Assembly: GCF_003206065.1 (NCBI RefSeq) | Contig: NZ_PZJQ01000004.1 | Span: forward strand, 494,864-558,863 | Direction of reading: 5' to 3' | Length of the DNA: 64,000 nt | From: Salinicola halimionae | GTDB taxonomy: Bacteria; Pseudomonadota; Gammaproteobacteria; Pseudomonadales; Halomonadaceae | In this document: piece by piece, positions 1 through 64,000 of the stretch | Numbering within the stretch: position 1 is the stretch's first letter | Layout: each line of letters begins with the position of its first letter | Notes under the pieces: model-generated | Database searches by the model: none | What the model was told of the DNA's origin: nothing | Seen by the model: the letters and a program-made list of their open reading frames with translations, nothing else | Translations under genes and position numbers: made by a program

Positions 1-196
1 GCCGCTCGCCAGCTGGCGTCAGTTCAACGCCTTGACTGCTGCGGTAGAACAGCCGGCTTTCCAGTTGCGCTTCGAGCGATTTGACGCGGCCGCTGACGGC
101 GGCTGTCGACAGGTGCGCCCGCTGAGCTCCCGCGGTCAGGCTTCTCTCTTCGGCCACATGAACGAAGATACGCAAGTCCGCAAGATCGAAATGCAT
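1..196 (-). CDS. LysR-family transcriptional regulator, N-terminal part (cut by window edge)
   Basis: The reverse strand reads an open frame of 65 codons from an ATG at 196 to the window edge, with AGGAG eight bases upstream. The residues are a typical LysR winged helix-turn-helix: FDLADLRIFVHVAEERSLT, then AHLSTAAVSGRVKSLEAQL, then LFYRSSQGVELTPAGER. LysR proteins bind DNA through this domain and sense a small ligand through a C-terminal domain, which lies outside the window. The target and ligand cannot be inferred. Confidence 0.85.
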   Translation of the reverse strand, partial: MHFDLADLRIFVHVAEERSLTAGAQRAHLSTAAVSGRVKSLEAQLESRLFYRSSQGVELTPAGER

Positions 197-318
197 AGGG
201 TCGGACTCCTTCAGCGCTCGGCAGGCTTCGACAACGACACCATGATTCTATCATCACCCATGGCCGATGCTTGGCACGTGCGTGCCAGCCTAGAGAGTCC
301 GCATCAGAGTGTTTGCCG

Positions 319-588
319 CTAGCGCAGCTGACTGTCCTTGCTGCCGCGACGATTGTAGCCGGCGCGATGCGTGTCATTTCGATCGGCTTCCGCCTGGCAG
401 TCGATACACAGCCGCACGCCGGGGACCGCCTCCCGGCGTGCCTGGGGAATCGGTGCCTCGCACGCTTCGCAGAATTCCAGACTTGGTCCGCGTTGTTGAA
501 GGCGTTGACGCGCTTCATTGATGCCATCTTCCACGGTGCTGTCGATCTGCTCCTGAACCGCGCCATCTTTTGCCCAGCCACTGGCCAT
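319..588 (-). CDS. TraR/DksA-type C4 zinc-finger protein (YbiI-like)
   Basis: A small 89-residue protein with a DksA/TraR C-terminal zinc finger. Cys40, Cys43, Cys61 and Cys64 form C-x2-C-x17-C-x2-C, followed by a basic tail (residues 74-89). The longer open frame starts at 663, but ATG 588 has AGGAG six bases upstream and is preferred. Proteins of this size (YbiI type) lack the long DksA coiled coil. An RNA-polymerase secondary-channel role is possible by family but is not shown here. It lies just downstream of the UspA gene on the same strand. Confidence 0.8.
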   Translation of the reverse strand: MASGWAKDGAVQEQIDSTVEDGINEARQRLQQRGPSLEFCEACEAPIPQARREAVPGVRLCIDCQAEADRNDTHRAGYNRRGSKDSQLR

Positions 589-673
589 ATCGAACTCCTG
601 GATGACGTGCATGGAGATTAAAGATGATAGCGCCATGACGGATAAGCAAATCCCTCGGGACACTACCCGGGTG

Positions 674-1177
674 TCAGTCGAAGTCGACGAACTCGTGGGG
701 CGCTTTCACGGCATGTTGGCGCGGCTTTTCATGCACGCAAATCACGCGGCAATTGGCGACATGCGTCACCTTGTGCGACACGCTGCCGATCATCAGGCCC
801 TTGAACTGCCCGACACCACGACTTCCCATGACGATGGCATCGACGCCGAGTCGCTCCGCTTCCTCGACGATGACCTTGGCGGGTGCGCCCTGCTTGATCA
901 GGGTTTCGAACTCGCCGTTGTAACCGGGAAAAGAGGGCAGCGTGTCGAGGGCGACACTGAGAATGGCGTTACCCTCTTTCTCGGCGGTCTCGACGGACGC
1001 CGCCTTGATCGCCGCTTCGAGACTGAGTAGTTCGCCACGGTGAAGCTGAGGATAGGGATCGCGCACATTGAGCAGATAAAGTTTGCCTTGCACCGGGGCA
1101 GCCAACTGGCAGGCGACGTTGAGTGCCGTGCGCGAATCTTCGGAACCATCGATGGGAATCAGCAGAGACTTGAACAT
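674..1177 (-). CDS. Universal stress protein, UspA family
   Basis: A 167-residue single Usp domain. It begins with the beta-strand and nucleotide-binding aspartate typical of the family (LLIPIDGSEDS). It carries the ATP-binding signature G-x2-G-x9-G-S at residues 118-132 (GSRGVGQFKGLMIGS), so it is predicted to be the ATP-binding kind of Usp. A roughly 20-residue C-terminal tail extends past the fold. GAGGTG precedes the ATG. Usp proteins accumulate under starvation and stress in the cytoplasm; the partner or client here is unknown. Confidence 0.9.
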   Translation of the reverse strand: MFKSLLIPIDGSEDSRTALNVACQLAAPVQGKLYLLNVRDPYPQLHRGELLSLEAAIKAASVETAEKEGNAILSVALDTLPSFPGYNGEFETLIKQGAPAKVIVEEAERLGVDAIVMGSRGVGQFKGLMIGSVSHKVTHVANCRVICVHEKPRQHAVKAPHEFVDFD

Positions 1178-1399
1178 GAGACACCTCGTAGCCGTGACAG
1201 GATCCAGCGTCAGCGCTCGGAGGCCGCCTGGCTTTGGAGATTACCGCATTGCGGCTAGCCGACTCGCTCGTTCGACTTTCAACATAGGCTATCGGCGAGG
1301 AATCTCATAGCGGTTCGTTGTCGTATCGGTCGCGCACCTCGAGCCGAACATCGGTCCTGTGAAACTTCAGGAATGCGAAGATTTCGCCGCAGAGATTCC

Positions 1400-2491
1400 C
1401 TAGCGCTCCGCGCCGGCAGCCCCCTCGGTGACGACGTCATCCAGCCAGCTACTCGGGCCAACGCTATCGATGACCCGCAGATGCTCACCGCTGTTTTGTG
1501 CGGATAGATGCGCATCGGTCGCCACCAGCACCGTGCCGGGCGACAGTATCGGCAAGATTTTGGCCTTGAAACCATCGGGCACGACGACCTGATTGACCAC
1601 ATCGGCGGGAACGGCTTGCCCAGAGGCGTTCTCGTAACCGGGTACGCCGATGGCGATCCAGGTGGGCTGTGTGGCTTGCGCCGGGTCCGCACTGCCATGG
1701 GGTGGCTGATAACTGCCCTCGACGATATAAGCTCGTGTGCCTTTCACGTGATCCGGGCGCTTGAGTTCGACCCGAGAGCGTCCGATTTCGGTGCCGTTGC
1801 GGTAGGCTACCAACAGTTGATCGCTGCGACTCAATACCAGCGAAATGGGTCCCTCTGTCGGCGGATCCATGACCCAACGCCAACTGTTGCCGCTGGACAG
1901 TAGCGGCATGTCCACGTCGGCACCGGTCCGGGCATCGATCGGGCTGAGCGGGCCGGGATGGACCACTGATACCGACGCTTGTCCTTCCTTCGCGACCACC
2001 ACGGTCATACCGAGATTGGAGGAATCGAAGAGGAGCCGAGCGAACTCCGTGGGCATATGGACACAGCCGTGGGATTCCGGATAGCCGGGTAATCCGCCGG
2101 CATGCAGTGCGACACCGTCCCATGTCAGACGTTGCTGGTACGGCATCGGCGCATTGCCATAAAGGTTGGAGTGATGATCCTTGTCCTTCTGCAGCACCGT
2201 AAAGACCCCGGTCGGGGTCTCATAGCCTTGGCGGCCGGTGCTTACGGTCGTTACGCCGATCAGAATGCCGTTGCGATACACATAGGCGCGCTGCTCGGTC
2301 AAACTGACGACGACTGCCATCGGACCGTAGCGCTTGTCGTCGCCGCCCCAGATCCAGGCGCCGGGGACAAGTTGGTCGCTTGGGGTGTCGACGGGGCTCG
2401 ATTGTTTCTCACCCCAGAAAGGCACGGCAAAGCTCGCGGGTGAAACGAGTAGCGTTACGGCCAAAAGCAATGTGAATCCCAGGCGAGGCAT
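1400..2491 (-). CDS. L,D-transpeptidase (YkuD) with a degenerate second YkuD-like repeat
   Basis: A 363-residue exported protein. A hydrophobic signal (residues 1-22) is followed by a YkuD catalytic domain (about 50-165). The active-site block contains His130, His141 and nucleophile Cys143 in HAG...SHGCVHMP. YkuD enzymes form 3-3 peptidoglycan cross-links or anchor proteins to the wall. ATG 2491 is chosen over 2515 because GGGAG sits seven bases before it, and the shorter form gives a normal signal peptide. Residues 213-325 repeat the N-terminal fold in degenerate form (GPISLVLS...YRNGTEIG against GPMAVVVS...YRNGILIG). In that repeat the SHGC position reads ASGQ. It lies 87 bp downstream of another transpeptidase-family gene on the same strand. 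Confidence 0.88.
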   Translation of the reverse strand: MPRLGFTLLLAVTLLVSPASFAVPFWGEKQSSPVDTPSDQLVPGAWIWGGDDKRYGPMAVVVSLTEQRAYVYRNGILIGVTTVSTGRQGYETPTGVFTVLQKDKDHHSNLYGNAPMPYQQRLTWDGVALHAGGLPGYPESHGCVHMPTEFARLLFDSSNLGMTVVVAKEGQASVSVVHPGPLSPIDARTGADVDMPLLSSGNSWRWVMDPPTEGPISLVLSRSDQLLVAYRNGTEIGRSRVELKRPDHVKGTRAYIVEGSYQPPHGSADPAQATQPTWIAIGVPGYENASGQAVPADVVNQVVVPDGFKAKILPILSPGTVLVATDAHLSAQNSGEHLRVIDSVGPSSWLDDVVTEGAAGAER

Positions 2492-2578
2492 GACGAGACT
2501 CCCAAGCGATGGCATCTTCCTGCTATCACTGTCGTACGCGTGGCGGAGTCTGGCAACTCCCGCAGTGATGTCTCGTGA

Positions 2579-3349
2579 TCAACGCGAACTCAGGAAGCGA
2601 GCATCGGCGTTTTCCCGCTCGACCGTCGCCAGGCCACACTGTGCCAGCGCCGAGTGCATTAGCCAGTCGCGCTCGGGGTAGTAGGAAAAGACGAACTGGC
2701 CGTCCTTGAGCACGTCGATGACATCACCGGCAATCTCCGGGCGAAGCGCAGGGCAGCCCCAGCTGCGTCCCAGTCTACCCTGTCGCTCGCCGATAGCAGG
2801 ATCGACGTAATCGGCGCCGTGCATCACGATGGCGCGGCTCATTGCGGCATCGTTGAAGCCAGGCTCCAGCCCATCCATCCGCAGCGAATAACCATTCTTG
2901 CCTTCGTAGGTCTGACGAGTCACGAACAGGCCCAGGCTCGAGGCGTGCGATCCCTCCTGGTTGGAGAAACGATCCGGGACGTCGCCACCCGAACCTTGCC
3001 CGTGAGCCACGACTTCACGGTAGAGGAGCTCGTTTCGGGTCAGATCGAAGACCCACAGGCGTGGCGTCAGTGAGGAGCGGCTGTAATCGATGATCGCGAG
3101 ACGCTGCGCGTCTTCGCCGACGCCATGCAATTGTGCGCATTGCATAGTGGCGAGCCCCAGCGCGATGACGTCGGGATCCGCATCCGGAGCAAGTCGGTCG
3201 AGGGACTCCGCGCTAAGGCGATATTCCACATCAGCATGGGCTAAAAGATTCGAGGGGGCTGGCAATGTAGCTGCATCCGCAGGTGCGGCGATCACTACCT
3301 TGAAGCAACTCGAGATGAGCAGGATGACGGGTAAAAGTATCCTGGTCAT
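2579..3349 (-). CDS. Murein L,D-transpeptidase catalytic-domain family protein (exported)
   Basis: A 256-residue protein with an N-terminal hydrophobic segment (3-21) that looks like a signal peptide or anchor. Its catalytic region matches the small murein L,D-transpeptidase family: IVMHGADYV (His177) and GRSWGCPAL (nucleophile Cys199). An upstream block, VAHGQGSGG, is also typical of the family. It probably acts on peptidoglycan in the periplasm. No strong ribosome-binding site precedes the ATG at 3349, so the exact start is uncertain. It shares its strand with the YkuD protein downstream and could be co-transcribed. The 18-bp tandem repeat lies directly upstream of its start. Confidence 0.85.
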   Translation of the reverse strand: MTRILLPVILLISSCFKVVIAAPADAATLPAPSNLLAHADVEYRLSAESLDRLAPDADPDVIALGLATMQCAQLHGVGEDAQRLAIIDYSRSSLTPRLWVFDLTRNELLYREVVAHGQGSGGDVPDRFSNQEGSHASSLGLFVTRQTYEGKNGYSLRMDGLEPGFNDAAMSRAIVMHGADYVDPAIGERQGRLGRSWGCPALRPEIAGDVIDVLKDGQFVFSYYPERDWLMHSALAQCGLATVERENADARFLSSR

Positions 3350-3366
3350 CGGCGATATGTTGGCAT

Positions 3367-3438
3367 TAAAAGTTTCTGAATCATGAAAGTATCTGGGTCT
3401 TCGAAAGTATCTGGATTATCGAAAGTAACGGGTTATTC
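3367..3438. repeat. Four tandem copies of an 18-bp unit in the transpeptidase/cstA intergenic region
   Basis: Four consecutive 18-bp units begin at 3367, 3385, 3403 and 3421. Units two and three are nearly identical (GAAAGTATCTGG followed by GTCTTC or ATTATC); units one and four are diverged copies. The approximate consensus is GAAAGTATCTGGNTTATC. The array begins 18 bp upstream of the transpeptidase start at 3349 and ends about 220 bp before cstA. It could be operator sites for a regulator or a small minisatellite. The rest of 3350-3661 holds no convincing gene. Confidence 0.8.
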
Positions 3439-3661
3439 CGACAGGAAGGCATCAGCATGCGGGTAAACACGCTGCCCGACAAGCGCTGGCAGGGAAAGGT
3501 TTGCACTAAAGTCTAAATGTCATTATTTGAACTTATTCGTAAATTGGCGCGGATAACCATGCCGCGACCGTCATTGGTCCGCCAACGTACCTATCAAACG
3601 TACTTATCCAAGTACCTGCCGGATGCCCATAAGGCGTCCTCTTCGCTCCAGGGGCCCCTAA

Positions 3662-5134
3662 ATGATTACATTCATTGGATCGATCCTGCTATTGATAGCG
3701 GGCTACTTCACGTATGGAAAATTCGTGGAGCGGGTATTCGTCACGGATCGTAAACGGCGAACGCCTGCTTTCACCATGCGCGACAATATCGATTACGTGC
3801 CGATGAACACGACTCGTAATTCGCTGATTCAGCTGCTCAATATTGCGGGCGTCGGGCCTATTTTCGGGCCGATCCTGGGTGCACTCTACGGGCCGGTGGC
3901 GTTCATCTGGATCGTGATCGGCTGTATCTTCGCTGGCGCGGTGCATGACTATCTCACCGGCATGATCTCGATCCGTAACCATGGCGCGCACCTGCCGCAG
4001 CTGGCGGGCAAGTTTCTGGGCAAGGCGATGAAGCATATCGTCAACGGCTTCGCCATCCTGCTGTTGCTGCTGGTCGGAACCGTCTTCGTGACCTCGCCGG
4101 CAGCGCTTCTGGCCAACATGACGCCGCTGTCGATCACGCTGATCACGATGGTGATCTTCGCCTACTATCTGCTGGCCACGCTGTTGCCGATCGATAAGGT
4201 CATCGGTCGAATCTACCCTTATTTCGGTGCGCTGCTGCTGTTCAGTGCGTTAGGTATCGGTCTGGGTATGGTGTTCACCGGCGCGCCGATCCCGGAGCTC
4301 TCGTTCCAGAACATGCATCCGCAAGGGGCACCGATCTTCCCGCTGCTGTTCCTGACCATCTCCTGTGGCGCGCTCTCCGGCTTTCACGCCACCCAGACGC
4401 CGATCATTTCGCGCACCACCGAGAACGAAGGCAGCGGCCGCAAGATCTTCTACGGCATGATGATCACCGAAGGCGTCATCGCGATGATCTGGGCCGCTGC
4501 GGCGATGAGCCTGTTCCATGGCGATCACACGCTGTCCGACGTTCTGGCTGCAGGCGGCCCGGCCGCGGTAGTCAGTGAGGTGTCGACCACCATGCTCGGT
4601 GCCATCGGCGGAACGCTGGCGATTCTCGGCGTCATCGTGTTGCCGATCACCTCCGGCGATACGGCTTTCCGTAGCGCACGCATGATCATTGCCGACTACC
4701 TGAAGATCGACCAGCGCCCCATCGTCAAGCGTTTGCTCATCGCCGCACCCTTGTTCGTGGTCTCGTATGCGCTGACGCACATGGACTTCACGCTGCTGTG
4801 GCGCTACTTCTCCTGGGCCAATCAGACCACGGCCGTCATCGCGCTGTGGGTCGCGACCATGTACCTGGTTCTGGCTCGCAAGCCGCATCTGATCACCTCG
4901 ATCCCGGCGACGTTCATGACCATGGCGACCTTCACCTATCTCGCCTATGCGCCGATCGGATTCGGTCTGTCGCTGCAGATGAGCTACGTGGTGGCGGCGA
5001 TCGGGACGCTGATCTGCATTGCACTGTTCATGAAGCGGGTACGGCGCTTGAGTGGGGGTATCTTTGCTGTCGACGAGCCGGAAGTGCCTGCCCATCTCAA
5101 CGGAAAAGGGGAAGAGGCGCTGGCGACGAGCTGA
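3662..5134 (+). CDS. cstA: CstA-family carbon starvation / peptide or pyruvate transporter (short form)
   Basis: A 490-residue polytopic inner-membrane protein with more than ten hydrophobic segments. It carries CstA-family blocks: NTTRNSLIQLLNIAGVGPIFGPI, GAVHDYLTGMISIRNHG, LSGFHATQTPIISRT and LPITSGDTAFRSAR. Family members import peptides or pyruvate when carbon is limiting; the substrate here cannot be read from sequence. It is the short (about 490-residue) form, well below the roughly 700 residues of E. coli CstA/BtsT. The ATG at 3662 has a weak AGGGG nearby. It is monocistronic, converging on icd with hairpins between. Confidence 0.85.
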   Translation: MITFIGSILLLIAGYFTYGKFVERVFVTDRKRRTPAFTMRDNIDYVPMNTTRNSLIQLLNIAGVGPIFGPILGALYGPVAFIWIVIGCIFAGAVHDYLTGMISIRNHGAHLPQLAGKFLGKAMKHIVNGFAILLLLLVGTVFVTSPAALLANMTPLSITLITMVIFAYYLLATLLPIDKVIGRIYPYFGALLLFSALGIGLGMVFTGAPIPELSFQNMHPQGAPIFPLLFLTISCGALSGFHATQTPIISRTTENEGSGRKIFYGMMITEGVIAMIWAAAAMSLFHGDHTLSDVLAAGGPAAVVSEVSTTMLGAIGGTLAILGVIVLPITSGDTAFRSARMIIADYLKIDQRPIVKRLLIAAPLFVVSYALTHMDFTLLWRYFSWANQTTAVIALWVATMYLVLARKPHLITSIPATFMTMATFTYLAYAPIGFGLSLQMSYVVAAIGTLICIALFMKRVRRLSGGIFAVDEPEVPAHLNGKGEEALATS

Positions 5135-5170
5135 TCGTCGGTATCGCGCTTGCGGTAAAACCTCCAAGGA

Positions 5171-5186
5171 AAAACGGGCCCGTTTT
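5171..5186. terminator. Perfect 16-bp palindrome after cstA, probable terminator
   Basis: AAAACGGGCCCGTTTT is a perfect palindrome 37 bp past the cstA stop. A GC-rich core is flanked by A on one side and T on the other, so it could act as an intrinsic terminator in either direction between the convergent cstA and icd genes. Confidence 0.6.
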
Positions 5187-5231
5187 CATTTCTGGTCTCG
5201 CCGCTGCCAGAGCAGGGTGGGCGAGGGGACA

Positions 5232-5256
5232 ACCGGCTCGATAAAACCGAGCCGGT
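5232..5256 (-). terminator. Stem-loop just downstream of icd
   Basis: ACCGGCTCG (5232-5240) pairs perfectly with CGAGCCGGT (5248-5256) around a seven-base loop. The hairpin starts six bases past the icd stop codon. There is no T-run after it on the icd strand, so it may protect the 3' end or work with the palindrome at 5171. Confidence 0.55.
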
Positions 5257-5262
5257 CGCCGA

Positions 5263-7832
<2,570 letters not shown>

Positions 7833-8906
7833 TCAGGCGAACGACACGATTTCCACCCAGTTGGTCTTGTTGCCGACCGGCGCGTCGCTGACGTGGGTCA
7901 ATTCACCGCTCGCCGGCTCGATGCGGTAGAGCGACAGGTGATCACTCAACTCCCCGGCAGCGACAAGATAGCCCCCGGCGGGATCGATCTCGAAGCCACG
8001 GGGCTGCTTCACGGTGGGCTGATTGCCGACGAACTGCAGCTCGCCACTGTCCGGATCGGCACATAGCGTGCTCAGGGTGCTGCTGGTGCGTTCGGAGAGG
8101 TAAAGATAGCGACCATCCGGGGTGATGTGCAGATCCGCGGCCCAGATACGTGGCGTGTCATCACCGTCGGGAATCTCCTCGCGGGGCATGCCCGGCGCCA
8201 GTGCCAGTGTTTCGGGTAGACCCTGACACACACTGACCTGGGTCAACGTGCCATCGTCGGCATCCAGCGCGAATGTGGTCACCGTCGCATCGAACTCACC
8301 CAGCACGTAGACGAAGCGTCCGTCGGGTGAGAACACGAAGTGGCGCGGGCCGGCCCCGCTTGCGGTCTCGGCGGCCGGCGGGTCGTTAGGGGCTAGCGCG
8401 CCGTCGGCGAAATAGAACTGGGCCAGACGGTCGTCACCCAGATTGGTCGCAAAGACGTGGCGGTTGTCCGGTGTCGTCAGGATCGCATGAGCGCGGCTGC
8501 CGGTTTCCAGGGTCTGGGTGGCATCACCGGCCACACCGTTGCCGTCGATGGGGCTGACGCTGACCAGATTGCCGCCATAGGAGGCCGCTAGCAGATAACG
8601 ACCGGATCGATCGGTGGAGATGTAGGCCATGCTACCGAACAGGGCACCGCTACCGAGCGGGGTCAGAGCGCCGGTATTCGCTTCGACGCGATAGCTCAGC
8701 ACCCGTAGCGGATCACTGCGAATGGCGGCGTAAAGGAATCGCTTGTCCGGGCTGACGGCCAAAGGCATGACGTTCTCCGCCGCCTCTGTGGTGGCTAGAG
8801 GGATCAGCTTTTCGGTCTGACGGTCCAGGCGATAGCTGCCAATGGTCCCATCTCCTGAGCTGGCGACGTAGACGACAGTATCGATGGAGGGCTCGGCTGG
8901 GTTCAT
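7833..8906 (-). CDS. Beta-propeller lactonase-family protein (6-phosphogluconolactonase-like)
   Basis: A 357-residue protein built of repeated beta-propeller blades. Each carries a motif of the type SPDGRFVYV, TPDGRYLYLSER, TPDNRHVFATN or SPDKRFLYAAI, as in the lactonase (PF10282) family that includes E. coli Pgl. It could hydrolyse 6-phosphogluconolactone or another sugar lactone; the exact substrate is not determinable. The frame stays open up to 9020, but ATG 8906 has AAGGA seven bases upstream and begins at the conserved fold, so it is preferred. Flanking genes give no pathway clue. Confidence 0.82.
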   Translation of the reverse strand: MNPAEPSIDTVVYVASSGDGTIGSYRLDRQTEKLIPLATTEAAENVMPLAVSPDKRFLYAAIRSDPLRVLSYRVEANTGALTPLGSGALFGSMAYISTDRSGRYLLAASYGGNLVSVSPIDGNGVAGDATQTLETGSRAHAILTTPDNRHVFATNLGDDRLAQFYFADGALAPNDPPAAETASGAGPRHFVFSPDGRFVYVLGEFDATVTTFALDADDGTLTQVSVCQGLPETLALAPGMPREEIPDGDDTPRIWAADLHITPDGRYLYLSERTSSTLSTLCADPDSGELQFVGNQPTVKQPRGFEIDPAGGYLVAAGELSDHLSLYRIEPASGELTHVSDAPVGNKTNWVEIVSFA

Positions 8907-9063
8907 GCGCTTTCCTTGACGGTTCGAGGAGGGTGAGTCGGGATGCTCATCGCTGCGATCTACGGGCGCGATTGGATCGGGCGATAAGGATGATCGAAGG
9001 GTAAACCTTCCTTTTAGCATTGGCCGCTCGGTGGCGTCGATTGTCGGTAGGTCGATAGATCGT

Positions 9064-10074
9064 TTAACCCGCCGATTCGAGACGGCTCTTCAATAGCCTG
9101 AGAATGGCTCGCTCGTCCGGCCCGGTGAGCTTGTCATCCGTCTCCAGCTCGGTCTCCACCAGTTTACGAAAATGGTCCAGCGTCCGGCCGTCGAGATAGC
9201 TTTCCACTACGCGAGGATCGATGTAGCTCGCCTTGGCGATGCTTGGCGTGTTGCCCAGCGTCTTGGCGACCCGCTCGATCACTTGGCGAACGTTGCTTTG
9301 GCTCATCTTGTCATTTTCGCCCGGGCCGAGCTCTTCCAGCGCCAGCGCAGCAATCGAAGTCCCGGCCCAGGTGCGAAAATCCTTGGCACTGAAACGTTCG
9401 CCCATGACGTCGTGGATGTAATCATTGAGGTCGTGACTGTCGACCCGCACCTTGCGTCCATCGTCGTCGAAATACTTGAATATCTCGTAGCCGGGGATGT
9501 CATCGAGCTCGCCGACGACCCTGGCCAGGCGCTTGTCCTCGATCACGCGATGCTGATGCTGCCCACTCTTGCCCTGGTAGTCGAAGATCAACTCGTCGCC
9601 ATCGATGGTCAGATGCCGGGAGCGCATGGTGGTCAAGCCATAGGATTCGTTCTCTTCCCGATAGCGCTCGTTACCCGGTCGAAAATAGGCGCTATCGATC
9701 AGTCTCACCATGCAGGCGAGTACCTTTTCGCGGGGCATGCCGTCCAGCGTGAGATGCTGGCCGGTTACGCGGCGCATGGGTGTCAGACGCTGGGCGAATT
9801 CGACGATGCGGTCGAATTTCAGCACCTCGCGCTTTTCACGCCAATCGGCATTGTAGATGTACTGCTTGCGGCCGGCGTTGTCGCGACCGGTGGCATGGAT
9901 ATGGTGGCGCTTGTCGAGCACGATCTCGACGTCGTGCCAGGCCGGCGGGATCGCCAGCGACTGGATCCAATCGCGCCACGTCTTGTCGTTCAACGTCTTG
10001 CCACCCGACGTTCGATAGGTGAAGCCCTTGCCGCAGCGATGGCGGGTCACCCGCTTCGAGGGGGATGTGGTCAT
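9064..10074 (-). CDS. DNA topoisomerase IB (poxvirus/bacterial type)
   Basis: A 336-residue protein matching bacterial type IB topoisomerases. It has an N-terminal DNA-clamp domain with IPPAWHDVEIVLD and GRKQYIYNADWR, and a C-terminal catalytic domain. Visible active-site elements are KDFRTWAGTS (Arg234) and SYIDPRVVESYLDG, in which Tyr293 is the likely nucleophile. Such enzymes nick one strand, relax supercoils and religate. ATG 10074 has AAGGAG seven bases upstream; the longer frame to 10170 lacks homology. It is divergent from the DUF2254 gene. Confidence 0.93.
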   Translation of the reverse strand: MTTSPSKRVTRHRCGKGFTYRTSGGKTLNDKTWRDWIQSLAIPPAWHDVEIVLDKRHHIHATGRDNAGRKQYIYNADWREKREVLKFDRIVEFAQRLTPMRRVTGQHLTLDGMPREKVLACMVRLIDSAYFRPGNERYREENESYGLTTMRSRHLTIDGDELIFDYQGKSGQHQHRVIEDKRLARVVGELDDIPGYEIFKYFDDDGRKVRVDSHDLNDYIHDVMGERFSAKDFRTWAGTSIAALALEELGPGENDKMSQSNVRQVIERVAKTLGNTPSIAKASYIDPRVVESYLDGRTLDHFRKLVETELETDDKLTGPDERAILRLLKSRLESAG

Positions 10075-10270
10075 GGCAAGCTCCTTTTGCCCAAACCGAT
10101 GTTGGATTTCCTTACCACAAAAAGGGGTCGATACCGTCGCCGTCATTGGCGACCCGACTTCGGTATCCAACCCGTTCGATCAAAGAATAGACCAGCCGCG
10201 GCAAAAGGCTCGCCAATGGTCCGTTTGGCGTAGACTGAGCGGGATTCGATCCAGGGATGGGAGCAGCAAG

Positions 10271-11512
10271 ATGATGGGACGTTTTCAGTGGGTGTGGCGT
10301 CGGCTGCACCGATCATTGTGGTATCGAGCGACGCTCTTTTCGTTGGGCGGCGTGCTCACGGCGCTGATCGCCTGGCTGTTGACGCCCTGGCTGGATGTAC
10401 CCTCGGTGGTCAGCATCGGGGCCAGCGCAGTAGATAGCATTCTCAATATCATCGCCTCGAGCATGTTGGCGGTGACGACCTTTTCACTGAGCGCGATGGT
10501 AACGGCTTATGGCTCGGCGACCAGCAACGTCAGCCCGCGGGCCACACTTCTGTTGATCGAGGACCGCATTACGCAAAATACGCTGGCGACTTTCATCGGC
10601 GCTTTTCTGTTCAGTCTGGTGGGGATCATCGCCCTGACTGCCGGTATTTACGATGAGGATGGTCGCACGCTGCTGTTTGCGGCGACGATCATGGTCGTCG
10701 TGTTGGTGGTCTATCAATTGATCAAGTGGGCCGGGTATCTAACCCGGCTGGGACGTGTTCGAGATACGATCGCCAAGGTCGAGCGTGCTGCCAGCAACGC
10801 GTTCCAGTCTCGCATCGAGAATCCTTACCTCGGTGGTCAGGCAATGCCGGAAGAGTGCCCCCCGGGGCTGCAACCCATTCGTACCGACAAGATTGGCTAC
10901 ATCCAGCATGTCGATATGCCACTGCTCGATTCCCTGGCAACGAGTGAGCGAGAGGCGATCTACGTTCAGGCACTGCCGGGCAAGTTCGTCGACAGCGGGG
11001 TCGTGTTGGCGAAGAGCCTGGAGGCGAATGACGAACGCGCCAGGAAGATTTCCAACGCTTTCACCATCGGTCCCTCGAGGCGTTTCGAGCAGGATCCGCG
11101 TTTCGGCATCATCGTGCTGGCCGAAGTTGCCTCCAAGGCGCTATCGCCGGGCATCAACGATCCGGGTACCGCAATCGACGTGATTGGTTGTGGCGTTCGC
11201 GTGCTGACGCCGTGGGTACGACATGCTGCCGACGGTATCGACGAGACCGAACAACCCGCCACGCATGTCTTCGTCGAACCACTCGCGACGGCTGATGTGT
11301 TCGACGATTTCTTCACGCCGATCGCGCGGGACGGCGCTTCCACCGTGGAGATCGGTATTCGGCTGCAGAAGGCGTTGAGCGCGCTGGCGCCGATGGGAGA
11401 CGCGCACGTCGAGCGTATCGTCAGTGACCATCGTAAGCTGATGCTCAAACGCTTCGACCAGGGGCTGACGCTGGAAGAGGATCGTCAGCGTGTCAGGGAG
11501 TCGTCGAGCTGA
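10271..11512 (+). CDS. DUF2254 family membrane protein
   Basis: A 413-residue predicted inner-membrane protein. About four hydrophobic segments lie in the first 150 residues, and a soluble C-terminal half follows. The block containing FSLSAMVTAYGSATSNVSPR followed by EDRITQNTLATFIGAFLFSL is the recognisable DUF2254 signature; LSPGINDPGTAIDV is also conserved. The function of the family is unknown. The frame is open from 10019, but that part overlaps the divergent topoisomerase gene; ATG 10271 has GGGAG upstream. Confidence 0.85.
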   Translation: MMGRFQWVWRRLHRSLWYRATLFSLGGVLTALIAWLLTPWLDVPSVVSIGASAVDSILNIIASSMLAVTTFSLSAMVTAYGSATSNVSPRATLLLIEDRITQNTLATFIGAFLFSLVGIIALTAGIYDEDGRTLLFAATIMVVVLVVYQLIKWAGYLTRLGRVRDTIAKVERAASNAFQSRIENPYLGGQAMPEECPPGLQPIRTDKIGYIQHVDMPLLDSLATSEREAIYVQALPGKFVDSGVVLAKSLEANDERARKISNAFTIGPSRRFEQDPRFGIIVLAEVASKALSPGINDPGTAIDVIGCGVRVLTPWVRHAADGIDETEQPATHVFVEPLATADVFDDFFTPIARDGASTVEIGIRLQKALSALAPMGDAHVERIVSDHRKLMLKRFDQGLTLEEDRQRVRESSS

Positions 11513-11635
11513 GCCGACTCGACGAGATCGGCCTGCGTCGACAGACCCGGATAGATAGAGCTTGGTAGATAGGCCGTGTGGATAGACCGGCGCAGAGAGG
11601 CTGATTCATGCGTTTGCAGCACAGTGCGGGAAACG

Positions 11636-11664
11636 AAAAGGGCCGGCGAAATGCCGGCCCTTTT
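11636..11664. terminator. Bidirectional Rho-independent terminator
   Basis: AAAAGGGCCGGC (11636-11647), loop GAAAT, then GCCGGCCCTTTT (11653-11664). This perfect 12-bp stem has A- and T-tracts and sits between the convergent DUF2254 gene and the efe operon. It should terminate both. Confidence 0.9.
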
Positions 11665-11704
11665 GTGTGGTGCCAATCTTGAGAACGATCGGCCCGCGGG
11701 TAAC

Positions 11705-12553
11705 TCAGTTCAAGCCGAGCAGACCACGCAGCGTCGACAGATCCTCGGCGAGGACGGTCACGGGGCCGGTCAGGGCGCGACGGTCGGCATCGCTGACCTC
11801 GTCATATGACTCGAAGCCGGCGGTCGGGTCTTCGGTATCCAGGCGATAGTCGGCCAGGGTGGCTTCCACGTCGTCGAAATTGTCCTGAACTCGAGCGACG
11901 AAGTCGGCATCCTCTTCTGCAGCCAGCGGTTTGAACAGATCGAAGATTTCGCGAGCGCCGTCGACGTTGCCCTGGAAGTCCCATAGATCGGTGCGGCTGT
12001 AGCGATCCTCTTCACCGGAAACCTTGGTTGCCGCGACCTCTTCCATCAGCGCCGCCGCACCGCCGACCACCGTCTCCGGCGGGAAGGTCAGACCCTGAAC
12101 ACGGCTATCGAGATCGTTGACGTCATTCATCAACCCTTGGGCGTATGTCTCCATGCCGTCGGTGGTGTTGTCGTGGAACAGTGCATACTCCAGGCGATGG
12201 AAGCCGGTGAAGTCGGGGTCCTCTACACCCTTCTCGTAGTCGTCTTCACGCGCATCGATGCTGGCATCGAGATCGGCAAACAGCTCGGCGATGGGTTCGA
12301 TGCGCTCGTAATAGACACGGGTGGGGGCGTAGAGCGCCTGGGCCTTCTCCACGTCGCCGGTCTTGATCGCGGCGGTGAAGTCCTCAGTGTGCGTGACCAG
12401 TTGTTCCAGATTGTCGAGCACGTAAAGCTTGTAGTCGGCGACCGGACCAACCAGGGCTTCGGGCGCGACGTCGGCGTGAGCGGTGGTGGTGAGCGAGAGC
12501 AGGCCGAGCGCGCCTGCGGTGAGCCACGCTGTCGGTAACTTCGAGGTTTTCAT
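11705..12553 (-). CDS. Periplasmic M75/imelysin-like iron-uptake protein (EfeM-type, no cupredoxin domain)
   Basis: A 282-residue protein with a signal peptide (1-27, cleaved near AHA-DVAP) and one M75/EfeM helical domain. It retains the family motif HxxE in GFHRLEYALF, thought to bind the metal. It lacks the N-terminal cupredoxin domain of full EfeO. GGAG precedes the ATG. It is the last gene of the efeU-efeO-efeB cluster, 150 bp after efeB. It probably captures or oxidises iron in the periplasm for EfeU. It is clearly paralogous to the M75 domain of the neighbouring EfeO, which has lost HxxE. Confidence 0.82.
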   Translation of the reverse strand: MKTSKLPTAWLTAGALGLLSLTTTAHADVAPEALVGPVADYKLYVLDNLEQLVTHTEDFTAAIKTGDVEKAQALYAPTRVYYERIEPIAELFADLDASIDAREDDYEKGVEDPDFTGFHRLEYALFHDNTTDGMETYAQGLMNDVNDLDSRVQGLTFPPETVVGGAAALMEEVAATKVSGEEDRYSRTDLWDFQGNVDGAREIFDLFKPLAAEEDADFVARVQDNFDDVEATLADYRLDTEDPTAGFESYDEVSDADRRALTGPVTVLAEDLSTLRGLLGLN

Positions 12554-12703
12554 TATGTGTCTCCGTTGAGTGATCCGGGGGCTAGTCGGCGGTCGTGAAC
12601 CACGAGCTCGTCTCCGCGAGCGTTGTTGTTTTGAAAGACTCGTTCTGCAAATTCTGTTTTGAAAAAATCCGGATAAATCCCGGGCGCTCTTGCGCCGATC
12701 GGG

Positions 12704-14137
12704 TTACGCGGTTGCAGCCAGCAGGCCCCGACCCAGAAAATCAGTCTCGTCGACCGCGCCGGGCAGGACGAAGAAATAGCCGCCGCCGACCGGTTTGATG
12801 TACTCCTCCAGCGGTTCACCATCGAGACGCTGCTGAACGGCGATGAAACCGGCCTCGAGGTCCGCTTGAAAGCAAAGGAACAGTAATCCCATGTCCAGTT
12901 GCCCATTGGTTTCGACGCCGTTGGAGTAGTTGAACGGCCGGCGCAGGATACGATTTTTCTCGGTCTCGGCGGTACGTGGGTTGGCCAGTCTGATATGGGC
13001 ATCGAGCGGGGTAATGGCGCCTTCCGGATCACTGGCATAGTCGGGAACGTCCTGCTCCTTGCCCTCGACGCCCGCGCCTGTCTTGGAGAGAGGCGCGCCG
13101 CTCATCTTGCGGCGGCCGAAGATCGCTTCCTGCTCTTTCAATGGTGTGCGGTCCCAGCGCTCGACGAAGTTGCGAATGATGCGCGCTGCAAGATAGCTCC
13201 CGCCGTTTGCCCAGGCTGGCTCGTCGTGGTCCTGTCCAACCCATACCAGCTCGTCCATCAGCGCCTCATTGTCGCCCTCGGGGTTGGCGGAGCCATCGCG
13301 GAAGCCGAGAAAATTGCGGGCGCTGCCATCGACGTCCCCCGGCGAGGGTGGCAGCAGCGGCACGGTGCCTTCCTGTTTCCAGCGCACCATCAGTAGCCCC
13401 GGGGTGTTCTTGATGATGTCGCGCAGCGCGTGGTAACCGGTATCCAGGGTATTGGCGCAGATCTGCAGCGCCAGATCACCATGGCAACGCGCAGCATCCA
13501 GCGCATCATTGGGAAACCCCTGCATGTGCTGCAGACGCCTGGGCTGCAAGCCATCAAGCCCGTAGCGCTCATCGAACAGCGAGTCGCCGACCGCGAGCGT
13601 CATGGTCAGTCCATCGGGGGCGATTTCCGGTCCCAGAATGCCGGAGTCCGGCGGCGGGAACAGCGGATTGCGCTCTGGGATCCTGCCGCCCTGGGTCAGA
13701 AAGGCGATGCGCTCGGTCAAGATTTTCAGCAACGTCTCGAGATCGTCTCGATCCCGTGCCAGTACGTCGAACGAGACCAACATGCCGCTGGCTGGACGAG
13801 GGGTGACGACACCCTGTTGATGGTGGCCGTGGAACGGATAGCGCAGCTGAGAATCCTGTTCCTGCGGGGCGCTGGTGACGTCCTGACCGTGCCCTGTCGC
13901 GGCTAGCGCCTGGGCCGGACACGCGCTGCCCAGCGCGAGACCACCGAGTGTGACGCCACTGAGACCGACCATCCCTGCGCTTTTGAGAAACCGGCGGCGT
14001 TCGAGTTTCATCGAGGAATCGATGGCCTTCGACTCGGAAACTTCGGTCGCGCGAGACGTGGTCTCGCAGGCGTTGGTCTCACGGGATGTGGTCTTGAATG
14101 AAAAAGGGCAGCGTGATGGGTGATCGGACTGACTCAT
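12704..14137 (-). CDS. efeB: Deferrochelatase/peroxidase EfeB (Dyp-type, Tat-exported)
   Basis: A 477-residue Dyp-type haem peroxidase. A twin-arginine signal, [16 protein letters not shown], lies at residues about 47-62. It carries the Dyp motif GxxDG as GFRDG (278-282) and a probable proximal haem histidine, His381, in AHIRLANPR. EfeB oxidises ferrous iron or takes iron from haem in the periplasm and works with EfeU and EfeO. ATG 14137 begins 19 bases after the efeO stop; no clear ribosome-binding site is visible. An internal ATG at 14011 would give a more usual short Tat n-region, so the start is uncertain. Confidence 0.92.
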
Positions 14138-14156
14138 AAGCGACGAACCGGGCCGT

Positions 14157-15314
14157 TTAGCCTTCCAAAGTGAGTGCGTGATTGATGTCGGAGAGCGAGT
14201 TGGCCAACGCCCGGGTTGTCTGCAGCAAATCAGCGTCGTCAACTGCGCCTCGCGATGTGGGCGAATCGGTGTCCGCCTGAAGGTCCCGTTGTAGCGCGGT
14301 CAGATTGGACTCGAGCGTGTGCAGGATTTCCGGGGACTGGCTTTCCAGCAGTGGCGACAGCAGCGAGACGATTTTGTCGGCGCCTTCCGTCAAAGCGATG
14401 AGATCGGCGAGATCCCGCGCTTCGATGCTAGTGTCGTCGCGGTGATGATCGAGCCACGTTTCGAGCACGCGAGCGCTGCCGTCCGCCAACTGCTGGGGCG
14501 GAATCGAAGCGCTCTTGAGCCGGGTGGCCAACGTTTCCACGTCTGTCACCAGCTGTTCGGCAGCGGTACTCAAGTCCGCGGTGCTCTGACGCTCGAACAG
14601 ACCGCCGGCGAGCCGATGGAAGCCGACGAAGGCGGGGTCATTCTCGCGTTGCTCGAAATCGTCGGCATGCGCATTGAGGCGCTGGTCGATATCACTGAAG
14701 AGGCCGATCGGCATCGCCAGATGCAGATCGATGCGACGCGCTTCCCGGTAGGCCTGCTGGGCTGCCGAGAGATCGCCGGCGGCTATGGCATCACGTAATT
14801 CATCGGCGCTGCTGCGGAGCTTTCGCAGTTGCAGTGTGGTGTAGACGCGATATTCAGCCAGCGGCCCGATGAAGGCCGTGGTGGAAAGGGCGGCAGGTTC
14901 GGCATTCGAGTCGCCAGCGACGACGTGCAGGGTACCGTGCGGATTGCTGAGCAGACCACAGGTCATCGCATAGTCGCCGGCTTTCAGCGTGGCGGTCAGC
15001 GGCTGGCGTAGGCCGGGAGCGATATTTTCACGTTCCGCGAGCACCATGACGCCGTCGACGATTTCCCACTCGATGGCGCGATCCGACTGATTGACGACGG
15101 TAAAGGTTCGTTGTCCGGCGGGAACTTCCAGACGATTCGGCTCGCAGCCACTGGAAGTGACGTTGACCCGATAACCGTCTTCGTTTGGTGATCTGACCGC
15201 CTCGAGCGACAGGGTGAATACACCCAATGCAAACAGCACGAGCAGGAACGACATGACGAGGCCAAGGCGCAGCGCGCGCGGAGAGGGCGTCGCAGGGTGA
15301 ACGGCGTTGGACAT
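14157..15314 (-). CDS. efeO: Iron uptake protein EfeO (cupredoxin plus M75 domains)
   Basis: A 385-residue protein with an N-terminal membrane anchor or signal (about 15-38). A cupredoxin-like domain (about 45-125) has [14 protein letters not shown] and a MTCGL...PHG copper/iron-site-like cluster. An M75 domain (about 135-380) follows. EfeO delivers ferric or ferrous iron to the EfeU permease. In this copy the M75 HxxE motif reads HRLAGGLF, so the glutamate is replaced by alanine. ATG 15314 lies four bases after the efeU stop; a longer frame to 15416 overlaps efeU and is rejected. Confidence 0.9.
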
Positions 15315-15318
15315 GACT

Positions 15319-16167
15319 TCAGGCCCGCCCTTGCTGAGTGCGGGGTGCCGGTGCGATCCGGCGTGATGTCGGACGTGGTTGCAACAGCCAAAGCGCAGCG
15401 ACGAGATAGCCGACATAGGCGACTACTTCGCTGACCGTCGGAGCAGGCTGATAACCGAAGATGCCGGCGAACAGCGAGCCGAGCGGCGTATCCAGCGGTA
15501 GGGTATTACTTAGATCGAACACGACCTGTTGGGCATGATTCCACAGCCCGGCTTCGTGCAACGCACGCACGGAGCCGGAGAATAGGCCGGCAGCGACCAA
15601 CAGAATGAACATCCCTGTCACGCGGAAAAAATGCCCCAGCGGTAGTTTCAGGCTGCCACGATAGAGAGCCAACCCGGCGACTGCGGCGACACCCAGACCA
15701 AGCAGCGCGCCCAAAGGTGCATGAGCGCTGGTGCTTTGCTGAAAAACGGCGAGTAGGAAGAAGATCGATTCCAGGCCTTCGCGTGCCACGGCCAGAAAGA
15801 CCATGACGATCAGTGCATAGGTGTGTCGTCGACCACTACGAAAAGCGTGGTCGAGCGCTTGTGTCAGCCCCTGGCGCATACCGCTGGCGGCGCGCCGCAT
15901 CCACAGCACCATCCAGGTCAGGACGCCAACGGCGAGAAAGCCGACCACGGCTTCGAACATTTCCTGCTGGCGCTGCGGGAATTCCGCACTGGCGAACTGC
16001 AGGCCTGCACCGACGAACAGGGCCAGCGCTGCGGCCAGGAAAATGCCGATCCAGACGGCGGGCATCCAGGCGCCACGCCCGGTCTGGCGCAGATAGCTTG
16101 CGATGATGCCAACGACGAGAGCGGCTTCCAGTCCCTCTCTCAGCATGATTAAAAATGGTACCAACAT
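15319..16167 (-). CDS. efeU: Ferrous/ferric iron permease EfeU (FTR1 family)
   Basis: A 282-residue polytopic membrane protein of the Ftr1/EfeU family with about seven transmembrane helices. Both diagnostic REGLE iron-transport motifs are present, at residues 10-14 (LREGLEAALVVG) and about 129-133 (AREGLESIFF). It transports iron across the inner membrane after oxidation by EfeB/EfeO. ATG 16167 places the first REGLE ten residues in, as usual in the family; the frame extends to 16257 without homology. It is the first gene of the efe operon, 68 bp downstream of a Fur-like site. Confidence 0.93.
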   Translation of the reverse strand: MLVPFLIMLREGLEAALVVGIIASYLRQTGRGAWMPAVWIGIFLAAALALFVGAGLQFASAEFPQRQQEMFEAVVGFLAVGVLTWMVLWMRRAASGMRQGLTQALDHAFRSGRRHTYALIVMVFLAVAREGLESIFFLLAVFQQSTSAHAPLGALLGLGVAAVAGLALYRGSLKLPLGHFFRVTGMFILLVAAGLFSGSVRALHEAGLWNHAQQVVFDLSNTLPLDTPLGSLFAGIFGYQPAPTVSEVVAYVGYLVAALWLLQPRPTSRRIAPAPRTQQGRA

Positions 16168-16235
16168 GATGGGAACCCGATTGCGAACGAAACGATCATC
16201 AGACAGAACCGCACGTGGCGGGCGAACGGCACGAA

Positions 16236-16250
16236 TGATACGTGTTATCA
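16236..16250. promoter_or_regulatory. Candidate Fur box upstream of efeU
   Basis: TGATACGTGTTATCA matches the 7-1-7 Fur pattern TGATAATNATTATCA at 12 of 14 arm bases and contains the inverted repeat TGATA-N5-TATCA. Its position 68 bp before efeU fits iron repression of the operon. Confidence 0.6.
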
Positions 16251-16257
16251 AATGCAA

Positions 16258-16561
16258 TCGGTAATGATTTTTCGTTTAACCATCGGGATCGCGACATCAG
16301 TTCGGCTAACCGGCTGCTTTCTGTTCTAAATGCGACATCGAAGTATCTGATGGCGGTTAGCCTGTCGCGGAGAGATAAAAACGCATGCGTCGTGTCGTCA
16401 CAGGGATTACAGTCGAACTAGACCGTCAAGGCGCTGTAAAAGTCGCCTGGCGATCGCTGTCACGAGTCGTCCGACGCCGATGAAATCGCCATGGACCGAG
16501 ACCGACAGATGCCAGGGAACCGATAACAATAACCGTTCTATATCCTTGGAGGAGACGTGAA
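16258..16561. promoter_or_regulatory. efeU/gbdR intergenic region with repeated TGTCGC words
   Basis: No gene is seen here. It holds the divergent promoters of the efe operon and gbdR. The word GCGACATC occurs at 16291 and 16332, and TGTCGC (its partial complement) at 16363, followed by TGTCGT at 16393. These could be sites for GbdR itself or another regulator. Confidence 0.35.
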
Positions 16562-17683
16562 ATGGCAATCAATCCCGTTCGAGGCACCGGCCGCGCCAAT
16601 GCCGTACCGGAGCCGCAGACACTAGGTTTTCTGCTGCTGGAAGACTTCACTCTGATCTCGCTGGCCTCGGCAATCGAGCCGTTGCGAATGGCCAATCAAC
16701 TGGCCGGTCGCGAGCTGTACCGCTGGTACGTGATGACCATGGATGGCGCCCCTGTGCGAGCCAGCGATGGCATGCAGGTGACGCCAGATGCCAGCGCCTA
16801 CTCGCCGCTACGGCTCGACTGGCTGGTGGTCTGCGGTGGCGTCGCGCCGCAACGCTCGGTCACGCCGGCCTTGCTGACCTGGCTGCAGAGTCGCCATCGT
16901 CAGTTGAGGCGGGTTGGCTCGGTCTGCACCGGCAGTTGGGCGCTGGCACAGGCCGGCCTGCTTAACGGGTACGATGCCAGCATTCACTGGGAGTGTCTGG
17001 CTGCGATTCAGGAGGCTTATCCCCGCACGGCCTGGAGCACACGGTTGTTCTCGATCGACCGCGATCGTTTCACCGCCTCCGGTGGTACCGCACCGCTGGA
17101 CATGATGCTCAATCTGATCGGCCGCGATCACGGCCGCGAGCTATCCGCGGCCATTTCGGAAATGTTCATCTACGAGCGTGTGCGCGGCGAGGAGGATCAG
17201 CAGCGAGTGCCTCTCAAGCACGTGCTGGGTACCACTCAGCCTAAGCTGCTGGAAATCGTGGCATTGATGGAAGCCAATATCGAAGAGCCGATCGAGCTCG
17301 ACGAACTGGCAAGCTACGTCGATGTTTCCCGGCGTCAGCTCGAACGACTGTTTCAGCGCCATTTGCACTGTTCGCCTTCGCGCTACTATCTCAAGCTGCG
17401 GCTGACGCGCGCGCGACAGCTGCTCAAGCAGACTCCGCTGCCGATCATCGAGATCGCTTCCGCTTGCGGCTTCGTTTCCACGCCTCACTTCTCGAAGTGC
17501 TACCGCGAGTTCTTCGGTACGCCGCCGCGTGAGGACCGTGGTGAAACGTTGAAGATCCGCCGGCTGGAGCCTGCATTCGTTCCACTGGCGGGCAGCGATC
17601 CGCTCATGCAGTCCAGCAGCGCTACCGTCGCGTTGAGTCATGCCCGGGGAGAACCGACCTACGCCAGTATCGCCCTGGGGTGA
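16562..17683 (+). CDS. gbdR: Glycine betaine-responsive AraC-type activator GbdR
   Basis: A 373-residue GlxA-type regulator. It has a DJ-1/PfpI-like sensor domain (about 20-190, with VGSVCTGSWALAQAG and FTASGGTAPLDM) and a C-terminal AraC double helix-turn-helix (about 235-330, ending IIEIASACGFVSTPHFSKCYREFFGTPP). In Pseudomonas, GbdR senses glycine betaine and dimethylglycine and activates gbcAB, dgcAB and soxBDAG. The assignment rests on domain architecture plus location at the head of a complete betaine catabolic cluster. A strong GGAGGAG lies upstream. It is transcribed alone and ends in a hairpin terminator. Confidence 0.9.
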   Translation: MAINPVRGTGRANAVPEPQTLGFLLLEDFTLISLASAIEPLRMANQLAGRELYRWYVMTMDGAPVRASDGMQVTPDASAYSPLRLDWLVVCGGVAPQRSVTPALLTWLQSRHRQLRRVGSVCTGSWALAQAGLLNGYDASIHWECLAAIQEAYPRTAWSTRLFSIDRDRFTASGGTAPLDMMLNLIGRDHGRELSAAISEMFIYERVRGEEDQQRVPLKHVLGTTQPKLLEIVALMEANIEEPIELDELASYVDVSRRQLERLFQRHLHCSPSRYYLKLRLTRARQLLKQTPLPIIEIASACGFVSTPHFSKCYREFFGTPPREDRGETLKIRRLEPAFVPLAGSDPLMQSSSATVALSHARGEPTYASIALG

Positions 17684-17707
17684 GAGCGGTTGATCTGATA
17701 CCTACCG

Positions 17708-17733
17708 ATCGGGCGGCTCTTGTGCCGCCCGAT
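17708..17733 (+). terminator. Terminator after gbdR
   Basis: ATCGGGCGGC (17708-17717) pairs with GCCGCCCGAT (17724-17733) around a six-base loop and is followed by GTCTTCTT. The perfect 10-bp stem begins 24 bp past the gbdR stop. Confidence 0.75.
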
Positions 17734-17796
17734 GTCTTCTTGCAACTGACGCCGTTTTGCCGCTCGATATCGCCGTGTTACCTGCGTTCTGTTGGC

Positions 17797-18144
17797 CTAC
17801 ATAACGGCTCTGGCCACAATGACCACGATCCCGAAAGTAATGACACCAGCAACGACCGGCCAGCCTAATGAACGCGTGCGCCGCCAGACGACGAGCGTTA
17901 CTCCTAACCCTATGAGCGTTGCCAGCCAACCGGCGGCATCGGGAGTGCGGGGTACCAGTGATACGCCCAGTACCGCGGCGATCATCATCGGTCCCAGAAC
18001 CACCAACCACTTCGGCAGCGCGTCGACGGGGCCATTCGCCTCGCGGCGCGTCAGTCGTTTCTGCATCCAGAGCAACGGCAGCAGCCGGATCAGATAGGTA
18101 CCTAGCGCCGCCACGAGCATGCCGATCCAGAGTTCGAGGCTCAT
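17797..18144 (-). CDS. azlD: AzlD-family branched-chain amino acid exporter subunit
   Basis: A 115-residue protein with four predicted membrane helices. It begins LWIGMLVAALGTYLIRLLP, a hallmark of the AzlD family. AzlD is the small partner of AzlC in an exporter of branched-chain amino acids and analogues. Its ATG overlaps the azlC stop by four bases (ATGA), showing translational coupling. A longer frame to 18843 lies inside azlC and is not coding. The pair sits between gbdR and the dgc genes without obvious metabolic connection. Confidence 0.88.
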   Translation of the reverse strand: MSLELWIGMLVAALGTYLIRLLPLLWMQKRLTRREANGPVDALPKWLVVLGPMMIAAVLGVSLVPRTPDAAGWLATLIGLGVTLVVWRRTRSLGWPVVAGVITFGIVVIVARAVM

Positions 18145-18878
18145 GCGCGTCCCCCTCTGTCTGGTGTGGTCGTCTCCGGCAGGCGGACCATATAGAAGCA
18201 GAATGCACCGCACGTCGCTGCCAGCGGAATGCCGATATTGGTCAATCCTATCAGTGTGCAAAGCAGGCCGACGGCGACACTGGTGCTGAGCGCGGCGGCC
18301 CAGCGTCGCGAAGTGAAACGTGGCACGATCAACACCACGAAGAGCGCCGGCAGCGCGAACGGCATTACCTCCCCGAGCAGCGGCCAGCGGCTCGTCAGCC
18401 ACTCTCCCGCCACCGCACCCAGCAGCGACCCCGCGATCCAACTGAGCCAGGCCAGCAGTGCTGCGCCGAAGAACCAACCGACGCGCTGCGATTCCGGCAA
18501 CTGCGGTAGCCGGCTGTGGGCCAGGGCGAAGATCTGGTCGGTGAGGCCATGCATCAGCCACGGCCACCAGCGACTTCTTGGCAGCCAAGGCGCCAGGTTT
18601 GGCGCGTAGACGACGTGGCGCACGTTGATCAGCAGTGTCATCGCCACGGTCAACCATAGTGGAGAGCCGCTGGCGATCATCCCCACGAACAGAAACTGCG
18701 AAGCGCCGGCATAGATCAACGTCGAGATCGCCATCGTCTCGGCAGTGCTGAATCCGGCCTGAGTGGAAATCAGCCCGAACGAGATCGCCACCGGGATATA
18801 GCCGCCCAGTAACGGGACCGCCTCGCGCACCCCCATCAGCCAACCTTGGGGTCGACGTGATATCCCGATGTCAGACAT
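18141..18878 (-). CDS. azlC: AzlC-family branched-chain amino acid exporter, large subunit
   Basis: A 245-residue membrane protein with AzlC features: AVPLLGGYIPVAISFGLISTQAG, STLIYAGASQFLFVGMIASG and LLINVRHVVYAPNLAPWLP. With AzlD it forms an amino acid efflux pump in the inner membrane. Two starts are possible: ATG 18878 (AAGGA eleven bases upstream) and ATG 18887 (same AAGGA, only two bases away); 18878 is preferred on spacing. The frame is open to 19013 without homology. It is divergent from the dipeptidase-like/dgc operon. Confidence 0.88.
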   Translation of the reverse strand: MSDIGISRRPQGWLMGVREAVPLLGGYIPVAISFGLISTQAGFSTAETMAISTLIYAGASQFLFVGMIASGSPLWLTVAMTLLINVRHVVYAPNLAPWLPRSRWWPWLMHGLTDQIFALAHSRLPQLPESQRVGWFFGAALLAWLSWIAGSLLGAVAGEWLTSRWPLLGEVMPFALPALFVVLIVPRFTSRRWAAALSTSVAVGLLCTLIGLTNIGIPLAATCGAFCFYMVRLPETTTPDRGGRA

Positions 18879-19206
18879 TCGATTCATCTTCCTTGGTGTG
18901 GGCGATAGTGACTTGATTTGGACGAAAGTGACCGGTCGTGTGGCGGTCATGTCGCGGGGGCGACAGTCCTGAGCCGAATCGACTGTTCTATCCAACGAGC
19001 TCTCGCGCGTCAATCACGTCTCGCATGGTCGGTACTGTCGGGTATGGCTGTCGTGGTGAGGACATTCGATGTGGCGCAATCGGAACACTCGAATTCGCTT
19101 TCGGTCGGCGAGTGGCGCGGACGCAGGGATATGCTGCGCAGAACAGTCGTCCCGGTGCTTCAACAAGCCAATTCGTGACGGGCGCCCAACCAAGGAGGAT
19201 TTCCGC
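18879..19206. promoter_or_regulatory. azlC/dgc-operon divergent intergenic region
   Basis: No gene is seen in these 328 bp. It contains the inverted repeat TGTCGC-GGGG-GCGACA at 18950-18965. Just before it, the imperfect 11-base direct repeat GGTCGTGTGGC/GGTCATGTCGC runs from 18934. Further TGTCG words lie at 19038 and 19051. These are candidate regulator sites (possibly GbdR), unproven. Confidence 0.35.
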
Positions 19207-20184
19207 ATGCCGACGTCATCTCTGCACGACGATGCCATCATCATCGATGGTTTGATCATCGCCAAGTGGGATCGCGCGCTATTCGAGGATATGCGCAAGG
19301 GTGGGCTGACCGCCGCCAACTGCACGGTGTCGGTGTGGGAGGATTTCGAAGCTACCGTCGACAATATCGTCAGCGTCAACAAGCTGATGCGCGATAACGC
19401 CGAGCTGGTGCGGCCGGTGCACACCACCCGCGACATCACTCGCGCCAAGGAAGAGGGCAAGACCGGAATCATTCTCGGCTTCCAGAACGCCTATGCCTTC
19501 GAGGATAACCTGGGCTACGTCGAGATCTTCAAGAAGCTCGGCGTGGGCATTACCCAGATGTGCTACAACACCCAGAATCTGGTCGGCACCGGCTGCTATG
19601 AACGCGACGGCGGGTTATCCGGCTATGGCCGCGAGGTGATCGGCGAGATGAACCGCGTCGGCATGATGTGCGATCTCTCCCACGTCGGTTCCAAGACCTC
19701 TGAAGAAGTCATCCTCGAGTCGAAAAAACCGGTCTGCTACTCCCACTGCCTACCTACCGGTCTGAAAGAACATCCTCGCAACAAACGCGATGACGAGCTC
19801 AAGTTCATCGCCGACCACGGTGGCTTCGTCGGCGTGACCATGTTTACGCCTTTCCTGCGTGCCGGCGTCAACGCCACGGTCGAGGATTACGTCGAGGCGA
19901 TCGTTTACATCATGAATATCGTCGGTGAGGACGCCATCGGTATCGGCACCGACTTCACCCAGGGCCAGGATGAAGCCTTCTTCGAGTGGCTGACTCACGA
20001 CAAGGGCTACGCTCGTCGCCTGACCCGCTTCGGCGAAATCATCAATCCCAAGGGTTTCCGCACGATCGGCGAGTTCCCCAACCTCACCCAGGCACTGCTG
20101 GATCACGGTCTTTCCGAGCCGGTGGTGAGGAAGATCATGGGTGAAAACTGGATGCGGACTCTTGGCAACGTCTGGGGCGAGTAA
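19207..20184 (+). CDS. Membrane-dipeptidase homologue of the dgc operon with an altered metal site
   Basis: A 325-residue TIM-barrel protein of the renal/membrane dipeptidase family. It opens the dimethylglycine operon in the same position as its Pseudomonas relative. AAGGAGG lies eight bases before ATG 19207. Against the human enzyme it keeps the second-site histidines (LSHVG, YSHC) and the aspartate in GIGTDF. The first-site H-x-D reads L-x-I (VIDGHND becomes IIDGLII), the bridging glutamate reads Gln (GFQN), and the substrate histidine is Tyr. It is therefore doubtful as an ordinary dipeptidase. It probably acts in betaine or dimethylglycine metabolism in the cytoplasm; the reaction is unknown. 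Confidence 0.82.
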   Translation: MPTSSLHDDAIIIDGLIIAKWDRALFEDMRKGGLTAANCTVSVWEDFEATVDNIVSVNKLMRDNAELVRPVHTTRDITRAKEEGKTGIILGFQNAYAFEDNLGYVEIFKKLGVGITQMCYNTQNLVGTGCYERDGGLSGYGREVIGEMNRVGMMCDLSHVGSKTSEEVILESKKPVCYSHCLPTGLKEHPRNKRDDELKFIADHGGFVGVTMFTPFLRAGVNATVEDYVEAIVYIMNIVGEDAIGIGTDFTQGQDEAFFEWLTHDKGYARRLTRFGEIINPKGFRTIGEFPNLTQALLDHGLSEPVVRKIMGENWMRTLGNVWGE

Positions 20185-20364
20185 GCCGGCTGCGCGTCGC
20201 GAATTCGGCGTTGAAGTCTGCCGGCCTCTGCTCATGTACAACCACGTCACTGTGCGATACCGACAGACTTCGCCTGATCTTCGATCGCTCGCTCGGCTCC
20301 TCGAATATCGCAGAAGATACGGCTCGCAGCTTGCAGTCAAAGAACAATTTCCGAGGTAATCGAT

Positions 20365-20895
20365 ATGACCCTGATGGCCCCTGAACTGCCGATCAACGTG
20401 GACAGCGACACCGGTATCTGGACTACCGATGCGCTGCCGATGCTCTATGTGCCGCGCCACTTTTTCATCAACAACCATATGGCGATCGAGGGTGCATTGG
20501 GTGTCGATGCCTATGCCAAGCTGCTGTATGACGCTGGCTACAAATCGGCCTGGTACTGGTGCGAGAAGGAAGCCGCGCTGCATGGCATCGAGGGCGTGGC
20601 GGTGTTCGAGCACTACATGAATCGTCTCTCGCAGCGTGGTTGGGGGAAGTTCATCACCGACGAGATCGATCTGGAAGCGGGCACGGCGAAGATTCGCCTT
20701 GAGCACTCCTGTTTCGTCTATCAGCTCGGCAAGACCAACACGAAGGTCGACTACATGTTCACCGGCTGGTTCGCCGGCGCCATGGACCAGATTTTAGAAG
20801 TTCGCGGCAGTGAGGTTCGCACCCACGCCGAGCAAACCCAAAGCGGCGCTGAAGAGGGTTGCGATGTTGGCTATTTCGAAGTCGATCCGCGCTGA
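20365..20895 (+). CDS. DUF5943-like protein (4-vinyl-reductase-type fold) of the dgc operon
   Basis: A 176-residue soluble protein. It resembles the conserved gene found between the dipeptidase homologue and dgcA in Pseudomonas betaine loci. The C-terminal half (KIRLEHSCFVYQLGKTNTKV, MFTGWFAGAMDQIL) is like V4R small-molecule-binding domains. GAGG precedes ATG 20365. No catalytic residues can be named, and the function is unknown. A role in binding a betaine intermediate or helping the demethylase is an inference from gene order only. A 180-bp spacer separates it from the upstream gene. Confidence 0.72.
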   Translation: MTLMAPELPINVDSDTGIWTTDALPMLYVPRHFFINNHMAIEGALGVDAYAKLLYDAGYKSAWYWCEKEAALHGIEGVAVFEHYMNRLSQRGWGKFITDEIDLEAGTAKIRLEHSCFVYQLGKTNTKVDYMFTGWFAGAMDQILEVRGSEVRTHAEQTQSGAEEGCDVGYFEVDPR

Positions 20896-21010
20896 GTTCT
20901 TTCTTGAAGCGATCCGAGCTCGGACCGCCTTCACCTACCGGATTTACCCGTCAATCGACGCGTTCTGAGCTCAATTAGCCCCGCCAGAGGGCAGAGAGGA
21001 GTCACCGACC

Positions 21011-23080
21011 ATGGCGCACGAAGCCTTATTCAAGCCGATCCAGATCGGTAAGCTGACGATACGTAACCGTGTGGTCAGTACCGCTCACGCCGAGGTTTAT
21101 GCCACCGATGGTGGGATGACGACGGACCGTTACGTCAGGTATTACGAAGAGAAGTCGAAAGGCGGCTGCGGGCTTTGCATCTGTGGGGGGTCCTCGCCGG
21201 TTTCCATTGATAGCCCGCAACAGTGGTGGAGTTCGGTCAACGTCGCCACCGATCGCATCATTCCGCATTTCCAGAATCTTGCCGATGCCGTGCACAAACA
21301 TGGCGGCAAGATCATGATCCAGATCACACATATGGGTCGTCGCTCGCGCTGGGATGGGCACCACTGGTCGACACTGATGTCGCCTTCGGGCATTCGTGAG
21401 CCGGTCCACCGTGCGACCTGCAAGACCATCGAGGAAGAAGAGATCTGGCGCGTGATTTCCGATTTCGCCCAGGGCGCACGCCGGGTGAAAGAGGGCGGCC
21501 TCGACGGCTGCGAGTTGTCTGCTGTTCATCAGCATTTGATCGATCAGTTCTGGAGTCCACGCGTCAACAAGCGCACCGACCAGTGGGGCGGCAGCTTCGA
21601 GAACCGTATGCGCTTCGGCATGGAGGTGCTCAAGGCCGTGCGTGCCGAGGTTGGTGACGATTTCTGCGTCGGCATGCGCATCTGCGGTGACGAGTTCCAT
21701 CCGGACGGCTTGTCTCAGGATGACATGAAGCAGATTGCTGCCTATTACGATGCCACCGGCATGGTCGACTTCTTCGGCGTGGTCGGCTCCGGCTGCGACA
21801 CCCACGACACGCTGGCCAACGTGATCCCTAACATGTCCTATCCGCCGGAGCCGTTTCTGCATCTGGCGGCGGGCATCAAGGAGGTGGTCTCGGTGCCGGT
21901 GATTCACGCCCAGAACATCAAGGATCCGACCCAGGCCGAGCGCGTGCTCGAAGGCGGCTATGTCGATCTGGTGGGGATGACCCGCGCCCATATCGCCGAC
22001 CCGCATCTGATCGCCAAGATCAAGGCCGGGCAAACCGATCAGATCCGTCAGTGCGTGGGCGCCAACTACTGCATCGATCGCCAGTACCAGGGCCTCGACG
22101 TGCTATGCATCCAGAACGCCGCGACCTCGCGGGAGTATATGGGCCTGCCGCACATCATCGAGAAATCCACCGGCCCTAAACGCAAGTTGGTGGTGGTCGG
22201 TGGCGGCCCCGGTGGGATGGAGGCGGCCCGCGTTGCCGCCGAGCGCGGCCACGATGTCACCCTGTTCGAGGCCGAGCCGCAGTTGGGCGGACAGATCACT
22301 TTGGCGTCCAGAGCGCCACAGCGTGACCAGATTGCCGGCATCACCCGCTGGTACGAGATGGAGCTGTCGCGTCTCGGCGTCGACATTCATTTGGAAACAC
22401 GCGCTGACGACGCGACGATTCGCGACCTGCAGCCGGACGTAGTGGTTCTCGCCAACGGCGGCCATCCGTTCCTCGAACAGGTGCCGGAGTGGGGCTACTC
22501 GGACAATCCTGACGAGAGGCTGGTGGTCAGCAGCTGGGACATTCTTGGTGGCAAGGTAGAACCCGGCAGCAACGTCCTGATTTACGACACCATGTGCGAG
22601 TTCAGCGGCATGTCCACTGCCGATTACTGCGCCAGCAAGGGCGCCACGGTCGAGATCGTGACCGACGACACCAAACCTGGCGTGGCCATTGGCGGCACCA
22701 CCTTCCCGACGTATTACCGCAGCCTCTATCAGAAGGCGGTGGTGATGACCGGCGATCTAGCGTTGCACAAGGTCTATCGCGAGGGCGACAAGCTGGTGGC
22801 GGTGCTGGAGAACGAATACACCGGCGAGCATGAGGAGCGCGTGGTCGATCAGGTGATCGTCGAGAACGGCGTGCGGCCGGATGAAGGCCTCTATTACGCG
22901 CTGAAGGATCGCTCACGCAACCACGGTCAGATCGATCTCGAAGCGCTTTACGCAATTCAGCCGCAGCCAACCTTGGCCGAGACGGGAGAGTTCGCGCTGT
23001 TCCGGTTGGGAGATTGCGTGGCGCCGAGGAATACGCATGCGGCGATATACGATGCGCTCCGCCTCTGCAAGGATCTTTGA
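21011..23080 (+). CDS. dgcA: Dimethylglycine demethylase subunit DgcA
   Basis: A 689-residue flavoprotein related to trimethylamine dehydrogenase. It has an FMN-binding TIM barrel (1-370) with MIQITHMGRRSRWDG and HLIDQFWSPRVNKRTDQWGG, then an FeS segment (348-366), then a nucleotide-binding half beginning VVVGGGPGGMEAARVAA (about 394-410). It demethylates dimethylglycine to sarcosine, passing electrons to DgcB and the ETF. The FeS segment has Cys348, Cys354 and Cys366 but Ala351, where trimethylamine dehydrogenase has a fourth cysteine. Start ATG 21011; GAGAGGAG lies upstream. Confidence 0.92.
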   Translation: MAHEALFKPIQIGKLTIRNRVVSTAHAEVYATDGGMTTDRYVRYYEEKSKGGCGLCICGGSSPVSIDSPQQWWSSVNVATDRIIPHFQNLADAVHKHGGKIMIQITHMGRRSRWDGHHWSTLMSPSGIREPVHRATCKTIEEEEIWRVISDFAQGARRVKEGGLDGCELSAVHQHLIDQFWSPRVNKRTDQWGGSFENRMRFGMEVLKAVRAEVGDDFCVGMRICGDEFHPDGLSQDDMKQIAAYYDATGMVDFFGVVGSGCDTHDTLANVIPNMSYPPEPFLHLAAGIKEVVSVPVIHAQNIKDPTQAERVLEGGYVDLVGMTRAHIADPHLIAKIKAGQTDQIRQCVGANYCIDRQYQGLDVLCIQNAATSREYMGLPHIIEKSTGPKRKLVVVGGGPGGMEAARVAAERGHDVTLFEAEPQLGGQITLASRAPQRDQIAGITRWYEMELSRLGVDIHLETRADDATIRDLQPDVVVLANGGHPFLEQVPEWGYSDNPDERLVVSSWDILGGKVEPGSNVLIYDTMCEFSGMSTADYCASKGATVEIVTDDTKPGVAIGGTTFPTYYRSLYQKAVVMTGDLALHKVYREGDKLVAVLENEYTGEHEERVVDQVIVENGVRPDEGLYYALKDRSRNHGQIDLEALYAIQPQPTLAETGEFALFRLGDCVAPRNTHAAIYDALRLCKDL

Positions 23081-23128
23081 GGCGGGACGGGCTGAGCTCG
23101 ACGTCAGCGGCTTTTTTGGAGAAGCACC

Positions 23129-25156
23129 ATGTTGCAGACGCTACTCCCCATCTTGATCTTTGCGGCACTGATCGTGGGCGCGATAGGCGCCTTGCGCCGC
23201 GTGCGGTTATGGCGGCAGGGCCGGCGCTCGCCGATGGTGTGGCGGCGAATCTTGCTGATACCGAAGCGTTATCTGAACGATCTGCACCACGTCGTGGCCC
23301 GCGACAAGGCGATGGCACATACCCATGTGGCGACGGCTGGCGGCTTCGTTGCGGCAATGGCGCTAGCAGTGGTGGTTCATGGTTTTGGCTGGCGCCATCC
23401 GATTCTCGGCGGGCTGCTGCTGGCGGCGAGTGCCGCGATGTTCGTCGGTGCGCTCGCGGTCAATCGTCGTCGTGTGAAGCCACCTGAAAAGCTCTCAAGG
23501 GGTCCCTGGCAGCGGCTCTCGAAAAGTCTGCTGGCCTACTCGGTCGGAATGTTTCTGATCAGTCTGCCGCTGGTTGGCATCGCTCCCGCATTGTTCGGCG
23601 GCGGCGTACTGGCCGTGTTGCTGATCGCGCTGGTGGCATGGGGCGTGCTGGAAATGATCGTCGGCATGGGCTGGGGTGGACCGATGAAACATGCCTTCGC
23701 CGGGTCGCTGCATCTGGCATTTCATCGCCGTCCCGAGCGCTTCGATGATCGGCATCCCAAGTCTATCCGTCCGTCCGGCCATCAATTCGATCAGGATGCT
23801 AGCCATGACGAGCACCGTGGCAGCCGCTCGACGGCACTGTTTCCGCTGGACCTGAACGCTGAAAAGCTGGGCGTGGAGAAGCCCGCCGATTTCCAATGGG
23901 AGCAGCTGTTGGGCTTCGATGCCTGCGTGCAGTGCGGACGCTGTCAGGCGGTGTGCCCAGCGTTCGCCGCGGGCCAGCCGCTCAATCCCAAGAAGCTGAT
24001 TCAGGACATGGTCGTGGGCATGGCCGGTGGTACTGACTCGGGCTATGCAGGTTCCGGCTATCCCGGTATCGAAGTGGGTAAACACCACGGGGCGAGCGCC
24101 GAGCCAATCGTCCCACAGCTGGTCGAAGCCGAGACGCTTTGGGCCTGTACGACTTGCCGCGCCTGCGTGGAAGAGTGCCCGATGATGATCGAGCATGTCG
24201 ATGCGATCGTCGACATGCGCCGCTTCATCACTTTGGAGCGTGGTGAAACCCCGGAGAAGGGCGCGGCCGCGATCGACAATCTGATCGCGACCGATAACCC
24301 CGGCGGTCTAGACAACGCCTCCCGGCTGGACTGGGCAGCGGATCTGGAGATTCCGCGCATCCAGGATCGTCCTGAAGGGGTCGACGTGCTGCTGTGGCTG
24401 GGCGATGGCGCTTTTGACATGCGCAATCAGCGCACGCTGCGTGCGCTGGTGAAGATACTGCGGGCGGGTAATGTCGACTTCGCCGTGCTCGGCGATGAAG
24501 AGCGCGACAGCGGCGACGTCGCCCGGCGTCTGGGTGACGAAGCGACGTTTCAGCGCCTGGCCGAGCGCAATATCGCGACGTTCTCGCGCTATCGCTTTCA
24601 GCGCATCGTGACCGCCGATCCGCACAGTTTCCACGTCATCGGTCGCGAGTACCCCGCCTTCGGCGGCGAGTACGTCGTCAAGCATCACTCGACCTTCATT
24701 GCCGAGCTGTTCGACGCGGGGCGGCTGAGCGTCGCAACGTCTGAGCAGCGCGAAACCATCACCTATCACGATCCCTGTTATCTGGGTCGCTATAACGGCG
24801 AATTTGCCGCGCCGCGCCAGGTGCTGGCGGCACTGGGACTCGACGTGGCGGAAATGGAGCGCTCGGGCTATCGCTCGCGCTGCTGTGGCGGGGGCGGGGG
24901 CGCTGCGCTATCCGACGTACCCGGCAAGGCTCGGATTCCCGACATGCGCATGATCGATGTGCGCGAGACCGGAGCGACGACCGTCGCGGTGGCCTGTCCG
25001 CAATGTACCGCGATGCTCGAGGGCGTGGTCGAACCGCGCCCCCAGATCAAGGATCTGGCCGAGCTGGTCGCCGACGCGCTTATCGAGCAGCCCACAGCTG
25101 CGGACGATATCGTGAGCCCGGCCGACTCCGAATTTTTCGATGAGGTGCCGGCATGA
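23129..25156 (+). CDS. dgcB: Dimethylglycine demethylase FeS/membrane subunit DgcB
   Basis: A 675-residue protein. The N-terminal part has several membrane helices (about 5-20, 70-125, 135-180). A double [4Fe-4S] ferredoxin region follows (CVQCGRCQAVCP and CTTCRACVEECP). C-terminal CCG domains contain YHDPCYLGRYN and RCCGGGGG. Such proteins carry electrons from a dehydrogenase to the respiratory chain. It is located between dgcA and etfA. The stop overlaps the etfA start by four bases (ATGA). It is the expected partner of DgcA at the inner membrane. Confidence 0.92.
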   Translation: MLQTLLPILIFAALIVGAIGALRRVRLWRQGRRSPMVWRRILLIPKRYLNDLHHVVARDKAMAHTHVATAGGFVAAMALAVVVHGFGWRHPILGGLLLAASAAMFVGALAVNRRRVKPPEKLSRGPWQRLSKSLLAYSVGMFLISLPLVGIAPALFGGGVLAVLLIALVAWGVLEMIVGMGWGGPMKHAFAGSLHLAFHRRPERFDDRHPKSIRPSGHQFDQDASHDEHRGSRSTALFPLDLNAEKLGVEKPADFQWEQLLGFDACVQCGRCQAVCPAFAAGQPLNPKKLIQDMVVGMAGGTDSGYAGSGYPGIEVGKHHGASAEPIVPQLVEAETLWACTTCRACVEECPMMIEHVDAIVDMRRFITLERGETPEKGAAAIDNLIATDNPGGLDNASRLDWAADLEIPRIQDRPEGVDVLLWLGDGAFDMRNQRTLRALVKILRAGNVDFAVLGDEERDSGDVARRLGDEATFQRLAERNIATFSRYRFQRIVTADPHSFHVIGREYPAFGGEYVVKHHSTFIAELFDAGRLSVATSEQRETITYHDPCYLGRYNGEFAAPRQVLAALGLDVAEMERSGYRSRCCGGGGGAALSDVPGKARIPDMRMIDVRETGATTVAVACPQCTAMLEGVVEPRPQIKDLAELVADALIEQPTAADDIVSPADSEFFDEVPA

Positions 25157-26430
25157 GCATCAGGCGTATCGACCCCCACGCCGAGCGCATGCGTCGCAAT
25201 CGGCTGCATCCGCGTCACCAGGAGTTTGCGCGTCCGGCGTGGCGCTGGATCAGCGCCGAGGGCGTAACCCGAGTCAATCCGCACCTCGTGGGAGCCATCG
25301 GCCCCAACGGCATCAAGCGCATCGATCGCAGCGGCGCCTCGGTCGAATCGAGCAGCGTATCGGCTTCTCAGGCTAGCGCGGAACCCTCTCGCCGACAGAT
25401 CGTGATCGCCGAGCCGGCGGGTTACGTCATGGTGGTGCCGGAGCTGGCCGAAGGGCGCTTGAGCGATCACGACCGGGATCTTTTCGGCCTCGCCAGACAG
25501 CTGGCCGACGACCGTCGATTGGCGGTCACCGCAATCACCTTTCAGGGTGGCGTGACCGGCCTGGAAGAGGCCGGTGCGGATCGCTGGCTCGACCTCTCGG
25601 CGAGCGCCGAGGATGGCGATTATTGCCCCGAGGCGCGACTGGCGGGGCTCGAGCGGATCGAAGCGTCGCTGTCGCCGGCACACTGGTTGTTCGCGGATAC
25701 GTTCCCCGGCGGTGGCGATCTGGGGCGGCGTCTGGCGGCGCGACTTTCGGTCCCGTCGGATGGTGCGCAAGGCGAGCGCGCGGCGACGCGAGTGTGGCAG
25801 GTGGCTGACGGCAAGAGCCTGTCGCGGGCCGGCGATCGCCAGGATATTCAGCGCGACGTACCGCGAGTGCTGCTGGCGCTACCCGAGTGCGCCGAACCGG
25901 TCAGCGAGACACGCCACGAGGCGCGGCCGATGATGGTCGACACCGGGCAGAGCGGCACCGATGCGGCTGTCGACATCGGCATCATCGATCGTGGCCGGGT
26001 AGCGGTCGACCCGCAGCAGATCCCGCTGGCGCAGGCGCCGTTCATCCTCTCGGCCGGGCGTGGTATCGGGGACTGGGAAGGCTATCACCACGCGGCCCGT
26101 GTGCTCGGCGCCAGCGAGGGCGCGTCGCGTGTCGCTGTGGACGACGGCTATATGCCGAGAGCGCGTCAGGTCGGTGCTACCGGGACGTTCGTCTCCGCCA
26201 GTTGCTATATCGCGGTGGGGATTTCCGGTGCGGTGCAACATCTGCAGGGCATCGCTCGATGCCAGCGGGTCATCGCGATCAATAGCGACCCGAGCTGCGA
26301 TATGGTCAAACGCGCCGATCTGGCGATCATCGCCGATGGCGACGACGTGCTGAAAGCGCTCTGTGAATCTCTGGGTCAGCCGAAAGCCTCCAGTCAACCG
26401 GGCGAGGAGCCTCTGCATGATGCCGCCTGA
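25153..26430 (+). CDS. etfA: Electron transfer flavoprotein alpha subunit (betaine-locus type)
   Basis: A 425-residue ETF alpha with the FAD-binding C-terminal domain. LSAGRGIGDWEGYHHAARVL, GATGTFVSASCYIAVGISG and SGAVQHLQGI are the family signature, and AINSDPSCDMVKRADLAI follows. The N-terminal 80 residues are an extension rich in Arg and His and unlike housekeeping EtfA. It accepts electrons from DgcAB and probably delivers them to ETF-ubiquinone oxidoreductase, which is not seen here. It is translationally coupled to dgcB. Confidence 0.92.
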   Translation: MSIRRIDPHAERMRRNRLHPRHQEFARPAWRWISAEGVTRVNPHLVGAIGPNGIKRIDRSGASVESSSVSASQASAEPSRRQIVIAEPAGYVMVVPELAEGRLSDHDRDLFGLARQLADDRRLAVTAITFQGGVTGLEEAGADRWLDLSASAEDGDYCPEARLAGLERIEASLSPAHWLFADTFPGGGDLGRRLAARLSVPSDGAQGERAATRVWQVADGKSLSRAGDRQDIQRDVPRVLLALPECAEPVSETRHEARPMMVDTGQSGTDAAVDIGIIDRGRVAVDPQQIPLAQAPFILSAGRGIGDWEGYHHAARVLGASEGASRVAVDDGYMPRARQVGATGTFVSASCYIAVGISGAVQHLQGIARCQRVIAINSDPSCDMVKRADLAIIADGDDVLKALCESLGQPKASSQPGEEPLHDAA

Positions 26431-27292
26431 TGATGCCAATAGCGTGTCCGTATTTGCTCTGGTCTCCAGCGGACGCCACCCGGTTTCCGGGCGTGCCGGA
26501 CGCGCCCGAGAAGACGCGCGTGCCGTCGAGATGGGGCTGATGCTGGCCGGATCGGCGCTGAAGCTGGCCCATGCCGGCGACGCCGACGATGGGGCGTTGC
26601 GGGATTGCCTGGAAGCGTATCTGGGCATGTTTCACGGGCTCGGCGATGATCGTCCGGGGGAGCTCTCGCTGCTACCCATGACGACCGAAGACGATGCCGT
26701 GGCAGCACTGTCGGAATGGTTGGCGAATAGTGGTGCACGACTGGTGCTGACCGGCCAGCGTGCCGAGTGCGGCGAGGGTTCCGCCATGCTTCCCTATCTG
26801 CTGGCGGAACGGCTTGGCTGGTCGGTGGTTGCCGGCATCGCGGCGATCGAAAGCGTCGATGCGGGTAGCGCCACGCTGTTGCAGGCGTTACCGCAGGGGC
26901 AGCGGCGGCGGCTAGACGTACGCTTGCCCTGTTTGGTCGCCGTCGATGCGGTTGCCCCCGCGCCGCGACAGAGCGCCTTCGGGCCCGCACGGCGCGGCAG
27001 CATCAACGTAGTCGAGGGTATCGAGACGAGTCCCGATACCGCTCGTCGAGCGTGGCAGACTCAGCCGGCGCGAGCCAGACCCAGGCGGCTCAAAGTTGTG
27101 AAATCCGGCAACGCCCGGGATCGCTTCAAAGCCGCGGCGGCCAAGTCTTCTGCGTCAGGCGGTCAGGTGCTTTCCGGGCTGACGCCTGACCAGGCGGCTG
27201 AGAAGCTGATCGATTATCTACGTAAGGAGAAAATACTGAGAGAAGAGAAAACTCCTTCCATCAGCGAAGAAGCGTCCGCCGCAGATCAGTAG
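26417..27292 (+). CDS. etfB: Electron transfer flavoprotein beta subunit (divergent, betaine-locus type)
   Basis: A 291-residue ETF beta. ATG 26417 has GAGGAG upstream and overlaps the end of etfA by 14 bases. AMP-binding ETF-beta features are visible but divergent: VLTGQRAECGEGSAMLPYLLAERLGWSVV, and LDVRLPCLVAVDAVAP in place of the canonical signature. A C-terminal extension (about 230-291), basic and then acidic, is longer than in housekeeping EtfB. It pairs with the upstream EtfA. The longer frame from 26363 lies within etfA and is rejected. Confidence 0.88.
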   Translation: MMPPDDANSVSVFALVSSGRHPVSGRAGRAREDARAVEMGLMLAGSALKLAHAGDADDGALRDCLEAYLGMFHGLGDDRPGELSLLPMTTEDDAVAALSEWLANSGARLVLTGQRAECGEGSAMLPYLLAERLGWSVVAGIAAIESVDAGSATLLQALPQGQRRRLDVRLPCLVAVDAVAPAPRQSAFGPARRGSINVVEGIETSPDTARRAWQTQPARARPRRLKVVKSGNARDRFKAAAAKSSASGGQVLSGLTPDQAAEKLIDYLRKEKILREEKTPSISEEASAADQ

Positions 27293-27533
27293 GCCATCGG
27301 TTTCGGCATGCGCGCTGACGCCGACTGGGCGCCAGGCACGATGCCTCTCGGTTCGACGGGACGGAAGTTGAAGATCGACGATCCGCGTATCGACTGCGCC
27401 CGGCCCGTCAGGGTACATATTGGTGGCGGAAGACAGGCTTGGAGACGAGCGTCAACATTGAGCACGATGCGGATTGGCCGATCAACTGTCAGCCGCATGA
27501 TGGATATCAATAACGTCAAACAGGAGGTGGGAG

Positions 27534-27779
27534 ATGATGATCGTTGATCTCATCGATGGCGAGGATTTTCGTCAGCGGCTGGTTTCTCTCGGCGTGCGCA
27601 TTCCGGAGGAAGCATGCCCGGAGACCTGCGCAAGGCTGGCTGCGGGCTGCTATCGCGCCAGAGGAATAGACGGGCTTGAACCTGCCATTCGTGACCTGAT
27701 GCAGCACACCGATGTGATGTTGCCGTCAGTGCGGGAAGCGATAGAGCGCCATCTGCTGCCGGTTTTCAGCGGTGTCTGA
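27534..27779 (+). CDS. Small uncharacterised protein at the end of the dgc operon
   Basis: An 81-residue acidic protein preceded by AGGAGGTGGGAG, an excellent ribosome-binding site, so it is very likely translated. It has two cysteines (PEEACPETCARL) and an otherwise helical, leucine-rich composition with no recognised family. It follows etfB by 241 bp; that spacer shows no convincing gene. A hairpin lies just past its stop. It may belong to the dgc transcript or be independent; the function is unknown. Confidence 0.65.
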   Translation: MMIVDLIDGEDFRQRLVSLGVRIPEEACPETCARLAAGCYRARGIDGLEPAIRDLMQHTDVMLPSVREAIERHLLPVFSGV

Positions 27780-27781
27780 GT

Positions 27782-27799
27782 CGGCATTTTTCGATGCCG
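27782..27799. terminator. Hairpin between the dgc operon and the siderophore permease gene
   Basis: CGGCAT (27782-27787) pairs with ATGCCG (27794-27799) around TTTTCG. It is short and lacks a T-run, but it sits between convergent genes, three bases past the small ORF's stop. It is a weak terminator candidate. Confidence 0.4.
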
Positions 27800-27847
27800 C
27801 CGATGTTACCGATATGGCTGTCTCATGGCCGCGGTGAAACCTGCCCG

Positions 27848-29845
27848 CTAGAGTCGGCGTAACCCCCACATGAAGTAGACGCCGCCAATCAGTGCGGCGA
27901 TCAGGCCTGCCGGCAATTGATAGGGGAAGAACAGGTTTCTGCCCAGCCAGTCGGCAGTCACCATGACCAGCATCCCCAGTAGCCCCGCGCCGATCAACTG
28001 GTGCCGTGCGCCATGGAAGCCCATCAGCCGTGCCATGTGCGGAGCCATCAAGCCAATGAACGACAGCGGGCCGATGACCAGCGTCGCGGCGACGGTCAGC
28101 AGGGCGACCAGCGCGAGCAGCAGTAGTCGGCTACGATCCACGTTCATCCCCAGAGCCTTGGCCGTGGGTGCCCCCAGCGGAAGCAGCGTCAGCCAGCGCT
28201 GAAGTGGCAGCGCCAGTGCAGCCAGCACGATCGCGATTACCACGACCCAGGCGCTGGAGGTCAAGCTGGCGTAGTAGGTCGAGCCACCCAACCACGAGAG
28301 CAGCTGCTGGGCGCGAGGGTCCTCACTGGCCAGCACGATGGCGCGCATCGCATCCAGCAGTGATGAGATGGCAATGCCGGTCAACAGCAATCGTTCGGGG
28401 GCAAAACCACTGCGGCGATTGCAGACGATCAGCACCAGCAGGGCCACGGCGGCGCCGCTGAATCCCATGACAGAGCCGCTGAGCGGAGCGATGCCAAGCG
28501 GTAACAGCATCAGCGCAATCACGCCGATCGCCACGCCGGCACTGATACCCAGTACCTCCGGACTGGCCATTGGGTTGCCGGTCATGCGCTGCAACAGCGT
28601 GCCGGCAATGGCTAGCATCAACCCGGCTGCGGCGGCTGTGGCGACTCTCGGCAGGCGCCAATCGACGACCAGTGCCAGATCACCGCTCCCCACCAGGCTG
28701 GGATACATCGAATGGCTATCGAGCATGAAACCGATGCCGAGCGCCGCGGCGCAGGCGATGACCGTCAGCCCTCCCAGAATCCACAGACGTCGCGGCGGGT
28801 GCGAAAGGCGCGGTAGCGTCAGCCCCGTGCTGGGCGTTGGTCGTGATCCACTGACCCTCAGACGTGGCAACAGCCACAACAGTAGCGGGGCGCCGAGCGC
28901 TGCCGTCATGGCGCCCGTTGGCAGCAGCGAAGCGGTGAATGGTGAAAGTTGCTGTACGGCGAGATCCGTCACGGCAAGCAGCAGCGAACCCAGAATCATC
29001 GACCAGACCAGGCGCTGGGACAGCGTACGAGCCCCGGAAAGCCGTGCGAGGGCGGGAGCGGCCAGGCCGATGAAGCCGATCAAGCCGATGGCGCTGACCA
29101 CGCAAGCCGTCATGAAAATACCCAGTCCCAGGCCTGCGAGGCGCAATTTGTGCAGCGAAATCCCCAGGCTCTTGGCACCTTCCTCTTCGAGATCCAGCAG
29201 CGAAAGCGGGCGCAGCATCAGTAGCGCCAGCACCATCACGATACCCAGGCGCAGCAGCAGAAACTGGGTGTCTTGCCAGTTATCCTGAGCGAGTGCCCCT
29301 GATCCCCAGATGAACAGTCCCGACAGGCTCTCCTGATGGAAAAGCAGCAGCGCGCTGTTGATGGCGCTGAAGTAAAGGCTGACCACCATGCCGGAAAGGA
29401 CCACCACCATCGGCGCCAGGCGCCGCTTCCACGATAGCGCGAAGACCAGCAGCGTGGCGACGATCCCCCCAAGCAGCGCGATCCATTCGCGTCCGGCCAG
29501 CATCCAGCCAGGTGCCCACAGCGTGGCGATCACCAATGCCAGCTGCGCTCCGCTGGTCACGCCCAGCGTTGCCGGAGACGCCAGTGGATTGCGCAGTACC
29601 TGCTGCATCAGACACCCGGCCAGCGCCAGCGCCGCGCCACCCAGCAGCGCCACCATCAGGCGGGGGGCAAAGGTATAGTGCATTACGATCTGACGAATCT
29701 GATCGTCGTCCGGAGCGACGATGGCTTGCCACCAGTGCCCCGACAGGTCGATGAATTGAATCTCCAGCGTGGCGTAGCCCAGGGCCAGGGCCAGCAACGC
29801 CAGGCCGGTTGCGAACCAGGCAGGTGTCTGCGCGCGAAGCTTCAT
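27848..29845 (-). CDS. fhuB: Fused FecCD-type iron-siderophore ABC permease (FhuB-like)
   Basis: A 665-residue membrane protein made of two tandem FecCD/BtuC-type permease domains (about 1-330 and 345-665), each with eight to ten helices. Each half repeats family blocks: GCLMQQVLRNPLASPATLGV and GTLLQRMTGNPMASPEVLGI, then GLIGFIGLAAPALARL and GPLSFIGLMAPHMARLMG. This is the FhuB arrangement, used for hydroxamate siderophores. ATG 29845 overlaps the stop of the upstream binding-protein gene (ATGA). No cognate ATPase gene is found anywhere in the window. Confidence 0.9.
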   Translation of the reverse strand: MKLRAQTPAWFATGLALLALALGYATLEIQFIDLSGHWWQAIVAPDDDQIRQIVMHYTFAPRLMVALLGGAALALAGCLMQQVLRNPLASPATLGVTSGAQLALVIATLWAPGWMLAGREWIALLGGIVATLLVFALSWKRRLAPMVVVLSGMVVSLYFSAINSALLLFHQESLSGLFIWGSGALAQDNWQDTQFLLLRLGIVMVLALLMLRPLSLLDLEEEGAKSLGISLHKLRLAGLGLGIFMTACVVSAIGLIGFIGLAAPALARLSGARTLSQRLVWSMILGSLLLAVTDLAVQQLSPFTASLLPTGAMTAALGAPLLLWLLPRLRVSGSRPTPSTGLTLPRLSHPPRRLWILGGLTVIACAAALGIGFMLDSHSMYPSLVGSGDLALVVDWRLPRVATAAAAGLMLAIAGTLLQRMTGNPMASPEVLGISAGVAIGVIALMLLPLGIAPLSGSVMGFSGAAVALLVLIVCNRRSGFAPERLLLTGIAISSLLDAMRAIVLASEDPRAQQLLSWLGGSTYYASLTSSAWVVVIAIVLAALALPLQRWLTLLPLGAPTAKALGMNVDRSRLLLLALVALLTVAATLVIGPLSFIGLMAPHMARLMGFHGARHQLIGAGLLGMLVMVTADWLGRNLFFPYQLPAGLIAALIGGVYFMWGLRRL

Positions 29846-30816
29846 GGCGCGCTGGCCAGCCCAGCGGGGCTCGTCGTGCTGACTTCGACCAGCGACCGGG
29901 CGAGGCGTTGCAACGATATCAGCCCGCCATAAGGCCACACGGGATCGATATAGCTCACGCGACCCTCGCGGACCGCAGGCAAGTGCTGCCAGATCTGGTT
30001 GTTGGCGAGTTCGTCACCCACCCCGCGCGGATAGGGCTTGATGATCACGATGCGCGCCTCGGGACGCTCCGCGAGCCGATCGATCGGAATGCTGGCATAG
30101 CCCCAGGCATTGGTAGGCCCCGTCCAGGCATTGGTCAGGTCGGTACGCGAGAAAAGGGTTCCGATCATGTTGCCCTGACCAAAGACGCGAACGTGCTGGG
30201 CATCGCTGAACTGGACGATGAAAAGGGGTGTCTCGGTATTCTCAAGGGCACGCGCAGCCTGATCCAGCACCTGGTTTGTCTCGGCGATCAAGTCTTCCGC
30301 CTGCGCTTGTCGATCGGTCAACCTGGCGATTTCGCGAGTCATCGCCAGGGTCGCTTCGTAGTAGGGCAGGTCGGTGTAGAAGTTGTCGATCACCTTCACC
30401 GGCATCAGCCGCTCGAGACGCGCGTTGTCGCGAGAAAACAGCGCGCTGGTCATCAACAAGTCCGGTGGATCCTGAGCCAGAAGCTCGAGATTGGGCTCGT
30501 TGCGCAGTCCCATGTCCAGCGTCGATTGGGGAATCGCAGGTGCCTTGACCCATTCGTCGTAATTGGAAATGTCGGAGACGGCATAAGGCTTGACGCCGAG
30601 CGCGATGAGCGTCTCCGCCACCGTCCAGTTGGAGGCGGCGATCCGCAGCGGTTTCGAATCGGCGTCGGCCTGGGCGTCCGCAAGCGCGGTGCTCATCCCC
30701 AGCAGCACGGCAACCGCAAGTGCGAGGAGAGCGGGAAAAGAGCGAACACGCGGCAAAGTGACGGTTTCCTGGCGACGGAAAAATGGCACGGGTTCATCCG
30801 GCCAGAAACGCGGCAC
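29842..30816 (-). CDS. fhuD: Iron-siderophore ABC transporter periplasmic binding protein (FhuD-like)
   Basis: A 324-residue binding protein with a signal peptide (PALLALAVAVLLGMSTALA, about 28-46) and a class III/FhuD fold. Examples are KPLRIAASNWTVAETLIALGVKPYAVSD, NLELLAQDPPDLLMTS, and a C-terminal FEC-type helix. It carries a ferric siderophore to the permease. GTG 30816 opens the frame without a visible ribosome-binding site. A TTG at 30756 with AGGAAA seven bases upstream would give a more normal signal peptide and may be the true start. A Fur-like box lies upstream. Confidence 0.85.
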   Translation of the reverse strand: MPRFWPDEPVPFFRRQETVTLPRVRSFPALLALAVAVLLGMSTALADAQADADSKPLRIAASNWTVAETLIALGVKPYAVSDISNYDEWVKAPAIPQSTLDMGLRNEPNLELLAQDPPDLLMTSALFSRDNARLERLMPVKVIDNFYTDLPYYEATLAMTREIARLTDRQAQAEDLIAETNQVLDQAARALENTETPLFIVQFSDAQHVRVFGQGNMIGTLFSRTDLTNAWTGPTNAWGYASIPIDRLAERPEARIVIIKPYPRGVGDELANNQIWQHLPAVREGRVSYIDPVWPYGGLISLQRLARSLVEVSTTSPAGLASAP

Positions 30817-30850
30817 CGGATGCGACTACGGGCGGTGATGGTAGATCGAA

Positions 30851-30865
30851 TGACAATCGTTATCA
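30851..30865. promoter_or_regulatory. Candidate Fur box in the fhuD/TonB-receptor intergenic region
   Basis: TGACAATCGTTATCA matches the 7-1-7 Fur pattern TGATAATNATTATCA at 12 of 14 arm bases. It lies between two divergent siderophore genes and could repress both under iron sufficiency. A weaker TTCTCATTTTCATT element lies at about 30915. Confidence 0.65.
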
Positions 30866-31043
30866 ATAAAGAGCGAGGCTTGACGACTCGAAATTCTTGT
30901 GCGCATAAGAAGCGTTCTCATTTTCATTTCGTCGAAGTGCGTATAGAATGCCGCTTATCGTGCGCCATACGGCTGATTCATGTCCTCAGCCAGTTCCAGC
31001 ATCGCCGCTTCCGTTGTCAAACCAAGAACAGGTCTAAAACGAC

Positions 31044-33263
31044 ATGCCAGCAGGGAACTCGTCTTTAGGAAATCGTCGCCAGGCCTATCGCCTGATGACT
31101 TTCGTAGCCATCAGCACCGTGCCGTTGGCGTCTTCGGCCTGGGCTCAGAGCCCTCCCGGCGACAGCCAGTCTCTCGATACGGTCACCGTGACCAGTCAGG
31201 CGATTCTGACCCAGGGCGATACGCCGCCGCCGGCTTTTGCGGGCGGGCAGGTCGCTGCGGGAGGACGGATCGGGATCCTGGGCGAGCAGGACACGATGGA
31301 CGTGCCGTTCAATGTCATCAGCTATACCGATGAGCTGATCGAGAACCAGCAAGCCGATACGCTGGGTGACGTACTGCAGAACGATGCCTCGGTAATGGTC
31401 GGCAAGGGTTTCGGCAACTACTCGGAGTCATTCAAGATCCGCGGGTTCGATCTGTACGGTGACGATATTTCCTACGGCGGGCTCTATGGCGTGCTGCCTC
31501 GTCAGTTGATCAACACCAGCATGATGGGCCGCGTCGAGCTGTTCAAAGGTGCCAGCGCGTTTGCCAATGGTGTCCCGGCTGGCGGGACTGGCGTGGGCGG
31601 GGCGGTCAACATCGAACCCAAGCGAGCGACCGACGAGCCGATCACGAGAATTTCCACGGGATACCAGTCGGACAGCTACGGTGAAACGCAGCTCGATGTC
31701 GGTCGACGTTTTGGCAATCAGAACGAATATGGCGTTCGGGCCAGTATCAACCGTGGGCGTGGGGATACGGCCATCGATGACGAGAGCCGCAAGAATACCT
31801 CTGCCGTTGTGGGCCTTGACTACCGGGGCGATCGCGCTCGGGCATCGCTGGATGTCGGTCACCAGAAGTCAGTCATCGATGGCGGGAGGCTAAACGTGAA
31901 CCTGACCAACTACACCGGGGATTCCGTGCCCTCGGTACCGGATTCTGACAGCAACTACACCCCCAGCTGGAATCGCTCGAGCCTGGAGACCAACTTTGCC
32001 ATGTTGCGTGGCGAGTATGATTTCAGCGACTCATGGACCGGCTATGCGGCGATCGGGGGTAATCGCACGCATGAACGGAGTCTATCGGGTTCTGTGAGTT
32101 TGTTAGATGAAACTGGCGACGGTACGGTCGGCCAACTGGATACCGCCTACCAGTCGGAAACTTTCGCCAGTCAAGTCGGTTTGCGCGGTCAACTGGATAC
32201 TGGCCCTGTTTCTCATCAGGTCAATCTGGGCTACTCGAGTGTCTATGCACGTAAAGACGTGGCTTACACGTTTGGCAGTGGTTCGAATCTTCCAACCAAT
32301 ATATACGAACCAGCCGATGTGCCGGTCAGAGATGGGGGGAGCCCATTCGGAGATGTTAGCGATCCCAATACGACTGGCCGAACCTATAACAACGGTGTTG
32401 CATTGTCCGACACCTTGGGCTTTTTCGATGATCGTCTATTGCTGACCTTGGGCGGACGTTATCAAGAAATCGAGGTCAACAATTACAGTGCGCTTGATGG
32501 CTCCCGAAGCAGTCGCTTTACCGAATCGCGCATCACGCCCGTCTATGGCATCGTCTATAAGCCGACGGCGGCGATCTCGCTTTATGCCAACCATGTCGAA
32601 GCGCTGCAGCAAGGTGAGTCAGCACCAGCGCAAATCGGGGGCATGCCGGCCAGCAACGGCGGCGAGATTCTAGGCATCGTGCGCTCCAAGCAGGACGAGA
32701 TCGGCGCCAAGTTCGATTACGGCAATATCGGCGGCGGCATCAGCCTGTTCCAGATCGAGCAGCCGCAGGTCAGCATCGAGGACAACACTGCCGGCTACAA
32801 CGGCGAGCAACGCAATCGCGGCATCGAGCTGAATGGCTACGGCGCGCCAGTGGATGGCGTGCGCGTGTTGGCAAGCGCGACCTTCATGGACCCGGAGCTT
32901 CGCAATACCACCAATGGAGAGAACGACGGCAACAACGCGCCGGGTGTACCGACCTATCGATACGTGCTGGGTGGTGAATGGGATATTCCGCATGTCGATC
33001 GTCTCACCGCCACTGGCCGGTTCATCCGCACCGGCTCGCAGTACGTCGACGAAGCCAACAACCTCGAGGTCGATCCCTGGAATCGTCTCGACCTGGGTTT
33101 CCGCTACACCATGCCGCTCAACCAGGCGAGCCTGATCTGGCGCGCAGGCATAGACAACGTGACCGACGAAGATTACTGGGAGTCTGCCGCCACGACTGGC
33201 TTCCAGACGCTGGTTCAGGGCGAGCCGCGTACCGTCAAGTTATCGGCCACCGTCGAGTTCTGA
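31044..33263 (+). CDS. TonB-dependent siderophore receptor
   Basis: A 739-residue outer-membrane protein with a signal peptide (to about residue 35, SSAWAQ), a TonB box-like stretch (DTVTVTSQ), a plug domain (about 70-195) and a 22-strand barrel ending in the terminal Phe of outer-membrane proteins. The plug shows DVPFNVISYTDELIENQQADTLGDVL, KIRGFDLYGDD and VELFKGASAFANGVPAGGTGVGG. It imports a ferric siderophore, probably the substrate of the adjacent FhuBD-like proteins. The stretch at about 32080-32500 (extracellular loop region) has visibly more A and T than its surroundings. Confidence 0.93.
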   Translation: MPAGNSSLGNRRQAYRLMTFVAISTVPLASSAWAQSPPGDSQSLDTVTVTSQAILTQGDTPPPAFAGGQVAAGGRIGILGEQDTMDVPFNVISYTDELIENQQADTLGDVLQNDASVMVGKGFGNYSESFKIRGFDLYGDDISYGGLYGVLPRQLINTSMMGRVELFKGASAFANGVPAGGTGVGGAVNIEPKRATDEPITRISTGYQSDSYGETQLDVGRRFGNQNEYGVRASINRGRGDTAIDDESRKNTSAVVGLDYRGDRARASLDVGHQKSVIDGGRLNVNLTNYTGDSVPSVPDSDSNYTPSWNRSSLETNFAMLRGEYDFSDSWTGYAAIGGNRTHERSLSGSVSLLDETGDGTVGQLDTAYQSETFASQVGLRGQLDTGPVSHQVNLGYSSVYARKDVAYTFGSGSNLPTNIYEPADVPVRDGGSPFGDVSDPNTTGRTYNNGVALSDTLGFFDDRLLLTLGGRYQEIEVNNYSALDGSRSSRFTESRITPVYGIVYKPTAAISLYANHVEALQQGESAPAQIGGMPASNGGEILGIVRSKQDEIGAKFDYGNIGGGISLFQIEQPQVSIEDNTAGYNGEQRNRGIELNGYGAPVDGVRVLASATFMDPELRNTTNGENDGNNAPGVPTYRYVLGGEWDIPHVDRLTATGRFIRTGSQYVDEANNLEVDPWNRLDLGFRYTMPLNQASLIWRAGIDNVTDEDYWESAATTGFQTLVQGEPRTVKLSATVEF

Positions 33264-33307
33264 TCGGCCTGCGAACGGTCAAGAAACAAGGATTGAGAGA
33301 AACCAAA

Positions 33308-33331
33308 TGGCGCCCGGCAAGGGCGCCTTTT
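33308..33331. terminator. Rho-independent terminator after the TonB receptor
   Basis: GGCGCCC (33308-33314), loop GGCAA, GGGCGCC (33320-33326), then TTTTT. It lies 45 bp past the receptor stop and just before the end of the convergent gbcA. Confidence 0.88.
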
Positions 33332-33349
33332 TGATGGGGTGGGTAAAAC

Positions 33350-34639
33350 TTACCGCTTGGCGACTTGCAGCGTGGCCGGAGTTTCGACTCCCAGATTGGC
33401 GCGCAGCGTTTCGCTGTACCAGTTTACGAAGTCGATGACGCCGAACTCGTAGGTCTTCGAATAGGGGCCGGGCTGGTAGGCCAGCGAGTTGATACCGAGT
33501 TGATTCTCCTCAGCCAGACGGCGGTCCTGATCATTGGTAGCGTCCCAGACCTGGCGCAGGCGTTCGGGGTCATAATCGACGCCTTCGACGGCATCCTTGT
33601 GAACCAGCCATTTGGTGGTGACCAGCGTTTCCTGCGGGCCCAGCGGCAGTACCCTAAAGACGACGGCGTGGTCGCCCATGAAATGGTTCCATGAATTGGG
33701 CAGATGCAGGATACGCAGCGAGCCCATGTCCGCGTTGGGCATATGGCCCATCAGCTTGTTGCAGCCCGGTTTGCCATCCATGGTCATCGAGACGATACCG
33801 TCGATCAATGGCGTGCGGGTGAGGCGGTTACGCTTGCCGAAGCGTGCCAGTTGCCACGGGACCTCGCAGGCAGTCCAGTCGGCCTGCTTGCGGGCGACCA
33901 GATCGCGATATTCGCCGGTGGAGCGCGGATCGTCGGTGTCGTCGAACTCGATCAATGAGTTGAGCAGTTCCGGATGCGCACCGTTGCAGTGATAGCATTC
34001 GCGATTGTTCTCGATGACCAGCTTCCAGTTGGCGCGCTCGACGATATTCGATTCCACCGCCACCTTGACGTTGTCCATCTCGTAGGGCGAAAGGTAATGC
34101 TCTAGCGAGACGAGGAAGTCGTCGATCGGCTCCGGCTCGTCGCTCAGATTGATGAACACGAATCCCCCCGCGCTCTTTACCGCCACCGGCTTGAGGCCGT
34201 AGGCGCTCATATCGAAATCGGTGCCCATGTCGCTGCCGGCGAACAGCAGCCGGCCATCCAGTTCGTAGGTCCATTGATGGTAGGGGCAAACCAGCTTGGC
34301 GACCTTGCCCTTGTCCTTCAGGCACAGTCGCGAACCGCGATGGCGGCAGACGTTATGAAACGCCTGAATGCGATTCTCGGCGCCGCGTACCACGATGATC
34401 GAATTGCTGTCGATCTCGAGCTTGACGAAGTTGCCCTTGGCGGGAATCTCGCAGCTCATGCCGGCGAATAACCACTGTTTCTCGAACACTTCCTGCATTT
34501 CCAGCGCGAACAGGCGCGGATCGTTGTAGAACGGCTGCGGCAGCGAGAACGTTGGGTCGCGCTGGTCCAGCATGTCGGCCACGGCTTGACGGGTACCGGC
34601 AAGTGAGTCCTCCAGGCTATCGCGTGGAAGTGGTGACAT
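33350..34639 (-). CDS. gbcA: Glycine betaine monooxygenase oxygenase subunit GbcA (Rieske type)
   Basis: A 429-residue ring-hydroxylating-type oxygenase. The Rieske [2Fe-2S] ligands are Cys98, His100, Cys118 and His121 (CRH...CPYHQ). The mononuclear iron site includes His217 and His222 in CYHCNGAHPE, with an Asp near MGDHAVVF. It demethylates glycine betaine to dimethylglycine with release of formaldehyde, using electrons from GbcB. ATG 34639 has GAGG eight bases upstream; the frame runs to 34873 without homology. It is divergent from gbcB. Confidence 0.95.
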   Translation of the reverse strand: MSPLPRDSLEDSLAGTRQAVADMLDQRDPTFSLPQPFYNDPRLFALEMQEVFEKQWLFAGMSCEIPAKGNFVKLEIDSNSIIVVRGAENRIQAFHNVCRHRGSRLCLKDKGKVAKLVCPYHQWTYELDGRLLFAGSDMGTDFDMSAYGLKPVAVKSAGGFVFINLSDEPEPIDDFLVSLEHYLSPYEMDNVKVAVESNIVERANWKLVIENNRECYHCNGAHPELLNSLIEFDDTDDPRSTGEYRDLVARKQADWTACEVPWQLARFGKRNRLTRTPLIDGIVSMTMDGKPGCNKLMGHMPNADMGSLRILHLPNSWNHFMGDHAVVFRVLPLGPQETLVTTKWLVHKDAVEGVDYDPERLRQVWDATNDQDRRLAEENQLGINSLAYQPGPYSKTYEFGVIDFVNWYSETLRANLGVETPATLQVAKR

Positions 34640-35070
34640 GAACGCATCCTCATCAGGGTATAGCGTCGTTTCCGCATCTTGGCGAAAACGATCGGATAAA
34701 TGACGTGTGGCAGTGGCGGTGATTGCATCCTTGCGGCCGTCCTGCGGCGAAGTGTCGCTCAGGTGCTTCCCGTTAAATTGTCCATCTGCGACATTCGTCG
34801 AGTTGAGGACGACCGACGATACAAATAGCTGACGCCGCATATCGAATCGGCGTGCGGTGCCTACGCAAAACATGGTTTGCCATGGCGGATAATCAGATGC
34901 GCGCTTGGCCAGGTTTTGATCGATTTGGGTGTGGTTGGCATGCCCGTGTCGTTAACGGGCAAGTCGGCGACCGCTGGCGTGCCCAGAATCCGCTCATGAG
35001 GGTCATTCACTGGAAATGTCGTTGCGGGTCGGTGTTATCTCGCCAAGCCATTTCCCCCTGATCGAGCGCG
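34640..35070. promoter_or_regulatory. gbcA/gbcB divergent promoter region
   Basis: There are 431 bp without a convincing gene, holding the two divergent promoters. A segment TGTCGTTAACGGGCAAGTCGG begins at 34947, about 120 bp before gbcB. It resembles TGTCG-rich stretches upstream of other betaine genes here and is a candidate regulator site. No Shine-Dalgarno-supported small ORF was found. Confidence 0.4.
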
Positions 35071-36177
35071 GTGGCGATGCAATTCTTCAATCCGGTCAAT
35101 ACGCAAACCTGGACCAATGGTCGGCATCAGGTGCGATGCGTCAAGGTCATTCAAGAGACCTGGAACGTCCGAACGTTCTGTTTCATGGCCGATCAGCCGC
35201 TGATGTTCTTCTTCAAACCGGGGCAGTTCGTCACTCTGGAGCTGGAGATCGCCGGCCAGCCCGTGATGCGCTCCTATACGATCTCCAGTTCGCCGTCGAT
35301 TCCCTACAGCTTCTCGATTACCGTCAAGCGGTTGCCCGGCGGCTGGGTCTCCAACTGGCTTCATGACAATCTCAAGGTCGGTGAGCCGATGGTGGTCCAC
35401 GGGCCGGTGGGCGATTTCAACGTTATCGACCACCCGGCGGAAAAGGTACTGATGCTGTCGGGCGGCGTCGGTATCACGCCGTTGATGTCGATGACGCGCT
35501 GGTTTTTCGATACCAACGCTGCCGTCGACCTGGAGTTCATCCATTGCGCCCAGGCGCCCAACGACATCATCTATCACCGTGAGCTGGTGCACATGTTCTC
35601 GCGGTTGCCGGAGTTCCGACTACATATCGTCTGCGAACGCAGCGATGAGCTCAGCCAAGCCTGGTCGGGATTCCGCGGTTACCTGACACGTCAGATGCTG
35701 ATGCTGATGGCAGCAGACTATCTGGATCGAGAGGTATTCTGCTGTGGCCCCGCGCCGTTCATGAACGCGGTATGTCAGGTCCTGCAGGAAGATGGATTCG
35801 ACATGTCGCGCTATCACCAGGAGTCTTTCGGGGCGACGCCACTGAGCGTTCAGGAAGACGTGCTGGAACTCGCCGAACAGGCGGAAGCCGATGCCGAAGA
35901 GGTGGATACCGCCGATCTGGTCCCTGTCGAATTTACCGGCAGCGGCAAGAGCATTCGCGTCAGCGAGAACGACACCATTCACTCGGCAGCGGCCAAACTC
36001 GGGCTGCATATCCCCAAGGCCTGCGGCATGGGGATTTGTGGCACCTGTCGGGTGATGAAGCTCGAAGGCGAGGTCGAGATGGAACACAACGGCGGTATCA
36101 CCGAGGAAGACGAGGCCGAAGGCTTCATCCTCTCCTGCTGCTCGAAGCCGCGGGGGAAAGTCGTCATCGACTTCTAG
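35071..36177 (+). CDS. gbcB: Glycine betaine monooxygenase reductase subunit GbcB
   Basis: A 368-residue hybrid-cluster-type ferredoxin reductase. FAD is bound at RSYTISS (67-73) and NAD(P)H at GGVGITPL (131-138), with CCGPAPFM at the C-terminal end of the reductase. The C-terminal plant-type [2Fe-2S] ferredoxin has Cys318, Cys323, Cys326 and Cys356. It supplies electrons to GbcA. ATG 35071 has only a weak GGTGG; ATG 35077 is an alternative. It is followed at 206 bp by fdhA. Confidence 0.94.
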   Translation: MAMQFFNPVNTQTWTNGRHQVRCVKVIQETWNVRTFCFMADQPLMFFFKPGQFVTLELEIAGQPVMRSYTISSSPSIPYSFSITVKRLPGGWVSNWLHDNLKVGEPMVVHGPVGDFNVIDHPAEKVLMLSGGVGITPLMSMTRWFFDTNAAVDLEFIHCAQAPNDIIYHRELVHMFSRLPEFRLHIVCERSDELSQAWSGFRGYLTRQMLMLMAADYLDREVFCCGPAPFMNAVCQVLQEDGFDMSRYHQESFGATPLSVQEDVLELAEQAEADAEEVDTADLVPVEFTGSGKSIRVSENDTIHSAAAKLGLHIPKACGMGICGTCRVMKLEGEVEMEHNGGITEEDEAEGFILSCCSKPRGKVVIDF

Positions 36178-36382
36178 GGCTGATGAACGTCGACGTTGCG
36201 AAACGTGGATCGGCGGGGCGGTTCGATATCGGGCTACGACCTATGGACCGCGTCGCTGTCGCCAAGGCATCACGGGAAGGCGTCGAAGGACAAGTCCTGC
36301 CACCACTGACAATCCTACGCTGTTCGGGTGCCATCGATGAGAGTCGAAGGCGCCCATGATCACGCCAACTGGAGTTTACGCC

Positions 36383-37576
36383 ATGTCTTCAACCGCCAAT
36401 CGCGGCGTCGTCTTTCGCGGCGCCGGCAAGGTTGCCGTCGAGAGCATTCCCTTTCCCGAGCTGGCATTGGGAAGCCGCCAGTGTCATCACGGCGTCATCC
36501 TCAAGGTTCTGACGACCAATATCTGTGGTAGCGACCAGCATATGGTCCGTGGCCGCACCACGGCGCCCGAAGGGTTGGTGCTGGGCCACGAGATCACCGG
36601 TGAGGTGATCGAATGTGGCCGTGACGTCGAATTCATCAAACAGGGCGATATCGTCTCGGTGCCGTTCAACGTCGCCTGCGGGCGTTGCCGTAACTGCCGA
36701 CGCGGCGATACTCACATCTGCCTCAACGTCAACGGCGATCGCCCTGGCGGTGCCTACGGCTACGTCGACATGGGCGGTTGGGTCGGCGGACAGGCCGAAT
36801 ACGTGATGGTGCCCTATGCCGACTTCCAGCTGCTGGTCTTCCCCGACAAAGCGCAGGCGATGGAGAAGATTCTCGATCTCACGATGCTCTCGGATATCTT
36901 CCCCACCGGTTTCCATGGTTGCGTGACGGCAGGTGTGCAGCCGGGTTCGACGGTCTACATCGCTGGTGCGGGTCCGGTAGGGCTGGCGGCGGCGGTCTCC
37001 GCCCAACTGTTGGGTGCGGCCTGCGTGATCGTCGGTGACATGAACGACAAGCGCCTCGAGCAGGCACGCAGTTTTGGCTGCGAGGGGCTGGATCTCAAGC
37101 AGGACGCCAGTATGTCGGAACTGATCGAGTCGGTGCTGGGCGTGCCGGAAGTCGACGCCGCGGTGGATGCGGTGGGGTTCGAGGCCAACTGCCATGGCCA
37201 CAATCATGCCCATGAGCAGCCGGCCACGGTGCTCAATGCCACCATGGAGATTACTCAGGCCGGGGGGCGGGTCGGCATTCCCGGGCTCTACGTGACAGAG
37301 GACCCTGGCGCCGAGAGCGAAGACGCCAAGCACGGCAATATCTCGATGAAGTTCGGTCTCGGCTGGGCCAAGGCGATGTCGTTCCATACCGGCCAGACGC
37401 CCGCCATGCGTTATCAGCGACAGCTCATGCAGGCGATTCTCCACGACAAGGTACAGATCGGCCGCGCGGTGAACGTCCAGACCATTGCACTGGACGAGGC
37501 CCCACAGGGTTACGCTGCCTTCGATGGCGGTGCAGCACAGAAATTCGTGATCGATCCACACGGCACGCTGGGATAG
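36383..37576 (+). CDS. fdhA: Glutathione-independent formaldehyde dehydrogenase FdhA
   Basis: A 397-residue zinc alcohol dehydrogenase-type enzyme very like Pseudomonas putida FdhA. Catalytic zinc ligands are Cys48 and His69 (GHEITGEVIECGRD). Structural zinc cysteines are 99, 102, 105 and 113 (ACGRCRNCRRG). The NAD site is YIAGAGPVGLAAA. It oxidises formaldehyde, released by betaine, dimethylglycine and sarcosine demethylation, to formate. ATG 36383 has GGAG eight bases upstream; the longer frame from 36356 is not supported. Confidence 0.95.
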   Translation: MSSTANRGVVFRGAGKVAVESIPFPELALGSRQCHHGVILKVLTTNICGSDQHMVRGRTTAPEGLVLGHEITGEVIECGRDVEFIKQGDIVSVPFNVACGRCRNCRRGDTHICLNVNGDRPGGAYGYVDMGGWVGGQAEYVMVPYADFQLLVFPDKAQAMEKILDLTMLSDIFPTGFHGCVTAGVQPGSTVYIAGAGPVGLAAAVSAQLLGAACVIVGDMNDKRLEQARSFGCEGLDLKQDASMSELIESVLGVPEVDAAVDAVGFEANCHGHNHAHEQPATVLNATMEITQAGGRVGIPGLYVTEDPGAESEDAKHGNISMKFGLGWAKAMSFHTGQTPAMRYQRQLMQAILHDKVQIGRAVNVQTIALDEAPQGYAAFDGGAAQKFVIDPHGTLG

Positions 37577-37677
37577 CGTCATTTTCGGGCCGCAAGGAGA
37601 GGTAGCCAGCGCCGGCTTTGGGGCGCGCTAGGAAACCGCCACAAGCCGGCTTCCGGACACCATCAAAACAACGGACG

Positions 37678-37705
37678 GCGCTTTCGAGCGCTGCCCGCTT
37701 TTTTT
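37678..37705 (+). terminator. Terminator-like hairpin after fdhA
   Basis: GCGCT-TTCG-AGCGC (37678-37691) is followed by TGCCCGC and then seven T (37699-37705). It is a plausible intrinsic terminator 100 bp past the fdhA stop, though the T-run is displaced from the stem. Confidence 0.5.
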
Positions 37706-37799
37706 CTTTTGGCTGCATAAGCGATTGGCTGCGCACGCGATTGTCGGCAGAATCGGTCATCGACATGATGATGCAACAAGAACGCGACGAGAGCCGACC

Positions 37800-38378
37800 A
37801 TGACCGAACCGATTCGCTGCCGCTGGGCGCAGACCCATCCGCTGAATGCCGAGTATCACGACGACGAGTGGGGCGTACCCGAGTACGACAGTCGCGCGCT
37901 ATGGGAAAAGCTGATTCTGGATGGCTTTCAGGCGGGACTCTCCTGGCTGACCATCCTCAAGAAGCGCGACGCCTTCCGTGACGCTTTCGATGAGTTCGAT
38001 CCCGAAAGGATCGCTCGATACGACGAGCATGACATCGAGCGTCTGATGGGAAATGCCGGCATCATACGCTCGCGATCCAAGATCGAGGCGACGATCGGCA
38101 ACGCGCGTGCTTACCTCGCCATGCGGGACAACGGCGAAGACTTCTCCGAATTCCTGTGGGGCATGGTCGGCGGCCGGCCGATCCAACATTCTTTCGAAAA
38201 CGACGGCCCCGTTCCTACGCAGACGCCGCTATCGCTGGAAATTTCCAAGACGCTCAAAAAGCGCGGCTTCAAGTTCGTGGGGCCAGTGATCGTCTATGCC
38301 TGGATGGAAGCCGTCGGCATGGTCAACGACCATGACGAGTCATGTCACCGCCGCAAGCCCGTGGCGGCGATGGAGTGA
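37800..38378 (+). CDS. tag: DNA-3-methyladenine glycosylase I
   Basis: A 192-residue Tag family protein. Conserved features are RCRWAQTHPLNAEYHDDEWGVP at the N-terminus (Cys7 and His20 of the structural zinc site), LILDGFQAGLSWLTILKKR, and a C-terminal HDESCHR completing the zinc ligands. It excises 3-methyladenine from alkylated DNA. ATG 37800 has GAGAG upstream; the frame opens earlier at 37725 without homology. It is placed alone between fdhA and a sugar operon. Confidence 0.94.
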   Translation: MTEPIRCRWAQTHPLNAEYHDDEWGVPEYDSRALWEKLILDGFQAGLSWLTILKKRDAFRDAFDEFDPERIARYDEHDIERLMGNAGIIRSRSKIEATIGNARAYLAMRDNGEDFSEFLWGMVGGRPIQHSFENDGPVPTQTPLSLEISKTLKKRGFKFVGPVIVYAWMEAVGMVNDHDESCHRRKPVAAME

Positions 38379-38407
38379 TCGTTGAGCACCGAGGCCTTGC
38401 ATCACGT

Positions 38408-39964
38408 TCAGTCCAGGCGTCCGTCGAACAGATTGCGAAACGCGACATAGCGAGTTTCGTGCATCTCCCTCGTTGCCGGGTCGGGCTCGAGTATGCCTTC
38501 GTCAGGCACGAGTTCACGGGCTACGGCCAGCAGATCCCCGTCCCGCTGCGATGCCATGGCGGCCACGGCGGCGCCTAGCAGCACGGGCTCCGGTGCTTCT
38601 GACAGTATCACGCGGCAGCCGGTGCCATCGGCGTAGAGTTTGCGTAGCAATGGCGAACGATTGTGGCCACCACTGAGGTGGAGCGTGTCGATGGCGTAGC
38701 CGTTAGCGTTCATGCGCTCGACGATGGCGCGAGTGCCATAGACCAGTGCCGTTGCCGTGGCCCAGTACACCTTGATCAAGGTCTCCCGCGGCGGTTCCAG
38801 CGTGAGTCCCACGATGGCGCCGCGAATGTCGGGGTCAGCCAGTGGCGAACGATTGCCGATGAAATCTGGACGAACGTGTAGGCCCGGTGCCGGGTCGCCT
38901 TCTTTGAGTCGTGCCAGTAGTAGTTCCGAGAGCGCCCCGTGCGGATCGTCGCCGAACTCACTGCCCGCGCTGAACAGAGCGACGATGTGGTCCAGCAGGG
39001 CGCCGGTCAGACTCTGGCCGCCCTCATTGGCGACGAATCCGTCGCAAAGGACGTCGGGGTAGGGCCCCCAAACCCCGGGAACTTCACGGCGATCCGGTTG
39101 GGCACCGATATGGCAGGTGGAGGTGCCGGCAATGACCGCCAATCGATGGGCCGAGTGTTCGTCGAGGCTACGCCCCAGCGTGCCCATGGCGCCAGCGTAG
39201 GCGTCTATCATGCCCACTGCGAAAAGACAGTCAGTGGTCAGCCCGAGGTCGGCCGCAGCTGTCTCGCTCAATTTTCCTAGCGGCTCGCCCACGGCAGCGG
39301 CTCGATCGGTGAGCGCGGCGCGCTCGAGCACGTCCTCCATATCGATCTGCGCGAGGAATCCCCGATCCCAGCCACGATTCGGGCGTGGATCGAAGGTCCA
39401 TTTACAGGCCAGGGTGCAGACCGAGCGGCGATCGATGCCGGTGCAGTGATAGCCCAGCCAGTCGCCGAGGTCACCGGCGTAACCGATGCTGTCGTAGAGT
39501 TCCGGTCGGTTGCGCTTGAGCCACATCAGCTTGGGCATCTGCATCTCCGGCGACATCACCCCGCCGAGATTGGCCAGTGGTGTGGCCTGGGTCGCGGTAC
39601 AGATCTCCGCCTCGGCCGTCGCTCGATGATCCATCCAGACGATAATGTTCCAGGGCTCGTCGCCAGGCGATAGCGCCAATGGCTCATGCTGACGGTCAAG
39701 TAGCGCCAGTGAACAGGTCGCGCTGACCGACATGCTTTTGACCTGAACCGGGTCGATATCCGCCTTGGCCACGGCGCGACGAGTGGCGTCGCAGATCGCC
39801 CGCCAGATATCGGTGGTGCTCTGTTCGACGTGGTGTTCGAGAGGACGGTGAATGGCGATCGGCGCCTTCGCCTCGCCCACTAGACTGCCGCGGTCGTCGA
39901 AGACTCCGACGCGAGCGCTGCCGGTGCCGATGTCGACGCCCAATGAATAATGTGTATTGGTCAT
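38408..39964 (-). CDS. FGGY-family pentulose kinase (D-ribulokinase-like)
   Basis: A 518-residue FGGY carbohydrate kinase. The N-terminal domain starts SLGVDIGTGSARVGVFD, with WMDHRA (about 126-131). The C-terminal ATP-binding domain has VIAGTSTCHIG and LHLSGGHNRSPLLRKL. Overall features fit the FGGY pentulose kinase subfamily, so D-ribulose or a similar ketose is the likely substrate (inference). It is the last gene of the ABC-transporter operon, beginning 11 bp after the permease stop. The frame extends upstream to 40465 inside the permease gene; ATG 39964 is the real start. Confidence 0.88.
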   Translation of the reverse strand: MTNTHYSLGVDIGTGSARVGVFDDRGSLVGEAKAPIAIHRPLEHHVEQSTTDIWRAICDATRRAVAKADIDPVQVKSMSVSATCSLALLDRQHEPLALSPGDEPWNIIVWMDHRATAEAEICTATQATPLANLGGVMSPEMQMPKLMWLKRNRPELYDSIGYAGDLGDWLGYHCTGIDRRSVCTLACKWTFDPRPNRGWDRGFLAQIDMEDVLERAALTDRAAAVGEPLGKLSETAAADLGLTTDCLFAVGMIDAYAGAMGTLGRSLDEHSAHRLAVIAGTSTCHIGAQPDRREVPGVWGPYPDVLCDGFVANEGGQSLTGALLDHIVALFSAGSEFGDDPHGALSELLLARLKEGDPAPGLHVRPDFIGNRSPLADPDIRGAIVGLTLEPPRETLIKVYWATATALVYGTRAIVERMNANGYAIDTLHLSGGHNRSPLLRKLYADGTGCRVILSEAPEPVLLGAAVAAMASQRDGDLLAVARELVPDEGILEPDPATREMHETRYVAFRNLFDGRLD

Positions 39965-39975
39965 GGTCGGCCTGT

Positions 39976-40959
39976 TCAAGAACGTTTGAGAAAGGGCATG
40001 CGCAGCGTCATCACGACGATCAGGAACGCGCCCCAGACGGCGGTGGCGAGATGCTGGCTGGCGCCCATCAGATTCATGCCCGAGGCGATTACCTGGAGGC
40101 TCATCAGACCCAGCACCAGCGGCAGCACGCGTCCGAAGCCGCCGAACGGATTGGCGCCGGCGAGGAAACAGGCTAATACCGTGATCAGCAGGTAACTCTC
40201 GCCATGGCCCACGCGGACGGAATTGAAACGCGCCAGCATCACCATGCCGGCGATCGCGGCCAGCAACCCGGAGAGGGTGTAGAGCACGATCAGCACGCGG
40301 CGCACATCGATACCCGAGTACTCGGTGGCACGCAGGTTGGAGCCGATCATATGGATCGAGAAGCCGGTGCGCGTGAACTGCATGAAGTAGGCGAGCCCGC
40401 CGGCGGACATCAGGAAGATCAACATCGGGATGGGGATGCCGATCAGAGTGCCGCTGCCGAGCCACTGAAAGCCGGCCGGCATACCGGAGATGCCGCCGCC
40501 ACGGGTCAGGAATTCGCCAAGCCCCTGGAGGAAGATCATCGCGCCCAGCGAGACCAGAATCGGATGGGCGCCGACCCGCGCGACGATGACGCCGATCAGG
40601 AATCCGGCCGCGCTGCCGACGCCGAGACCGGCCCCGATACCCGCGACGATGCCGATCACGCCAGCGTCACCGAGGGCGTTTTGCACCAGCCAGGCCGTGG
40701 TCAGTCCCGCGATATTGGCGGTGAAGGTCACCGCGAGGTTCAGACCGCCGGAGATGATCGGCACGAGCATGGCCAGGGAAAGAAGACCGAGTTCAGGTAG
40801 CTGCACGGCCATCGAGCGAACGTTGACCGCGCTCAGAAAGCCGGGTGCCATCAGCGCGAAGAATGAGAAGCTCGCCACGAGCAGCAGCGCCATGATCCCG
40901 ATCTCGAGCGTGTCGGCGCCGAGACGGAAGGCGTGACGGGGGGCTGATGCGGAACTCAT
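39976..40959 (-). CDS. Sugar ABC transporter permease (RbsC-like), second of two
   Basis: A 327-residue permease of the ribose/branched-chain amino acid type with about nine helices. Conserved blocks are PIISGGLNLAVTFTANIAG, GVIVARVGAHPILVSLGAM and LLITVLACFLAGANPFGGFG. AGGAGG precedes ATG 40959, which overlaps the other permease's stop by four bases. It forms the membrane channel with its paralogue. Two different permease subunits point to a heterodimeric channel. Confidence 0.9.
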   Translation of the reverse strand: MSSASAPRHAFRLGADTLEIGIMALLLVASFSFFALMAPGFLSAVNVRSMAVQLPELGLLSLAMLVPIISGGLNLAVTFTANIAGLTTAWLVQNALGDAGVIGIVAGIGAGLGVGSAAGFLIGVIVARVGAHPILVSLGAMIFLQGLGEFLTRGGGISGMPAGFQWLGSGTLIGIPIPMLIFLMSAGGLAYFMQFTRTGFSIHMIGSNLRATEYSGIDVRRVLIVLYTLSGLLAAIAGMVMLARFNSVRVGHGESYLLITVLACFLAGANPFGGFGRVLPLVLGLMSLQVIASGMNLMGASQHLATAVWGAFLIVVMTLRMPFLKRS

Positions 40960-41948
40960 GAGCGTGCCTCCTGGGAAATCGTGCGACGGGGCAGCAGCTT
41001 GTCGAGATTGCTGCAGGTGATCGCCGCGAGAATGATGAAGCCGACGATCATGCGGAAGGCATAGGGCGTCACGCCGAGCAGATTGAGCCCGTTCTGTACC
41101 ACTGCCAGCAGCAGCACGCCGAGAAGCGCACCGGTCACCGAGCCCCGCCCCCCACCGAGCGTCGCGCCACCGAGGACCACGGCCGCGAGAATCGGCAGTT
41201 CCTGGCCGATCAGTGCGTTGGGCACCACCTCCTGCACGATGTGGGCCTGCATCAGCCCGGCGACGCCGGCGCAGAGACCCAGCCAGCCATAGGCGAAGGC
41301 GTGGATCATCCCCACCCGCACTCCCGAGCGCCTGGCGGCCTCCGGGCTGGAGCCGAAACCGTAAATGGCACGGCCGAACCCGGTGCGGGTGAGGATGAAT
41401 CCGGTAGCGAGGCTCATCACGACCATCACCGCCACGGGGAGATAGAGCGTCGCGCTGCCTCGTGAGGCAGGCAGGTCGATCAGCGGAACCGAATAGTAGA
41501 GCCAGTCGGGGACATCGTAGATCGACACGCCGCCGGTGAAGACCATCAGCAGGCCGAAGTAGAGATTGAAGGTGCCGATGGTGACGATGATCGAAACGAT
41601 GCGGAAACGATGAATCAGGAAGGCGTTGACCAGGCCGAGTAGGCTGCCCACGGCCATCGACAGGACGATGCCAAGCAACCAGTTGCCGCCGCCCATGTGG
41701 TCCATCAGTAGCGTCATGACCACGTACTGCACCACCGACGCCGCCACTGCGAACGAGATGTCGATGCCGCCGGCGATGAGTACCACCACCAGCCCGGCGG
41801 CGAAGATCATGTTCACGGATTGGTTGTTGAGCAGGTCAAACAGGTTCTGCGTCGTCAGAAAGGTATCCGTGGTCAAACCGAGAACCAGGCAGAGTGCGAC
41901 GATGATCGCCGCCAGCACGCCCTCGGTGCCGAGGTGCAGTTTACGCAT
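40956..41948 (-). CDS. Sugar ABC transporter permease (RbsC-like), first of two
   Basis: A 330-residue permease paralogous to the downstream one. It carries VLIAGGIDISFAVAASVVQYV, NAFLIHRFRIVSIIVTIGTFN and PILAAVVLGGATLGGGRGSVTGALLG. About nine hydrophobic segments are present. Its start overlaps the end of the ATPase gene by eight bases, so the operon is tightly coupled. It serves the same unknown sugar or polyol as the neighbouring kinase. Confidence 0.9.
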   Translation of the reverse strand: MRKLHLGTEGVLAAIIVALCLVLGLTTDTFLTTQNLFDLLNNQSVNMIFAAGLVVVLIAGGIDISFAVAASVVQYVVMTLLMDHMGGGNWLLGIVLSMAVGSLLGLVNAFLIHRFRIVSIIVTIGTFNLYFGLLMVFTGGVSIYDVPDWLYYSVPLIDLPASRGSATLYLPVAVMVVMSLATGFILTRTGFGRAIYGFGSSPEAARRSGVRVGMIHAFAYGWLGLCAGVAGLMQAHIVQEVVPNALIGQELPILAAVVLGGATLGGGRGSVTGALLGVLLLAVVQNGLNLLGVTPYAFRMIVGFIILAAITCSNLDKLLPRRTISQEARS

Positions 41949-43431
41949 TGATGATCTCCTCGAGCGATGCCTCGGTGGTGGCGTTCGGCGCGAGCTCCCG
42001 GCTGACTCGGCCCGCCTTGAGCACCACGACGCGGTCCGAATTCATCCAAATCTCGCCGGCCTCGTCCGAAATGAGAATGATCGACATGCCCTCGTCGGCG
42101 AGCTGGCGAATGATCTCGAAGATGCCCGCCTTGGCTCCCACGTCGACGCCCACCGTGGGACAGTCGAGAATCAGCACATCGGGCTTGGTCGCCAGCCACT
42201 TGGCCAACACGATCCGCTGCTGGTTGCCCCCGGAGAGAGAAGAAACCGCGAGTTCGGCGTCGCTGACCTTGGTGCCGAGACGCCGAATCCACTCGGCGGT
42301 CAGCTCGCGAAGGCGTCGCGGAGCGAGAAAGCCCCGAGGTTGTTCCAGTTCGTCCAGTACCGTTACGGCGGTATTCATGTTGATCGATTGGTTCTGGACC
42401 AGTCCCAGATGCAGGCGGTCCTCGGAGACGTAGGCGATGCCGTTGCGAATGGCGTCCCGGTTGGAGCGCATTTTCAGCGGCTTGCCGTTCTTGCGTAGCT
42501 CCCCAGTGGTGGGGCGATTCATGCCGAATAGCACGTGGGCGAGTTCGGTGCGTCCTGCGCCCAGTAGCCCGGTAAGGCCCAGTATCTCGCCGCGATGCAG
42601 CGTCAGCGAGACGTCTTCGAACTCGCCGGTACGACTCAGATGGCGCAGTTCGAGCACGGGCTCGCCCGAGCAGGCGGCATGACGTGGGGTGAGCGTCAGT
42701 TCACGGCCGGTCATCAATTGTGACAGCCGGGTCTGAGTCATGCCCTCGGTCGGATAGGTCCCGACCAGGGCGCCATTGCGAAGTACGGTCACTCGCTGAC
42801 AGACGGCCAGGACCTCCGCCAGGCGATGACTGACGAAGACGATGGAGATTCCCTGCGCGGAGAGCGAGCGGGTGATTTCGAGCAGGGTCTGCACTTCGTT
42901 GCGTGTCAGCGAGGCAGTGGGCTCGTCCATGAAAACGATTCGAGCACCGGCGCGCAGGACCCGGCAGATCGCCACCAACTGACGTCGTGCGATGGAGAGA
43001 TCCTCGACCCGGGCATCGGGGTCGAGGGGAACCCCGAGTCGTTCGATCACCTCTCGCGCCTCGTGGCGGGCAGCTCGTCGGGAGAGCGGTCGGAAAGGGC
43101 TGGCCACGTAATCGTCGAAGACGATGTTCTCGGCAACGCTCAGGTGCGGGAACAGGGCCAGATCCTGCCAGATGACATGGATCCCGAGCGCGCGGGCGTC
43201 GTGAGGGGTGATGCGGCTTACGGCGTCGGCGTTGCCGAACGAGAACGCCGCTCCCGCTTCCGGGGTGTAGACCCCGTTGAGTATCTTGATCAGCGTGCTC
43301 TTGCCGCAGCCGTTCTCGCCGGCGAGGCAGAGCACTTCGCCACGACGAAGCTCGAAGGAAACGTCATCGAGTACCCGACTCTGGCCGAATACCTTGCTGA
43401 CACGCTCCGCCCGCAGTGCGATGTCATCCAT
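41941..43431 (-). CDS. Sugar ABC transporter ATP-binding protein (RbsA/MglA-like, two NBDs)
   Basis: A 496-residue protein with two nucleotide-binding domains. The first has Walker A GENGCGKSTL, signature-like LSIARRQL and Walker B IVFMDEPTASL. The second has a degenerate Walker A (GLLGAGRTEL), as usual in this family, a strong LSGGNQQRIVLAKWL and Walker B VLILDCPTVGVD. It energises import through the two permeases. It begins 72 bp after the binding-protein gene, across a hairpin that probably lowers its expression. Confidence 0.93.
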   Translation of the reverse strand: MDDIALRAERVSKVFGQSRVLDDVSFELRRGEVLCLAGENGCGKSTLIKILNGVYTPEAGAAFSFGNADAVSRITPHDARALGIHVIWQDLALFPHLSVAENIVFDDYVASPFRPLSRRAARHEAREVIERLGVPLDPDARVEDLSIARRQLVAICRVLRAGARIVFMDEPTASLTRNEVQTLLEITRSLSAQGISIVFVSHRLAEVLAVCQRVTVLRNGALVGTYPTEGMTQTRLSQLMTGRELTLTPRHAACSGEPVLELRHLSRTGEFEDVSLTLHRGEILGLTGLLGAGRTELAHVLFGMNRPTTGELRKNGKPLKMRSNRDAIRNGIAYVSEDRLHLGLVQNQSINMNTAVTVLDELEQPRGFLAPRRLRELTAEWIRRLGTKVSDAELAVSSLSGGNQQRIVLAKWLATKPDVLILDCPTVGVDVGAKAGIFEIIRQLADEGMSIILISDEAGEIWMNSDRVVVLKAGRVSRELAPNATTEASLEEIINA

Positions 43432-43465
43432 CGCTGTCTCTCCCGGAAGGCAAGATGAAGAAAGG

Positions 43466-43484
43466 CCGCGCGGACATCGCGCGG
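43466..43484 (-). terminator. Intercistronic attenuator between binding protein and ATPase genes
   Basis: On the operon strand, CCGCGCG pairs with CGCGCGG around ATGTC and is followed by the pyrimidine-rich CCTTTCTTCATCTT. It lies between the abundant periplasmic binding protein and the membrane components, where partial terminators are common. Confidence 0.6.
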
Positions 43485-43503
43485 CGATGGGTCATGGATC
43501 GAT

Positions 43504-44490
43504 TCAGAGACCGAGTTCGGCCAGTTCGTCGACCGTCTCCTCGTTCAGCTCCAGCGGCTTGGAGGCGAACAGGGTATGACCGTCGAGACGGACTTTACCC
43601 AGCACCGGCAGATCGTCGCCGTCGGTGATCTCGCCACCTTCGTAGAGTCTGTCGCCGAGCGCGACGAAAGCCTTGCCGGCTTCCAGCGGGCTCCACTGGA
43701 AGCCCCCAGTGATGACGCCCTCATGGACCAGGCGCCGCCCCTGACCGGGAGAGAACAGGCCCATGACCTGGATATCCCCGGCCAGACCTCGCTCCTTGAC
43801 GGCTCGTGCTGCACCGATGGTGCCCTGGCTGCCGAAAGACATGATGCCGGCCAGATCCGGGTGGGCGCGGATCAAGTCCAATGTCGTGTTGCGGCTGTCG
43901 TCGACACTCTCTGCAACGCCGAAGCGGTCGGCGGCCTGCTTCATGTCCGGGCAGTTCTGATCGAGCCATTCGATGGCGGCATCGGCCCAGGCGTTGTGGG
44001 CAGGAACGTTGAGTCCGCCGACGTAGACGGCATAGGAGCCTTCGCAGCCGGTAGTGTCGGCGAGCAGCTTGGCGTGCTCTTCACCCAGTTGCTGAGCGGA
44101 GATCATCTCGAAGTCGTAGTCGATGTTCTCGGAGTCGGGACTTTCATGGGTGAGGACGATGATGCCCTGGTCGCGCGCTTTCTTGAGCACCGGCTCGAGA
44201 ACCTCGCGATCGTTGGGGACCACGCCGATGACATTGACGCCACGGGCAATGAGATCTTCCACGGCACGCACCTGCAGCGCGGGGTCGGCGCTGGTCGGTC
44301 CGATCATGTAGGCATCGACGCCGAGCTCGTCGCCCATCTCCTCGATGCCTTGTTCCATAGCGTTGAACCACGGTATCCCGCCGACCTTGGCCACGACCGC
44401 GATGGTGGGTTTGTCTTGAGCCTGCGCCATGCCGGCACTGCCGACGATGCCCGCGAGAACGGTCGCGGCGAGATATAAATTGCGTTTCAT
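43504..44490 (-). CDS. Sugar ABC transporter substrate-binding protein (RbsB-like)
   Basis: A 328-residue periplasmic binding protein with a clear signal peptide (1-25, ending MAQAQ) and a type I fold. Blocks are IAVVAKVGGIPWFNAMEQGIEE, LIARGVNVIGVVPNDREVLEPVL and MSFGSQGTIGAARAVKERG. Ligand class by homology is ribose-like, autoinducer-2-like or a polyol; it cannot be fixed here. ATG 44490 follows GGGGAA; the longer frame to 44550 runs into the promoter. First gene of the operon, divergent from the LacI-type gene. Confidence 0.9.
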   Translation of the reverse strand: MKRNLYLAATVLAGIVGSAGMAQAQDKPTIAVVAKVGGIPWFNAMEQGIEEMGDELGVDAYMIGPTSADPALQVRAVEDLIARGVNVIGVVPNDREVLEPVLKKARDQGIIVLTHESPDSENIDYDFEMISAQQLGEEHAKLLADTTGCEGSYAVYVGGLNVPAHNAWADAAIEWLDQNCPDMKQAADRFGVAESVDDSRNTTLDLIRAHPDLAGIMSFGSQGTIGAARAVKERGLAGDIQVMGLFSPGQGRRLVHEGVITGGFQWSPLEAGKAFVALGDRLYEGGEITDGDDLPVLGKVRLDGHTLFASKPLELNEETVDELAELGL

Positions 44491-44563
44491 GATCGGGTTC
44501 CCCGTCGTTGGTGGTCCGACAGCGCAGCCTTGTTCAGCGGTTATCACCAAAGTCGCTTATGAA

Positions 44564-44581
44564 TGCGCAATCGGTTGTGCA
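44564..44581. promoter_or_regulatory. Candidate LacI-family operator
   Basis: TGCGCAATCGGTTGTGCA is an 18-bp imperfect palindrome (one mismatched pair per arm) with the central CG typical of LacI-family operators. It sits in the 154-bp divergent region between the binding-protein gene and the LacI-type regulator gene. Confidence 0.55.
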
Positions 44582-44644
44582 ACTATTCGTTTCTGCATCG
44601 ATCAGGTCAATGCTACTTTTGATCTACCGAAGGGGAGGGCCCAA

Positions 44645-45670
44645 GTGTCGATCGAGCAATCCAGAAAGCTGACGATTTACGATCTTGCAAGATTGGCGAA
44701 ATCCTCGCCGAGTACCGTCAGCGCCGTCCTTAACGGAACGTGGCAGCGGCGTCGAATCAGTCGAAAGCTGGCTCAGCGAATTCTCGATCTGGCCGAGCGC
44801 GAGGGTTACTCGACCAATATGCAGGCGCGTGCGCTGAGACGAGACCGCTCCGGCATTCTCGGCATGATCCTGCCGTTGTACGACAACCGCTACTTCAGTT
44901 CGATTGCCCAGGTATTCGAAGCCGAGGCTCGACGGAGAGGCGCTTTCACCATTGTTTCCTGTACCAACCGCGACCCGGCGCAGGAGCGCGAGGCGGCGCG
45001 GATGATGCTGGCCTATCGCGTTGAACATCTGATTTGTACCGGTGCGACGAATCCTGACGTCATCGCCGAGATGTGTGGCGGCGCGGGCATCGCCAGCCTT
45101 AACCTCGACTTGCCGGGTACGGCCGCGCCTTCGGTGATATCTGCCAATCGCGAGGGGGCGCGCCGTCTGACCGATGCGCTGCTCGACCGTCTCGAGGAGA
45201 AGCAGACCGATGGGGAGCGCGTGCTATTCATCGGCGGGCGAGCTGAAGATCACAACACCCGGGAACGTATCGAGGGCTTTCGCCAGGCCCGTGAGGGGCG
45301 CGGGCTGACCACGGAGGCCACGGATATCGTCCCTTGCGACTACGCCGCCGAGAAGGCCCAGGCAGCGCTCGAGGCCTACGTCGGTCGTGAAGGCCGGCTG
45401 CCCGCCGCGATGTTCGTCAACTCGACGATCTCTCTGGAAGGTATCGTCCGCTGGCTGCGCCTAGGTGACCATGACATGAACGACATCATCATGGGCTGCT
45501 TCGACTGGGACCCTCTGGCGGCGGCCTTTCATCCGAGACTGATCATGATGCGCCAGGACGTTCCCACGATGATTGCGCGTCTTTTCGACTGGATCGATAC
45601 CCCACCCGAGGACCCGACGATACGCCTGGAAGTCATGCCGGAAATCATCGGTGATCCCACGGCGACCTGA
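44645..45670 (+). CDS. LacI-family transcriptional regulator of the adjacent sugar operon
   Basis: A 341-residue regulator. The N-terminal LacI helix-turn-helix is [20 protein letters not shown] followed by LNG (9-31), then a hinge and a periplasmic-binding-protein-like sensor domain. The start is GTG 44645 with AGGGGAGG upstream, which places the DNA-binding domain at the N-terminus; the open frame from 44429 crosses the divergent promoter and is rejected. It probably represses the transporter-kinase operon until the sugar is present. Confidence 0.9.
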
Positions 45671-45748
45671 GTGGCCGGATAGTCATCCGCTTCTCGTCCA
45701 TGCGCTGCTGCCCGTACCGACCCTCGAACGAAAGGGAGCAGTCGACCC

Positions 45749-45777
45749 TGTCGCAAATCGCATCGTCATGTCGCAAA
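45749..45777. promoter_or_regulatory. Direct repeat TGTCGCAAA upstream of soxB
   Basis: TGTCGCAAA occurs at 45749 and again at 45769, exactly 20 bp apart (two helical turns), about 120 bp before soxB. Paired direct repeats of this spacing are typical of AraC-family activator sites, so this is a candidate GbdR or SouR-type operator. Confidence 0.45.
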
Positions 45778-45893
45778 CACGCTTGAGCGTGACGTCGCAG
45801 AGCATCATGCCCCCCAAGGCGGACGATAACATCGCGGAAAATCATCGATCCGATGATCGATACCGCCGTCCGCCGAGGCGTAGAGAGGGGCTC

Positions 45894-47144
45894 ATGCAAC
45901 GCTATTCCGGTTTCAGTCTGGTCAAACACGCGCTCAGTCATCACGAGAACTGGCAGCGTCATTGGCGTAACCCGACCCCGAAAAAAGAGTATGACGTGAT
46001 CATCGTCGGTGGCGGTGGGCACGGCCTGGCTACCGCCTATTATCTCGCCAAGCAGCACGGAATCACCAACGTGGCGGTGATCGAGAAAGGCTGGCTTGGC
46101 GGTGGCAATACGGCGCGTAATACCACGATCGTGCGCTCGAACTATCTGTGGGATGAGTCCGCCGCACTCTACGAGCATTCGATGAAGCTGTGGGAGGGGC
46201 TTTCGCAAGACCTCAACTACAACGTGATGTTCTCACAGCGTGGTGTGCTCAACCTCGGCCACACCTTGCAGGACATGCGTGATATTCAACGCCGCGTCCA
46301 CGCCAACCGTCTCAACGGCATCGACGGCGAGGTGGTCACGCCCGCTCAGATCAAGGAGATCGAGCCGGCGCTGGATACCTCCGAGCGTGCCCGCTATCCG
46401 ATTCTCGGCGCGTCGTGGCAGCCGCGCGGCGGGGTGGCGCGACACGATGCGGTGGCTTGGGGGTTCGCCCGTGGCGCCGATGCACGCGGTGTCGATCTGC
46501 TTCAGCAGACCGAGGTCACGGGCTTCAAGATCCTCGATGGCAAGGTCGTAGGTGTCCATACCAATCGGGGGGATATCGGTGCCAGGACGGTGGGCTGCGT
46601 CACCGCGGGAAACTCCGGCGTGCTGGCGAAGATGGCGGGTTTCCAGCTACCGGTAGAGTCGCACCCCCTACAGGCGCTGGTATCCGAACCGCTCAAGCCG
46701 ATTCTCAACACCGTGACCATGTCCAATCATGTGCACGGTTATATCAGCCAGTCCGACAAGGGCGATCTGGTGATCGGCGCGGGTATCGACGGCTACCTTG
46801 GCTATGGTCAACGCGGCAGTTTTTCGGTGGTGGAGCACACGTTGCAAGCGATCATCGAGATGTTCCCGATGTTCTCCCGTGTCCGCATGAATCGACAGTG
46901 GGGCGGTATCGTCGATACCACGCCGGATGCCTGCCCGATCATCTCCAAGACGCCGGTACAGGGGCTTTTCTTCAACTGTGGCTGGGGGACCGGTGGCTTC
47001 AAGGCGACTCCGGGCTCCGGCAATGTCTTCGCCTGGACGCTGGCCCACGGGCAAGCGCATCCGATCGCCGCGCCGTTCTCGATCGATCGATTCAGAACCG
47101 GCGCGCTCATTGATGAACACGGCGCCGCGGGCGTAGCCCACTGA
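45894..47144 (+). CDS. soxB: Heterotetrameric sarcosine oxidase subunit beta
   Basis: A 416-residue FAD-dependent oxidoreductase. The Rossmann motif is [18 protein letters not shown] (35-52). His184 in [11 protein letters not shown] corresponds to the covalent FMN-attachment histidine of the family. The C-terminal part has [18 protein letters not shown]. It is the catalytic subunit that oxidises sarcosine to glycine. ATG 45894 has GAGGGG upstream; the earlier part of the frame (from 45573) overlaps the LacI-type gene. It starts the soxBDAG-purU operon. Confidence 0.95.
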
Positions 47145-47156
47145 AGGAGACTGGCG

Positions 47157-47513
47157 ATGTTTCATATCTACTGCCCTTATTGCGCCGAGTATCGCGAGGA
47201 GGAGGAATTTCATCCCAAGGGGCAGGCGCACATTGCGCGTCCGGCGGACCCGACGGCGACTTCCGACGATACCTGGGGCGAATACCTTTTCTTTCGCGAC
47301 AATCCTCGCGGCGTGCACCACGAACTGTGGGTCCATGCGGTGGGCTGTCGCAAGTTCTTCAACATCACTCGGGATACACGCAGCTATGCGATCCTGGAGA
47401 CCTATCGCATGGGCGATCAGCCTAGCGTGACGGCTGAGTCCATGATTCTTGCCGAGCGAGATGCCGAGTGCGGAGTCACCTCAACCGCGACGATGCAGGG
47501 AGTGCCGTCATGA
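47157..47513 (+). CDS. soxD: Sarcosine oxidase subunit delta
   Basis: A 118-residue SoxD with the usual zinc site: Cys6 and Cys9 in IYCPYCAEYR, then His60 and Cys64 in HAVGCRKFF. The family core GEYLFFRDNPRGVHHELWVH is intact. The delta subunit binds zinc and stabilises the heterotetramer. It is 12 bp after soxB, and its stop overlaps the soxA start (ATGA). Confidence 0.95.
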   Translation: MFHIYCPYCAEYREEEEFHPKGQAHIARPADPTATSDDTWGEYLFFRDNPRGVHHELWVHAVGCRKFFNITRDTRSYAILETYRMGDQPSVTAESMILAERDAECGVTSTATMQGVPS

Positions 47514-50500
47514 GTTCTACCCAATCCTTCCGCCTGGCATCGGAGAGTGGAGTCGGCAGCCAAATCGATTGCGACAAGCCATTATCGTTTATCTTCAATG
47601 GCAAGTCTTACCCGGGCTATGCCGGCGATACGCTGGCCTCGGCGCTGCTCGCCAACGGCGTCGACGTGGTCAATCGCAGCTTCAAGTATTCGCGACCCCG
47701 AGGCATCGTCGCCGCTGGCGCGGAAGAGCCCAATGCTATCGTTCAACTGGGCTCGAGCGAGGCGGCTCAGGTGCCCAACGTTCGAGCCACGCAGCAAACG
47801 CTCTTCGATGGGCTGACCGCACGTAGCACCAACGGCTGGCCGGATGCTCAGCGCGACATGATGGGACTGATCGGCAAGCTGGGCGGACCATTCATGCCGG
47901 TCGGGTTTTACTACAAGACCTTCAAGGCCCCGGCGTCGATGTGGCTGACCTACGAGAAATATATCCGCAAGGCGGCCGGGCTGGGTCGGGCGCCGACCGA
48001 GAGCGATCCGGACATCTACGATCATATGAATCGCCACTGCGAAGTGCTGGTGATCGGCGCCGGCCCGGCCGGGCTGATGGCGGCGCTGGCCGCCGCATCG
48101 AGTGGCGTCCGCGTGATCCTGTGTGACGAGCAGCCGGTGTTCGGTGGCTCGCTACTGGATAGCGCCGAGACGATCGACGGCATGGCCGCATTCGATTGGG
48201 CCCTTGATGCCGTCGAGCGCCTGGCGGCGCTGGAAAACGTCACGCTGCTGCCGCGTACCACGGCCAACGGTTATTTCGATCACAACTTCGTGACGCTGCA
48301 CGAGCGGCGAACCGAACACCTCGGCGATACTGCGCCGACACTCGATGGACGGCGGCAGCCGCGCTCGCGTCTACACCGGATACGGGCGCGTCACGTGGTG
48401 CTGGCAAGCGGTGCTCACGAGCGACCGCTGGTTTACGCCGGCAATGACGTGCCGGGCAATCTGGTGGCCGGTGCGCTGTCGACGTATATCCGGCGTTATG
48501 CCGTGCGGCCCGGCAAGCGGTTGGTGCTTTCCACCACCAATGACTACGCCTATCGGACGGCGCTGGACTGGCAGAACGCTGGTGGCGAGGTTGTCGCGGT
48601 CGCCGATGCTCGCGCCAATCCCGACGGCGAGCTGGTCGAGCGGGCGAAAGCGGCCGGGATCAGGATTATATCCGGTAGTGCAGTGGTCGAGGCGACCAGC
48701 GATCGTAAGGGACACCGGGTCAACGGCGCGCGAGTTGCCGCTATCGACATCGAGGGGTTCCGCGTCAGCGGTGAAGTAGAGTTGCTCAACTGCGATACCG
48801 TCGCCACGTCCGGCGGATACAGCCCGGTGGTGCATCTGGCCGCGCACACCGGCGTGCGGCCGGTTTGGCGCGACGATATCCTCGGCTTCGTGCCGGGGCA
48901 GACGATTGCAGCATTCGAAGGCTTCGGCGTGGTCGGTGCGGCGGCGGGTGTCTATGCGGCCGCGGGAGTGTTCGAAAGCGCTGTGACGCAGGTCAAACGA
49001 GCGCTCGCAAGTGACGGTATCGATGCCGAGGAAGTGCAGATTCCCATCGTCGAGACTTTCCGCGAAGGAGCGGCCGTCGCGATGTACCAGGTTCCCCACG
49101 ACAAGCCGACCATGCGCGCGCCCAAGCAGTTCGTCGATCTACAGAACGACGTCACCGCCGCGGCGATCGAACTGGCGACGAAAGAGGGCTTCGAGTCGAT
49201 CGAGCACGTCAAACGCTACACGGCGATGGGGTTCGGTACCGACCAGGGCAAGCTGGGCAATATCAACGGCATGGCGATTACCGCGCGATGTCTGGGTCAG
49301 ACCATTCCCCAGACCGGGACCACGGTATTCCGGCCCAACTACACGCCGGTCAATTTCGGCGCCATCGTTGGCCGCCATTGCCGGGAGCTGTTCGACCCCG
49401 AACGCTATACCGCCATGCACCAGTGGCACGTTGAACATGGGGCCAAATTCGAAGACGTCGGTCAGTGGAAACGCCCCTGGTACTATCCACAAAAACGCCG
49501 CGAACGCGCTGATGGCAAGCTCGAATCGATGCACGAGGCCGTCGTACGGGAATGTCGGGCCGTGCGCGAAAAAGTCGGCGTGCTCGACGCCTCGACCCTG
49601 GGCAAGATCGATATCCAGGGGCCGGACGCGCGGGAATTCCTGGGCCGAATCTACACCAACGGCTGGGAAAAGCTGGCGGTGGGCAAAGCGCGCTACGGGC
49701 TGATGTGCAAGGACGACGGCATGGTGATGGACGATGGCGTCACCACCTGTCTCGCCGACAATCATTTCCTGATGACCACCACGACCGGCGGCGCGGCGGC
49801 GATCCTCGAGTGGCTGGAACTCTGGCACCAGACCGAATGGCCTGAGCTTGAGGTCTACTTTACCTCGGTGACCGATCACTGGGCGACGATGACGCTGACG
49901 GGACCGGAGGCGAGAAACCTGCTTTCCGAGCTGACCGACATCGATCTCGATCGCGACAGCTTCAAGTTCATGGAGTGGCGGGAAGGTATCGTGGCCGGCG
50001 TGCCCGCGCGGGTCTACCGGATCTCGTTTACCGGGGAACTGTCGTTCGAGGTCAACGTACAGGCAAACTATGCCATGCAGGTCTGGGAGGCGCTGTTCGA
50101 CCATGGCGAAAAGTACGGACTGACCCCTTATGGTACCGAGACCATGCACGTGCTGCGTGCCGAAAAAGGCTTCATCATCGTCGGCCAGGATACAGATGGC
50201 TCGATGACGCCGGAAGATCTCGGCATGCACTGGTGTGTCGGCTACAACAAACCCTACTCGTGGATCGGCAAGCGCGCACTGACGCGTTCCGATACCCGAC
50301 GCGAAGATCGCAAGCAACTGGTGGGCCTCAAGCCGTTAGAAGCGAACGTGGTACTGGAAGAGGGCGCCCAGATCGTCCTCGATCCCAAGCAGGCCATTCC
50401 GATGCGCATGGTGGGCCATGTGACCTCCAGCTACTACAGCCCGACGCTTGAGCACGGCTTCGCGCTGGCTGTGGTCAAGGGCGGGCATAAGCGTCTGGGC

Positions 50501-50599
50501 GAGAAAGTCTATCTGCCGATGCCGGATGGTGTGACCCACGTGGCCGAAGTGGTCGGCTCGATTTTCTATGACCCGAAAGGGCAACGTCAGAATATTTGA
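47510..50599 (+). CDS. soxA: Sarcosine oxidase subunit alpha
   Basis: A 1029-residue subunit with a ferredoxin-like N-terminal domain (FNGKSYPGYAGDTLASALLA, about 35-55). A NAD-binding Rossmann domain begins VLVIGAGPAGLMAALAA (about 180-196). The C-terminal glycine-cleavage T-protein-like domain (about 630-1029) binds tetrahydrofolate (RAEKGFIIVGQDTDGS). It takes the one-carbon unit from sarcosine to make 5,10-methylene-THF. ATG 47510 has AGGGAG upstream and overlaps soxD; the frame from 47468 is not used. Confidence 0.96.
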   Translation: MSSTQSFRLASESGVGSQIDCDKPLSFIFNGKSYPGYAGDTLASALLANGVDVVNRSFKYSRPRGIVAAGAEEPNAIVQLGSSEAAQVPNVRATQQTLFDGLTARSTNGWPDAQRDMMGLIGKLGGPFMPVGFYYKTFKAPASMWLTYEKYIRKAAGLGRAPTESDPDIYDHMNRHCEVLVIGAGPAGLMAALAAASSGVRVILCDEQPVFGGSLLDSAETIDGMAAFDWALDAVERLAALENVTLLPRTTANGYFDHNFVTLHERRTEHLGDTAPTLDGRRQPRSRLHRIRARHVVLASGAHERPLVYAGNDVPGNLVAGALSTYIRRYAVRPGKRLVLSTTNDYAYRTALDWQNAGGEVVAVADARANPDGELVERAKAAGIRIISGSAVVEATSDRKGHRVNGARVAAIDIEGFRVSGEVELLNCDTVATSGGYSPVVHLAAHTGVRPVWRDDILGFVPGQTIAAFEGFGVVGAAAGVYAAAGVFESAVTQVKRALASDGIDAEEVQIPIVETFREGAAVAMYQVPHDKPTMRAPKQFVDLQNDVTAAAIELATKEGFESIEHVKRYTAMGFGTDQGKLGNINGMAITARCLGQTIPQTGTTVFRPNYTPVNFGAIVGRHCRELFDPERYTAMHQWHVEHGAKFEDVGQWKRPWYYPQKRRERADGKLESMHEAVVRECRAVREKVGVLDASTLGKIDIQGPDAREFLGRIYTNGWEKLAVGKARYGLMCKDDGMVMDDGVTTCLADNHFLMTTTTGGAAAILEWLELWHQTEWPELEVYFTSVTDHWATMTLTGPEARNLLSELTDIDLDRDSFKFMEWREGIVAGVPARVYRISFTGELSFEVNVQANYAMQVWEALFDHGEKYGLTPYGTETMHVLRAEKGFIIVGQDTDGSMTPEDLGMHWCVGYNKPYSWIGKRALTRSDTRREDRKQLVGLKPLEANVVLEEGAQIVLDPKQAIPMRMVGHVTSSYYSPTLEHGFALAVVKGGHKRLGEKVYLPMPDGVTHVAEVVGSIFYDPKGQRQNI

Positions 50600-50612
50600 G
50601 GGAAGCGCCAAC

Positions 50613-51287
50613 ATGCCCAGATTCGCTTATTTCGATCCGCACCCTGCGCAAGCGGTCACCACGCAGTCGCCTTTGCACCATTTCGTAGCCTCGGCGTCGG
50701 GCGAGGGATCCGCTGTCGCGCTACGCGAGCATGCATTCCTCGATCATCTGATTCTGCGTGGCGAGCCGGCCGTCATGATCGATGTCGTGCAGTCTGTCCT
50801 GGGGCTGACGCTGCCGACCGAACCCCAGACTCTGGTTCTGGGCGATGCCGGTTCATTGCAATGGCTATCGCCCGATGAATGGTTGCTGATCGTCGCGGCT
50901 GGCGACGGCTTCCGGCTTCAACGTGCACTGTGCGAGGCGCTGGGGAAATCTCACTTCAGCATCGTCGATGTCAGCGGCGGGCAAACGGTTCTCGAGCTTC
51001 ATGGAGAATGCGCTGTAGCGGTTCTGATGAAATCTACCGTCTATGACGTCGATCCCGGACGTTTTCCCGTCGGCAAGGGGGTCACCAGCGTCTTCGCCAA
51101 GGCGACGGCCGTGATCCGACGTGTCGGTGAGGAGCGGTGGGAACTGATCGTGCGACGAAGTTTCGCTGATTACTGCCTGCGCTGGTTGCTGGATGCCGGC
51201 GAGGAGTACGGTATTGACTATCAGCCGGCCAAGGCTCGAGTGGCGTCGGCGAGAAAGTCGGCCTCGAATATGGAGGCGGTGTCGTGA
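50613..51287 (+). CDS. soxG: Sarcosine oxidase subunit gamma
   Basis: A 224-residue SoxG. Characteristic blocks are LPTEPQTLVLGDAGSLQWLSPDEWLLI and IVDVSGGQTVLELHG, with a C-terminal RRSFADYCLRWLLDAG. It is a structural partner of the alpha subunit's folate domain in the heterotetramer. ATG 50613 lies 13 bp after the soxA stop with GAGGGA upstream; the frame from 50568 lies inside soxA. The end overlaps purU. Confidence 0.93.
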   Translation: MPRFAYFDPHPAQAVTTQSPLHHFVASASGEGSAVALREHAFLDHLILRGEPAVMIDVVQSVLGLTLPTEPQTLVLGDAGSLQWLSPDEWLLIVAAGDGFRLQRALCEALGKSHFSIVDVSGGQTVLELHGECAVAVLMKSTVYDVDPGRFPVGKGVTSVFAKATAVIRRVGEERWELIVRRSFADYCLRWLLDAGEEYGIDYQPAKARVASARKSASNMEAVS

Positions 51288-52150
51288 GCGGCGCGCGCGA
51301 TGTCTGGGTGCTGGCGGCGCAGTGCCCCAGCCGGCTGGGTACGGTGGATGTCGTCACCCGGTTTCTGAAAGAGCAGAGCTGTTACATCACCGAGTTGCAC
51401 TCCTTCGATGATTATCAGGGTGGGCAGTTCTTCATCCGTGCAGCATTTCGCCCGGAAATCGCCGACTTTTCCGAGTCGGCTTTCCGGGACCGTTTCGAGG
51501 CGCGGGCGACGGAATTCGGCATGACGTTCGAACTGATGGCGCCGGACTATCGGTTGCCGGTCGTGATCATGGTCTCGAAGGCGGACCATTGCCTGAACGA
51601 TCTGCTGTACCGCTATCGCACCGATCAATTGGCGATAGACGTGCGCGCCATCGTCTCCAACCATCCGGATCTGGAACCGCTGGCGAGCTGGCACGGGTTG
51701 CCGTACCACTATCTGCCGATCACGCCGGAGACGAAGTTGGATCAGGAAGCTGCCGTTCGGCACGTGGTACAAGAGAGCGGCGCGGAGCTTGTCATCCTGG
51801 CGCGTTACATGCAGGTGCTGTCGCCGGCGTTGTGCCATGAGTTCGCCGGGCGAGCGATCAATATTCATCATTCGCTGCTGCCGGGCTTCAAGGGGGCGAA
51901 GCCTTACCATCAGGCCTACGAAAAAGGCGTCAAGCTGGTCGGCGCGACGGCGCATTACATCAATGACGATCTCGACGAGGGGCCGATCATCGCCCAGGGG
52001 GTCGAGGCCGTGGATCATAGCCATTATCCGGAAGACCTGGTGGCGCGGGGGCGCGATATCGAATGCCTGACCTTGGCCCGGGCCGTTCGCTTCCATCAGG
52101 AAAAACGCGTTTTTCTGCACGGGGGGCGTACGGTGGTGTTGACGGGCTGA
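51284..52150 (+). CDS. purU: Formyltetrahydrofolate deformylase
   Basis: A 288-residue PurU. An N-terminal ACT domain (1-85) is followed by a formyltransferase-like domain with the catalytic block INIHHSLLPGFKGAKPYHQA and AHYINDDLDEGPII. It hydrolyses 10-formyl-THF to formate and THF, recycling the folate loaded by sarcosine oxidase. The start is GTG 51284, overlapping the soxG stop (GTGA), with GGAGG upstream. Last gene of the sox operon; it also occurs next to sox genes in Pseudomonas. Confidence 0.95.
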   Translation: MSGARDVWVLAAQCPSRLGTVDVVTRFLKEQSCYITELHSFDDYQGGQFFIRAAFRPEIADFSESAFRDRFEARATEFGMTFELMAPDYRLPVVIMVSKADHCLNDLLYRYRTDQLAIDVRAIVSNHPDLEPLASWHGLPYHYLPITPETKLDQEAAVRHVVQESGAELVILARYMQVLSPALCHEFAGRAINIHHSLLPGFKGAKPYHQAYEKGVKLVGATAHYINDDLDEGPIIAQGVEAVDHSHYPEDLVARGRDIECLTLARAVRFHQEKRVFLHGGRTVVLTG

Positions 52151-52219
52151 CCCGCACGCCAAGTCATCGTGGATACCAGTTTCCGCGCTTGCTTACGTCA
52201 AGGCTTCAAGACACAATGC

Positions 52220-52390
52220 GACCAGCACGGAAGGGGAGTATCCCGCGGGCAGGATCAAGCAATCCTCCCCGGCGATGACGTCGTCAGCACGGACCATATG
52301 TCCCGGCGTTATCGGTCACACTGGCATCCACACCTTGGCAAGCCAGTGTGACGGGAGAGACTTTCGGTGACGTTCACCGTCTACCGGAGG
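52220..52390 (+). promoter_or_regulatory. yybP-ykoY-type manganese riboswitch controlling the TerC gene
   Basis: The leader of the TerC gene carries both conserved elements of this riboswitch class: GGGGAGTA (52233-52240) and TCGTCAGCACGG (52281-52292), separated by complementary segments as expected for the two stacked helices. A strong hairpin follows: TCACACTGGC (52316-52325) with GCCAGTGTGA (52342-52351). A small GGTGA-CGT-TCACC stem precedes the GGAGG ribosome-binding site at 52386. The class is known to bind Mn2+ and to switch on Mn exporters and TerC/Alx proteins. Exact boundaries are approximate. Confidence 0.88.
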
Positions 52391-52397
52391 TTCCTCT

Positions 52398-53399
52398 ATG
52401 CACGTACCCGTCTGGGTGTGGCTGGCGACTATCGCTGGCATTGCCGCGCTGTTCATCTTCGACTTTTACGCCCACGTGCGTAAGCCCCATGATCCCACTT
52501 TCAGGGAAGCGGCTTGGTGGTCGGTCTTCTTCATTGCCTTGGCGGCGGTTTTTGGTGGTGGTCTCTGGTGGGTTTGGGGTGCGCAACACGGCGCCGAGTA
52601 TTTTGCGGGCTTCATTACCGAAAAAAGCCTGTCCGTCGATAATCTCTTCGTCTTCCTGATCATCATGTCCAAGTTTGCGGTGCCGCGTGCCTATCAACAG
52701 AAGGCGCTGCTGATCGGCATCGTGATCGCATTGATTCTGCGGGGCATCTTCATTGCTGTCGGCGCGGCGGCCATCGCGCAGTTCAGTTGGGTGTTCTATC
52801 TGTTTGGGCTGTTCCTGCTCTATACCGCATTTCAACTGGTGCGCGAAGGGGGCGGAGGGCATGACGAAAACGAAGAGTACGAGCCCAATGCGATCGTTCG
52901 CTGGATCCAGAAGCGCCTGCCGGCAACCGACGAATTCGATCGAGATCGCTTGCTGACGGTCAAGAACGGCAAGCGTCTGGTGACGCCGCTGTTCATGGTG
53001 GTCGTGGCGCTGGGGATGACCGACGTGCTGTTCGCGCTGGATTCGATTCCTGCGATCTACGGGCTGACCAAGGAGCCCTATATCGTCTTCACCACCAACG
53101 CCTTCGCATTGCTGGGCCTGCTCCAGCTCTACTTCCTGTTGGGTGGTCTGTTGACCCGTCTGGTCTACCTGAGCCTGGGGCTGTCGTTCATTCTGGCGTT
53201 CATCGGCGTCAAGCTGATCGTCGAGGCGATGCATACCAATAGCCTGCCGTTCATCAACGGCGGCCAACCGCTGCACCTGGTTCCGGAAATCCCGATCTGG
53301 CTGTCGATGACGATCATTCTCGGCACCCTGGTAATCACCACCGTGGCCAGCCTGATCAAGAGCCGGAATCTGAAGTCGTCGCCGTCACATCAGGAGTGA
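52398..53399 (+). CDS. alx: TerC/Alx-family membrane protein, probable manganese exporter
   Basis: A 333-residue protein with about nine helices. Conserved acidic membrane motifs are ITEKSLSVDNLFVFLII (about 73-90) and MTDVLFALDSIPAIYGLT, and there is a cytoplasmic loop after GGGGHDENEEYEP. Family members export Mn2+ or supply it to exported enzymes. GGAGG lies before ATG 52398. The upstream manganese riboswitch supports a role in manganese homeostasis. Its 3' end overlaps the convergent sulfatase-like gene by 44 bp. Confidence 0.92.
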   Translation: MHVPVWVWLATIAGIAALFIFDFYAHVRKPHDPTFREAAWWSVFFIALAAVFGGGLWWVWGAQHGAEYFAGFITEKSLSVDNLFVFLIIMSKFAVPRAYQQKALLIGIVIALILRGIFIAVGAAAIAQFSWVFYLFGLFLLYTAFQLVREGGGGHDENEEYEPNAIVRWIQKRLPATDEFDRDRLLTVKNGKRLVTPLFMVVVALGMTDVLFALDSIPAIYGLTKEPYIVFTTNAFALLGLLQLYFLLGGLLTRLVYLSLGLSFILAFIGVKLIVEAMHTNSLPFINGGQPLHLVPEIPIWLSMTIILGTLVITTVASLIKSRNLKSSPSHQE

Positions 53400-55059
53400 C
53401 GGCGCCGTAAATCCGATGGAGCAGGCCCCGCATCGATTGCATGGGTATCGCGGCCTCCGGTCCCGGCGGAAACATGCCGGACCGGAAGCCTTGATCCAGG
53501 AAGCCTTGAAGCAGCGCCGGGTCGTCGCTGATGATATGCATCGGCACGTCTCTACCGGGAGTGTTGCCGATGATCGCGGGCGCAGCCTGGTGGTCGCCGA
53601 GGACCATCATCAGCGTGTGATCGCGCTGATGGTCTGGGTCGAGACCATCTTTTCCAAGATTGTCCTTTCCAAAATAGCGTCGAGCAAAGCCGCTGGCCGC
53701 CTGCAGCGCATAGTCGATGGCCGGGCCATAGTTTCGGCGCATCGCCTCGGTGTCCTGCCACAGCGAAGCATAGTCCTCCCCGGCAACTTGCCAACGATCG
53801 AACACCCTTCCGTCGCGGATCGTCGACCAGTCGTCGATCATGTCGATGATTGGTGACCAAGGCGCGTGGCTAGAGAGCGTGGCCAGCTCGGTGAAGGTCG
53901 GGCCTTGGTGACGTGACAGCACGTAATCCTCCACCCTCTGCCAGGTGAACTGATCCGGCATGTTGGCCCAACCCATCGAAGGCCCCTGATAGTCCATGCT
54001 GTCAGAGGTGTGGATTTGGTCGTAACCGTAAAGACTGCCTTCCGGCCAGTTCCGGGTAATGCCTGGCATGATGGCGACGGTGTCGTGGCCGGTCGCCTTG
54101 AAATCGTCGATCATGGTCGAGTGCTGGCTGTTGATCATCAGCTCGAAGCGCAGCTGTGACGTCACCGGCAGGCCGCTGGTGAACGTGGCGTGATTGAGCC
54201 AGGACTGTCCACCCAGGGTGGCCGCGGTGACGCGCCCGGTGACGACCGCTAGCCCGGCGGCCGCGAGCTGGCTCTCCACTATCTCGAGGCGTGGCTGAAT
54301 CTCGGTCCTGAACGGCTCGCGCTCGATGGCCGCCACGCCGTAGGACTCGATGAACCCCAGGATGACGTCGGTATTGGCCAGCCCCGGCAGAGGCTGGCCG
54401 CCGGGTGCCGCGTAGGCGTGGTTATCGTTGTATAGCTGGCGGCCGAACGTCGTCAGGGCCTGGCGCGTCTCCCGTGCGCGCTGCCATTCGAACGTCACGA
54501 AACTGGCCGCGGGATGGCCGATCCTGGCCATCCATCCCGGGGCGTCGTCATCATGCAGCGTGTCGATGCGTGCGAGGCCGACTCCGCCCACCAGGATCAA
54601 CAGCAGAGCCAGCCCGCGCGACGTATTGCGAGCATGGAAGCCTTGCAGCAGTCTGGTCAGTACCAGACCCAGGGCGAACAGGGCTAGGCCGACGACCAGC
54701 AGCCCGCCGATCGCCAGCGGCAGACCGAGATTGGTCACGATTAGTTCGATCAGAACCGGAACCAGCTTGAGATCGGTATAGAGATTCAGCGATCGCCCCT
54801 GCATGGTCTGGGTCAGGGCGTCGCCCGCGGCGCCGAGGACGACCGTTAGAACCAGAATCGCAATCAGGCCGGCTACCCAGTGTCGCCAGCGCGCGGGTGG
54901 CAACAGGGCCATCAGTCCGATGATCAGTGGGGCTTCGAGCGCGATCCAGTGTCGGGGTGGAAGCCCGGCCCACGGCAGTTCCGGTGTCAGCAGCAGGATA
55001 TCGAGTAACACCAGCGCCAGTAACAGATGTCCGCGAGGTGTCCGGAATTGAGAGAACAT
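53356..55059 (-). CDS. Membrane-anchored alkaline-phosphatase-superfamily (sulfatase-fold) protein
   Basis: A 567-residue protein with four to five N-terminal helices (about 8-165) and a large periplasmic sulfatase/LTA-synthase-like domain. Probable metal-site residues lie in GFIESYG (Glu), GGQSWLNHATFTSG (nucleophile Ser/Thr region), LSSHAPW (His) and VLGDHQ (Asp, His). It may transfer or remove a phospho-group on envelope glycans or lipids; the substrate is unknown. ATG 55059 has AAGGA upstream, and the longer frame to 55116 is not supported. The tail overlaps the TerC gene. Confidence 0.82.
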   Translation of the reverse strand: MFSQFRTPRGHLLLALVLLDILLLTPELPWAGLPPRHWIALEAPLIIGLMALLPPARWRHWVAGLIAILVLTVVLGAAGDALTQTMQGRSLNLYTDLKLVPVLIELIVTNLGLPLAIGGLLVVGLALFALGLVLTRLLQGFHARNTSRGLALLLILVGGVGLARIDTLHDDDAPGWMARIGHPAASFVTFEWQRARETRQALTTFGRQLYNDNHAYAAPGGQPLPGLANTDVILGFIESYGVAAIEREPFRTEIQPRLEIVESQLAAAGLAVVTGRVTAATLGGQSWLNHATFTSGLPVTSQLRFELMINSQHSTMIDDFKATGHDTVAIMPGITRNWPEGSLYGYDQIHTSDSMDYQGPSMGWANMPDQFTWQRVEDYVLSRHQGPTFTELATLSSHAPWSPIIDMIDDWSTIRDGRVFDRWQVAGEDYASLWQDTEAMRRNYGPAIDYALQAASGFARRYFGKDNLGKDGLDPDHQRDHTLMMVLGDHQAAPAIIGNTPGRDVPMHIISDDPALLQGFLDQGFRSGMFPPGPEAAIPMQSMRGLLHRIYGAVTPDVTATTSDSGS

Positions 55060-55249
55060 CAGAGCTCGTCCTTGAGTCGAGTTGGGCGCTGCGAAGTCAA
55101 CATGACGCTGATCCATGGCCGTCGGATGAGTGAATGTCGGATCCGTTCATCGACCTACGCAGCGGGCAAGCTTGCGGATGGCACGTTAGACTGGGCATCG
55201 AGAATTTCGAATCCAGACCGGGATGACCGGGCGACGAGGACGATCCTAT

Positions 55250-55915
55250 ATGGCATCTGCGCAAGAATTGATCATTGAACCGACCGATGGGCGAAAGGCC
55301 GATGCCTGCGTCATTCTGCTTCATGGCCTGGGTGCGGATGGTCACGATTTCGAGCCTTTGGTACCGGCGTTGGGATTGCCGACCACGTTGGCCGTGCGAT
55401 TCGTGCTGCCCCATGCGCCGCAACTGCCGGTCACCGTCAACGGCGGCATGACGATGTCGGCATGGTACGACATTCTGGAGATGAATCTTGGCCGCCGAGT
55501 CGATGTCGACCAACTGCGAGCGTCTGCGGAACGTATCCATGCCCTGATCGATGACCAGATCGCGGCTGGTATCGACAGCCGTCGCATCGTGATTGCCGGC
55601 TTCTCCCAGGGCGGAGCGGTCGCCTACGAGGCAGCGCTCTCCTATCCGCAGCCATTGGCCGGGCTACTGGCGCTATCGACCTACTTCGCTACCGCCGATA
55701 GCATTGATCTGGCCGAGGCCAACCGTCGGCTGCCGATCGAGGTGAATCACGGTTCGGCCGATCCGGTGGTTCCCGAGTCGCTGGGTCGCGAAGGCGCCGA
55801 GCGGGTCGAGTCGCTCGGTTATCCGGTCAATTACCGTACCTACGAAATGGGGCATAGCCTGTGCCCGGAACAGGCACAGGATATCGCAGCCTGGCTGACC
55901 GCCAGGCTCGAATGA
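55250..55915 (+). CDS. Carboxylesterase/phospholipase-like alpha/beta hydrolase
   Basis: A 221-residue enzyme of the EstB/acyl-protein thioesterase-like family. The oxyanion segment is ILLHGLGADGHDF. The nucleophile Ser lies in GFSQGGA, the acid Asp in GSADPVVP, and the catalytic His in MGHSLCPEQ. It hydrolyses short acyl esters in the cytoplasm. ATG 55250 with GAGGA upstream is preferred over 55223. It is followed 28 bp later by the DUF938 gene, probably in one transcript. Confidence 0.92.
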   Translation: MASAQELIIEPTDGRKADACVILLHGLGADGHDFEPLVPALGLPTTLAVRFVLPHAPQLPVTVNGGMTMSAWYDILEMNLGRRVDVDQLRASAERIHALIDDQIAAGIDSRRIVIAGFSQGGAVAYEAALSYPQPLAGLLALSTYFATADSIDLAEANRRLPIEVNHGSADPVVPESLGREGAERVESLGYPVNYRTYEMGHSLCPEQAQDIAAWLTARLE

Positions 55916-55943
55916 GCGAAGCCCCTCGTCAACGGAGCCTTTC

Positions 55944-56570
55944 ATGAACAGCATGGATAGTCTCGAGCACGGAGACGACCGACGTCTGTCCAGCCCGGCA
56001 GCCCAGCGCAACCGCGAACCGATTCTGGCAGTACTACGGTCGGTATTGCCGCAGACGGGGCGAGTGCTGGAAATCGCCAGCGGTAGCGGCGAACACGCGG
56101 TCTATTTTGCTCGCCATCTTGCACCGCTGTGTTGGCAGCCGACTGACCCTAGCGAGACGGCATTGGCGTCGATCGCCGCCTGGCGAGATAGAGAAGCGCT
56201 GGACAATCTTGCGGCGCCGGTTCGCCTGGATGTAACCGGGAAGTGGCCGGTACTGCCGGATCTGGCGGCTGTCATCTGCATCAATATGCTGCACATCTCG
56301 CCCTGGGCTGCGAGCGAGGCCCTGTTCGCCGCGGCCGGTCGCCAGCTTCCCGTTGGCAGTATACTCATCGTCTACGGTCCTTTCCGTCGCGACGGCGAGC
56401 ACACCGCGCCCAGCAACGCGGCTTTCGATGAAGATCTCCGCTCGCGTGACCCGCGGTGGGGCATTCGCGATCTCGAAATGGTCCAGGCGCTGGCGGTCGA
56501 CAATGGGTTCACCTGCGAGACGGTCCATGAATTGCCGGCAAACAATCTCTGTGTCGTCTGGCGACGCTGA
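55944..56570 (+). CDS. DUF938 family SAM-dependent methyltransferase-like protein
   Basis: A 208-residue protein. The SAM-binding motif VLEIASGSGEHAVYFA (about 42-57) and the DUF938 core WQPTDPSETALASI, AVICINMLHISPW, and YGPFRRDGEHTAPSNAAFDEDLR are clear. GGAG precedes the ATG. The fold is that of class I methyltransferases; the substrate is unknown. Probably co-transcribed with the esterase upstream. Confidence 0.9.
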   Translation: MNSMDSLEHGDDRRLSSPAAQRNREPILAVLRSVLPQTGRVLEIASGSGEHAVYFARHLAPLCWQPTDPSETALASIAAWRDREALDNLAAPVRLDVTGKWPVLPDLAAVICINMLHISPWAASEALFAAAGRQLPVGSILIVYGPFRRDGEHTAPSNAAFDEDLRSRDPRWGIRDLEMVQALAVDNGFTCETVHELPANNLCVVWRR

Positions 56571-56703
56571 GCTCGCCCCGATTCATGACGTTCGGAGATG
56601 CCGCCGCAGTGGCCTATAACTCGACTACACTCAACGCAGACGTCCAACCGACATTGATCGACGTTCAGCGATTAACGTTCAACGGTTAACAAGGAGTGAC
56701 ACC

Positions 56704-56946
56704 GTGTCAGATTTTTCCGAAGAGTTTCGCATGCCCAAGGGATGCCCCAACTGTGGCAACCATATGATGAAGGTCTCGCAGGCCAAATCACCGGATGATC
56801 AGGTGTACTGCACGTCCTGCAATACGGAAGTCTGCGCGTGGGAAGAGGCTGAGCGAATCCTGGCAGAGACGCCGCGCAGCGAGTCCGAGCAGTTGATCGA
56901 GGATGTCATGAACAATAAGAAGCCTTCCGAGGATGATGATCGATAG
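56704..56946 (+). CDS. Small zinc-ribbon protein of unknown function
   Basis: An 80-residue protein. A zinc ribbon has Cys pairs CPNC and CTSC (residues about 14-17 and 37-40), then an acidic helical tail ending SEDDDR. The start is GTG 56704 with AAGGAG upstream. The function is unknown; protein-protein or nucleic-acid contact is possible. It ends in a strong terminator shared with the convergent PhoH gene. Confidence 0.75.
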   Translation: MSDFSEEFRMPKGCPNCGNHMMKVSQAKSPDDQVYCTSCNTEVCAWEEAERILAETPRSESEQLIEDVMNNKKPSEDDDR

Positions 56947-56967
56947 CGGTGACGATAACTCATCATG

Positions 56968-56996
56968 AAAACGCCCTGGCCAAGCCAGGGCGTTTT
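56968..56996. terminator. Bidirectional Rho-independent terminator
   Basis: AAAACGCCCTGG (56968-56979), loop CCAAG, then CCAGGGCGTTTT (56985-56996). This perfect 12-bp stem with A- and T-tracts lies between the zinc-ribbon gene and the convergent PhoH gene. Confidence 0.9.
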
Positions 56997-57044
56997 ACGT
57001 TCGGTGGACAATGAGGGAAAGAGACTAAATAGGGGGCAGAGAGG

Positions 57045-58460
57045 CTACAGTAGCTCCTCCGCGGCCAGCGCGAGTCTCGAGCGCTCGACGCTTTTCAGGG
57101 TGATATGACCGGCATGCGGCCAGTCACGGAAGCGTTCCACAACGGCTGCCATGCCACAGCTGTTGGCCGTCAGGTAGGGTGTATCGATCTGTCCCACGTT
57201 GCCCAGACAGACGATCTTGGTATTGCGTCCGGCGCGGGTAATCAGAGATTTAAGTTGTTTGGGGGTGAAATTCTGGGCCTCGTCGATGATCAGGAAAGTG
57301 TCGTTGAGCGTGCGTCCGCGCATGAACGTAGGGGAGCGGATCTGCACGCGAGAGCCGATCAGTTGCCGGGTCGCGCCATCGTTCCAGCTCGACGAGCCCT
57401 CACGCTCGTCGCGTAACAGGTTGTCCATGTTGTCGTGGAAGGCGCCCATCCACGGCGACATCTTCTCTTCCTCGGTCCCCGGTAGAAAACCGATATCTTC
57501 CCCCATGGGAATCGGCGCCCGGGTGAAAACGATGCGCTCGAACTGTTTACCGTCCAGCGTTTGCTGCAGGGCGGCTGCCAGGGTCATGAAGGTCTTGCCG
57601 GTACCGGCGCTGCCGGCGAGGGTGAGGAAGTCGATGGACGGATCCATCAACAGGTTGAGGGCGAAGTTCTGACGGCTGTCGTGCGCATGCACGCCCCAGA
57701 CACCGCCGTGATGACGATAGTTGGTCAGCAGCTGCAGGGTAGCCTTGTGCGGCCCGTGTCCACGTACGATCGCCTCGAATTCCGCACCGTTGTCGCTATC
57801 GGAGACGAGCATCCCCACGTGCCAGTCTTCGGGGATGCGGCCCTCGAGATGATAGAAAGTATGGCCATCGGTACGCTCGACCATCACCTCCACATCCAAC
57901 GATTCCCATAGGCTGTGACCGTCGCGGCCGGCATCGGCGTAGACTTTCGCGCCTTCGATCATGGCGTCGAGATCGTCGAACGCCTTGTCATTGAGATAGT
58001 CTTCGACCGGCACGTTGAGGGCCGCGGCCTTGACCCGCAGGTTGATGTCCTTGGTGACCAGCGTGACGGAGGCATCGGGGCGTTCATCGCGTAGCCGACA
58101 GGTTTCGGCAAGGATGCGGTTGTCCGGAGAGTTCTCCAGCGTCTCCAGCGGAGCCAGATCCTGGTAACAGAGAAAGCGCAGCCGGCCGGCCGGGCCGCCG
58201 GTGATTCGGGGAATGGGGATGCCTTGCTGAATTTCCTGCGGGGTCACGTGGGCAGTTAGATCGGACAGAGTGCGGCTGATCTGGCGTGCCGTTCTCGCGA
58301 TCTCGCGCATTCCATTTTTGTGTTTGTCGAGCTCCTCGAGCACGGTCATGGGGATGACGACGTCATGCTCTTCGAAGTGATAGAGGGCTGCTGGGTCGTG
58401 AATCAGGACATTGGTGTCCAGTACGTAGAGCCTGTTCGCTTTCTTGTCGATTCGTACCAT
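57045..58460 (-). CDS. PIN-domain PhoH-family ATPase (YlaK-like)
   Basis: A 471-residue protein. The N-terminal PIN nuclease-like domain has YVLDTNVLIHDPAAL (about 10-24) with acidic residues for metal. The C-terminal PhoH ATPase domain has Walker A AGSAGTGKTFMTL, Walker B FLIIDEAQNF, and VCLGNVGQID. PIN-PhoH proteins are implicated in RNA processing or decay. ATG 58460 is chosen; AGGAG lies eleven bases upstream, and a TTG six bases earlier is an alternative. The frame continues to 58673 without homology. Confidence 0.9.
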   Translation of the reverse strand: MVRIDKKANRLYVLDTNVLIHDPAALYHFEEHDVVIPMTVLEELDKHKNGMREIARTARQISRTLSDLTAHVTPQEIQQGIPIPRITGGPAGRLRFLCYQDLAPLETLENSPDNRILAETCRLRDERPDASVTLVTKDINLRVKAAALNVPVEDYLNDKAFDDLDAMIEGAKVYADAGRDGHSLWESLDVEVMVERTDGHTFYHLEGRIPEDWHVGMLVSDSDNGAEFEAIVRGHGPHKATLQLLTNYRHHGGVWGVHAHDSRQNFALNLLMDPSIDFLTLAGSAGTGKTFMTLAAALQQTLDGKQFERIVFTRAPIPMGEDIGFLPGTEEEKMSPWMGAFHDNMDNLLRDEREGSSSWNDGATRQLIGSRVQIRSPTFMRGRTLNDTFLIIDEAQNFTPKQLKSLITRAGRNTKIVCLGNVGQIDTPYLTANSCGMAAVVERFRDWPHAGHITLKSVERSRLALAAEELL

Positions 58461-58772
58461 CGGCAAAAGCACTCCTGTGAGTTCAAGGCTTCTCGACCCT
58501 GACGGAGTGCGGTGACAGACCGCTATCAGCCGACTCATTCCGTCAGTGCCACGATCGTTCGAACGTAAAGACTGTGTCGGCTTTACCTCTCTGACGGATG
58601 AAGTCAATACCAGAATGGCTCGATGCGATCCAAAGTGCACCCCTTTTTGCGTGTTGGCATCGAAAATAATCATTGCCTATCGACAGGGCATGAGCCGGCG
58701 AATTACCACGCTCCAGTTGGAATCGGCTTGCAGCGCCGCAATAATGGGCCTTCAATCCCGAGGAGCCGATTC
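58461..58772. other. Divergent intergenic region between the PIN-PhoH and nudF genes
   Basis: There are 312 bp without a supported gene; both flanking frames extend into it without a ribosome-binding site. It must contain both promoters. A run AAATAATCATTG near 58665 is AT-rich but too poor a match to call a Fur box. Confidence 0.45.
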
Positions 58773-59399
58773 ATGGATCGAGCCATTGCACCGATCAATC
58801 GCTTCGATGTCGAAGACGTCGAACGAATCGAGGATCAGCAGCTGTATTCAGGTTTCTTCGGACTGGAAAAACGTCGTTTGCGTCATCGCCAATTCAACGG
58901 CGAGTGGAGCGAGACGATTGATCGCGAGGTTCATGTTCGCCGGGATGCGGTGGGCGTACTACTCTACGATCCAGCCTGCGACAAGGTCGTTCTAGTCGAG
59001 CAGATTCGCGCAGGCGCCCTGGATGATGCCGTCTCGCCGTGGAAGCTGGAGCCGGTCGCCGGATTGGTGGAAGCAGGGGAAACCCCCGCGGATGTGGCTC
59101 GCCGGGAGGCGCAGGAGGAGGCGGGCTGCGACATCACCGAGCTGATCGAGCTCCATCGTTACTACCCAAGCCCAGGCGCCTGTACCGAACAGGTCACCCT
59201 GTTCTGTGGTCTGATCGACAGTACGGGGATCGGCGGCGTACACGGTGTGGAAGACGAACACGAGGATATTCTGGTTCACGTCATGTCGTTTCCCGAGGCC
59301 TGGGATCGACTGATGGCGGGACAATTGGACAATGCCATGGCGTTGATTGGCTTTCACTGGCTGGCACGCGAGCGAGCCACCCTGAGAGCCAAGGTCTAG
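58773..59399 (+). CDS. nudF: ADP-ribose pyrophosphatase
   Basis: A 208-residue Nudix hydrolase. The Nudix box G-x5-E-x7-REUxEExGU is intact as GLVEAGETPADVARREAQEEAG (about 97-118). The N-terminal dimerisation part fits NudF/ADPRase. It cleaves ADP-ribose to AMP and ribose 5-phosphate. ATG 58773 has GAGGAG seven bases upstream. It heads a nudF-yqiB-cpdA set, the same order as in E. coli. Confidence 0.94.
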   Translation: MDRAIAPINRFDVEDVERIEDQQLYSGFFGLEKRRLRHRQFNGEWSETIDREVHVRRDAVGVLLYDPACDKVVLVEQIRAGALDDAVSPWKLEPVAGLVEAGETPADVARREAQEEAGCDITELIELHRYYPSPGACTEQVTLFCGLIDSTGIGGVHGVEDEHEDILVHVMSFPEAWDRLMAGQLDNAMALIGFHWLARERATLRAKV

Positions 59400-59487
59400 C
59401 GCGAGTGGGCGGCGTTACTGTAGGACGCAGTAGTTGGCCGCCCGATCTTCGGGCTACGTTAAGGCCGTCATGCGCCAGGAGAACTGC

Positions 59488-59934
59488 ATGAGAAAGACTG
59501 CTTACGTAACTGATCTCAAGACGCTCCAGACGGAGTGCAGCAGCAATTACCTGCGGCTCCGCCGTCTTGTCATGAATATGGTGCCGGGGGAGGTCAAGGA
59601 AGTACCGCTTTCGGGTGAACATGCTCGTTTCGGTACGCTGTGGCTAGAGGTGCTCGATCAGGCACCCTATACGACCGTTGCCAGAGTTTCCCAGACTGGC
59701 GTGCTGGATGGCTTCGTCGATTCACCGCGGATGACCGTGCATCTCTACCACGACGCCAATATGGCGGAAGTCACCGATTTTCAGCGACAGCGTCACTTCC
59801 AGGGCCGTTATCGCTACCCCAATCCGCAGATGCACCAGCCGGATGAAAAACTGCAGATCAACCGCTTTCTGGGGGAATGGTTGCAGCACGGCCTGGCTCA
59901 TGGACATGCCGCCGAAGTGCCGGAAACGCCCTGA
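59488..59934 (+). CDS. yqiB: DUF1249 family protein YqiB
   Basis: A 148-residue protein of the DUF1249 family with YVTDLKTLQTECSSNYLRLRRL at the start and the block RMTVHLYHDANMAEVTDFQ. The function is unknown; it is conserved between nudF and cpdA in gammaproteobacteria. AGGAG precedes ATG 59488. Its stop overlaps the cpdA start by one base (TGATG). Confidence 0.92.
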   Translation: MRKTAYVTDLKTLQTECSSNYLRLRRLVMNMVPGEVKEVPLSGEHARFGTLWLEVLDQAPYTTVARVSQTGVLDGFVDSPRMTVHLYHDANMAEVTDFQRQRHFQGRYRYPNPQMHQPDEKLQINRFLGEWLQHGLAHGHAAEVPETP

Positions 59935-60656
59935 TGCGACTGATCCAGATCAGTGATTGCCATTTGCTGGCGGACCCTGAGGGCGCTTCGCGCAGGGGAT
60001 TCCCGTTACGCCAGTTGCATGCCGTCGTCGAGCGGGCGCGGACGCTCAGCCCCGACGTGTTGCTGGTGACCGGTGATATCGCCCAGGACGAGACTTCCGT
60101 TGCCTATCGGCACGCCAGTCAGGCATTCGCTGCCGTGGGGTGCCCGTGGTTCTGGATCCCCGGCAACCATGACCAACCAGAGCTGATGGCCGAATGTCAG
60201 CCGTTCCATGAGGAGATCGATCTCGGCGACTGGCGGGTGCTGCTGCTGGACTCTCGTATCAGCGGCCAACCGGGAGGGGAGTTGGGGCAGCATCAGCTGC
60301 AGCGTCTGGCCCGCCAACTGGAAGCGGACGAGCGGCCGGTATTGGTGGCGTTGCATCATCCGCCGCTGGATGTCGGCTCGGTATGGATGGATGCGATCGG
60401 TCTGAAGGATCGGGATGCACTGTGGCAGACGCTCTCTCCCTACCCTCAGGTCAGGGCAGTGGTCTGCGGGCATATTCATCAGGCTTATGCCGCTTGGCAG
60501 GGCCTTGTGGCCGTTTACGGGTGTCCGGCGACCTCGGATCAGTTTCTGGCGAAAAGTCACGAGTTTGCTACCGATGAAGCGGCCCGGCCCGGTTTGCGAG
60601 TCATTGACCTGCGCGGCGAACGGCTGTCGACGTGGATCGAACGAGTCGATCTCTAG
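59934..60656 (+). CDS. cpdA: 3',5'-cyclic AMP phosphodiesterase CpdA
   Basis: A 240-residue calcineurin-like metallophosphoesterase. All metal-binding motifs are visible: D-x-H in ISDCHLL, GDIAQ, GNHDQPE, HHPPL and CGHIHQAY. CpdA hydrolyses cAMP in the cytoplasm and so tunes Crp activity. ATG 59934 overlaps the yqiB stop; the frame from 59877 lies inside yqiB. In E. coli the next genes are yqiA and parE; here sulfur genes follow instead. Confidence 0.93.
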   Translation: MRLIQISDCHLLADPEGASRRGFPLRQLHAVVERARTLSPDVLLVTGDIAQDETSVAYRHASQAFAAVGCPWFWIPGNHDQPELMAECQPFHEEIDLGDWRVLLLDSRISGQPGGELGQHQLQRLARQLEADERPVLVALHHPPLDVGSVWMDAIGLKDRDALWQTLSPYPQVRAVVCGHIHQAYAAWQGLVAVYGCPATSDQFLAKSHEFATDEAARPGLRVIDLRGERLSTWIERVDL

Positions 60657-60795
60657 TTTTTATAACCAAAAGCGATTTTTGGATCATCTTTGATTCTTTG
60701 ACGTTATTACCAATGTCTCGCTAGGGTGAGCCCTTTAGACACCCATATTCTGTTTTTGCCGTCTGGTATCAGGTGGCGACCGTGAGACATCGACC
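60657..60795 (+). promoter_or_regulatory. cysD upstream region, candidate promoter and CysB site
   Basis: An unusually AT-rich 139-bp spacer. TTGACG (60698-60703) is a good -35 candidate, but the TAGGGT 18 bp later is a poor -10. The stretch ATAACCAAAAGCGATTTTTGG just upstream contains an imperfect inverted repeat. In related bacteria cysDN is activated by CysB binding AT-rich sites of this kind; that is inferred here. Confidence 0.4.
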
Positions 60796-61719
60796 ATGAC
60801 AGCTCCTATCGTCAGCGCCCAGCGCCAGACTCATCTCAAGCAGCTCGAAGCCGAGTCCATTCATATCATCCGTGAAGTCGCCGCCGAGTTCGGTAATCCG
60901 GTCATGCTCTATTCGATTGGCAAGGACTCCTCGGTGATGCTGCATCTGGCACGCAAGGCGTTCCATCCCGGGCCACCGCCGTTCCCGCTGATGCACGTCA
61001 ACACCACCTGGAAGTTCAAGGAAATGATCGAGTTTCGCGACCGTATGGCCGCGGACGTCGGCATGGAGTTGATCGAGCACATCAACGAAGAAGGGCGTGC
61101 CGCCGGTATCAACCCGTTCGATCACGGTAGTGCCAAATATACTGACGTGATGAAGACCCAGTCGCTCAAGCAGGCACTGGACAAGTATGGCTTCGACGCG
61201 GCTTTCGGTGGCGCCCGCCGGGACGAGGAGGCTTCTCGCGCCAAGGAGCGCGTCTATTCGTTCCGCGACAAGCACCATCGCTGGGACCCCAAGAACCAGC
61301 GTCCGGAACTGTGGAATCTCTACAACGGCAAGGTCAACAAGGGCGAATCGATTCGTGTGTTTCCGCTCTCCAACTGGACCGAGCTGGATATCTGGCAATA
61401 CATCTACCTCGAATCGATCCCCATCGTGCCGCTCTACTACTCCGCGCCGCGTCCCGTGGTCGAGCGGGATGGGATGCAGATCATGGTCGACGACGAGCGC
61501 CTACCGCTGGAACCCGGTGAGGTGCCCGAAGAGAAATGGGTACGCTTCCGCACGCTCGGCTGCTATCCGTTGACCGGCGCCGTGGAATCGCGAGCCGCAA
61601 CGCTGCCCGAGATCATTCAGGAGATGCTGCTCACCCGCACCTCTGAACGCTCCGGCCGCGCCATCGACCGCGATCAGGTGGGTTCGATGGAGAAGAAAAA
61701 ACGCGAGGGATATTTCTAA
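60796..61719 (+). CDS. cysD: Sulfate adenylyltransferase subunit 2
   Basis: A 307-residue CysD of the PAPS-reductase/PP-loop family. It contains [21 protein letters not shown] (the SGGKDS-type PP loop), [15 protein letters not shown] and [11 protein letters not shown]. With CysN it makes adenylyl sulfate from ATP and sulfate, the first step of sulfate assimilation. The start ATG 60796 is 139 bp after cpdA. Its TAA is directly followed by the cysN ATG, so the pair is translationally coupled. Confidence 0.97.
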
Positions 61720-63189
61720 ATGGCCCATCAATCTACTCTGATCGCCGACAACATCGGGCAGTATCTGAAAGAGCACGAGCAGAAAGATCTACTGCGCTTC
61801 ATCACCTGTGGCAGTGTCGATGACGGCAAGTCGACCCTGATCGGGCGGCTGCTGCATGATTCCAAGATGATCTACGAAGATCAGCTGGCCGCGATTACCC
61901 AGGCGTCGAAGACCAGCGGCACCACCGGCGACAAGGTCGATCTGGCGCTGCTGGTCGATGGCTTGCAGTCGGAGCGGGAGCAGGGCATCACCATCGATGT
62001 CGCCTATCGCTTCTTTTCCACCGACAAGCGCAAGTTCATCATCGCCGATACCCCGGGTCACGAGCAGTACACCCGCAACATGGCCACCGGCGCTTCCACC
62101 GCGAGTCTGGCGGTAATCCTGATCGATGCGCGTTACGGGGTACAGGTGCAGACCCGGCGCCACAGCTTCATCGCCGATCTGCTGGGTATTCAGCATCTGG
62201 TGATCGCGGTCAACAAGATGGACCTGGTCGGCTACTCCCAGGCACGCTTCGATGAGATCGTCGCCGACTATCGTGAATTTGCCGAGAAGCTCGACGCCAG
62301 GGACATCCGGTTCGTGCCGATGTCGGCACTGGACGGCGACAATGTCGTCAATCGCAGCGAGCACATGCCCTGGTATCGGGTCGACGGCGCGCCCGGCCCC
62401 GCGATGCTCGAGTTGCTCGAGAGCGTCGAGGTCATTCACGACAGCAATCTCTCCGATCTGCGCCTGCCGGTGCAGTACGTCAACCGACCCAATCTCGATT
62501 TTCGCGGCTACTGCGGAACGCTCGAGGCTGGCATCCTGCGCCCGGGGCAGGCGGTCAAGGCGCTGCCGTCGGGCAAGCTTTCCACCATCGATCGCATCGT
62601 AACTTTCGACGGCGATCTGGAGGAAGCCTACCCCGGTCAGGCAATCACCGTCACCCTGACGGACGAGATCGACATTTCCCGCGGCGACTGGCTGGTGGCG
62701 GCTGATGCCGAGGTCGAACAGTCCCGTGCGTTGGCCGCCGATATCGTCTGGATGCATGATGCAGCCCTGGAGCCAGGCCGGCTTTACGATTTCAAGATCG
62801 GTACCCAGGAGATCGCCGGCAAGATCGCGGCGATCGATTACCAGATCGACGTCAACACCCTCGAGCATCATGATGCCGCCAGTCTGCCGCTCAATGCCAT
62901 CGGCCGCTGCCGGGTCGAACTGACCGCCAGTGTGCCGCTGGACGATTACCGCAAAAGCCCCGGCACCGGGAGTTTCGTGGTGATCGACCGTCTGAGCAAC
63001 ATCACGGTGGGCGCAGGTCTGATTCGGGGCGCTGTCGAGGAGTCGACGCATTCTTCAGCGGCGGATGGCGAGGTCGACTGGCAGGCGTTCGAAGTCGAAT
63101 TCAATGCGCTGATCCGTAAGCATTTCCCGCATTGGGAGGCGAAGGATATGGGTGAGTTGCTGAAAGGCGTTTCACGCGAGAGGCGTTAA
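61720..63189 (+). CDS. cysN: Sulfate adenylyltransferase subunit 1 (GTPase)
   Basis: A 489-residue EF-Tu-like GTPase. The P-loop is GSVDDGKST (31-39), G3 is DTPGHEQY, G4 is NKMD, followed by EF-Tu-like beta domains. GTP hydrolysis drives the CysD reaction. It stops after the CysN part; no APS-kinase (CysC) domain is fused and none is seen in the window. The next gene, 166 bp on, is the serine acetyltransferase of cysteine synthesis. Confidence 0.97.
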
Positions 63190-63355
63190 GGGAAAAGGGC
63201 ATCAGCAAGAGAGGCGAGCGTCCAGGCACGAGCAGAGAAGCCATGAGTCGCTTTGAGAAATCGTGGCGATTCCCTGCGACATTTGGCCCAGGCGCCGCCA
63301 GGTGTATCATGCCGCTTCGGCCCGACGCTTGCGTCCGTGATAGAAAGGAACCTCT

Positions 63356-64000
63356 ATGCAACACGTCAACTGGCAGCTCGACGGTATCGTGTCCCAGCTA
63401 CGCGCCACTCGCGAGCAGTGGCGCGCCCAGAACGGTCGAGAGAAAGAGAAGGGTTGTCGTGAATTGCCGTCGCGGCATCGCATTCGGGAAACTCTGGAAT
63501 TCCTGAGCGGGGCCATCTTCCCGATGCGGCTTGGGCCATCGGATCTGCGTAAGGAGAGCGAGGACTTCTACGTCGGTCACACGCTGGATCGTGCGCTCAA
63601 TGCGCTGCACGAGGAAGTGTTGCTCGAGTTGCGCTACATGGCGCGGCTCAACGGCGACAAGGCATCCGAGCATCAAGCGTCGGCGACACAGATCATTCAG
63701 GGCTTCGCGGACGGTCTGCCGAACCTGCGTCGCCGTCTCGACGACGATGTCATGGCGGCATTCTACGGCGACCCGGCCGCGCGCAGCGTCGACGAAGTAC
63801 TGCTTTGCTATCCCGGCGTTCACGCCGTGATCTACCACCGCATTGCCCACTATTTCTATCAGGCGGGAGCTGGACTGGTGGCGCGAATCATCGCCGAGCT
63901 GGCCCACTCCGACACCGGCATCGACATCCATCCCGGTGCGCAGATCGGCGAAGGATTCTTCATCGATCACGGTACCGGTGTGGTTATCGGGGAAACCGCG
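63356..64000 (+). CDS. Serine O-acetyltransferase, EpsC/CysE family (cut by window end)
   Basis: 215 codons are open from ATG 63356 (AAAGGA six bases upstream) to the window edge. The N-terminal helical region (RHRIRETLEFLSGAIFPMRL) and the start of the left-handed hexapeptide fold (YPGVHAVIYHRIAHYFY, then GIDIHPGAQIGEGFFIDHGT) match the EpsC/serine acetyltransferase group. It makes O-acetylserine for cysteine synthesis, consistent with adjacent cysDN. The C-terminus is missing. Confidence 0.92.
   Translation, partial: MQHVNWQLDGIVSQLRATREQWRAQNGREKEKGCRELPSRHRIRETLEFLSGAIFPMRLGPSDLRKESEDFYVGHTLDRALNALHEEVLLELRYMARLNGDKASEHQASATQIIQGFADGLPNLRRRLDDDVMAAFYGDPAARSVDEVLLCYPGVHAVIYHRIAHYFYQAGAGLVARIIAELAHSDTGIDIHPGAQIGEGFFIDHGTGVVIGETA

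Follow-up and report, generated by a model that had tools for sequence, protein, structure and literature searches.

An M19-fold protein with a remodelled metal site in a dimethylglycine (dgc) operon of Salinicola halimionae

What does a relative of the membrane dipeptidases do in an operon for dimethylglycine breakdown, when several of the residues that form the metal site in those enzymes have been replaced? The question is raised by one reading frame in the window (the whole 64-kb stretch of Salinicola halimionae DNA that was analysed). Its product (19207..20184) is referred to here as M19*, for an M19-fold protein with a remodelled metal site. Glycine betaine breakdown has a central place in osmolyte turnover and in the use of choline. 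If M19* is an enzyme, this pathway would gain a step that we found assigned nowhere.

Public records name relatives of M19* "dipeptidase" or "membrane dipeptidase". According to excerpts of published work, root exudates induce a transcript labelled "Membrane dipeptidase, dgc operon" along with dgcAB in several strains of Pseudomonas (PMC8079746), and the "dipeptidase" PP_0308 belongs to the RoxR regulon, beside dgcA (PMC10963909). The PP_0308 protein was also detected in a study in which it falls to 0.37 in filament-inducing culture, a drop shared with PP_0315, GlyA-1 and FdhA (PMC3538555, excerpt). The metal site is not mentioned in the excerpts of these three papers.

The gene and its operon

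The reading frame encodes a complete protein of the M19 fold, and the first-pass annotation had its coordinates, strand and frame right. The ATG at 19207 has AAGGAGG on its 5' side and the stop codon lies at 20182-20184. An alternative start at 19069 is unsupported because orthologous reading frames begin at the equivalent of 19207. The motifs IDGLII, GFQNAY, DLSHVG, CYSHC and GTDF are all found in the translation. The match to PF01244 (Peptidase_M19) covers positions 36-317 of the 319 in the profile, and is the sole M19 match (E at most 0.001) in the Salinicola genome, which is rated 99.99% complete. No NCBIfam model matched M19* at E of 0.001 or below. Ka/Ks against eight orthologues is 0.036-0.162 (Ks 0.47-1.39), which indicates purifying selection and rules out a decaying gene.

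As initially annotated, the gene lies inside a dimethylglycine operon. The order is M19*, DUF5943, dgcA, dgcB, etfA and etfB, with gbdR upstream (Table 1). Among the best 80 of 575 related loci, 76 show the six genes in this order, the remaining four are truncated by contig ends, and gbdR was identified in 71. In P. putida KT2440, PP_0308 is the M19* gene and, judging from the neighbours named in PMC10963909, PP_0309 would be the DUF5943 gene. We assign the dgcA-type protein as dimethylglycine dehydrogenase alpha by synteny. For the electron transfer flavoprotein beta subunit, translation probably starts some 28 codons into the reading frame. Beyond the dgc operon, about 19 kb from its downstream end, genes for sarcosine oxidase (soxBDA) were identified at 45897-50596. 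Reading frames on the - strand at 11705-16257 could form an iron uptake operon of the EfeUOB type, which they resemble. Elsewhere the genome has a second dgcA-like gene, with 44% identity (G000:C4:486520-488547).

Linkage was assessed in 398 genomes of the phylum, with E cut-offs of 1e-20 for the M19* search and 1e-100 for the dgcA search; dgcA was counted at 62% identity or more, and hits at 37-53% were treated as paralogues. M19* (at least 59% identity) was identified in 30 of these genomes, DUF5943 in 31 and dgcA in 27, and every one of the 27 with close dgcA carries both M19* and DUF5943. The genes are also close together: at most 250 bases separate M19* from DUF5943 (26 of the 27 genomes) and at most 400 separate DUF5943 from dgcA (all 27). 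M19* at this identity occurs in three of the 371 genomes without close dgcA (G545, G636 and G638), each time with DUF5943. The link between M19* and dgcA has a Fisher p of 7e-39 over the 398 genomes with kinship ignored; all 27 linked genomes belong to the class of Salinicola and 22 to its order, and they fall into six families. Among 38 genomes with dgcA-like hits at 37-53% only, companions were identified solely in G545 (both) and G428 (DUF5943). G446 and G741 (dgcA-like, 51-53%) lack both companions, and therefore a dgcA cut-off at 50% would give a link of 27/29. DUF5943 occurs without a close M19* in G428, and G627 (M19* at 48%) has no DUF5943 match.

Table 1. Genes of the dgc region and sites within M19*, in window coordinates
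Feature	Coordinates	Strand	Basis
gbdR, choline/betaine catabolism regulator	16562..17683	+	NF052371 594.5 bits, cut-off 480
M19*, 325 aa	19207..20184	+	PF01244 294.6 bits, cut-off 26
L16-I17-I18, replacing site-1 His-x-Asp	19252..19260	+	profile and locus alignments
E45 after strand 2, candidate new active-site acid	19339..19341	+	conservation
Q93, replacing bridging Glu	19483..19485	+	alignments
Y120, at substrate-binding His position	19564..19566	+	alignments
E132, D134	19600..19608	+	conservation
H159, kept site-2 His (strand 5)	19681..19683	+	alignments
H180, kept site-2 His (strand 6)	19744..19746	+	alignments
R191-N192, kept	19777..19782	+	alignments
D249, kept catalytic Asp (strand 8)	19951..19953	+	alignments
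Long loop following D249, exceeding its canonical M19 counterpart by about 25 residues	19954..20037	+	alignments
DUF5943 protein, probably V4R-like fold, usual M19* companion	20365..20895	+	profile, linkage, model
dgcA-type flavin oxidoreductase	21011..23080	+	family match; PMC12093977 (excerpt)
dgcB-type Fe-S protein with DUF3483	23129..25156	+	profile match
Electron transfer flavoprotein alpha subunit	25153..26430	+	profile match
Electron transfer flavoprotein beta subunit	26363..27292	+	profile match

The metal site and the fold

Twelve relatives were combined in a profile, which was aligned with M19 enzymes of solved structure (DPEP1 from human and pig, 1itq and 9h0b, and SCO3058, 3id7). 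The DGH motif of DPEP1 and SCO3058 falls on DGL of M19*, so that L16 stands in place of the site-1 His. The site-1 Asp sits in an insertion of the profile alignment and has no aligned counterpart; no other M19* residue is placed there. We take I18 as its counterpart because it is the plain continuation from DGH/DGL. The Glu of EGGH (in GVEGGH) falls on Q93 (in GFQNAY), and LTHS or LTHN of the solved enzymes falls on MCYN, which puts Y120 in the place of the substrate-binding His (presumably His152 of DPEP1).

The first-pass annotation had read the site-1 H-x-D as L-x-I and the bridging Glu as Gln, and both replacements are borne out. L16, I18 and Q93 are identical in all of the best 80 loci among 575 confirmed relatives, and Y120 is Tyr in the same 80. 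Q93 and Y120 are also unchanged in all 124 dgc-type rows ("dgc-type" meaning at least 44% identity for residue counts and at least 59% for genome counts). The further claim that Tyr replaces the substrate-binding His is correct for Y120 and was attached to the wrong residue: the Tyr of GFQNAY aligns with the His of EGGH at column 96, which varies (His 66, Tyr 12, Gln 1 and Asn 1 in the best 80 loci).

The site-2 His pair and the Asp of GTDF are kept, as had been noted. H159, H180 and R191 are present in all 179 distinct sequences of the set described below, D249 in 178 and N192 in 172, down to about 23-30% identity. The Arg of DPEP1 equivalent to R191 binds the substrate carboxylate, and the kept R191 hints that M19* still recognises a carboxylate. 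Relative to a two-zinc membrane dipeptidase (EC 3.4.13.19), M19* retains the site-2 His pair with the strand-8 Asp and lacks the site-1 His-x-Asp, the bridging Glu and the substrate-binding His.

Other residues appear to be specific to the remodelled proteins. E45, Q117, Y120, N121, Q123, E132 and D134 are fixed in dgc-type rows (121-124 of 124) and in a sister clade with L-x-Y at site 1 (26 of 26). E45 is Glu in 121 of the 124 and is unconserved in 10 canonical rows (five of them with an unaligned N-terminus); E132 and D134 are unchanged in all 124 and are likewise unconserved in canonical M19. The loops differ as well. In dgc-type and L-x-Y rows, as in the other Gln-Tyr rows and the intermediates, the stretch between D249 and N292 (catalytic Asp to the PNL motif) has median lengths of 42-48 residues; in the 10 canonical rows the median is 17. 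Strand 1 is followed by a shorter loop in M19* (14 versus 24.5 in canonical rows, where the range is wide, 0-34).

An AlphaFold2 model of M19* has a mean pLDDT of 79.7, with lid residues 262-282 below 50. It matches 2i5g with Z 47.3 and DPEP1, GliJ and SCO3058 with Z of about 36-37. M19 entries other than 2i5g (rows 2-17 of the comparison) have Z 32.8-37.0 overall, and NagA and phosphotriesterase about 18. The model supports an intact M19 TIM-barrel, in agreement with the initial reading; the fold itself was already known because M19* matches 2i5g and M19 entries.

The closest solved structure is 2i5g, a P. aeruginosa "amidohydrolase" from 2006. It has the same length (325), can be aligned end to end with M19* (phmmer match over the full length, 606 bits) and shares the L-x-I, Gln, Tyr, His, His, Asp set. 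It differs in having His at column 96, where M19* has Tyr, and in other scattered residues. We take 2i5g to be a member of a dgc operon, at locus PA5396. No relevant paper on 2i5g, PA5396 or DUF5943 was found in what was mostly the open literature, and a published phenotype may exist.

Comparison with characterised systems places M19* apart from the dipeptidases. DPEP1 (1itq/9h0b) shares the fold, the site-2 His pair, the catalytic Asp and the Arg-Asn pair with M19*, but has DGH-ND, the bridging Glu and LTH; its loops are the opposite of those of M19* (longer after strand 1, none long after the Asp). GliJ (5lwz and mutants), a Cys-Gly dipeptidase of the M19 fold (Z 36.5) with canonical site-1 ligands, also has the Glu and the LTH His, unlike M19*. 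Human DPEP3 (6vgo, Z 34.8), a vertebrate membrane-anchored protein of the M19 family for which the literature searched gave no structural paper, reportedly shows little or no dipeptidase activity. Amidohydrolases that do without the customary pair at site 1 have precedents in NagA and LigI, neither of them M19 enzymes. NagA of E. coli (1ymy, Z 17.9 to the M19* model) uses one metal, bound at site 2 by a Glu and two His, and LigI is metal-free. Of the NagA-like site-2 set, the two His are present in M19* and the Glu is replaced by Gln.

Relatives and their genomic settings

We collected 236 reading frames, which after a minimum length of 250 residues and merging of identical sequences gave 179 distinct sequences (the best 80 from the relatives scan, 86 from G genomes, 12 from plasmids and the source M19* itself; M19* of locus L112 was located by tblastn). 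The set is biased towards M19* and says nothing about how common M19* is. Within this biased set, 158 of 179 combine a lost His-x-Asp with Gln and Tyr. Six (L099, L101, L102, L222, L223 and L224) have His-x-Gly or His-x-Cys with Glu and Tyr, and by sequence are apparent intermediates of metal-site loss. The remaining sequences are canonical (His-x-Asp, Glu and His; 5), Glu-His with an unaligned N-terminus (5), Gln-Tyr with an unaligned N-terminus (3), lost-Glu-Tyr (1) and other (1). Gln combined with the substrate His was found in none of the 179 rows.

L-x-I/Gln/Tyr is not a signature of dgc operons. Of the 179 sequences in this biased set, 161 have both Q93 and Y120, among them neighbours of sarcosine oxidase, transporters and aldehyde dehydrogenase, and loss of the metal site is thus not confined to the dgc setting. 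The Ile of L-x-I is typical only at 44% identity to M19* or more (112 of 124).

In a tree of 98 of the 179 rows, rooted at the midpoint and with long branches that meet, the canonical rows form one side of a branch with 100/100 support. The dgc-type and L-x-Y rows form a clade (70 rows, support 100/99), and the deep order is weak (43/23). The state labels, which derive from the same residues as the tree, change four times for Gln/Tyr and twice for the intermediate state. Given these counts, the midpoint root and the weak deep order, it is conjectural that the intermediate state came first. If M19* is metal-poor, the canonical, intermediate and remodelled members would provide a natural series for metal loss under selection.

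Some copies of M19* are near sarcosine oxidase genes. M19* follows soxBDA in G699, where DUF5943-dgcA is about 460 kb away, M19*-DUF5943 lies 5' of soxBDA in G636, and M19* is immediately after soxBDAG in Azospirillum TSH58. Others are near transporters. M19* closes a five-gene ABC transporter cluster in Salipiger and Paroceanicella, and M19*-DUF5943 follows such a cluster in G638 and lies between an ABC transporter cluster and a gene annotated solA in Methylobacterium. M19*-DUF5943 adjoins a symporter in G673 (second copy), G545 and Paracoccus kondratievae, for which ProP is the second-best NCBIfam model, below its cut-off; ProP is the fourth model for the neighbouring symporter of Paracoccus versutus. 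M19* of Caballeronia NK8 adjoins another kind of MFS carrier. An FAD/NAD(P) oxidoreductase was identified near all five rows at 44-55% identity.

The L-x-Y sister clade comprises 26 rows, one of them L-x-C. Its loci encode an aldehyde dehydrogenase (17 of 26; the best model is alpha-ketoglutaric semialdehyde dehydrogenase, below cut-off), a BCCT transporter (11 of 26) and a DUF3726 protein (4 of 26). The recurrence of betaine-type transporters and N-demethylating flavoenzymes across these settings suggests N-methylated zwitterions. A protein of about 580 amino acids is encoded near 22 of the 26, the other four loci covering less than 4 kb of DNA (e.g., L113:12395-14140, with homologues in L112, L211, L239 and others). 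No Pfam match was identified at E 1e-5 for four copies and only insignificant ones for three, and neither NCBIfam (two copies) nor the PDB (one copy) gave a match. It looks like a second uncharacterised family in a betaine-type catabolic cluster.

DUF5943 is not an obligate partner. M19* at 55% identity or higher occurs in 20 plasmid records, of which 14 also carry DUF5943 and six lack it (two Caballeronia, Ponticoccus, Salipiger, Paroceanicella and Paracoccus versutus). The best PDB rows for a moderate-confidence model of the DUF5943 protein (pLDDT 74.2) are the phenol-sensor domains of PoxR, MopR and DmpR (Z 8.6-9.7), which we take to be V4R domains. The match to MJ1460, a "vinyl-4-reductase", has Z 7.2. 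For all of these Z values, the level usual for unmatched models is 7-8. PF02830 (V4R) does not match the DUF5943 protein of Salinicola, and a distant homologue scores 25.4 bits, under the cut-off of 31. PLSDB labels two DUF5943 copies "4-vinyl reductase". Judging from the model, DUF5943 likely has a V4R-like ligand-binding fold.

Possible function of M19*

On sequence grounds it is well supported that M19* is not a dipeptidase. M19* has an intact fold, its site-1 ligands have been lost and its gene is tied to a dimethylglycine operon, which together make ordinary dipeptide hydrolysis unlikely. The label "dipeptidase" in Pseudomonas, halomonads, Burkholderia and their relatives is very probably a misnomer for M19*. 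The first-pass annotation had left the choice between a new activity and a binding role; we favour an enzyme, with a binding-only role possible. A working enzyme is preferred because the remaining catalytic residues are invariant and because of the transporter-plus-M19* neighbourhoods. We consider it somewhat probable that M19* is a live, re-tooled enzyme of the amidohydrolase superfamily, acting in N-methylglycine metabolism, and not a decayed dipeptidase.

Such an enzyme would hold one metal ion at most, at site 2 (H159, H180 and perhaps Q93 with water), or none; since Gln binds zinc poorly, site 2 may hold no metal. D249 could serve as the proton shuttle and R191 could anchor a carboxylate, with the lid closing on a small zwitterion, an N-methylated derivative of an amino acid. 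This substrate may be imported, or may be formed as glycine betaine is broken down via dimethylglycine to sarcosine. DUF5943, if V4R-like, could be a partner or a ligand sensor. As a guess, M19* would cleave a C-N bond in an adduct or imine that N-demethylation leaves behind. The case for a step on a demethylation intermediate is weakened by the transporter-only neighbourhoods, which fit an imported substrate better.

The same protein might instead be a pseudoenzyme, a non-catalytic barrel that acts as a ligand-binding, scaffold or sensing subunit of dimethylglycine and sarcosine demethylation, perhaps with DUF5943. We regard this as unlikely. In its favour, half of the metal site is lost, M19* accompanies close dgcA in 27 of 27 genomes, the DUF5943 model resembles sensor domains, and the invariant pocket residues could serve ligand binding as well. 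Against it stand the near-complete retention of the remaining catalytic residues in distant relatives (178-179 of 179) and the copies of M19* that follow sox genes or have a transporter as their only obvious partner, which show that M19* is not tied to one complex.

A more specific proposal, which we find doubtful, is that M19* represents an undescribed amidohydrolase branch that acts, in most cases alongside a V4R-like partner, on an imine, a carbinolamine or an adduct of formaldehyde by hydrolysis, and whose site 1 was dismantled stepwise. The Asp and the substrate His would have been lost first (giving His-x-Gly or His-x-Cys, Glu and Tyr), followed by the His and the bridging Glu. This compound would be set free during the N-demethylation of dimethylglycine and sarcosine by flavoenzymes, and M19* would be a missing hydrolytic step of betaine catabolism.

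Improbable to a slightly greater degree is a binuclear centre rebuilt from other residues (e.g., E45, E132 and D134), which would make M19* a conventional two-metal hydrolase with altered ligands. These acids are near-invariant in dgc-type and L-x-Y proteins and unconserved in canonical M19, but they align with no site-1 ligand, and the bridging Glu has given way to Q93. Very improbable is an ordinary dipeptidase that works with a degenerate one-metal site: the names in public records and the kept Arg and catalytic Asp would suit it, but M19* has replacements for the site-1 ligands, the bridging Glu and the substrate-binding His alike, has rebuilt loops and shows a genetic link to N-methylglycine catabolism.

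Returning to the preferred reading of M19* as an enzyme, one locus in G428 is of a different kind. A PF01979 amidohydrolase gene (L200:8306-10115, with an HAH motif) is encoded where M19* is expected, and DUF5943 begins 5 bases on. It is possible that another hydrolase has replaced M19* before DUF5943 in this single case. Around G428, DUF5943 was identified in 3 of 199, one a fragment, and G835 has M19* adjoining.
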